32,936 bases of DNA from Chthoniobacterales bacterium (GTDB lineage Bacteria; Verrucomicrobiota; Verrucomicrobiia; Chthoniobacterales; Terrimicrobiaceae), in contig JACSRU010000073.1 of assembly GCA_014879575.1 (NCBI GenBank), positions 1-32,936 of the forward strand. The letters are read 5' to 3'. Under the pieces are notes generated by a model, which saw nothing but the letters and a program-made list of their open reading frames with translations, had not been told where the DNA came from and made no database searches. Below, piece after piece: positions 1-32,936 of the stretch. Position numbers and translations under genes: made by a program. The number at the start of each line of letters is the position of its first letter. The stretch's first letter is position 1.

Positions 1-147
1 CTCCAAAAGAGGTGCTTTGAGGCGGATGACACGGAGGTCATCTCTCCAAAAGAGGTGCTTTGAGGCGGACGACACGGAGGTCATCCCTCCAAAAGAGGTG
101 CTTTGAGGCGGACGACACGGAGGTCATCCCTCCAAAAGAGGTGCTTT
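1..147. repeat. 43-bp tandem repeat array, 3 full copies plus a partial copy
   Basis: Three head-to-tail 43-bp units run 1-43, 44-86 and 87-129, followed by an 18-base partial copy at 130-147. The array probably continues to the left of the window. Units 2 and 3 are identical; unit 1 differs at two positions. Each unit contains two small inverted repeats: CCTC/GAGG around CAAAA at the unit junction, and GATGAC or GACGAC pairing with GTCATC around a six-base loop. In units 2 and 3 the second stem carries a C-A mismatch if read from the plus strand but a G-U pair if read from the minus strand. Since 43 is not a multiple of three, it is not a coding repeat in one frame. There are no spacers, so it is not a CRISPR. 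Confidence 0.9.
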
Positions 148-291
148 TTGGTGCTGGAAAGTTTTGTCCTGCCTGTGCGCCGGAGGAAGCCGGAAGCCAA
201 TGATTGCGATTGCCGGGAATCTATGGTAACCGACTAGGCCTTCGATGCTGGGGGGGCGTGCCGGGACGTCCTTCGGTTTTCGCTCTTACGC

Positions 292-1167
292 ATGCAATCG
301 CCGTCCATTTTTCCGCCATCCGCAAGGGACCAGGACTTTGACCTGTGGGTCGAGGCCGGTCACGCGGAGAAGCACTATTGGCTGGATCTCTGGAGGTATC
401 GCGAACTTTTCCTCATCCTGGCCTGGCGCGATGTCGCGGTTCGTTACAAGCAGACGGTGGCCGGGACCGCGTGGGCGCTTGTCCAGCCGCTCCTGACCAT
501 GATCATCATGACGGTGATCTTCGGAAAAGTCGCCGGACTTCCCTCGATCGGAACCGCGCCGTATGCGATCATGGTTTTTGCGGCCCTCCTGCCGTGGCAA
601 TTTTTTTCCAACGCGCTTTCCTCCTCCGGGCAGAGCGTGATTTCCAACCGGGACATGATTTCGAAGGTCTATTTTCCGAGAATCATCATTCCCGCGGGAT
701 CCGTATTGGTGTCGCTGGTGGATTTTCTGATTTCCCTCGTCCTGCTTGCGGGGCTGATGGCCTGGTATCAATTTCCCCCGGTCTGGAATATTTTGTATCT
801 GCCGATTTTTCTGGTAGTCGGCATGGCGGCCGCGATGGGGGCCGGACTCGTGCTCACCGCCCTTACGGTGCACTACCGCGATTTTCGGATCCTGGTGCCC
901 TTCATCGTGCAATTTGGACTCTACGTGAGTCCTGTGGCGCTGAGCCTCGAAAAAATTCGCGAAAAGATCACTCCGGAATTGTTTTTCGTCTATTGCCTGA
1001 ATCCCATGGTCTTTGTGATCGAGGGGTTCCGGTGGTGCGTGCTTGGTGGGGATTTCCGGCTTGGGGAACCGCCCCTGCTCGTCTCCTGCGCGGTGGCCTT
1101 TGTCTTGTTGGCGGCCGGGATTTTTTATTTTCGAAAAACCGAGCGAACCTTTGCGGACATCATTTAA
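292..1167 (+). CDS. wzm: ABC-2 polysaccharide exporter, membrane subunit (Wzm-like)
   Basis: This 291-residue inner-membrane protein is the permease half of an ABC exporter that moves lipid-linked polysaccharide across the inner membrane. A cytoplasmic N-terminal stretch of about 45 residues ends in the family motif RDVAVRYKQT, followed by GTAWALVQPLL and about six hydrophobic segments. The segment VYFPRIIIPAGSVL is typical of the ABC-2 polysaccharide permease family. It is the first gene of the large plus-strand run and its stop overlaps the start of the ATPase gene in TAATG, so the two are almost certainly translationally coupled. I see no clear ribosome binding site before the ATG. The 144 bases between the repeat array and this gene (148-291) contain no ORF or promoter that I can defend. 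Confidence 0.93.
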   Translation: MQSPSIFPPSARDQDFDLWVEAGHAEKHYWLDLWRYRELFLILAWRDVAVRYKQTVAGTAWALVQPLLTMIIMTVIFGKVAGLPSIGTAPYAIMVFAALLPWQFFSNALSSSGQSVISNRDMISKVYFPRIIIPAGSVLVSLVDFLISLVLLAGLMAWYQFPPVWNILYLPIFLVVGMAAAMGAGLVLTALTVHYRDFRILVPFIVQFGLYVSPVALSLEKIREKITPELFFVYCLNPMVFVIEGFRWCVLGGDFRLGEPPLLVSCAVAFVLLAAGIFYFRKTERTFADII

Positions 1168-2435
1168 TGGCTCGGGAAGTCGTCATCCGAGCCGAAGGGC
1201 TCTCAAAAAAATACCTCCTTGGCCAGAAGGCCGGGAGCGCGGGGGGGTTGCGGCATGTTATCGAGGATGCGGCGGCTTCGCCGTTCCGTTTGGCAAAGCG
1301 GGTCATTACCGGGAAGACCCCGCGACTGGGGAGCGAAGAGGCGGAATTCTGGGCACTCCAGGATGTGACGTTCGACGTTCGCCGCGGGGATGTCGTCGGG
1401 ATTATCGGAAGAAACGGAGCCGGGAAGAGCACGTTGCTGAAGGTGCTGAGCCGGATCACCGAGCCGACCAGGGGGCGGATCGGTCTCAAGGGGCGTGTGG
1501 CCAGCCTGCTCGAAGTGGGCACCGGATTCCATCCCGAACTGACCGGCCGGGAAAACGTCTATCTCAACGGTGCCGTGCTGGGTATGCGGCAGGCGGAGGT
1601 TCGCCAAAAATTTGATGAAATTGTGGCGTTTGCCGGAGTGGAGCAATTCCTGGACACACCGGTCAAAAGGTATTCGAGCGGGATGTATGTCCGGCTTGCC
1701 TTTGCCGTGGCCGCCCACCTTGAACCGGAGATTCTCATCGTGGACGAGGTGCTTGCGGTGGGGGATTCCGAGTTCCAGAAAAAGTGTCTCGACAAAATGC
1801 GGGAAGTGACAGACGGGGGGAGAACCGTTCTGTTTGTGAGTCACAATCTTTCTGCGGTGGCCGCGCTTTGCGACCGGGCGATTTACCTGAAAGCCGGGAG
1901 GTTGCTGATGGCGGGCGAGAGCGGTCCCGTGATCGAGCGTTACCAGAGCGACGTGACGCACGCCGGCGACGCACCGGCATCCAACGCCGCCTTCCGCAGC
2001 GGCAGTGGCACGCACCGGATCGAGGAGATCCGTCCCGCAGGCAGCGATTTTTCCCCGCGTTCGCCCATGGAGTTTCGCGTCCGCATCCGTCAGCATGCGC
2101 CGGAGGGACCATTCCACTTTTCCATGCATTTTCGGGATGAGTGGGACGTCGAGGTTTTTGCAATCAACTCGGAATCCCTCGAAGGGATCACCCTCCAGCC
2201 CGGCGACCAGGAAGCCCTCCTGCGCATCAGCTCGCCGTGGCTTCCTCCCGGCGACTACCGGGCGGATGCCTATCTCCACCGGCATGGGATCATTGACCAT
2301 TGGCCGGACGCCTGCCGATTCCATGTCGGAGCCGACGTGGCGGTGCGCGGATACTCGGCGGCCAGCGCGAAGAACGCCGGGAAGGCGCTGGCGGACTTCA
2401 CCCTTCGGATCGCACGTCCGGAGGCCGGAACCTGA
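1167..2435 (+). CDS. wzt: ABC polysaccharide exporter, ATPase subunit with C-terminal glycan-binding-type domain (Wzt-like)
   Basis: This 422-residue protein powers the Wzm-like permease. The nucleotide-binding domain has Walker A GRNGAGKST (residues 81-89), a signature in the reduced form YSSGM (169-173), Walker B ILIVDEVL (189-196) and the switch histidine H226. An extended N-terminal segment of about 60 residues before the core is common in the Wzt family. From about residue 265 a C-terminal domain rich in beta strands follows, about 155 residues long. In characterised Wzt proteins this domain binds the modified non-reducing end of the finished glycan and couples chain termination to export. 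The ATG at 1167 was chosen because it overlaps the wzm stop. The frame is open further upstream, but that part is a shadow of wzm. Confidence 0.93.
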   Translation: MAREVVIRAEGLSKKYLLGQKAGSAGGLRHVIEDAAASPFRLAKRVITGKTPRLGSEEAEFWALQDVTFDVRRGDVVGIIGRNGAGKSTLLKVLSRITEPTRGRIGLKGRVASLLEVGTGFHPELTGRENVYLNGAVLGMRQAEVRQKFDEIVAFAGVEQFLDTPVKRYSSGMYVRLAFAVAAHLEPEILIVDEVLAVGDSEFQKKCLDKMREVTDGGRTVLFVSHNLSAVAALCDRAIYLKAGRLLMAGESGPVIERYQSDVTHAGDAPASNAAFRSGSGTHRIEEIRPAGSDFSPRSPMEFRVRIRQHAPEGPFHFSMHFRDEWDVEVFAINSESLEGITLQPGDQEALLRISSPWLPPGDYRADAYLHRHGIIDHWPDACRFHVGADVAVRGYSAASAKNAGKALADFTLRIARPEAGT

Positions 2436-2438
2436 GCC

Positions 2439-3566
2439 ATGCGCGTCGGGATTTTTCTCACGCGGACCTACCGTCCGTATTCCATAGATTTCGATGGCTA
2501 TGCCGCAGAGATCGCAAGATCCGGTCACGAACCGGTGGTCATCTGTCCTGCGAATCACCATCCAAACTTCCCATTTCAGGTGGTGGTTTATGCGGGCGAT
2601 GAGGCCTCGCATCCGGATTTTTGGAAAGCCCTGGGTTTGGAGCGGGTGATTTGCATGACATGGTTCAAGCATCCGGAAATTTTTCAAGCCATCCGGGCGG
2701 CCGGTGTGCGGATCATCAACCGGGCGGATTCCGACGGCCAGGTCAGCGCGCGCGTGTTTCCGTCCGCCGTATTCCATCGGTGTGTGCAGGCCTTTCATGG
2801 GCCCATGGATCTTCTGCGGCGACTCCGGCATTTTGTAAACCGGTGGTTGTGGCATTGGAAAAGCGATGATGCCGAGGTTCTGAAGATGATGGACCTTTCC
2901 GACCGGATCGTTGTCGAAACCCAGCCATTCCTCGAGCACTTCAAAAAATTTCTCCGGTTTCACCGTCGGGAGGATCTTCTCGGGAAATTCGCCGTCGTTC
3001 CGCATTCGGTTCCGGAATTATTCATCGAGTCGCCGGTTGCCGGAAGCCCGCGCAAAACCATTTTTTGCAGCGGGAGGTGGGATGATGACCAGAAGAACGC
3101 CGCGCTCCTCGCGGCCAGCATCCCGCAAATCCTTCGTGAGTGTCCCGAAGGGGATTTTCTGATCGCGGGCTACGGGGTGGACGAGATGTTTGCGCGGCTG
3201 GCCGGTCAGGATTCCAGGATCCGGCTCGCCGGTCTGCTGCCCCGGGAATCCCTTCCTGCGCTTCTGGCAGGCAGCCGGTTTTTGTTGTCCTCCTCGCGGT
3301 GGGAATCGCATCCAATCGGCGCCCTCGAGGCCCTGTGTTGCGGATGTACGGTGGTGGCCACTCCGGTCCCGGGGTTTCAGGCCATCGTCCAAGGGGGGAA
3401 ATATGGCACCCTCGCGAGTTCCCACTCCGTCGCCGCGCTGGTCAATGCCGTGAGGGAGGAATGGATGTTGTGGGACGCCGGAAAGCGTCTCCCTGGAGAA
3501 ATTGCCTCGCATTGGCGGGCGGAAGTGAACAACAAGGTGGTGGTCGCACAACTCCTCAGTCAATGA
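2439..3566 (+). CDS. GT-B glycosyltransferase
   Basis: This 375-residue cytoplasmic protein has the two-domain layout of GT-B glycosyltransferases. The N-terminal acceptor domain begins MRVGIFLTRTYRP, with hydrophobic beta strands ending near VICPA. The C-terminal nucleotide-sugar domain carries a glutamate pair spaced E-x7-E (E289 and E297, in WESHPIGALEAL), followed by a GCTVVATPVPG loop, as in family GT4. The donor and acceptor cannot be read from sequence. It starts 3 bases after wzt and its TGA overlaps the next gene's ATG, so it belongs to the same transcription unit. Confidence 0.85.
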   Translation: MRVGIFLTRTYRPYSIDFDGYAAEIARSGHEPVVICPANHHPNFPFQVVVYAGDEASHPDFWKALGLERVICMTWFKHPEIFQAIRAAGVRIINRADSDGQVSARVFPSAVFHRCVQAFHGPMDLLRRLRHFVNRWLWHWKSDDAEVLKMMDLSDRIVVETQPFLEHFKKFLRFHRREDLLGKFAVVPHSVPELFIESPVAGSPRKTIFCSGRWDDDQKNAALLAASIPQILRECPEGDFLIAGYGVDEMFARLAGQDSRIRLAGLLPRESLPALLAGSRFLLSSSRWESHPIGALEALCCGCTVVATPVPGFQAIVQGGKYGTLASSHSVAALVNAVREEWMLWDAGKRLPGEIASHWRAEVNNKVVVAQLLSQ

Positions 3567-4420
3567 TCAAGTCGCTTTTAACAAAACTCCGGACGTTCAA
3601 GGCGGGAATGGAAATGCTGCCTCCGCTGGTCGGGGACATCCATCGGGCGGCCACCGAGAGCCGGATTGCGCGCCTCCTCAGCAATCCCAGATACGCGGAT
3701 CCCAGAAGCTTGGCGCGCCACCGCCACAAGGTCTTCTCGCAATTTGGGCAGGATGGGATGATTGCCGAGATTTTTCGGCGAATCGGTGTGGGGCAAAAAC
3801 GGTTTGTCGAGATCGGGACCGCCCCGCTGGAGAACAATACCGGCTTTTTGTTGTTCCAGGGATGGAGCGGACTCTGGATGGATGCGGCTCTTCCTGCGGA
3901 GAGCGATCTGCCGGCGGAACTTCGCGCGGTGATTGCCGGAGGAAAGCTGTGTTGCGACAGAAGTTTTCTCACGAGGGACAACGTGGCAAGCCTCCTGGCC
4001 GGGCACGGCTTCGGTGAGGATGTGGATTTTTTGGGTGTGGATTTGGACTACAATACCTTCCATCTTTTCGGAGCCTGCCTGCCGTCGAGCCCCCGAGTCA
4101 TCGCCGTCGAATACAATGGCCAGTTGCCGTCCGATCTCGACTGGGTGGCGCCCTACATTGAAGATGCCGTTTGGGATATGACCCTCGCCTATGGGGCAAG
4201 CCTCAAGGCACTGGAAAACAAGGCGACCGAAGCCGGCTACTCGCTGGTCGGCTGCGAACTTTCCGGCAGCGACGCCTTTTTTGTTCGCAATGATCTTCTG
4301 GGCGATTTGTTCCATCCGCCCTTTACCGCCGAACACCATTGGGAGCCCTTGAGGGTGGGATTGGATGGTGCGACCGGCCATCCGCCAGCCTATCCCCGAA
4401 TTCCGAAAAATGCCGGTTGA
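3563..4420 (+). CDS. FkbM-like methyltransferase-fold protein
   Basis: This 285-residue protein resembles the FkbM-related group found in glycan clusters: a VFSQFGQDGM segment (about residues 57-66), then FVEIG and ENNTGFLLFQGWSGLWMD. FkbM enzymes O-methylate sugars or related hydroxyls using S-adenosylmethionine. Here the usual glycine-rich SAM loop after EIG reads EIGTAPLENNT and lacks the second glycine, so activity is uncertain. A methyl group at the chain end would suit a Wzt C-terminal domain that recognises a capped end, and the gene lies two genes after wzt. That functional link is inference. The ATG at 3563 overlaps the previous stop in ATGA; the frame is open upstream but that part is a shadow. 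Confidence 0.65.
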   Translation: MIKSLLTKLRTFKAGMEMLPPLVGDIHRAATESRIARLLSNPRYADPRSLARHRHKVFSQFGQDGMIAEIFRRIGVGQKRFVEIGTAPLENNTGFLLFQGWSGLWMDAALPAESDLPAELRAVIAGGKLCCDRSFLTRDNVASLLAGHGFGEDVDFLGVDLDYNTFHLFGACLPSSPRVIAVEYNGQLPSDLDWVAPYIEDAVWDMTLAYGASLKALENKATEAGYSLVGCELSGSDAFFVRNDLLGDLFHPPFTAEHHWEPLRVGLDGATGHPPAYPRIPKNAG

Positions 4421-4457
4421 GGGCTTTTACGGAAAACAGAACTCCGCCGCAAACTGA
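4410..4457 (+). other. Candidate bridging mini-ORF of 15 codons
   Basis: ATG at 4410 lies inside the end of the FkbM-like gene. The short frame (MPVEGFYGKQNSAAN) ends with TGA at 4455-4457, which shares its last base with the ATG of the next glycosyltransferase (TGATG). It spans the whole 36-base gap. It could carry ribosomes across by stop-start coupling. The peptide itself need not have a function. Chance cannot be excluded from one example. Confidence 0.25.
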
Positions 4458-5626
4458 TGCATTCTCCAGCCGAGTGCGGTGATCGGGCCCGGAAGCGAAC
4501 TCTGACCATTGCATCCCGGCAGCTCCCGCTCGCGACAGGTGGGTTGGCGGCGTATCAGAGACAGCTCGCCGTCGAGTTGATCCGCCGCGAAAACATGGCC
4601 GTCGAGTTTCTGGCTGTGGAGCCTCCCGGCGGGGCCTCCCCGGAACAGACGACGCTCCCGGCAAAGGGCATGGTGCTGAAAGGGTGCGGGAATCGGGCCT
4701 TAGGGATGCGACTGGCATCCCGTCCGATTTTTCACCCTCTGCTTCAGGCCTGGATTTCCCTGCGATTCCGGCAAGTGGCATCGGGGGACCGGGCCCGCGG
4801 GGGGATTCACTTTGTGGGAACGGGATGGGATTTTGCGGGCTTTGGATTTCTTGATCTGGCCCGCCGCCGGAACGCGCGCTTTACGATTTGGCCCGCCGTT
4901 CATTCCGGACAATGGGGGGATGACAAAATTGATCTGCGCCTTTACCGGCAAGCGGATGCGGTCATTTGCCAGTCCCGGCACGAGGCGGGGCACCTTGTGA
5001 GGCTGGGGCTCGATGCAGAAAAAATCGTTCGGTGTCAGTTGCCGCCGATGTGTTTGCCTGGGCGGGAGGGGGGACGTCTTCGGGAACAGCTGGGCATCGG
5101 AAAGCGGCCTGCCGTCCTGTTCCTTGGGCGGCGCGATTCCTCAAAAGGTTACCCCGTCCTGCTCAAGGCCTGGGAGGCGGTTTTGTGCTCCCACCCGGAA
5201 GCCGTTCTGCTCGTGTCCGGCACCGGCGGTGAGGAATATGGGACCCTGGCCGACGGCCTGCCCGGCGATTCCCTGCGGGATCTCGGCATCGCCGACGAGG
5301 AGACCAAGGCGCAAGCCCTGGCCGCCTGCGATATTTTTTGTCTGCCAACCGCCCATGAGTCCTTCGGCATTGTTTTTGGTGAAGCCTGGAGCTATGGGAA
5401 GCCGGTCATTTGTGGTCCCGCGCCCGCGTCGCGGGAGTGGATCGAGGATGGGAAAACCGGTCTGCATGTGGACCAATCGCCGCACGCGATTGCGGAGGCG
5501 CTCTGTCGGCTTCTGGAGCATCCGGAGCTTGCCGTCCAAATGGGGGCGGAGGGGAAAAAATATCAGGAAAGCCAACTTACCTGGGAAAAGACTCTGGCCT
5601 CGCACCTGACCGCCTTTGGGATGTAG
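4457..5626 (+). CDS. GT4-family glycosyltransferase
   Basis: This 389-residue protein has a GT-B fold. The N-terminal domain contains the donor-family turn QLPLATGGLAAYQRQLA (glycine-rich loop near residue 28). The C-terminal domain has FLGRRDSSKGYPVLLKAW, typical of GT4, and the E-x7-E pair E301/E309 in ESFGIVFGE, followed by GKPVICGPAPASREWIEDGKTG. It would add one sugar to the lipid-linked chain from a nucleotide-sugar donor in the cytoplasm; the sugar is unknown. It is separated from the FkbM-like gene by 36 bases, one of the few real gaps in the run. The first 15 residues are not conserved-looking, so a slightly later start is possible. Confidence 0.9.
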   Translation: MHSPAECGDRARKRTLTIASRQLPLATGGLAAYQRQLAVELIRRENMAVEFLAVEPPGGASPEQTTLPAKGMVLKGCGNRALGMRLASRPIFHPLLQAWISLRFRQVASGDRARGGIHFVGTGWDFAGFGFLDLARRRNARFTIWPAVHSGQWGDDKIDLRLYRQADAVICQSRHEAGHLVRLGLDAEKIVRCQLPPMCLPGREGGRLREQLGIGKRPAVLFLGRRDSSKGYPVLLKAWEAVLCSHPEAVLLVSGTGGEEYGTLADGLPGDSLRDLGIADEETKAQALAACDIFCLPTAHESFGIVFGEAWSYGKPVICGPAPASREWIEDGKTGLHVDQSPHAIAEALCRLLEHPELAVQMGAEGKKYQESQLTWEKTLASHLTAFGM

Positions 5627-5636
5627 GCTCGACTCC

Positions 5637-6545
5637 ATGGTGCCGGAAGTAACCATCCTCATTCCCACATGCAATCGCCCGGAGGCGTTGGCCGCCTGCC
5701 TGAGTCTCCTTGGGCCGCAAGTTTCCCCCGGCGCATCGGTGGAGATTCGGATTTGTGATGACTCGGACACGGACGGAACACGGGACATGCTGGCGAAGGA
5801 TTTTCCGCAGGTGATCCGGATTCCCGGTCCACGCCGGGGGCCGGGAGCCAACCGGAATGCGGGCGCGGAGACGGCTCTTGGCCGCTGGCTTGTTTTTCTC
5901 GACGACGATGTTCTGCCGCATGCGGCGTATTTTTCCTCGATGCTTGCGGCGATCCGTGATCCTGCCAACGGCGGTCATGTCCTTGCCGGCGCGACATTCC
6001 GCTCCGGTGCGGATAAAGACTCCCTGCTTTTCGAGTCCCCGCATTACGACCGCCCCGTCGGCCTTCCCCCTTCCTGCAACTTTGCCATGCCCCGGGAGGT
6101 TTTTCTGGCGTCCGGGGGATTTGACGAGCGCTTCCGGCATTCCTTCGAGGACATGGAATTTTTTGCGCGTCTCGAGCGTTCTGGCGTGAGGCGGCGATTT
6201 GTCAAGGAGGCGGCCGTGGACCATCCGATCCGGCGACTGCCCCCGCCAGCGGCTCTGGCCCGACGATGGGAGGCGCGAGTGATCAGTGGGTTCGATTCCG
6301 GCGCGAGTGCCCCCGGTCTCCTGTGGCGTCTGCCGCGACATGTGTTCATGGTCATCCTCGCGCGCTTCCGCGGTCGGAAGCCCGATGGCGCATCCCTTCT
6401 TGCGGCGGGAATTTTTGTCGCCGAATTTTTCCTGACAGTGGTCCGGCTGCCCGGGTGGCTTTTGAAATACCGCGCCCAGCCCGTCTCGTCCTTCTGGAGC
6501 GGGCAAATGGCGAAGGGACACCGCCAGCCCGGATTCGGTCTCTGA
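5637..6545 (+). CDS. GT2-family (GT-A) glycosyltransferase
   Basis: This 302-residue enzyme begins with the GT2 opening VTILIPTCNRPEALAACL, has the metal- and donor-binding aspartates in FLDDDV (D89-D91) and the catalytic-base region FEDMEFFARL (E171, D172). The C-terminal third is basic and contains one or two hydrophobic stretches (around VFMVILARF and LLAAGIFVAEFFLTVV), suggesting membrane association. The frame is also open from a TTG at 5616, which would overlap the previous gene by 11 bases. I chose the ATG at 5637 because the conserved domain begins immediately after it. Confidence 0.9.
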   Translation: MVPEVTILIPTCNRPEALAACLSLLGPQVSPGASVEIRICDDSDTDGTRDMLAKDFPQVIRIPGPRRGPGANRNAGAETALGRWLVFLDDDVLPHAAYFSSMLAAIRDPANGGHVLAGATFRSGADKDSLLFESPHYDRPVGLPPSCNFAMPREVFLASGGFDERFRHSFEDMEFFARLERSGVRRRFVKEAAVDHPIRRLPPPAALARRWEARVISGFDSGASAPGLLWRLPRHVFMVILARFRGRKPDGASLLAAGIFVAEFFLTVVRLPGWLLKYRAQPVSSFWSGQMAKGHRQPGFGL

Positions 6546-6549
6546 CGCC

Positions 6550-7473
6550 ATGCGCATTTCGGTAATCATCCCCACCTTCAAGCGTCCGGACTATCTGGCG
6601 AAAGCCCTGCGGGGGCTCGCGGGACAGCTCCGTCCGGCGGATCAGATCGTTCTGGGTGTGCGGGAGGAAGACGGCGGGACCGCAGAATTCCTGGCCACAT
6701 CAGCCTATGCTGTGACGACAGCGACAGCCCGCAAACCGGGAGTCATTGCCAGCATGAATGCCGCCTTGGCGAAGACCGATGGCGATATCGTGTGCCTGCT
6801 CGATGATGACGCCGAACCACTCCCGGATTGGCTGCAACAAATCGAAAAGCGGTTCGCAGAGGATCCCCGGTTGGGAATGCTCGGTGGGCGGGATCTCCTC
6901 CGCGACCACCCCGAAATGCGGGACCGCGAACCTCTCACGGCCCGCGTGGGGGTTTTCACATGGTATGGGAGATTTCTTGGCAACCACCATCGGGGAGGGG
7001 GGGGATACCGCCGCGTGGACACGCTGAAGGGCTGCAACGCTGCGGCGCGGGGAGATCTCCTGCGACGGATCGGTTTCGAGAGGGGCCTGCGGGGAGAAGG
7101 CGCACAAGTTCATTGGGAGATCGCGCTTTGCCTGGATGTCGCGGCGGCGGGATTTTCGGTGGCCTACGATCCGGCACTTCGTGTGATCCACCATATTGCC
7201 CCGCGCTATGGTGTTGACCAGTCCCATCGGGGCGGCTTTTCTGCGGAAGGTCTCTTTGACATGGTTTGGAATGAACACTACGTGGTTTCGCGCCGCCTGC
7301 CTGCGGGACAAAGAATCCGCCACGCTCTCTGGGCGGTGCTCGTGGGATCCCTGGACGCGCCCGGTCTCGTCCAATACGCCCGGCTGGTCCTCCGACGCGA
7401 TCCAAGGCGCAAGGAACGATTTGCGATCACAAGGCGGGCAATCCGGGAAGGGAGGAAAGCCGGATGCGCCTGA
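6550..7473 (+). CDS. GT2-family (GT-A) glycosyltransferase
   Basis: This 307-residue enzyme begins ISVIIPTFKRPDYLAKAL, the nucleotide-binding strand of family GT2, and has the DxD-type motif CLLDDDAEP (D85-D87). The conserved KGCNAAARGDLLRRIGF segment and the later acidic motif GEGAQVHWEIAL correspond to the acceptor/base region. No strong membrane segment is seen until a weakly hydrophobic stretch near residue 260. It follows the other GT2 gene by 4 bases and overlaps the acetyltransferase gene by 10 bases. The two GT2 proteins differ clearly, so they are not a recent duplication. Confidence 0.9.
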   Translation: MRISVIIPTFKRPDYLAKALRGLAGQLRPADQIVLGVREEDGGTAEFLATSAYAVTTATARKPGVIASMNAALAKTDGDIVCLLDDDAEPLPDWLQQIEKRFAEDPRLGMLGGRDLLRDHPEMRDREPLTARVGVFTWYGRFLGNHHRGGGGYRRVDTLKGCNAAARGDLLRRIGFERGLRGEGAQVHWEIALCLDVAAAGFSVAYDPALRVIHHIAPRYGVDQSHRGGFSAEGLFDMVWNEHYVVSRRLPAGQRIRHALWAVLVGSLDAPGLVQYARLVLRRDPRRKERFAITRRAIREGRKAGCA

Positions 7474-8078
7474 CGGAAATGTTCCAAAGGGGTTGGAGAC
7501 GCGCGGAACTCGTCATTCCCTCGCCCGGGTCCATTCTTCGCAAATTTGTTTGGAGGCTGCGCGGTGCCTCCATCGGAGCGCGCACGAGGCTTCCCGCCTG
7601 CCGGGCTCCCTGGCCCCATCAGGTGCGCATCGGATCCGACTGCCGGCTTCAGCACGACATTTTTTTCAACTACGACCACTATTGGACGCCGGGGCCTTCG
7701 ATCCTTGTGGGCGACCGTGTTTTTATCGGCAGATCCGTGGAGTTCAACATCCAGGGAAGGATCGAGATCGGGGATGACTGCCTGATCGGTGCGGGGTGCT
7801 TCTTTGTCGATCACGATCATGGTCGGCGCGCGGGTGCCAGTTTTCGCGGTCAATCGAATGAAATCCGGGAAATTCACATCGGGAAAAATGTCTGGCTGGG
7901 TGCCGGCTGCACGGTTTTGAAGGGGGTCCGGATCGGTGACGGAGCCGTGATTGGTGCCGGGTCGGTGCTTACCGAATCCGTTCCGAAAAATGAAGTGCGC
8001 GCGGGAAATCCCGCGCGACCCATTACATCCCGCAGCGCCGGATCCGGACATCTCCCGAAGACGCCACCCACCGATTGA
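7464..8078 (+). CDS. Left-handed beta-helix (hexapeptide) O-acyltransferase
   Basis: This 204-residue protein belongs to the hexapeptide acyltransferases (WcaF/Maa/NodL-like), which usually transfer an acetyl group from acetyl-CoA to a sugar hydroxyl. The hexapeptide turns run from about residue 52 to 175 (for example VRIGSDC, ILVGDRVFIGRSV, IEIGDDCLIGAGC, IHIGKNVWLGAGCTVLKGVRIGDGAVIGAGSVL). The catalytic histidine lies in the loop FFVDHDHG. It ends in the typical AGNPARPI. It overlaps the GT2 gene upstream and shares TTGA with the gene downstream. A role in decorating the polysaccharide is likely from context; the substrate is unknown. Confidence 0.88.
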   Translation: MRLTEMFQRGWRRAELVIPSPGSILRKFVWRLRGASIGARTRLPACRAPWPHQVRIGSDCRLQHDIFFNYDHYWTPGPSILVGDRVFIGRSVEFNIQGRIEIGDDCLIGAGCFFVDHDHGRRAGASFRGQSNEIREIHIGKNVWLGAGCTVLKGVRIGDGAVIGAGSVLTESVPKNEVRAGNPARPITSRSAGSGHLPKTPPTD

Positions 8079-9298
8079 ATATCGCCGCAACAGGATTTGT
8101 TTCCGAGGAGGCCGGAAGCGTCGCCAGCGCAAATGCGTTGCTCCTGCGCGCGCTGCTCGCCAGGGGGTGCCGGATGCATTTTTTTTCGAAGGCCTCCTTT
8201 GTGGATCCGAGGTCCGTCGTGGGTGGGCACTCGTTGTTCCATTTCACGGATGTCACCAATGCATGCACCGATGCGATCCGCGAACATACCCAGGGCGTTC
8301 CCCTGCTCTCCACAGGCACGCGGATGCTCGATGTCCTTCGCTACAACCGGATGGTTGTTGAGGCGATCCGGCGCGAAAACAAGTCCCGGCGATTTGATCT
8401 TTGCCTGTGGCTCGGCGATTACGCCCGGGGGCGGATATCGGGAATTCCGACAGTGAGCTTTGCGCAGGGGCCTCCCGGGACGGATGCGCGATCCGTCTTG
8501 AGGCGGTTCGCGGAGATTCGCCGGTTGGCGGGGAGGGGTGCCGCCTGGAAGTGGAAATTGCTGGCCCATTTGCGACTTTCCCGATTCGGGCTGCCCCGGT
8601 TTGACATCTCCGATCTGATCGTCGTCGGCAGCTCGCAATCCCGGCAAACACTCCATCGGGAATTTCGTGTTCCGGAGGGCCGGACCGCAAGCCTTCCGTA
8701 TCCGATCGCGCTGGAGGCGTTTCGTCCGGGGCCCGGAGAAGTTGCCCACAAAAGGAAGCGATGCCTGTGGCTCGGACGAATCGTGCCGCGAAAGCGGCTG
8801 GATTTGTTCCTCGATGGGATTGCCCTGGCCATGAGTCGGGATGCAAATTTTGACGCCACCATTGTCGGACGCGAGGGATTCGTCCCGGGATACCGGAAGC
8901 TGATCGAAGCCTTCCCCTTTCCCGGGCGCCTCGAATGGATCCCCTCGGTGCCGCGAAGCGGGGTGCCCGATTTGATCCGTCGCCACGATGTCTTGATCCA
9001 GCCCAGCGAGGAGGAGGACTTCGGATCCTCGGTGGCGGAGGCGCAAGCCTGCGGGTGCCCGGTCATTGTGGGAAGAACCAACGGAAACGGGGACTACCTT
9101 TGCCCGTCTGACATTCACCTGCAAACAGACGATCCGCAGGAGCTCGCGGGTGCCATCGGCAGGCTGCTCCAGGCCGCTCCCATGCCGGAAGTCTCCCGGG
9201 CTTTTGCCGAGGCGACTTATGACGAGGGCACGGTTGCCGGGCAGTTTCTCGGATTGCTGAACCGACTCGTGTCGGCGAACTGCGAGGTGGAGACATGA
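8075..9298 (+). CDS. GT4-family glycosyltransferase (TTG start)
   Basis: This 407-residue GT-B enzyme opens NIAATGFVSEEAGSVASANALL, the acceptor-domain strand and glycine-containing loop. The donor domain has CLWLGRIVPRKRLDLFLDGI and the E-x7-E pair E314/E322 in EDFGSSVAEAQACGCPVIVG. The start is TTG at 8075, overlapping the previous TGA as TTGA; no nearby ATG would keep the N-terminal strand. Such tight overlap suggests reinitiation from the acetyltransferase gene. Its own stop overlaps the next ATG as ATGA. Confidence 0.88.
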   Translation: MNIAATGFVSEEAGSVASANALLLRALLARGCRMHFFSKASFVDPRSVVGGHSLFHFTDVTNACTDAIREHTQGVPLLSTGTRMLDVLRYNRMVVEAIRRENKSRRFDLCLWLGDYARGRISGIPTVSFAQGPPGTDARSVLRRFAEIRRLAGRGAAWKWKLLAHLRLSRFGLPRFDISDLIVVGSSQSRQTLHREFRVPEGRTASLPYPIALEAFRPGPGEVAHKRKRCLWLGRIVPRKRLDLFLDGIALAMSRDANFDATIVGREGFVPGYRKLIEAFPFPGRLEWIPSVPRSGVPDLIRRHDVLIQPSEEEDFGSSVAEAQACGCPVIVGRTNGNGDYLCPSDIHLQTDDPQELAGAIGRLLQAAPMPEVSRAFAEATYDEGTVAGQFLGLLNRLVSANCEVET

Positions 9299-10383
9299 AG
9301 CCGCGTCGCCTGGTCATTTTTTCCAGCCTGCCGGAAGTGGGAGGTCATACGACAACCACGCTCAAACTCTGCGAATTACTGCGTCCGCAGTTCGAGGAAA
9401 TCCGTCTCTTCGTCAAAGACATCCCGGGTCACGGATTCTCCCGGGCGGCCCACGACGAACTTGTCGCGGGAAACGTATCGCTGCATCGCCTGGCCGGGAA
9501 AAATCTGGTCCCCTGCCTGCCGGACGTTTTGTCGTGCCGGAAGGCGGATGTTTTCCTGGCCATTGGGATGCGCCATCTTTCTCCGGCGCTGGCATTATTG
9601 GTCGGAGCGCGCCAGTCCATTTACTATCACATCACGCATGAACTGAGCCCGGCGATCCTCCGACAGCTCCGCATCTACAAACGGTTCTTTTCCCAGCTTG
9701 TCTTTTTGTCGCCCGCAACGGCCCGGTGGTATGCGGAGTCCGCCGGGCAGACCCATCCCTTCGCCTGGGCGGTCCAACCCACCGCTCTTGCAATGGAACC
9801 CGGCCCCCTGCCGGATCGGATGCCCGGGCCGATCCGCTTCGGGATGCTCGGTCGCCTCACGGAGGAAAAGGGCGTCGGATTTCTTACAGGACTTGTCAAG
9901 GCAAGCCGGTTCCCCTGCACGTTGCACGTCGCGGGCCGGGGACCGGACGAGTCGGAAGTTCGACGCCTCCAGGCTTCACAACCCGACCGTTTCGTTTTCC
10001 GGGGTGCCTATTCGCCGAAGGAACGCCCTTCCTTTCTCAAACAATTCTTTTCGGAGATTGATATTCTTTGTGTCCCGAGTCTCGACGACCGGGAGGGGAT
10101 TCCGAATGTGATTCTTGAAGCCCTGCAATTTGGGGTTCCGGTCCTGGCAACAAACACCGGGGGCATGCGTTCGTTCGCCATGCGGGAACTCGGTCCGGCG
10201 GAGCCGGATGTCGTGCGTCTGGTCGAGCCGGCGGAATATGCCGCGGCATTTGACGCACTCCTCCAGGCACCCCTGCCTTCCATCGCAACGCGGGAAAGTT
10301 GTCGGAAATACTTTGAGGAGACATTTTCCGATCAGGTTCTTGATGTCCAGTGGAGGAGGATCCTTGCGGCCTCCGTAAGATGA
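9295..10383 (+). CDS. GT4-family glycosyltransferase
   Basis: This 362-residue GT-B enzyme begins RRLVIFSSLPEVGGHTTTTLKL, with the glycine loop of the acceptor domain. It continues with FGMLGRLTEEKGVGFLTGLV and the E-x7-E pair E267/E275 in EGIPNVILEALQFGVPVLATNTGG. The class is clear; sugar donor and acceptor are not. It is coupled by ATGA to the upstream glycosyltransferase. A 73-base gap follows before the polymerase-like gene. Confidence 0.9.
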   Translation: MKPRRLVIFSSLPEVGGHTTTTLKLCELLRPQFEEIRLFVKDIPGHGFSRAAHDELVAGNVSLHRLAGKNLVPCLPDVLSCRKADVFLAIGMRHLSPALALLVGARQSIYYHITHELSPAILRQLRIYKRFFSQLVFLSPATARWYAESAGQTHPFAWAVQPTALAMEPGPLPDRMPGPIRFGMLGRLTEEKGVGFLTGLVKASRFPCTLHVAGRGPDESEVRRLQASQPDRFVFRGAYSPKERPSFLKQFFSEIDILCVPSLDDREGIPNVILEALQFGVPVLATNTGGMRSFAMRELGPAEPDVVRLVEPAEYAAAFDALLQAPLPSIATRESCRKYFEETFSDQVLDVQWRRILAASVR

Positions 10384-10457
10384 TGGGGGCGGGTCGGAAA
10401 AATCGGTGCGGAGGATTGCTCGCCTGGCGGCGGGGATTCGCTGTATCCTGCGAGTGA
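10383..10457 (+). other. Candidate bridging mini-ORF of 24 codons
   Basis: The ATG at 10383 shares a base with the TGA of the upstream glycosyltransferase (TGATG). The frame stays open for 24 codons and ends with TGA at 10455-10457, sharing its last base with the polymerase ATG at 10457. Both ends therefore show the stop-start overlap that links most full-length genes here. The peptide is basic (begins MGAGRKNRCGG) and matches nothing I recognise. A coupling role is inference. Confidence 0.3.
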
Positions 10458-11827
10458 TGGACTGGCTGATCGCAATGCTCCTCATTCTTCCAGCGGCGTA
10501 TTTTTACGTCGCCGGTTCGAGCTGGCTGATTGACTACCTGGTCTGGGTGACGGTTCTGAATCGTGGCATTCGACGCGTCGTGGACTGGATGGCGGGTTCG
10601 TTCAATGCGTTTTCACCGATCAGTCTGACGCCCTTGGTGATTTCCGGATTCGTGTTTTTGATCGTATGGAAAAACTACCGGCACCTGCCCGGTTACCTCC
10701 AGAGGATCATCCGATTTTTTTCCGTGGCACTGGCAATCGGTTTCGTGGTTGGCCTGGTCCAGAACCAACTCGCTGCCGTCTATTCGCTGGCCGAATATGT
10801 CGCTCCGCTCTCGATCATGGGCTGCGCCGCGATCGCCCGGGGCAATGAACGGATCCTTGACCGCTGGATCAAATCCGTCGGGTGGGCGGCAGTCGCCGTG
10901 AGTCTGTATGGGTGGTATCAATACTACACAATTCCGCCCTGGGATGCCTTCTGGGTGAAGGCGGTGGGATTCGAAGGCTACCTGGGGCGCCTGCGTCCCA
11001 CGGAGATGACGGTTTTTTCCACGATGAGCGAGCGGGGCGTGCTTGCCGGCTTTCTCGCATTTGCGGTGATTCCGATGATGATTTCCAAGCGCTGGCGGAA
11101 TGTCGGCGGCTGGATCTCGGTGGGGCTGATTATCGCGACAATTTTGCTCACCTATGTGAGGACGGCGATCATCACCATCGGACTGGCGACCATTTTGTTT
11201 CCGGTGCTCAACCGCGGGAAGAACACGGTCCAGATTATCCTCATGCTTTGTCTGGCGGCTGTCGCGGGCAGCTATGTCCTCCAGAAGACGCCCAGCTCGG
11301 GAAAGGTCGGCGAGCGGATGCAGTCGATCGGCTCGATTACCGAGGACGGTTCGTTCAAGGGACGGATTCAGATTGCGAGCTATGGCGTTGGGGCCTTGTT
11401 GCGGAATCCCCTCGGCATGGGGTTGGGTTCGACAGGGCTTGCCGGACGGGTGAACACCGGCGTCATGGAAGCGGGCGGGGTCATCGGGGACAACGGATAC
11501 TTTGAAGTGCTTTTGTCCTTCGGCATTTTTGGCGGCGCCTGCTTTTTCTACGCATTTTATCTGATTTGGCGACAGGTCCGGGTGTTTGAGAAGCTCGGCA
11601 TTCGGGGGGAATCGCTCATGGTTTTCAAGGCTCTCTTCGTCACGGGTGCCGTGGCCCTCTTTGCCGGCAACTGGCTGGCGGGAGCGGGCTCCGTGGTATT
11701 TTGCGTGTTTGCGGGATTCGCCGTTTATCCCAAACCGGCGATGGACCGCGTGACCAAGGCGGCGGAGAAGCGGCGGCTTCAAAAACCGGACGCAGAGGTC
11801 GGGGGCTTGCAGGGAGAAAATTCCTGA
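10457..11827 (+). CDS. O-antigen polymerase/ligase-like membrane protein (Wzy/WaaL type)
   Basis: This roughly 456-residue integral membrane protein has about ten to twelve hydrophobic segments and a large loop in the second half (around residues 280-345, from QKTPSSGKVGERM to NTGVMEAGG). The short basic motif TYVRTAIITI sits at the start of a late segment, as in the Wzy/O-antigen ligase family (conserved arginine on the periplasmic face). It would join glycan repeat units or transfer the chain to an acceptor in the periplasm. I chose ATG 10457, where the first membrane segment starts and where the upstream mini-ORF stop overlaps. GTG 10406 or GTG 10454 are alternatives. Its presence beside an ABC exporter is unusual. 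Confidence 0.8.
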   Translation: MDWLIAMLLILPAAYFYVAGSSWLIDYLVWVTVLNRGIRRVVDWMAGSFNAFSPISLTPLVISGFVFLIVWKNYRHLPGYLQRIIRFFSVALAIGFVVGLVQNQLAAVYSLAEYVAPLSIMGCAAIARGNERILDRWIKSVGWAAVAVSLYGWYQYYTIPPWDAFWVKAVGFEGYLGRLRPTEMTVFSTMSERGVLAGFLAFAVIPMMISKRWRNVGGWISVGLIIATILLTYVRTAIITIGLATILFPVLNRGKNTVQIILMLCLAAVAGSYVLQKTPSSGKVGERMQSIGSITEDGSFKGRIQIASYGVGALLRNPLGMGLGSTGLAGRVNTGVMEAGGVIGDNGYFEVLLSFGIFGGACFFYAFYLIWRQVRVFEKLGIRGESLMVFKALFVTGAVALFAGNWLAGAGSVVFCVFAGFAVYPKPAMDRVTKAAEKRRLQKPDAEVGGLQGENS

Positions 11828-11829
11828 AG

Positions 11830-12996
11830 ATGCGGATTGCCTTCGCCATGATCAACTGCAACCGGCGCGACGGCAGCGCGCGGCCCGTCAATGAGGTTGC
11901 CGAACGGCTCGCACGGCAGGGACATGACGTCCACCTTTTCGCCAGGAAAGTGGAGGATCTCGATCTCGGGCTTGTGCAATGGCACAAAATTCCGGGGCCT
12001 GGCTGGCCCGAGGTGTTGGATTTTTCGAGCTACCATTTGCTTGCCAATCTGCGCTTGCGTCGGCGGGACTTCGATGTCATCCACTCGATCGGCTGCAACA
12101 CCCTCCGGGCTGATGTGGTCACCATTCAAAACATTCAACCGGCGAAGCAGGAGATCACCCGACGGTTTGACAAGCACGAGCGGGTCTCGGCGCCACGTCG
12201 TTTCACGCGGTGGCTCTACCATCACCGTACCTGTGCCGCGGAAAGGGCGCTTTACAATCGTCGGGGGCAGCCGCTGCTCTTCCTCCCGGTCTCGCGCGGG
12301 GTCGAGAAGGAACTCAGGCAACATTACGATATTGGAGCCTCCCCCGTGCGAATTATCCCGAATGCCGCAGATCTCGAAACTTTCCACCCCTTGCAGCCGC
12401 AGGAGCGGATCGTCTGGAGGAAGCGGAATGGTTTTGAGACAACGGATTTTCTCGCCATTTTCTCGGGCGGTGAGTGGTCCCGGAAGGGACTTGATCTGGC
12501 GATCCGGGCCGTGGCTTCGGTCGGGGACTCCCGCTTGAAGTTGTTTGTTGCCGGGGACGACGCCGATGCCAGGAGGTTCCAGGGACTGGCACGGGATCTC
12601 GGCGTTTCCGCGAGGGTCGTCTTCGGAGGATTCCGGCGGGACATCGCGGCGGCGATGGGCGCCTCGGATGTTTTTTTGTTTCCCAGCCACTACGAAGCCT
12701 TCAGCCTTGCAACGATTGAGGCCGCCGCCTGCGGGCTGCCGGTTCTGGCACCGCAGATCAACGGCACCGAGGAACTGATCGAATCCGGAGTGACCGGAGA
12801 ATTTCTCACATACGATCCGGACACGATCGCTGGGTGTCTTCAGAATTTTTTGCGGTGTCCCGAAGTGGCCCGCACGATGGGGGAGGAAGCCCGCCGCGTG
12901 GTGGAGAGAAATTTTACATGGGATCGAGTTGCCACGATGACGGCGGAAGCTTACAGAGAATTGATCGAACTCCGGAACAAATTCCGTCCGTCATGA
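11830..12996 (+). CDS. GT4-family glycosyltransferase
   Basis: This 388-residue GT-B enzyme begins MRIAFAMINCNRRDGSARPVNEV. It has the donor-domain strand FSGGEWSRKGLDLAIRAV, the RIIPNAADLETF segment common in GT4, and the E-x7-E pair E289/E297 in EAFSLATIEAAACGLPVLAP. The start at 11830 lies 2 bases after the polymerase gene; the frame is open further upstream but only as a shadow of that gene. It shares ATGA with the next gene. Confidence 0.9.
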   Translation: MRIAFAMINCNRRDGSARPVNEVAERLARQGHDVHLFARKVEDLDLGLVQWHKIPGPGWPEVLDFSSYHLLANLRLRRRDFDVIHSIGCNTLRADVVTIQNIQPAKQEITRRFDKHERVSAPRRFTRWLYHHRTCAAERALYNRRGQPLLFLPVSRGVEKELRQHYDIGASPVRIIPNAADLETFHPLQPQERIVWRKRNGFETTDFLAIFSGGEWSRKGLDLAIRAVASVGDSRLKLFVAGDDADARRFQGLARDLGVSARVVFGGFRRDIAAAMGASDVFLFPSHYEAFSLATIEAAACGLPVLAPQINGTEELIESGVTGEFLTYDPDTIAGCLQNFLRCPEVARTMGEEARRVVERNFTWDRVATMTAEAYRELIELRNKFRPS

Positions 12997-14078
12997 AGAT
13001 CGCATGGTTTGCAACAAAAGGCAGGGGATCCAACGAAGCGCAGCGGATGCAGGCACTCGTTTCGCTCCTGCCCGACACGACGGAGCTGCCTTTCGACAAA
13101 GCCGACAAACGACAAAGTTTTTTCCAACTTTGGGCAGCCATAAAACGCGAGAAACCGGATCTCCTTGTCATGGAGGGCACCGGGATTGCCGGTGGAGCCG
13201 CCTGTCTGCTGGCCCGAATGGTTTATGGCATCCGATATGTTGTCAGCAGCGGGGATGCCGTGGGTCCGTTTGTCAGGGCCCTGCACCCGGTGCTCGGGAT
13301 CTTTTTTGAGATTTACGAAAGGTGGCTTTGTCGCTGGAGCGCGGGCTTTATCGGTTGGACTCCGTATCTTTGCGGGCGGGCCATGGCTTTTGGCGCAAAA
13401 AAAACCGTCACGGCAGAGGGGTGGGTGATTGGTTCAAAGGAAGCTTCCGTTTCGCGCGACGCGATCCGTTCCGCATGGGGGGTGCCTCCCGGGGCACTTG
13501 TCGTCGGCATCGTGGGGAGCCTCAGTTGGAATCCGCGTCGGCAATGGTGCTACGGGCTGGATCTTGTGCGGGCGGCTCACAAGGTGGAGCGTCCGGATCT
13601 GTGTGTCGTGATCGTGGGGGGAGGGGACGGACTGCCGCGCTTGAAGCAACTGGCCGGAAGCTTGCTGGGTCGCCGCATCTTTTTGCCAGGACCCGTGCCG
13701 CTCGAAGAGGTAATGTCGAACCTCCAGGCGATGGATGTGGGGAGCCTTCCGCAAAGTGTCGATGGAGTTGGCACCTATCGCTATACGACCAAGTTGCCGG
13801 AATATCTCGCCGCGCGGCTCCCGGTGATCACCAACCAAATCCCCATGGCGTATGACCTCGGCCTCGACGGGATGTGGCGATTGCCGGGAGATTCTCCCTG
13901 GGATAAGACCCATCAAGAGGCACTGGAGGAATTGCTGCGTGGACTCGACAAAAAGGCCATCCGAAAAAAAGCGGACGCCATGCCGTCCTGCGGGGAAACC
14001 CATTTTTCAAAGGAACAACAAATCGCACGGGTCGCGGCATTTCTGCGTGAAGTGCTGCAGGAGGGAGGCCGCTTATGA
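12993..14078 (+). CDS. Probable GT-B glycosyltransferase (lacks the E-x7-E pair)
   Basis: This 361-residue protein begins MKIAWFATKGRGSNEAQRM and shows the alternating strand-helix pattern of a GT-B enzyme. The second domain contains VVGIVGSLSWNPRRQW and VIVGGGDGLPRL, with the C-terminal signature YRYTTKLPEYLAARLPVIT. The place normally taken by E-x7-E reads YRYTTKLPE, so only the second glutamate is present. This variant occurs in several GT4-like subgroups and is not proof of inactivity. The ATG at 12993 overlaps the previous stop. Confidence 0.78.
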   Translation: MKIAWFATKGRGSNEAQRMQALVSLLPDTTELPFDKADKRQSFFQLWAAIKREKPDLLVMEGTGIAGGAACLLARMVYGIRYVVSSGDAVGPFVRALHPVLGIFFEIYERWLCRWSAGFIGWTPYLCGRAMAFGAKKTVTAEGWVIGSKEASVSRDAIRSAWGVPPGALVVGIVGSLSWNPRRQWCYGLDLVRAAHKVERPDLCVVIVGGGDGLPRLKQLAGSLLGRRIFLPGPVPLEEVMSNLQAMDVGSLPQSVDGVGTYRYTTKLPEYLAARLPVITNQIPMAYDLGLDGMWRLPGDSPWDKTHQEALEELLRGLDKKAIRKKADAMPSCGETHFSKEQQIARVAAFLREVLQEGGRL

Positions 14079-14518
14079 GAAATCCTGAGCGTCTCTGGGC
14101 GGTTTCCCGCTCGCTCCATCGCATGGGCTGGCCGTTTGCCGCCCGGCTGGTCAAGACACTGAATTGGGCAATCCACAAGTGCCTGCTTCCGGCGGAGGCG
14201 ATTGTTGGCGAAGGGGTGATTCTGGAACACCATGCGCTGGGGATCGTGATGCATCCCCAGGTGACGATTGGAGATGGCAGCCGGATTTTTCATCATGTCA
14301 CGCTGGCGGCGGAGTGTTGCATTGGTGCCGAACACCGGATTGTGCTGGGACGGGACGTCACCATCGGCGCCCATTCCATTGTGATCGCGCGGACAGGACA
14401 CTCCCTGCACATCGGGGATGGGAGCGTCCTGGGCGCAGGGTCGGTGCTGACCCACGACATCCCTTCCGGTCAAATCTGGGCCGGAAATCCCGCCCGCTTC
14501 CTCAAAAACAACCAATGA
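14075..14518 (+). CDS. Hexapeptide-repeat acetyltransferase (serine acetyltransferase-like)
   Basis: This 147-residue protein has a short helical N-terminus and then left-handed beta-helix turns (EAIVGEGVILEHHALGIV, VTIGDGSRIFHHVTLAA, CIGAEHRIVLGRDVTIGAHS, LHIGDGSVLGAGSVL) ending in AGNPARFL. The segment HHALGIV...HPQVTIGDG resembles the CysE active-site region, but the CysE N-terminal domain is missing. Such short forms in glycan clusters usually acetylate sugars. It is coupled by ATGA on both sides. It shares the fold with the acetyltransferase at 7464-8078 but is not a close copy. Confidence 0.85.
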   Translation: MRNPERLWAVSRSLHRMGWPFAARLVKTLNWAIHKCLLPAEAIVGEGVILEHHALGIVMHPQVTIGDGSRIFHHVTLAAECCIGAEHRIVLGRDVTIGAHSIVIARTGHSLHIGDGSVLGAGSVLTHDIPSGQIWAGNPARFLKNNQ

Positions 14519-15690
14519 GAGACGCGATCCTTCTGCCGAATATCTCCGGGTTTCCCTCCGAAAGCATGCAGCGGTATGCCGCCGAACTGGCGGCCGCATT
14601 GAGGAAACTCAGGGATGGCACCTGGAGAATCGGAGAAATTCTTTGCGAGCCCTCCGGTGCGATTTCCACAATTTTTGGCGGAGGAAAGTTCGGAGACCAA
14701 ATGGCCAGCCGCCACGCCCGCTTTCTCAAATACCCCGGCATGATCCGTTCCCGGGTCGGCTCGGTGTTTCATATTTTGGATCACAGCCACGCCAACCTGG
14801 CCCTGGCGACACCCCCGGCGGCCACTGTGCTGACCTGTCACGACATCATCCCGTTGCTTGCGGCGAAGGGACGGGTCTCGATGCCGCATCCCGCCATGAC
14901 CCGCTTCACCTTTCCGCTCCGTGTCGCGTGCATGAAGCGGTGCCGAAAAATCATTGCCATCTCGGAAAGCACAAAAAAGACCATGATCGAGGTGGCGGGA
15001 ATCCCGGCGGAAAAAATCGCGGTGGTTTACTACGGATGCAATCCCGCCTTCGGTCCCGAACCAGCGACCCCGGGCCAGTCACCCGCCGGGGAACGTCGCG
15101 AAATTTTCACGCGGTATGGAATCCCGGAAGGGGCGCGGGTGATCCTGCATGTGGCGACGGCAACCCGGTATAAAAACACTCCGGCCATCCTCGAGGCCTT
15201 GCGCATCCTGAAGGAAAAGCCTGATCTCCCGGTCTGGTTGCTCCGGGTCGGCGCGGAATTTTTCGAGGATGAGGCACGGCTTGTCGAACAACTCGGCATC
15301 GGGGACCGCATCCGGCATGTTGGTCGCGTGTCTGATGACCAGCTCCTCGGTGCCATCTATCGCGCGGCGGATGTGTTTGCGTTTCCGTCGCTCTGGGAGG
15401 GCTTTGGCTGGCCCGTGCTGGAGGCGATGGCCTGCGGGACGCCTGTCGTGGTGTCGAATGTTGCGTCCTTGCCGGAAGTCGCGGGAGCCGCCGGTCTTTC
15501 GATCCCACCCCGTGACCACGTGGCGCTGGCCGGGGCATTGGGTGCCGTCCTTTCCAGCCCCCAGGAACGCCTGCGACTCTCGGCGGCGGCCCTTGCGCAG
15601 GCCGGCCGATTTTCCTGGGAAGCCTGCGCCCGGGGGACTCTGGCGGTTTACGAACAAATCGCTGCCGGGCAAAACGGGCGAAGCCCATGA
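14515..15690 (+). CDS. GT4-family glycosyltransferase
   Basis: This 391-residue GT-B enzyme contains VLTCHDIIPLLAAKG in the acceptor domain and IIAISESTKKTMIEVAGI, a signature of the mannosyltransferase-type GT4 group. The donor domain has ILHVATATRYKNTPAILEAL and the E-x7-E pair E295/E303 in EGFGWPVLEAMACGTPVVVSN, followed by SLPEVAGAAG. The DIIP/SES pattern is often seen in mannosyl- or rhamnosyltransferases, but the donor is not established here. The start at 14515 overlaps the upstream stop (ATGA). Confidence 0.9.
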   Translation: MRDAILLPNISGFPSESMQRYAAELAAALRKLRDGTWRIGEILCEPSGAISTIFGGGKFGDQMASRHARFLKYPGMIRSRVGSVFHILDHSHANLALATPPAATVLTCHDIIPLLAAKGRVSMPHPAMTRFTFPLRVACMKRCRKIIAISESTKKTMIEVAGIPAEKIAVVYYGCNPAFGPEPATPGQSPAGERREIFTRYGIPEGARVILHVATATRYKNTPAILEALRILKEKPDLPVWLLRVGAEFFEDEARLVEQLGIGDRIRHVGRVSDDQLLGAIYRAADVFAFPSLWEGFGWPVLEAMACGTPVVVSNVASLPEVAGAAGLSIPPRDHVALAGALGAVLSSPQERLRLSAAALAQAGRFSWEACARGTLAVYEQIAAGQNGRSP

Positions 15691-15710
15691 AAATCCCGCT
15701 CCGGTCATGA
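15687..15710 (+). other. Candidate bridging mini-ORF of 7 codons
   Basis: The ATG at 15687 overlaps the TGA of the upstream glycosyltransferase (ATGA). The frame reads MKIPLRS and stops with TGA at 15708-15710, which overlaps the ATG at 15707 of the next glycosyltransferase (again ATGA). It covers the whole gap between the two genes. Either overlap alone could be chance. Confidence 0.25.
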
Positions 15711-16849
15711 TACTTTTTTTGGATCAAAGCGGGCAGATCGGCGGCGCGGAAATCTGCCTTGCCGATCTCGCGGGTTTTTTTCAATCCCGCTCCCGGGTGA
15801 TCCTCCTGTCGGACGGCCCATTTTTTCCCTATCTTCAAGCGCGCGGAATTCCCGTCTCTGTCCTACCGCTGCCCGGCAATCTTTCCCGGGCCACGAAGAA
15901 GCGGCTGGGTGCGGGGGTGTTGTGGGCTCTGCCCGCTTTCGGCGGATTGCTCTGGAAGCTTCGCAAAGCCATTTTGTCTTCGAAAGTGGTTTATCTCAAC
16001 ACCGCCAAGGCTCTGCTTGTCGGCACCGCCGCCAATGTCCCTGTCCGCCGTCTCTGCCTCTTTCACCTGCATGATCTCTGGGATGCCGCGCATTTTTCCC
16101 GTTCAAACATCCGGCTTCTTGTCGCGGCGGCCAACCGGGCGGATGCCATCATCGCAAACTCCCGGGCCTCCGCCGATGCCTTCCGAAAGGCGGGGGGGAA
16201 AACCGCCCTGCATGTCATTCCCAACGGATTTGACAGTCGGCGTTTTGACGCGGTGGACGCGGGAACGGTCGCCGCGCTGAGGGTGCAATGGAATCCCTCC
16301 GGAGGTCCCGTGGCGGCGATTTTCGGACGACTTTCCCGATGGAAGGGACAGCATGTCCTGATCGAAGCGGCCCGACAAATCCCGGGTCTCACGGTATGGA
16401 TTGTCGGTGAGGCTCTCTACACGGAGGACGACGCCGCCTACGCTGCGGAGTTGAAGGCATTGGCCGCGGGGCTCGGGGCGCGGGTGCAGTTTCTCGGATT
16501 TCAGGGAAATGTTCCCGGCCTGATGCTGGCGGCGGACATCATTGTTCATACTTCCATTTCCCCCGAACCTTTCGGACGCGTGATCGTTGAGGGCATGCTG
16601 GCCGGAAAGCCGGTCATTGCCGTGAATGCCGGTGGCCCCAGGGAAATCATTCGCCCCGACGTTACCGGCCTGCTGATTCCACCAGGGGACTCGTCCGCCC
16701 TGGCGGCGGCTCTCAAGAACCTCCTTGCCAATCCGCAAGCGGCCCGGGCGATGGGAGAGGCCGGACGCCGGATGGCCACCGTCGAATATTCCCTGGAAAG
16801 GGTGGGGGCGGACACTCAAGCGATTCTTCGGAGGCTCGAAACCCCGTGA
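15707..16849 (+). CDS. GT4-family glycosyltransferase
   Basis: This 380-residue GT-B enzyme opens MILFLDQSGQIGGAEICLADL; the GGAE loop is the classic N-terminal motif of GT4. It continues with IIANSRASADAFRKAGG and VIPNGFDSRRF, the donor-domain start AAIFGRLSRWKGQHVLIEAA and the E-x7-E pair E287/E295 in EPFGRVIVEGMLAGKPVIA. The frame is open far upstream only as a shadow of the previous gene. I placed the start at ATG 15707, immediately before the conserved strand. The stop overlaps the next gene's GTG. Confidence 0.92.
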   Translation: MILFLDQSGQIGGAEICLADLAGFFQSRSRVILLSDGPFFPYLQARGIPVSVLPLPGNLSRATKKRLGAGVLWALPAFGGLLWKLRKAILSSKVVYLNTAKALLVGTAANVPVRRLCLFHLHDLWDAAHFSRSNIRLLVAAANRADAIIANSRASADAFRKAGGKTALHVIPNGFDSRRFDAVDAGTVAALRVQWNPSGGPVAAIFGRLSRWKGQHVLIEAARQIPGLTVWIVGEALYTEDDAAYAAELKALAAGLGARVQFLGFQGNVPGLMLAADIIVHTSISPEPFGRVIVEGMLAGKPVIAVNAGGPREIIRPDVTGLLIPPGDSSALAAALKNLLANPQAARAMGEAGRRMATVEYSLERVGADTQAILRRLETP

Positions 16850-17928
16850 ACCTTGTCCTGGCGCACGATTATCTGATCCAGATGGGGGGAGCCGAACGGG
16901 TGGTCGCCGCCATGCATGAGAAATTTCCCTCCGCCCCGATTTTGACAAGCGCCGTGCGCTACGCCGGGCTTTGGGAGGAATTTTGCGACGCGGATCTCCG
17001 CACCACCTGGATGCAACGACTCCCGTTCATCCAGGATCCCGTCCACTTCAAAAAATACGCGCTTCTCTATCCGTTCGCCTTCCGAAATTTCGGCAAGATC
17101 GCCGCGGATGTCGCGTGGATCAGCTCAAGCACGTTTGCCAAGTATCTGCGTTTTCCGCCGGAAACCCGAACGGTTTGCTACCTGCACAACACCACCCGGT
17201 TTTACTGGCAGACGGATGATTACCTGAATTACGCCCCCGAATCCCGTCGTTGGAATCCCCTTCTTCGGCACCTTCTTCCGCCGCTGCGCGAAATGGACCG
17301 GGCGGCTGCAGGGCGGATGGATGTCCTCGTGGCCAATTCCCGCAACGTGCAGGAGCGGATCAAAAGGTGCTACCATCTGGATTCGCAGGTCATCCATCCG
17401 CCCGTGGAAACCGCGCGCTTTTCTCTCTCCGGCAGCGAGGAGGGATACTATCTCATCGTGTCGAGACTGCTGGGCTACAAAAATGTCCAGCTCCCGGTTC
17501 GCGCGTTCACCCGCACGGGACAACGCCTGGTCGTGGTGGGCGACGGGCCTTACCGTTCACAACTCGAACAAATGGCCGGACCCTCAGTGAAATTCTGCGG
17601 CAGGCTCCCGGATTCCGAAATCCAGGACCACTATGCGAAATGCCGGGGAATGATTCTTCCCGGGGAAGAGGATTTCGGAATCACTCCCGTCGAAGCCATG
17701 GCCTGCGGGAAGCCGGTCATTGCTCTCGCAAGGGGCGGAGCCCTCGAAACCGTCCTCGACGGCATCACCGGCGTGTTCTTCTCAGGGTCCTCGGAGGAGG
17801 CCTTTCTTGATGCCGTGACCCGGTGCGAAAACATCGCATGGAACAAGGACGCGATCCGGGACCGTGCGTTGCTTTTTTCCAAAGAGGCCTTTTTGGAGAA
17901 GACGATGCGTCTCCTCTTTGCTCAGTAG
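16846..17928 (+). CDS. GT4-family glycosyltransferase (GTG start), last gene of the plus-strand run
   Basis: This 360-residue GT-B enzyme begins NLVLAHDYLIQMGGAERVV, a form frequent in GT4 enzymes of exopolysaccharide clusters. It has YLHNTTRFYWQ in the acceptor domain, VANSRNVQERIKRCY, LIVSRLLGYKNVQL, and the E-x7-E pair E275/E283 in EDFGITPVEAMACGKPVIA. The start is GTG at 16846, forming GTGA with the upstream stop. Its last 7 bases overlap the tail of the convergent sugar transferase gene, leaving no room for an ordinary terminator between them. Confidence 0.92.
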   Translation: MNLVLAHDYLIQMGGAERVVAAMHEKFPSAPILTSAVRYAGLWEEFCDADLRTTWMQRLPFIQDPVHFKKYALLYPFAFRNFGKIAADVAWISSSTFAKYLRFPPETRTVCYLHNTTRFYWQTDDYLNYAPESRRWNPLLRHLLPPLREMDRAAAGRMDVLVANSRNVQERIKRCYHLDSQVIHPPVETARFSLSGSEEGYYLIVSRLLGYKNVQLPVRAFTRTGQRLVVVGDGPYRSQLEQMAGPSVKFCGRLPDSEIQDHYAKCRGMILPGEEDFGITPVEAMACGKPVIALARGGALETVLDGITGVFFSGSSEEAFLDAVTRCENIAWNKDAIRDRALLFSKEAFLEKTMRLLFAQ

Positions 17929-19325
17929 GCGGACTTCGACGGCTTGAGGATTTCGAGCAGCGTCCGCCAGAGCACGCGGACATCCAGCGGCAGCGACCAT
18001 GTTTCGATATACTCGATGTCGCACTCGACACGCTTGACGATCAGTTCCTTGGTCATCGTCTCCCCGCGATATCCGCGAATTTGCGCCAGCCCGCTCAGTC
18101 CGGGCGTCACAAAGTGCCGGATCCGGTAGGCGGACATCGTCTCCTCGAAAATCTCATCATGCTCGGGCATGTGCGGACGGGGGCCGATGATGCTCATCTG
18201 ACCGGAGAGGACATTGAAAAATTGCGGGAACTCATCGAGGCTGAATTTTCTCAACCACCGTCCCGCTGGAAAAATCCGGTCATCATGCCGGGTGGCCTGT
18301 CGGGGGGAATTGCACCGGTCCGCATACATCGTCCGGAATTTGAAAATAATGAACGGATTATTGTGCAGCCCGGATCTCCTCTGCTTGAAAAACAGGGGCC
18401 CCGGTGCCTGAATCCTTTGAAGGATCCAGACCAGCAGGATCAGGGGCGGCAAAATCAGCAGCACGACCAAAAAACTGACGCAGATGTCGAAAATCCTCTT
18501 CACCGCGCGATTGACCACGTTCTGCAAGGGCTCTTCCCGGAGTTCGATCAAGTCAATGTCGTCGCATCGGAAATAAGAGAGCCGTCTTTGGAGAAAGACA
18601 TCGAGGTCGTTGACGAGAGAGACCCGGCACCCCCGGGCTTCCGCCTGTTTCATCCATCCACTCAGCCATCGGCGATCCTTCGGGCTGCCCACGATGAAAA
18701 TATTTTCGATGCGGTGGCTGTCCAATACCTGTTCGAGGTCGTGCGGGCCGCCAAGTTTCCTGATGCCCTCCGGCAATGCCCCTTCATCGGCCTCGGTCAA
18801 CATGCCGACGGTTTCCAATCCAAACAACTTGGCCTTTGACAACAGGGATTCCAGCTTGGGAAGCTCATCGGGCATTCCGATGAGGAGAAGCTTCTGCTTT
18901 TGGTGGGGCAGAAACCTCTGGAGAATCCCCAAGGCAAAATACCGATTGATCACCACCAACACCACATAGGTCAGGGGGATGTAGGTGAAAAGAAACAGGC
19001 GGGAGATCTCATGGTCCCGCTTGATGAAGGCAAACATGAACGTGATCGCTGTCGCAAAGACCATGTGCGGCCAGATAAACCGATGGCTTTCCATGATCCC
19101 CGAGGTCATCGAAAAAATGTCGTTCTGCTTCGAACTCAAAAACGACACCTGAAACCCCAGCGTAATCGCCAGAAAATACTCCAGATAGGTCGAGAATCCC
19201 ATCAACGAAAATCCAGGGATCAAATTGTCCAAAATAAGAAAGTATCCCCAAAAAAGGACAGTCATCACCAGCGTGACACCCACTTGATAGGATTGGATCA
19301 AACCAAGCTCACGATGCTGGAACAT
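17922..19325 (-). CDS. Polyprenyl-phosphate sugar-1-phosphate transferase (initiating glycosyltransferase)
   Basis: This 467-residue protein would start the glycan by transferring a sugar-1-phosphate onto undecaprenyl phosphate at the inner membrane. The N-terminal part holds about four membrane segments and a soluble domain that resembles the nucleotide-binding fold of the WbaP/CpsE group (KLLLIGMPDELPKLESLL and ENIFIVGSPKDRRWL). A further membrane helix near residue 290 (FDICVSFLVVLLILPPLILL) precedes the catalytic domain, with FFKQRRSGLHNNPF, IFKFRTMYAD, FSLDEFPQFFNVLSGQMSIIGPRP and TPGLSGLAQIRGYRGET. Length and order match the full-size family. It is transcribed towards the glycosyltransferase run, from its own divergent promoter region. 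Confidence 0.93.
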   Translation of the reverse strand: MFQHRELGLIQSYQVGVTLVMTVLFWGYFLILDNLIPGFSLMGFSTYLEYFLAITLGFQVSFLSSKQNDIFSMTSGIMESHRFIWPHMVFATAITFMFAFIKRDHEISRLFLFTYIPLTYVVLVVINRYFALGILQRFLPHQKQKLLLIGMPDELPKLESLLSKAKLFGLETVGMLTEADEGALPEGIRKLGGPHDLEQVLDSHRIENIFIVGSPKDRRWLSGWMKQAEARGCRVSLVNDLDVFLQRRLSYFRCDDIDLIELREEPLQNVVNRAVKRIFDICVSFLVVLLILPPLILLVWILQRIQAPGPLFFKQRRSGLHNNPFIIFKFRTMYADRCNSPRQATRHDDRIFPAGRWLRKFSLDEFPQFFNVLSGQMSIIGPRPHMPEHDEIFEETMSAYRIRHFVTPGLSGLAQIRGYRGETMTKELIVKRVECDIEYIETWSLPLDVRVLWRTLLEILKPSKSAY

Positions 19326-19358
19326 ATGAAAATATCTGCTTCAAATCGAATTGCGCCC

Positions 19359-19387
19359 CATATAAATCTGATACCCGGAAACCTCAA
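19359..19387 (-). promoter_or_regulatory. Candidate sigma70-type promoter for the sugar transferase gene
   Basis: Read on the minus strand, TTGAGG (19387-19382) and TATATG (19364-19359) are separated by 17 bases. They lie about 35 bases upstream of the ATG at 19325. Each hexamer matches 4 of 6 consensus positions. The site is in the AT-richer 148-base divergent region. This is a pattern match only. Confidence 0.35.
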
Positions 19388-19419
19388 GTTTTTCCTTCTT
19401 CACCAGTTGCATTATTGTC

Positions 19420-19448
19420 TTGCAAATGGTTACGACGCTTCGCATAAT
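19420..19448 (+). promoter_or_regulatory. Candidate sigma70-type promoter for the coiled-coil/TPR gene
   Basis: TTGCAA (19420-19425) and CATAAT (19443-19448) are separated by 17 bases, matching 4 of 6 and 5 of 6 consensus positions. They lie 25 bases before the ATG at 19474, placing a start site near 19455 and a leader of roughly 19 bases. The divergent gene has its own candidate about 35 bases away, so the two promoters would not overlap. Confidence 0.45.
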
Positions 19449-19473
19449 CCGCGTATTTCCTTGAGTTCCCAAT

Positions 19474-22400
19474 ATGGATACGCAGCAGGATTCTGAATAT
19501 ACTTCGCCGGAGGAGGTGGGGATGTCGCCCAGTGCTGAGGGGGGAGTTCCGTCGGCGTTGACGCCGGAGCAGCGGATTGCCGTCCTTCAGGCCGAGTTGG
19601 AGCGGGCGAAGTCGCGGGAGGATTTTTTGCGGATGCAGATTGAGGAGACGCGGAACAAGGCCGGGCAGGCGTTTGCGTTTCAGGTGGAGTTGGCGCAGCA
19701 GCAGGAGGAGACGCTGGAGACATTCCACAATCGGGAGAAGTCGTTGATGTCGGAGTTGGAGTCCGCAAAGAGAGAGGCGGCCGGGGCGGAGGCTTTGAGG
19801 GTTCAGATTGAAGGACAGAAGGCCGAGTTGGAAGCCCTGCTCAAGCAGAAGGAGGAGCTGACAAGGTATCTTGAGGAGGCCCACATCGAAACCGCGCTGG
19901 CGCAGTCCTATCAGGCCGAAGCCAGGGAGCACCTGAGCAAGTTGCAGGAGGCGGTGATCCGGGAGCAGGCGCTCAAGGAACAACTTGCGGCGGCAAAAAA
20001 ATTTGAAGGGCAGGCGAGGGAGCTTGAGGAACGACTGGCGCGGCAGAGTGCGGAGTTAAAGTGGGGGCAATCCTCGCGGGTGTGGGCCAGAAAGCTGCAG
20101 GAGGAATTGGAACAGGAGCATTCCGAGCTTCGGATTTCCCGGGAGAGGGAGAAGACGCTCGCCAGCCGGTTGGAGTCCGCCGAATACCAATTTCGTCTTG
20201 TGGAGTCATTGCAGGGGGAGTTGGTTGCCCAGCGTTCGGAGATCGAGGAAATGCGTGTGAGGGAAGAGGCCCTTTCCGCCGAACTGGAGACTTCCCGCGA
20301 AGCCATTCCCGACGACCGGCTCCAGAAGGAATTGGAAGGCTACCGGAAATCCATGCAGACTCTCCGGGAGCGTGAGGAGCAACTTTTGTTTGAACTCGGA
20401 AATGCCCGGGCTCTCGCCGCCCAGTCCGAGAAGCTGCGGGCGGAACTCGCCGCGCAGCGGTCGGCTGTCGAAAGTTTGCGCGGTCGGGAAAGCGACTTGG
20501 TTGCCGAGTTGGAGGCTGCAAGTTCCCGGGCCGCCCGTGCGGAGGAGCTTCAAAGGCAGCTTGATGAGGAACGGGCTGCGATCACGAGACAGACCGGGCG
20601 TGAGAGCGAGTTGATCGCGGAAATCGAGTCCGCGCGCCGACAGTTGGAGGTTGCGGAATCGCTGAAGACCGAACTGATCGAAAAATCCGGGGAACTGGAG
20701 GCTTCGCGCCAACGCGAAGCGGTTTTGAGGGACGAACTCGCCGCTGCCCAGGCCCGCGGGGAGGAGGCCCAAACCCTTCAGGGCAGCCTGGAATCCGTCC
20801 GGGCCGAACTGAAATCCCTGCAAGAGCGTGAGAGTTTGCTCAGAAACGAACTGAGTGCCGCAAAGCTCAGGGCGGAAACCGTCGAAGAGTTGCAGCAGGC
20901 TCTTGCGGGCGAGAAGTTGGCCCTCGTGGGACTGCGCCAGCGGGAGTCGGAGCTTCTTCGGGAAATCGAAGGTGCAAAAGATGAAGGCGGACGGGTGAAG
21001 AAGTTGAGCGCCGAACTGGCCACCCAGAGTGTCGCACTTCAGGCCCTTCAGGAACGGGAAAAAAACCTGCTGGCCGAACTCGCCGCCGCCCAGGCCCAAG
21101 GGCGGGATGCCGAAGCGTTGCAGCGGGAGATTTCCGCGCGCCGGGCGGATCTCGAGGCGCTCCGCCGGAAGGAACAGCACCTCACTTCGGAACTCGACAT
21201 CGCCCGCCGCGAAGCCGCACTTGTGGAATCCCTCCGCGAGGAAATCGTCACCCAAGGCACCGCCTTGGACAAGCTGCGCACAAACGAGAAGCAACTTGTC
21301 AGTCAGTTGGAAGAGGCGAGGGGCGAAGCCGCTCTGGCCGCCGCGTTGCAAGTTCGTCTGACATCCCACGAGCGGACATTGGAGGAATTCCGCCGAACCG
21401 AGAATTCCCTGCGCACAAGAATTTCACAGCTCGAAACCGATGCGGCCCGCAGTCTGAAGGAGAGTCTGGACCGCCACCATGGGGAACTTGAGGAAGCCAA
21501 AAACCAAAATAGGATATTGTCCCGCCGGATATCCGATGTGTCCACCGCCCTGGAGACCTCCCGAAGAAGTCGGCCGAAATCCGGTCGGGCATTGCTCTTT
21601 GCCTCGCTGGCTGCCGCGAGCGCGCTTGCAGCACTCGCCCTGCAGCTTGTTCCGAAAAAGTCCGATCAGGAAGCACTGCGGACCAACGCGGAGTTGCTTG
21701 ATCGGCTCAAGGAACAGAACACCCAGCTTGCCGGGCAGCTGAATGAAACGCTTTTCCGCCTGCAAACCGCCAAGGACACCGAGCTGAGCCTCGACCGCAA
21801 CAGGAGCCTTTCCGAGAAGCTCGAAGAGGCCGAGGCGAAGGCGATGGAACTGGAAAAAGACGAGCCGGTGAAGCTGGCGCTCATCACGCGCCTGCAATCC
21901 GATCTCGATCTCGCCAACGATAAGATCGCCAATCTCTTCACCGAGCTTGCCTCGCGCGACATGAAGATTCTTGAGTTGGAGAAACTTCTCGGGGAGGCCG
22001 GGGCGCAGGCCTTCCAGTTGACCCTTCCTCCGCCACTCTCCCTGAACGAAGTGGCGCCCGTGTTCCTGAACAATGCGGAGCCATCCGCCGTGTTGAGCAC
22101 ATCGGCCCTTCCCGCCGGGGAGTCCCTGCACATTCTTCAGGCGCGCGCCGAAAAGGAATTTCAGGAGAAAAATTTTGAGGCCGCCGAATCCCATTACCAG
22201 CAGGTGGCGGACCGGGCGCCCACAAACAGCCTTGCCTGGTCGAACCTCGCGGCGGTCCAACTGGAACTTGGAAAATTCAACCTTGCGGAAAAATCCATCC
22301 GCAACGCGATCGAGCTCAGCCCGGACGATGCCTTTTCGCATACGACCTTGGGAATCATTCTTCTCAAAACCGGTCAGGTGGATGCCGCCATGAAAACCCT

Positions 22401-22671
22401 GCTCAACGCCATTCACCTGGATCCCAGCGATCCCTCCGCCTTCAACTACCTGGGGGTGGCCTTTGAGCAGAAGGGGGACCGGGATCGCGCCATCGAGGAG
22501 ATCGGAAAGGCGCTGAAGTTGTCGCCGGCCTATGCCGAAGCCTACTTCAATCTGGCCATACTCCACGCCTCCGGCGATGCGGCCTCGAAACAACTCGCCA
22601 AAAAGTATTATTCCAAGGCGCTCGAACTTGGTGCCAAGCCCGACAGCCAGCTCGAGAATTTGCTGAAGTAG
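19474..22671 (+). CDS. Long coiled-coil membrane protein with 38-residue repeats and C-terminal TPRs
   Basis: This 1065-residue protein has four parts. Residues 1-46 are acidic and disordered-looking. Residues 47-640 form a highly charged coiled coil made of about sixteen repeats, nearly all exactly 38 residues long. Residues 706-726 form a single membrane helix (ALLFASLAAASALAALALQL) preceded by a basic stretch (SRRSRPKSGR), which suggests that the long coil is cytoplasmic. A second, shorter coil (about 735-830) is followed by about four TPR units (884-1065, for example AWSNLAAVQLELGKFNLAEKS). I do not recognise the whole protein. TPR proteins in export clusters often act as assembly adaptors, and its place between the initiating transferase and the export genes suggests a scaffold, but this is inference. 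It converges on the beta-barrel gene, leaving 45 bases between the stops. Confidence 0.92.
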   Translation: MDTQQDSEYTSPEEVGMSPSAEGGVPSALTPEQRIAVLQAELERAKSREDFLRMQIEETRNKAGQAFAFQVELAQQQEETLETFHNREKSLMSELESAKREAAGAEALRVQIEGQKAELEALLKQKEELTRYLEEAHIETALAQSYQAEAREHLSKLQEAVIREQALKEQLAAAKKFEGQARELEERLARQSAELKWGQSSRVWARKLQEELEQEHSELRISREREKTLASRLESAEYQFRLVESLQGELVAQRSEIEEMRVREEALSAELETSREAIPDDRLQKELEGYRKSMQTLREREEQLLFELGNARALAAQSEKLRAELAAQRSAVESLRGRESDLVAELEAASSRAARAEELQRQLDEERAAITRQTGRESELIAEIESARRQLEVAESLKTELIEKSGELEASRQREAVLRDELAAAQARGEEAQTLQGSLESVRAELKSLQERESLLRNELSAAKLRAETVEELQQALAGEKLALVGLRQRESELLREIEGAKDEGGRVKKLSAELATQSVALQALQEREKNLLAELAAAQAQGRDAEALQREISARRADLEALRRKEQHLTSELDIARREAALVESLREEIVTQGTALDKLRTNEKQLVSQLEEARGEAALAAALQVRLTSHERTLEEFRRTENSLRTRISQLETDAARSLKESLDRHHGELEEAKNQNRILSRRISDVSTALETSRRSRPKSGRALLFASLAAASALAALALQLVPKKSDQEALRTNAELLDRLKEQNTQLAGQLNETLFRLQTAKDTELSLDRNRSLSEKLEEAEAKAMELEKDEPVKLALITRLQSDLDLANDKIANLFTELASRDMKILELEKLLGEAGAQAFQLTLPPPLSLNEVAPVFLNNAEPSAVLSTSALPAGESLHILQARAEKEFQEKNFEAAESHYQQVADRAPTNSLAWSNLAAVQLELGKFNLAEKSIRNAIELSPDDAFSHTTLGIILLKTGQVDAAMKTLLNAIHLDPSDPSAFNYLGVAFEQKGDRDRAIEEIGKALKLSPAYAEAYFNLAILHASGDAASKQLAKKYYSKALELGAKPDSQLENLLK
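19612..21393 (+). repeat. 114-bp (38-codon) periodic coding repeat inside the coiled-coil gene
   Basis: Residues 47-640 can be laid out in 16 successive units with the pattern x-R-E-x-x-L-x-x-E-L, about ten variable residues, then x-L-x-x-x-L and a final L-x-x-L-R. Units start at residues 47, 86, 124, 162, 200, 224, 262, 299, 337, 375, 413, 451, 489, 527, 565 and 603. Thirteen are exactly 38 residues; unit 1 has 39, unit 7 has 37 and unit 5 only 24 (about 14 residues missing). The repeats are diverged in DNA and protein, so the duplication is old. Confidence 0.85.
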
Positions 22672-22707
22672 CCGGTTCGGACGGGGCAGGCGGGCTGCGG
22701 CTTTTTT
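22670..22707 (+). terminator. Candidate rho-independent terminator after the coiled-coil/TPR gene
   Basis: The stop codon is followed by AGCCG...CGGCT enclosing a smaller hairpin GCAG-GCGGG-CTGC, then six T (22702-22707). The hairpin is GC-rich but the outer stem is short with a long interior, so strength is uncertain. It sits in the 45-base gap between two convergent genes. Confidence 0.4.
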
Positions 22708-22716
22708 GAAGGCCGT

Positions 22717-24345
22717 TCAGAACCGCATTCCAAGCGACATGCCGCTGGTGTTGCTGAGGTAGTTGTTTCCCTGGCTGTCGTTGAGTTTCTGTTGAAGGTT
22801 GTTGAAGAGGTTGATGTTCATGTCATCGCGGAGGAGATAGGAAACAGACAGGCTGGCCTGGACATAGTCGTAGGTGCCGGAGTCCTGGCCATTGAGACCC
22901 ACGTTTTCCACGCGTCCGACGGCCAGGGCACCATTGACGGTGGTGGAGTGGGAGATTTTCCAGGAACCGGCGGCCTCGAGGCTCGTTGTGATTTGCAGAT
23001 TGCCCGCGCTGAAGGCGTCCATGTCCACATTGCGGAAAAATCGGAGTGTCACATAGGTTTTGGAGGTCGGGCGGTAGAGGGCAGAGATGTTGACCACCGA
23101 AGTGACTGTCGAGGAGGAGCCGCCGCCAGCCAGAAGGGATTGGCGGAACTGCAGGCCGCCCTCTCCGCGGAAGACGAGTTTCGAAGTCGGGTTGTAGAGC
23201 AATCGCAGGAGGAAGGATTCCGAGGTGGTCGTGCCGGCCGAGGAGATGTTGTATCCCAGCGCGACCGCGACTCCCACCGTGGTTTTCCGCGAATATTTGT
23301 AGTCGATGGAAGTGGTGAATGTTCCCTGGAACTGCCGTCCGCCCGAGCCGGAGTCGGTCATGATGCCGTCCAGACCGAACAGAATCTCGGTCTTTTTCGT
23401 GAGGGCATAGCCGGCGAACAGTCGGGTGAAAACCGCCTTCTGTTGCGATTGTCCCTGGCTGTTGAGAAAGAGCCCGCTCTGCGCGATGTAGCTGGCGTCA
23501 AGGCCGACACGCAGCTTCGACCAACGGTAGCGGGAACTGAAGGCAAACGTCTGGTTGACCGCATTGAGTTCCTTGTATTTTGCGTATTGGAGAAAGCTGG
23601 GGGACCAGAGGAATTGCATGGTGCCCTTTTTCCCCGTCTCGAGATAAAAAGTTGGCTGGAGCGTGAGAATCGAGTCGCCCTGGGGATTTTTTGGGGAGCC
23701 GAAGACGTTGTTGTTGTAAGCGACGGCGGCGTTGAGCGCGACCCCGTAGCGGATCCGGCTGCTTCCGATCATAAACGCGCGCTTTGTGCTCATAAAGGAG
23801 GGGGCGCCGATCGTGCCGAGCGGACGATTCTGCGGCAGGGGGCCAAGGATTTCCCGGCTCATGCCGCTCATCGAGGGGCCGAATGTCTCGGGAAATTCCG
23901 GCAAGAGCCTGCTCTCCGGTGCGCTCAAAGGTGCGGCCTCCAATCCGGATTGCAAGGAGGGGGCCGTGTGGTCGGGGAGGGCCAGATTCGCTTCCAACGG
24001 ACGCAGGTCATCCTTCCCGCCTGGCGGAGAAACCCCCACGGGAGGCTGTCCGAGGAACAGTTCCCTGGAGTCCACAATGGGCGGACCCATATCCGGCTCT
24101 TCCACCAGCTTGAGCGATTCCAGACCATCCAGGATTGTCGGTTCATTTGCTCCGGGATTGGCGGTCTGCGCGGCATCAACGGAAGAGTCGGATGTTTCCC
24201 CCTCCGCGAGGGAAGCTGGAGCCGGGGTTTGCGCCCGGGCCGATGCCCCGACAGAAAGCAATAAAAGGCCGGTCGTCCATCCAAGCACCAGGGCCCATTG
24301 CAAGTTGCGTCTGCCACGAGAGTTTTGGAACATTTCTGTTCGCAT
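22717..24345 (-). CDS. Outer-membrane beta-barrel protein of the export operon
   Basis: This protein of about 542 residues has a signal peptide (basic MRTEMFQNSRGRRN, hydrophobic core LVLGWTTGLLLLSVGA, likely cleavage after ASARA near residue 38). An acidic, proline-rich linker of about 145 residues follows. From about residue 185 to the end it shows alternating hydrophobic/polar strands rich in Tyr, Phe, Gly and Asn, ending SLGMRF with the terminal Phe typical of outer-membrane barrels. There is room for about 16-18 strands. It is last in the wza-wzc-barrel operon, overlapping or abutting the Wzc-like gene. Some polysaccharide systems (such as Wzp of myxobacteria) use a barrel as the outer-membrane pore when the Wza-type protein is short; that may be its role here. 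GTG 24378 or ATG 24333 are alternative starts. Confidence 0.8.
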   Translation of the reverse strand: MRTEMFQNSRGRRNLQWALVLGWTTGLLLLSVGASARAQTPAPASLAEGETSDSSVDAAQTANPGANEPTILDGLESLKLVEEPDMGPPIVDSRELFLGQPPVGVSPPGGKDDLRPLEANLALPDHTAPSLQSGLEAAPLSAPESRLLPEFPETFGPSMSGMSREILGPLPQNRPLGTIGAPSFMSTKRAFMIGSSRIRYGVALNAAVAYNNNVFGSPKNPQGDSILTLQPTFYLETGKKGTMQFLWSPSFLQYAKYKELNAVNQTFAFSSRYRWSKLRVGLDASYIAQSGLFLNSQGQSQQKAVFTRLFAGYALTKKTEILFGLDGIMTDSGSGGRQFQGTFTTSIDYKYSRKTTVGVAVALGYNISSAGTTTSESFLLRLLYNPTSKLVFRGEGGLQFRQSLLAGGGSSSTVTSVVNISALYRPTSKTYVTLRFFRNVDMDAFSAGNLQITTSLEAAGSWKISHSTTVNGALAVGRVENVGLNGQDSGTYDYVQASLSVSYLLRDDMNINLFNNLQQKLNDSQGNNYLSNTSGMSLGMRF

Positions 24346-24359
24346 AGGCACGGGTGGCT

Positions 24360-24806
24360 TCAGGAGGCTTTGCGCCACGTCTCTGCGGCGTGGAGCATTT
24401 TTGCGCTGGCTTCCTCCTCGGTGAGTCCGGTTTGGACGAGGCGTTTGAGCAAGTTTTGAAACAGGCGGTTTCGTTCCTGTCCGGCGGCGGAGGTGTCATG
24501 GCGCGCGGAGGGGGAAAGCTCATTGCGCCAGACCTTGAGCGTGAGAAGCAATTGCTGGCGGGCCTGTTCGTGGACCAGGCCCGAGGCTTCCAACAAAGCA
24601 ACCAGTTCGCCGAAAATTTGTCTGCGGGCATTGCCTTCCGGCGTGGCGTCGCGCCGCTCGTCGTGTGTCGGCACAAACACATGCCCGCACGAGCATTTCC
24701 GCTTCATGTTCCTTACCTCGCCGACGGCTGTCCCGCCCTGGTCCACCGTTTCGTTCAGGCAGGCGGAGAGGCTGGCATAGGATTTTCCGCAGGCTGGACA
24801 TGCGAT
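24360..24806 (-). other. C-terminal zinc-ribbon plus doubled helical module of the Wzc-like protein
   Basis: Residues 717-864 carry two cysteine pairs, C719/C722 (CPACGKSY) and C754/C756 (CSCGH), then DERRDATPEGNARR. Two copies of a helical unit follow: residues 777-812 (RRQIFGELVALLEASGL, then EQARQQLLLTLKVWRNE) and 828-863 (RNRLFQNLLKRLVQTGL, then EEASAKMLHAAETWRKA). The separate protein at 28464-28907 has the same cysteine pattern, the same DRRD..E.GN.RR link and one copy of the helical unit. Zinc binding is inferred from the cysteines. I know no named domain with this layout. Confidence 0.75.
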
Positions 24807-26954
24807 GCCGGAGTCCGCCGCCACCAACGCGGAGGGCTCCAATCCTGCCAAGGGACTGAGAAAGGGCCGCGGGGCAAAGTTGAGGATCGCTCCCGAGAGC
24901 CGGGCCGCCGAGCGTGTGAGAAGTTCCTGCGCGCGCTTGCAGGCGGCCTTCGGCGTTTTTCCCGCGCGAATCACCAGACAGACAAAGGGAAAGAGACGCG
25001 CGAAGGAAAGCGTGTCGCTGACGATTCCCACCGGCGCGGAGTCCACCACAATTTTGTCGTAGAGGGGCTTGGCTTCGGTCAGGAAATCCAGGATTCCCTG
25101 ACGGGTGATTGTTTCTGCGGGAAACGGACAGGGAGAACCGGCGGAAACAATATCCAAATTTGGCAGGCTGGTGGAGTGAATGGTTGTGGGCAGCCCGCAT
25201 TCCCTCTGGAGGTAATTCGAGAGACCGTCGCGTCCGCCGTTTCCGAAGACAATCCTCTCCAGGGTGGGTTGCCGGAGGTCGGCATCCACGAGGAGTGTTC
25301 TCTGCCCGGCTTGCGACATGGAGATCGCCAGATTGACCGCGCAAAAGGATTTCCCCTCTTCCTCAAGGGCGCTTGTGATGAGAATGAAGTTCCCGGCCTC
25401 TTCCTCCTCGATGACCCGCAGGGCAGCCCGCAGGGACCGGATTCCTTCCGTTGTGGAGGAAAATTTGTCGGTGAGAGCCGGACAGTTTTCCCAGCCATCG
25501 ACCGAGCCGGACAGGTGGTCCTTCGAGGGCTGATATTCCGGAATGGCGCTGAGGACGGAAAGTCCAAGAATTTTTTCCGCTTCTTCGGGGGATTTGATGC
25601 TGGAGTCCAACTGCATGAGGAGGAAAACCAACCCGAAGCCCGCCATCAGGGAAATGACGACGGAGGTGGCAAAAAGTTTGAGTGCCTTTGAGCCTGCGGG
25701 CATGCCGGGTCCGGCGGGATTGACGATTTGGAGGAGGACCGGTTGGCTGCGGGCCTGCGAGAGTTCCTCACTCAGGCGCCGGAGGGCCGCCTCGTAGGCC
25801 AGGCGGTCGGCGTCGATCTGCCGTTGCAAAACGCGGGAGGGAACAGACAGGTCGCGGACCTGGATCACCTTTTCCTCCTGGGTGGTCTGTTCCCGGAGGA
25901 GCCCCTCCTCCTTCTCCTTCGCCCCCGCGAGGGCGGCCTCGATCTGCTTGGGAGCCGTGAGGACTGCGGCGAGCAGGGAGGATTGCAACTCCTTGAGTTC
26001 CGACTGCGCCTGGCGCATGTAGGGGTTGTCCTCGCGATAGCGCAGCGCGAGTTTTGACAACTTGTTGTTGCTTTCCGCGATCTGGGCATTGAGCGAGACA
26101 ATCGCCGGCATCTTCCGGATACTGTCGATTTTGAGCAGCCGCTCCGGGTCGTTTCCGCAGCTCTGGATCTGGGCGAGGTCGCTCTCGATTCGCAGGCGCT
26201 CGGCCTTGGCTTCCGTCGTGCGCGAGTTGAGTTCCTTGAGCTGGTTGGCGACGATGTTCATGTCTCCGTCAATGGAGACATTTCTCAGCGTGCGGGTGTA
26301 GGTGTTGAGCTTTTCTTCGGAGGTGCGGAGATTTTCCTCCATCTTTTTCACCTCATCCTTGAGGTAGCGAATGTTGACGCCCATGGCCGCGATCCGCTGG
26401 TCGCGGTCGAACTCGATCCCCTGGTCCACGATCATATTACAGATCCGCTGGGCCATGAGCGGATCGGGGTTGGTGAAGGAAATCCGGATGATCCGCGTGT
26501 CTGGGATGAGAAGAACCTTGGAATCCTTCATCAGATAAGCCCCGATGGAGGCGTCATCGAGCTTGCCGATGGGCGATCCGCCGAAAGTGAGCCCCTCCAG
26601 TCCGGCGGATTTGATTTCCTGCACCACGCGCTTGATCAACATCGGGTTGATAAAGCTTTTCTCGATCGTTTTGAGATCTTCAACCGTGGTGGCGCCCTCC
26701 ATCGCAAGGGGATTGCCTGTCAGGGACACCGCCGAGGTGGAGGCCCGGCGCTCCACTTTGAGATCCGAGGACGCGGTGAATTCCTGCGTGGTGTTTTTTA
26801 CAAGAAAAAAACCGGCTCCCAACCCAAGAAGAAGGAAGGCGGTCGGAATCCACCAAAACCGCAGCGAGGCCCGCAGAAAGCCCGCCATGTCGAAGGCCGA
26901 CGTGCCGCTTCCACTGGAGAATGGGTCGCCGGAATCCGGTTCCTGGGTGAGCAT
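24360..26954 (-). CDS. Wzc-like polysaccharide co-polymerase/ATPase with a zinc-ribbon and helical C-terminal extension
   Basis: This 864-residue inner-membrane protein is the chain-length and export ATPase of the system. A first membrane helix (about 34-52) is followed by the periplasmic Wzz-type domain, with coiled coil between about 195 and 400. The second helix lies near 427-447. The cytoplasmic BY-kinase-type domain has Walker A ALEEEGKS (529-536), Walker A' LLVDADLRQP (554-563) and Walker B KIVVDSAP (634-641). In typical BY-kinases a tyrosine-rich tail follows and is autophosphorylated. Here none is present: residues 717-864 instead form a CPACG...CSCGH segment and two helical modules (described separately). 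The gene starts directly at the stop of the export lipoprotein gene and ends at the barrel gene, so the three form an operon. Confidence 0.92.
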   Translation of the reverse strand: MLTQEPDSGDPFSSGSGTSAFDMAGFLRASLRFWWIPTAFLLLGLGAGFFLVKNTTQEFTASSDLKVERRASTSAVSLTGNPLAMEGATTVEDLKTIEKSFINPMLIKRVVQEIKSAGLEGLTFGGSPIGKLDDASIGAYLMKDSKVLLIPDTRIIRISFTNPDPLMAQRICNMIVDQGIEFDRDQRIAAMGVNIRYLKDEVKKMEENLRTSEEKLNTYTRTLRNVSIDGDMNIVANQLKELNSRTTEAKAERLRIESDLAQIQSCGNDPERLLKIDSIRKMPAIVSLNAQIAESNNKLSKLALRYREDNPYMRQAQSELKELQSSLLAAVLTAPKQIEAALAGAKEKEEGLLREQTTQEEKVIQVRDLSVPSRVLQRQIDADRLAYEAALRRLSEELSQARSQPVLLQIVNPAGPGMPAGSKALKLFATSVVISLMAGFGLVFLLMQLDSSIKSPEEAEKILGLSVLSAIPEYQPSKDHLSGSVDGWENCPALTDKFSSTTEGIRSLRAALRVIEEEEAGNFILITSALEEEGKSFCAVNLAISMSQAGQRTLLVDADLRQPTLERIVFGNGGRDGLSNYLQRECGLPTTIHSTSLPNLDIVSAGSPCPFPAETITRQGILDFLTEAKPLYDKIVVDSAPVGIVSDTLSFARLFPFVCLVIRAGKTPKAACKRAQELLTRSAARLSGAILNFAPRPFLSPLAGLEPSALVAADSGIACPACGKSYASLSACLNETVDQGGTAVGEVRNMKRKCSCGHVFVPTHDERRDATPEGNARRQIFGELVALLEASGLVHEQARQQLLLTLKVWRNELSPSARHDTSAAGQERNRLFQNLLKRLVQTGLTEEEASAKMLHAAETWRKAS

Positions 26955-27605
26955 TTAAAAGAGGGTTTCCTTGACGAAAATCGTGTCGCCTTCCCGGATG
27001 AAAAAGTCCGCAGCCTCGGGGCTCATGGCATTGAATTTGATCTTTTCGTTGCCATCGCCGGCTCGACGCGTGACGACCACGTTCCGGGCATCCCCGATGT
27101 CCGTATTTCCGCCCGCCATGGCGATGGCCTGTGGGAGGGTCAGATCCTCCTCCCCGGGAATGACAAAGGCTCCCGGATTGCGGACCTGACCCCAGACAGT
27201 GAAGCGGCGAGGGGAGTAGCTTTCGATGGAAATCGTGACCTGCGGGTTCACGAGTTGCTTTTGATTGAGCTGATCCGCAATTTTTTTAGCGGCTTCGTTG
27301 ATGGTCAATCCCGCCACGACCACGCGTCCGATCAGGCCCACCGAGATGGTGCCGTCCCCGATGATCCTCTGGCGGGTGGTCATATAGGGTTCCTGGAAAA
27401 CTTCGAGCAACACGACATCGCCCACACGCAGCCGATACATTGTGCTTCCCGTGGAAGAGGGAGGTGGGGGGAGGGATCTCCCGGCTCCGCTCTCGCAACC
27501 CGTGAGGCATGTCAGCAGCAGAAGGAGAATCGCGCTGCCCAACATGTGGAACCGTAAGGGCAAACTGGCGTGGGATGGATAACTGTGCATAGGCATTTGA
27601 AGCAT
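26955..27605 (-). CDS. Short polysaccharide export lipoprotein (Wza/OPX-like)
   Basis: This protein of about 216 residues has a lipoprotein signal (hydrophobic LGSAILLLLLTC, lipobox LTGC with the cysteine near residue 37), then a poly-proline spacer. The polysaccharide export domain is YRLRVGDVVLLEVFQEPYMT through ADQLNQKQLVNPQVTISI, and one SLBB-type domain follows (WGQVRNPGAFVIPGEEDLTL, AIAMAGGNTDIGDA). It is much shorter than E. coli Wza (about 380 residues) and lacks the second SLBB copies and the C-terminal helix that crosses the outer membrane. The frame is open to ATG 27668, but that leaves only 10 bases to the divergent VanZ gene, so I prefer ATG 27605; ATG 27590 is also possible. The stop TAA abuts the wzc ATG. 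Confidence 0.87.
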   Translation of the reverse strand: MLQMPMHSYPSHASLPLRFHMLGSAILLLLLTCLTGCESGAGRSLPPPPSSTGSTMYRLRVGDVVLLEVFQEPYMTTRQRIIGDGTISVGLIGRVVVAGLTINEAAKKIADQLNQKQLVNPQVTISIESYSPRRFTVWGQVRNPGAFVIPGEEDLTLPQAIAMAGGNTDIGDARNVVVTRRAGDGNEKIKFNAMSPEAADFFIREGDTIFVKETLF

Positions 27606-27678
27606 TGATTCCCGTCGCGGGGCAGGCCCCAACTCCATAAGATTGACAGCGGGGAATCTTAGACTCATTTAGAGGGGA

Positions 27679-28263
27679 ATGAAAGGTTTTTCTCTTTTCC
27701 TAAACCGTTGGTTGCCTGTGGGATTTTGGGTTGCTTTTGTGATCTACGCCTCGACCAACATCGGCTCAGGAGAAAACTCCGGCCACTTTCTCCGATCACT
27801 CCTCGCGTGGTTTCACCCGGATTTCGGAGGGACCTCAATTCGGGAAATCAATTTTTTCACCCGAAAAAGCGGCCACGTGATTCAGTTTTTTGTCTATGCG
27901 GTCCTGCTCTGGCGGGGGTTGCGATTGTCTCCTCCTGTGACAAAAAGTCTGCGAGAGACCGCGCTCCTGGTGCTCGGCACGGCAGCTTTTCTCGCGGTCC
28001 TGAGCGAGTGCATTCAGCTCTTCTCCTCCCTGCGCAGCGCCCAGATTGCGGATGTCGGTCTCGATGTTGCCGGGGCGATGATCGGACTCGCAGTCATCCT
28101 GACCCTTGCCTCAGTTTTCAAAAGACGCCCCCCGGGAAAAACTTCGCCCCCCGCGCCGAACGGACGGCCGGCGGAAAAAATCCTCATCACTTCCGATCTC
28201 CACCTGGACCAGTCTGGGGATCGCGGGAGGGAGGTTCTGGAAAAGATTCCGGAGAAAACGTGA
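27679..28263 (+). CDS. VanZ-like membrane protein
   Basis: This 194-residue protein has four predicted membrane helices and the VanZ-family pattern: RKSGHVIQFFVYAVLLWRGL, then LSECIQLFSSLRSAQIADVGLDVAGAMIG. VanZ-like proteins are small membrane proteins, often beside cell-envelope polysaccharide genes, whose biochemical role is not settled. It is divergent from the export operon. A perfect TTGACA lies at 27643-27648 but no good -10 follows at the right distance. The last 30 residues are unusual: EKILITSDLHLD looks like the opening metal-binding strand of a calcineurin-type phosphoesterase, yet the frame ends 17 residues later and no such domain continues in another frame. Confidence 0.82.
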   Translation: MKGFSLFLNRWLPVGFWVAFVIYASTNIGSGENSGHFLRSLLAWFHPDFGGTSIREINFFTRKSGHVIQFFVYAVLLWRGLRLSPPVTKSLRETALLVLGTAAFLAVLSECIQLFSSLRSAQIADVGLDVAGAMIGLAVILTLASVFKRRPPGKTSPPAPNGRPAEKILITSDLHLDQSGDRGREVLEKIPEKT

Positions 28264-28421
28264 TGCGGATTCCCGGGATCCCCTGTGCCAAGACCGAAAG
28301 CGGTCCCGATCCCCTGCGCTTCCTCTTGTTCGATTCCAAAACCCTCGCAATCACTTCTTTTTTTCCTGCGGAAATTCCCGCCGAGACACCCGTTGCACAA
28401 ATAAAAGCAACTGGTTGTTAA
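28263..28421 (+). CDS. Possible small protein of 52 residues, unknown
   Basis: An ATG at 28263 shares a base with the VanZ-like gene's stop (TGATG), and the frame runs 52 codons (begins MRIPGIPCAKTESG, ends AQIKATGC). I recognise nothing in it. The coupled start is in keeping with this genome, but the reading frame may be chance. The 42 bases after it are AT-rich and probably hold the promoter of the next gene. Confidence 0.25.
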   Translation: MRIPGIPCAKTESGPDPLRFLLFDSKTLAITSFFPAEIPAETPVAQIKATGC

Positions 28422-28463
28422 AAAAATCTTGCGCTTTGAAAAAAATATTCGTAGGTTTCGCTC

Positions 28464-28907
28464 ATGGTTGTTGTGGAAGCAAAATCGCAAGTCCCGATTT
28501 CCAAGGATTCCCTCTATCAAGGTTTGAAAGCGATCTGGGATACGGAATTTCCGAAGACCTGTCCAAAATGTGGGAGGGTGTATGGATCTTTTGAGGAATA
28601 CCTGATTGACACGAAGGTGTTGCCGAACAGCAGTGGGTTGATGGGATATGACATCGGAGATCCGGGTCAGCAGGTGGGGTTGTTCCGCAACTGTGGGTGT
28701 GGCACCACAATCATGGCATTTTGCCACGACCGCAGGGATTTGTCGGAATCCGGGAACAAACGCCGGAAGCTTTTTGGGGAATTGATGAACCGGCTGGTGG
28801 ATACCGGCATCTCCGCCTTGGAGGCCCGGCAGAAATTATTGTCCGCCCTCCGGACCACTCCGGATGTGGACGAGTTTCGCAAAGCGGTCCAACTACCCCC
28901 CCAATAA
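28464..28907 (+). CDS. Stand-alone zinc-ribbon/helical protein matching the Wzc-like C-terminus
   Basis: This 147-residue soluble protein has a helical N-terminus (SLYQGLKAIWDTEFP), a cysteine pair C33/C36 in CPKCGRVYGSF, a variable loop, a second pair C77/C79 in NCGCG, then CHDRRDLSESGNKRR. A helical unit RRKLFGELMNRLVDTGI/EARQKLLSALR follows (residues 100-130). The Wzc-like protein's last 148 residues have the same order of elements: CPxCGxxY, CxCG, D-R-R-D, GNxRR, FGEL, AR..LL..L. I do not recognise it as a named family. It may bind the Wzc-like protein through the shared module, or both may bind a third partner; that is inference. The upstream 42 bases are AT-rich with no clear Shine-Dalgarno site. 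Its 3' end overlaps the convergent J-protein gene by 15 bases. Confidence 0.85.
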   Translation: MVVVEAKSQVPISKDSLYQGLKAIWDTEFPKTCPKCGRVYGSFEEYLIDTKVLPNSSGLMGYDIGDPGQQVGLFRNCGCGTTIMAFCHDRRDLSESGNKRRKLFGELMNRLVDTGISALEARQKLLSALRTTPDVDEFRKAVQLPPQ

Positions 28908-29444
28908 GAGCGTTTGCGCGTCGCGTAAAAGTTGGTGTCCTTTGGTGACGAAGGGGAATTCGTCGGCCAAGGTCCGGATTTCGTCCGGGGTCACATCGGG
29001 CCAACGGGAATCCAGGGCACGAAGGGTTTTTTCCAGCGAAAAGATCCGCTTGTTTGTCTCCTCAATCCTGCGCGAAATTTCCTTTTGAAGGGCCGCAATT
29101 TCCGCACGACGGACAGCGAGAGCCAATGGGGAGGAGGGCTTGTCGGCACAGAGGGTCGTCGCTTTTTTTGCCAGAGATCCCACACGGGCAAACCATTCGA
29201 AATCCGGCGAAAAATTTTTCGTTCCCATCGGTTGCCGTCCGGTCAATTCGAGGAGGTGCAGGAGCCTGGTGGAGGGGACGGCCAGGATGTGCCGGGCGGT
29301 GTTCAGGCGGGTCATCGGAAGCGGATCGCCGCCACATTTGTCCGGATGCCGAAGTGCGGCGAGTTCGTGGTAGCGCGATTGGAGTATCACCGGCTCCAGC
29401 CACGGACGACGCTCGAAACCGAATTCCGCGAAAGCATCCTTCAC
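28893..29444 (-). CDS. hscB: HscB-like J-domain co-chaperone
   Basis: This 183-residue protein starts DAFAEFGFERRPWLEPVIL and has the J-domain signature HPD (residues 33-35, in ALRHPDKCGGD). The C-terminal half is helical (residues 90-170), as in HscB/Jac1. HscB brings the scaffold protein carrying an Fe-S cluster to the Hsp70 HscA. I chose GTG 29444 because it overlaps the stop of the Fe-S carrier gene (GTGA) and lies just before the conserved start; TTG 29471 would overlap the upstream gene by 31 bases. Coupling to an A-type Fe-S carrier supports the call. HscA and IscU are not in this window. Confidence 0.72.
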   Translation of the reverse strand: MKDAFAEFGFERRPWLEPVILQSRYHELAALRHPDKCGGDPLPMTRLNTARHILAVPSTRLLHLLELTGRQPMGTKNFSPDFEWFARVGSLAKKATTLCADKPSSPLALAVRRAEIAALQKEISRRIEETNKRIFSLEKTLRALDSRWPDVTPDEIRTLADEFPFVTKGHQLLRDAQTLLLGG

Positions 29445-29800
29445 GCGGAAAAGCTTTCCCCGCACGAACAATGGGCGACGGCGTTCGGATTGGTGACCTT
29501 GAATCCCCCTTTTTGCAGGTCCTCACTGAAGTCCAGTTCCGAGCCGCTCACAAATAATGCACTTTTCGGATCCACGACCACGCGGACATGGTTTGATACC
29601 ACCAGGATGTCCCGGTTGGCGGGACCGTCCACGAGATCCATCTTGTATTGGAGTCCGGAACACCCTCCGCCGATGACAGCAATCCGGAGTGCCCCTTCCG
29701 AGCGGCCCTGCTTTTCCAGCAAACCGCGAAGTTTCGCGCTCGCGCCGTCGAGCACGCGGATCAGTTTTTCATTTCCGATGCGGTGGGAAATTTGTTCCAT
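29441..29800 (-). CDS. A-type iron-sulfur cluster carrier (IscA/ErpA/HesB family)
   Basis: This 119-residue protein has the family's three conserved cysteines: C47 in GGGCSGLQY and C111/C113 in HCSCGESF. The intervening FVSGSELDFSEDLQKGGFKVTNPNA is typical of the family. It accepts or delivers Fe-S clusters to target enzymes. The ATG at 29800 is preferred over a TTG at 29809. It is translated just ahead of the HscB-like gene, with a 4-base overlap. Which of IscA, ErpA or SufA it equals cannot be told from sequence alone. The promoter must lie in the 113 bases shared with the divergent nnr gene. Confidence 0.92.
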   Translation of the reverse strand: MEQISHRIGNEKLIRVLDGASAKLRGLLEKQGRSEGALRIAVIGGGCSGLQYKMDLVDGPANRDILVVSNHVRVVVDPKSALFVSGSELDFSEDLQKGGFKVTNPNAVAHCSCGESFSA

Positions 29801-29913
29801 GACATACAAAACGCATAATCCGAACTTCCGCGCAAGGGGATCAGCTCTTCGGGAGCACGGATTGTTTGGACAAAATTCTTTTCCCGAGCGCGCATCGGTC
29901 TCATGCTGGAGAC

Positions 29914-31374
29914 GTGAGGGTCGTTACGCGCGCACAGATGCTTGAGGCCGAGCAGGCGGCTTTTGCCTCCGGAGTCAAGGCCTCGGAGCTTATGGAATCC
30001 GCAGGACGGCAGATGGCGGAGTTCGTCCAGCAAAACCATCCCCAACCGGGGACGTGCCGGATTTATGCGGGCAAAGGCAACAACGGGGGGGATGTGTTGG
30101 TTGCCGGGCGGTTTCTTGCGGCCGCAGGTTGGGCGGTGCAAACCCATCTTCCCGACCCCGCGCTTGCGCCCCTTCCCGCAGAGCAAATGCGCCGACTGGA
30201 GGGGATTCCCCTCCAAAGGGGCGGGCGGCCACCCTTTGTCATCCTGGACGGGCTTTTGGGGATCGGTGCGAAAGGGGATCCGCGTGGCGGCGTGGCGGAT
30301 GCGATTCGGACAATCAATGACCTGCGGGAAAATTCCGGCGCCTGGGTTTTGTCCGCCGACCTTCCCAGCGGGTTGGATGCCGATACGGGAAACCCCGGCG
30401 CACCTTGTGTGCTGGCGGACGCAACAATGACCATGGGATTTCCAAAAACGGGACTTTTGGAGGATGCGGCCATCCATGCGGTCGGACGCCTCGCCGTTGC
30501 GCGTTTGGAGGGACTCGGTGATCCCGGTGCGAACGGACAGGAGGTGGTGACATCGTGGAATCTTCGCGGGCTTTTGCCGCCGAGGGGTTTCGACACTCAC
30601 AAGGGGATGGCTGGAAGGGTGGCCGTCCTTGCGGGATCGGCGGGATATTTGGGTGCCGCGAGATTGTGTGCCGCCGCTTCTGTTGCCGGAGGGGCGGGGC
30701 TGGTCACCTTGTTTGCCAAAAAGGATGTCTGTGGGTTGCTGGCGGGTTCGGTCATTTCCGAGGTGATGGTTCGCGAAGGGGATTCGTATGAGGAGGTGTT
30801 GTCGAGTCCATGGGATGCCCTGGCCATCGGTCCCGGGCTTTCGACCCAATGCGCGGACGAGGTGATTGCGGTTGTCCGCAAGGCGCGTTGTCCCTGTGTC
30901 GTTGATGCCGATGCCCTGACTGTCATCTCCCGGTTTCCCGGGATGCTGAGCGAGTGCGCGGGGCCGAGGCTCCTGACTCCCCACCCCGGTGAGATGGAAC
31001 GTCTGTTTCCCAGGGAGGGACGGAGTCGGCTGGAGTGGATGCGGGAGTTTGTCGCCAAGTTTCCGGTGACCCTGCTGCTCAAAGGTGCCCGCACTGTCAT
31101 TGGTCAGGCGGAACTCCCCGCCTCGTTCAACACTACCGGAAATCCGGGAATGGCCAGCGGGGGAATGGGCGATGTGCTTACCGGAATTTCCGCAGCTCTT
31201 CTGGCGCAAAAACTTCCCGTTCCTGAGGCCGCAAAGATGGCGGCCTGGATTTGCGGCCGGGCGGCGGAAATTGCGCTGACCTCCGGACAGGAATCTCAGG
31301 AGTCCCTGCGCGCTTCTCATATTATTCGACACGCCGGCGCGGCCTTCCGGAGCTTGCGCGCGGGCGATTATTAA
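29914..31374 (+). CDS. nnr: Bifunctional NAD(P)H-hydrate epimerase / ADP-dependent dehydratase
   Basis: This 486-residue fusion repairs damaged, hydrated NAD(P)H. The N-terminal YjeF epimerase domain (about 1-210) opens RVVTRAQMLEAEQAAF and contains YAGKGNNGGDVLVAGRFL and ADLPSGLDADTG. The C-terminal ribokinase-like dehydratase domain (about 225-486) has GSAGYLGAARLCAAAS, AIGPGLS, LTPHPGEMERL, LLKGARTVI and the catalytic signature NPGMASGGMGDVLTG. The order and length match the bacterial fusion. The frame is open from TTG 29866, but GTG 29914 places the conserved VVTxxQM at the N-terminus and has GGAG just upstream. It ends 7 bases before the convergent deacetylase gene. Confidence 0.94.
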   Translation: MRVVTRAQMLEAEQAAFASGVKASELMESAGRQMAEFVQQNHPQPGTCRIYAGKGNNGGDVLVAGRFLAAAGWAVQTHLPDPALAPLPAEQMRRLEGIPLQRGGRPPFVILDGLLGIGAKGDPRGGVADAIRTINDLRENSGAWVLSADLPSGLDADTGNPGAPCVLADATMTMGFPKTGLLEDAAIHAVGRLAVARLEGLGDPGANGQEVVTSWNLRGLLPPRGFDTHKGMAGRVAVLAGSAGYLGAARLCAAASVAGGAGLVTLFAKKDVCGLLAGSVISEVMVREGDSYEEVLSSPWDALAIGPGLSTQCADEVIAVVRKARCPCVVDADALTVISRFPGMLSECAGPRLLTPHPGEMERLFPREGRSRLEWMREFVAKFPVTLLLKGARTVIGQAELPASFNTTGNPGMASGGMGDVLTGISAALLAQKLPVPEAAKMAAWICGRAAEIALTSGQESQESLRASHIIRHAGAAFRSLRAGDY

Positions 31375-31381
31375 CCGCCGA

Positions 31382-32086
31382 TCACTTCTGCGCCACAATC
31401 TCCATCAGGAGTTGTGAGATCGTCAGGGATTTGTAGCCGCGCTGGGACAGTTCATCGAGGATCCCCGGCATCTCCGCCACCGATTTCGGAAAACTGTCGT
31501 GCGCCAAAATAATCGCGCCGGGCGTGACTCCATCCAGAATCGCCTTCGTCACCAGCCCCGGCGGCGGATTTTTCCAATCCCCGGAGTCGAAGGTGGGAAT
31601 CAAAATCAGATACCCTGCGGATTTGATGGCGTCCTCCATGTCCGGGGGAACGTATCCATCCGGGGGACGAAAATATCTGGCATGCACGCCGGTCACGGAA
31701 AAAATCACCTCCTCCGCCTGACGCAGCTCCGCGAGCACCTGCTCCTCGGTCACCTTGGAAAGATCCGGATGCGACCAGAGTTGATTCGCCAACTCATGAC
31801 CCTCCGCGACGATGCGTTTGGTCAGTTCAGGATTGGCGGCCACATTTTTCCCCACAACCGAGAAGGTGGCCCGCATATCATTCTTTTTCAGCGAGTCCAA
31901 AATGACCTCCGTGCTTCCAGGAACGGGTCCGTCATCATAAATGACGGCGATCTTTTTTCCGATAATTGGCAGCGGCGCAGGCAATTTTTCCCCAATCACA
32001 TGGGTGCCCTCCTGGCCAGAGCACCACAGAACGGACAGGAGCATCATGAGGCCCCCGCACGAAAAAGTTTTTGTAAAGTCTCTCAT
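31382..32086 (-). CDS. Exported NodB-family polysaccharide deacetylase, altered metal site
   Basis: This 234-residue protein has an N-terminal signal sequence (GGLMMLLSVLWCSG) and the NodB fold: motif 1 IYDDGP (D51, D52), motif 3 RYFRPPDGY (about 138-145), motif 4 DSGDW (167-171) and motif 5 IILAHD (H196, D197). NodB enzymes remove N- or O-acetyl groups from glycans using a metal held by one Asp and two His. Motif 2 normally reads H-[ST]-x-x-H; here it is Q102-L-W-S-H106, so the first metal ligand is glutamine. Catalysis may be weakened or rely on a different site. ATG 32086 was chosen over TTG 32128. It probably acts on cell-wall or extracellular polysaccharide, but a link to the cluster is not shown. 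Confidence 0.87.
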   Translation of the reverse strand: MRDFTKTFSCGGLMMLLSVLWCSGQEGTHVIGEKLPAPLPIIGKKIAVIYDDGPVPGSTEVILDSLKKNDMRATFSVVGKNVAANPELTKRIVAEGHELANQLWSHPDLSKVTEEQVLAELRQAEEVIFSVTGVHARYFRPPDGYVPPDMEDAIKSAGYLILIPTFDSGDWKNPPPGLVTKAILDGVTPGAIILAHDSFPKSVAEMPGILDELSQRGYKSLTISQLLMEIVAQK

Positions 32087-32216
32087 CGAAAATGAAGCAA
32101 GCAACCCGTTGCGTGACCGGACAGTCAAATGAAAGAGAATGGGAGAGTGGTGTCAACAAAAAAATGAAAATTCTTCGGGGGGGATTATTTTGGAGTGTGG
32201 AGCGAAAAAATCGGTC

Positions 32217-32244
32217 TTGTCCGTTGGTGGGAAAGCGATATTGT
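32217..32244 (+). promoter_or_regulatory. Candidate sigma70-type promoter for tRNA-Met and rpsT
   Basis: TTGTCC (32217-32222) and TATTGT (32239-32244) are separated by 16 bases, each matching 4 of 6 consensus positions. The predicted start near 32251 is only about five bases before the mature tRNA 5' end, as is common for tRNA genes. No separate promoter fits between the tRNA and rpsT. Confidence 0.45.
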
Positions 32245-32255
32245 GCCATGCCCAC

Positions 32256-32330
32256 GCCAGGGTAGCTCAGCGGTAGAGCAGGGGACTCATAAGCCCTTGG
32301 TCGGGAGTTCGATTCTCCCCTCTGGCACCA
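32256..32330 (+). tRNA. tRNA-Met (anticodon CAT, elongator type), CCA encoded
   Basis: The 75-base sequence folds as a tRNA. The acceptor stem GCCAGGG pairs with CTCTGGC (one G-U). The D arm is GCTC/GAGC. The anticodon loop is CTCATAA with anticodon CAT. The T arm is GGGAG/CTCCC around TTCGATT, then A and CCA. The first acceptor pair is G-C, so it lacks the 1-72 mismatch of initiator tRNA. CAT could also be tRNA-Ile with lysidine at position 34, but the anticodon-arm sequence looks more like elongator Met. The 31-39 position of the anticodon stem is an A-G mismatch. Confidence 0.93.
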
Positions 32331-32340
32331 ACATTACTTT

Positions 32341-32607
32341 ATGGCTAATACGAAATCTGCAGCAAAGAGCGCGCGTCAAAACGTGCGGCGACGCGAAATC
32401 AACGCCGGTGTCATTACCGGTCTAAAGACGGGACGCAGGAAATTCCGGACAGCGGTGTCTGAAGGCAAGACGGAGGCTGCGCGCGCGGAGTTCGTCAAAT
32501 TGACATCCGCTTTGGATAAAGCCGCCAAGCGCGGGATCATTCACGGGAACGTGGCGGACCGCCAGAAGAGCCGTTTGACCAAAGCTCTTGCCAGGACGAA
32601 AGCCTGA
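32341..32607 (+). CDS. rpsT: Small ribosomal subunit protein bS20
   Basis: This 88-residue basic protein starts ANTKSAAKSARQNVRRREIN and contains AAKRGIIHGNVADRQKSRLTK, both diagnostic of S20. It binds 16S rRNA in the 30S body. Its ATG follows the tRNA 3' end by only 10 bases (ACATTACTTT), with no Shine-Dalgarno sequence except what lies inside the tRNA. It is therefore probably co-transcribed with tRNA-Met. No rho-independent terminator with a T tract is evident downstream. Confidence 0.96.
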   Translation: MANTKSAAKSARQNVRRREINAGVITGLKTGRRKFRTAVSEGKTEAARAEFVKLTSALDKAAKRGIIHGNVADRQKSRLTKALARTKA

Positions 32608-32936
32608 CGCTCGTCATCGTTTCAGGACGACGGGCTGGGGTGCCTCGGAAATCGGATTTTTGAGCAGGAGTCTCCCCGGCTCCTCATTGGGTCTTACGCC
32701 GCAGGGGAGGCTGATTTGTCAGGAGCTCAACGCGCCTGTCGGGCGCACTTTTGCGCAATCGGAGAGTCATGGCCTGATTTCTCTCGGTGGGCATGGGGCT
32801 TGAGGGATCAGCCAACGCGTCGGTTCTTTTTTGCTGGAATCCGCAATCCGTGATGCGCTTGCCCGGTCGTTTCGCGCCCGGTGCATCCAACAAATCGTCC
32901 CTCTCGAAATCGCGCCGTGCCCTGGAGGGACCAGCT
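32608..32936. other. Gene-free right end, with a 7-bp inverted repeat near the edge
   Basis: I find no convincing gene in these 329 bases; the short reading frames on both strands have no recognisable motif. A stem AGGAG/CTCCT lies near 32666-32684 but is not followed by T residues. GTCCCTC at 32897-32903 is the exact reverse complement of GAGGGAC at 32925-32931. The block looks like the start of a GC-rich intergenic repeat cut off by the window edge. Confidence 0.5.

Follow-up and report, generated by a model that had tools for sequence, protein, structure and literature searches.

In current models, tyrosine phosphorylation of the Wzc tail is the clock of capsule and exopolysaccharide export. 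In the Wzc of E. coli, a subunit's tyrosine tail reaches into the active site of its neighbor and phosphorylation loosens the octamer; the cycling of Wzc depends on this tail, and export needs the cycling (PMC11986026, PMC12004946). The BY pseudokinases EcpK and HfsB support the co-polymerase without catalysis, by direct contact (PMC12004946). Fused co-polymerase/pseudokinase proteins, such as SMc01795, have also been named in other bacteria (PMC12004946), and phosphorylation-free co-polymerases are therefore a known kind.

The Wzc-like protein encoded in the window (the whole 32,936-nucleotide stretch of DNA analyzed here, from the genome designated G000) resembles E. coli Wzc, a PCP-2a BY-kinase, in joining a co-polymerase part and a BY-kinase domain in a single chain, in retaining Walker A, A' and B together with the ExxRxxR motif, and in the adjacent wza gene. 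Unlike E. coli Wzc, it has no tyrosine-rich tail and carries instead 148 residues made of a zinc ribbon and two helical repeats, and three of its relatives no longer have the Walker A Lys. The clade of Wzc proteins with this tail (fused Wzc) shares with EcpK of Myxococcus xanthus and HfsB of Caulobacter the absence of a Tyr-rich tail (PMC12004946) and, in part of its members, the absence of catalytic Walker residues; it would likewise be expected to act through protein contact. Both pseudokinases are proteins of their own with a short C-terminal helix, whereas in the fused clade the kinase-like part is joined to the co-polymerase and has acquired a domain. The SMc01795-type fused PCP-2/pseudokinases likewise hold co-polymerase and kinase-like part in one chain; for these proteins, compared here by description only, the text consulted in PMC12004946 reports no zinc-ribbon tail. 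In the open-access literature, we found no report in which a zinc-ribbon domain takes the place of the tail.

The export locus and its Wzc-like protein

The features on which the comparison draws are as follows.

22717..24378, minus strand: EpsL-like outer membrane protein, adjoining wzc (weak match to NCBIfam TIGR03014, 22 bits against a cut-off of 275)
24360..26954, minus strand: Wzc-like polysaccharide co-polymerase (PCP-2a layout), 864 aa, with periplasmic/Wzz part, BY-kinase domain and novel tail (NCBIfam)
24363..24806, minus strand: novel 148-residue tail in place of the tyrosine cluster (homology to the small protein; Tyr cluster at this place in homologues)
24378..24503, minus strand: helical repeat 2 of the tail, aa 818-859 (phmmer, tblastn in the genome, hhalign)
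24522..24662, minus strand: helical repeat 1 of the tail, RRD..G..RR..F..L..L...G....AR..LL (homology, predicted model, profile match)
24663..24803, minus strand: zinc-ribbon-like part of the tail, Cys 719, 722, 754 and 756, CPxC...CxC (invariant Cys)
25032..25052, minus strand: Walker B, IVVDSAP, aa 635-641, intact
25266..25295, minus strand: Walker A', LLVDADLRQP, aa 554-563, intact
25344..25364, minus strand: Walker A region, EEEGKSF, aa 531-537, Lys kept
26955..27668, minus strand: wza-type outer-membrane export protein (Poly_export, SLBB; Pfam PF02563, E 1.6e-18)
27679..28263, plus strand: VanZ-family protein (Pfam PF04892, E 2.6e-11)
28464..28907, plus strand: stand-alone 147-aa protein, zinc-ribbon-like part and one helical repeat (ORF, homology to the Wzc tail)

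The BY-kinase homology of the window Wzc is supported by TIGR01007, which matches residues 506-692 with 131 bits against a cut-off of 108 (E 3.9e-38), and TIGR01005 spans residues 97-692 below its cut-off (E 7e-36). Its co-polymerase part is of the Wzz/EpsF type, matching TIGR03017 (141-471) and TIGR03007 (154-474), both below the full-family cut-offs. The tail contains a single Tyr in its 148 residues, and we therefore describe the protein as a PCP-2a-type co-polymerase and not as a canonical tyrosine autokinase.

The Wzc-like and small-protein genes lie on either side of wza and the VanZ-like gene, where the first-pass annotation had placed them. Glycosyltransferases, an O-antigen-ligase/Wzy-type protein, an ABC transporter with a Wzt C-terminal domain and an undecaprenyl-phosphate sugar transferase are encoded at 345-19325. 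The order wza, wzc, epsL-like, undecaprenyl-phosphate sugar transferase is common to G000, G005, G006 and G012, the last three also keeping the EpsL-like gene after their fused wzc. Since the ABC transporter ATPase with the Wzt C-terminal domain (345-2435) occurs in the same cluster as Wza/Wzc and the Wzy-type protein, two export types may share the locus. Also within the polysaccharide cluster is a 1065-aa protein (19474-22671) with a long repetitive, probably coiled-coil part followed by C-terminal TPR repeats. On its other side, the small gene stands tail-to-tail with hscB-like and iscA-like genes (28893-29809), which are kept beside it in G001 and G003 and are absent beside it in G002; the name hscB-like reflects a J-domain-like reading of a product with no Pfam match.

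A domain common to the Wzc tail and a small protein

The first-pass annotation had proposed that an undescribed zinc-ribbon/helical domain is common to the Wzc tail and the small protein, and this proposal is borne out at several levels. BLASTP aligns Wzc residues 718-807 with residues 32-130 of the small protein (E=5e-15, 34% identity over 103 columns), and phmmer agrees. When relatives were gathered from related genomes, a profile of six Wzc tails matched a profile of eleven stand-alone proteins with a probability of 99.7 and E=2.3e-25 (profile-profile score), a significant result in the comparison on which that annotation had staked the homology. The four Cys of the CPxC and CxC motifs are invariant in 17 of 17 sequences, and the elements follow in the order originally described (CPxC, variable loop, CxC, RRD, G-x-x-RR, F, AR-x-x-LL). 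The Wzc tail domain is thus probably zinc-binding, judging from its cysteine pattern. A six-frame search of the whole window genome recovered no copies besides the Wzc tail and the small protein.

The annotation had overlooked a second helical repeat. At residues 818-859 of Wzc the helical half recurs (phmmer i-E 8.6e-8; hhalign profile E=9.6e-13), a duplication found by three methods and present in all six fused tails. The free proteins of about 150 aa have the same four Cys and two-helix unit as the tail, but differ in having a single helical unit, an additional N-terminal helix that bears an FPK motif, and a longer SGLMGYD loop. Two distant proteins (L041:8428-8937 and L042:7463-7915) have an FPKxCxxCxRxxATLRxYxLxTK...NCxCGxTLAL ribbon with a different C-terminal half and, on their sequences, would form a ribbon-only branch of the domain family.

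No Pfam, NCBIfam or PHROGs model scored above cut-off for any member of the domain, the best Pfam match over 12 members being zf-RING_4 (E 0.005, few residues, below cut-off). PDB sequence matches to C2H2 fingers were rejected as matches to the cysteine pattern, which weaken with the stand-alone profile. No homologues were found in plasmids, phages or viral contigs. The AlphaFold2 model of the Wzc tail (pLDDT 77, three-sequence alignment) predicts that the first CPxC is followed by a short helix, then a strand region and two helix pairs; the poor model of the small protein (pLDDT 57) predicts the same order of elements with one helix pair. The predicted order therefore agrees, as the first-pass annotation had anticipated, although this agreement lends weak support to a common fold because the small-protein model is poor and both models derive from the same three-sequence alignment. 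Neither model gave a clear match among solved structures (best Foldseek E 1.1; best VIA-align Z 6.0, to helical bundles), which does not imply a new fold. The analysis defines a widely scattered domain family that had no name.

Replacement of the tyrosine cluster in one clade of Wzc kinases

Kinase homologues were gathered with the window Wzc kinase domain from 58 related genomes, and the genomes compared are mostly drafts. In the homologous kinases, the chain stops soon after the kinase domain in a tyrosine cluster (YYAYYYSGKYYGSYGAKGVYGE in one genus, YYYYYYGDEYSKDSVYGAKGA in another). Six proteins, which belong to three genera within the window's family, lack the cluster and have the zinc-ribbon domain at this position instead. 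On the tree of co-polymerase and kinase parts, these six fused Wzc proteins form one clade (92/74) with a truncated protein next to it; the enclosing 100/100 group has the Tyr-tailed kinases of family f9 as its outer members. The zinc-ribbon domain has thus replaced the tyrosine cluster in one clade of Wzc kinases, and its donor is a family that otherwise exists as a free protein of about 150 aa. This replacement, absent from the first-pass annotation, is more informative than the regulatory pair which that annotation proposed. When 384 genomes of the class were searched with the tail profile, no fusion turned up outside the window's family. In the tree of the domain itself, the tails form one clade (99/99) on long branches, apart from all stand-alone proteins; the fusion is therefore old and predates the genus, and recent copying of the small neighboring gene onto wzc is ruled out.

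The nearest relative of the fused clade (L099:6912-9020, G007:C34) is truncated near the end of the kinase domain, at the start of an opposite-strand glycosyltransferase gene, a truncation that may be real or an assembly error; it was excluded from the tail count because its frame enters that gene. The window genome encodes on another contig a second BY-kinase with an ordinary Tyr tail (L100:5659-7890, G000:C112; HYEYYTSYYNYYHK), so that canonical and tail-swapped kinases coexist in one cell. G003 has two Wzc-like copies, 78% identical, on two contigs (L045:3-863 and L021:1-2562), and the copy adjoining wza and the small gene is cut by a contig end.

The ATP-binding site is eroding in half of the fused Wzc proteins. 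The Walker A Lys is kept in G000, G001 and G003 and replaced by A in G012, T in G006 and V in G005, a loss in three of six fused proteins against none of the 83 other kinases having that column, many of which are near-copies. A Fisher test gives p=2e-4, ignoring relatedness. On the tree, G012 has G006 as its sister, and G005 joins this pair (96/95); because all losses fall in this sub-branch, they may represent a single event followed by drift, and a phylogenetically sound p-value cannot be given. The Walker B Asp is Asn in G001, as it is in three Tyr-tailed kinases, and Walker A, A' and B are intact in G000 and G003. Absence of the Tyr-rich tail, one mark of a pseudokinase, is accompanied by Walker loss in G005, G006 and G012 and not in G003 or the window protein, which we do not call a pseudokinase because its ATP motifs are intact.

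Purifying selection acts on the Wzc tail, with dN/dS of 0.12 between G000 and G003 and about 0.3-0.35 against G001, and more strongly on the free small protein (0.03-0.07); the kinase domain, at 0.04 between G000 and G003, is also under strong purifying selection. These values are rough, as synonymous sites approach saturation. The idea that a cognate phosphatase had been lost was considered and set aside as uninformative, since LMW-PTP genes occur in 57 of the 58 relatives.

Proposed control of the ring without tail tyrosines

These patterns suggest how the export machine of one Verrucomicrobia group could run without tyrosine phosphorylation. The Wzc switch cannot work in its usual way in the fused proteins because the tyrosine tail is missing, and in G005, G006 and G012 the role of the tail needs no catalysis, since the Walker A Lys is gone and the tail is kept. 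We think it rather probable that the tail swap marks a Wzc co-polymerase moving to phosphorylation-independent control, with kinase catalysis becoming dispensable. Without tail tyrosines, the ring would no longer be dismantled by autophosphorylation, and we infer that its assembly and release would be set by contacts of the new tail with itself, the neighboring subunit or another partner. The duplicated and putatively metal-stabilized tail domain would supply these contacts; kinase catalysis, then dispensable, would be free to decay, with a scaffold or pseudokinase as the end state. The window protein, its ATP motifs intact and its tail substrate gone, would be an intermediate. It is possible, if doubtful, that the phosphorylated tail was exchanged for a zinc-dependent oligomerization domain with a metal-stabilized, phosphorylation-free ring cycle, the kinase being lost stepwise (intact in G000 and G003, dead in G005, G006 and G012).

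The window species and G003 keep intact Walker motifs, so catalysis may continue there on other substrates. The kinase of the window's genus might accordingly work with a tail that brings in another protein as substrate, as the strong purifying selection on the kinase domain of G000 and G003 would also allow; however, G005, G006 and G012 retain the tail though their Walker A Lys is gone, and no gene within the window encodes a Tyr-rich C-terminus, so we consider a recruiting tail unlikely. The regulatory pair, in which the free small protein would act on the Wzc tail by competition, bridging or sensing, draws on the common domain and on the occurrence of the two genes at a single locus in G000 and G001. 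Yet among 213 genomes of the order, fused and free forms occur together in three (G000, G001 and G003), and each is found without the other: G002, a 96% complete genome of the same genus, has the free protein and no fused Wzc; G005 (only 71% complete), G006 and G012 have fused Wzc and no small protein; and family f9 has the small protein with an ordinary Tyr-tailed Wzc, on other contigs. The free protein is found also in more distant Verrucomicrobiota. Its gene adjoins yjeF in the window's genus, even in G002, where the wza/wzc side and vanZ are missing, and has no conserved operon partner, the flanking genes differing between families. With tails and stand-alone proteins also in separate, long-branched clades, co-occurrence, synteny and tree all leave the pair unsupported and quite improbable; the two forms may still interact directly in the window species, and nothing in this analysis calls for such contact. 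Stress or metal sensing, whereby the ribbon loses zinc or is oxidized and ring stability changes, the free protein being a separate sensor, would fit the invariant CPxC/CxC motifs and the hybrid histidine kinases that adjoin the free gene in family f9 and lie near it in G259. Structural zinc sites are common, though, and these neighbors may be there by chance, which makes sensing very improbable.

The swapped clade places kinase-intact and kinase-decayed members side by side, with Tyr-tailed homologues one tree step out, and thus allows one to ask which part of the export cycle needs phosphorylation and what can substitute for it.

We further note the positions of the two histidine kinase genes. 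The one in family f9 (L033:3478-4629) lies beside the gene of the free domain protein, divergent and 15 bp apart in G033, and the one in the distant genome G259 (L038:4408-6858) lies two genes away from it.
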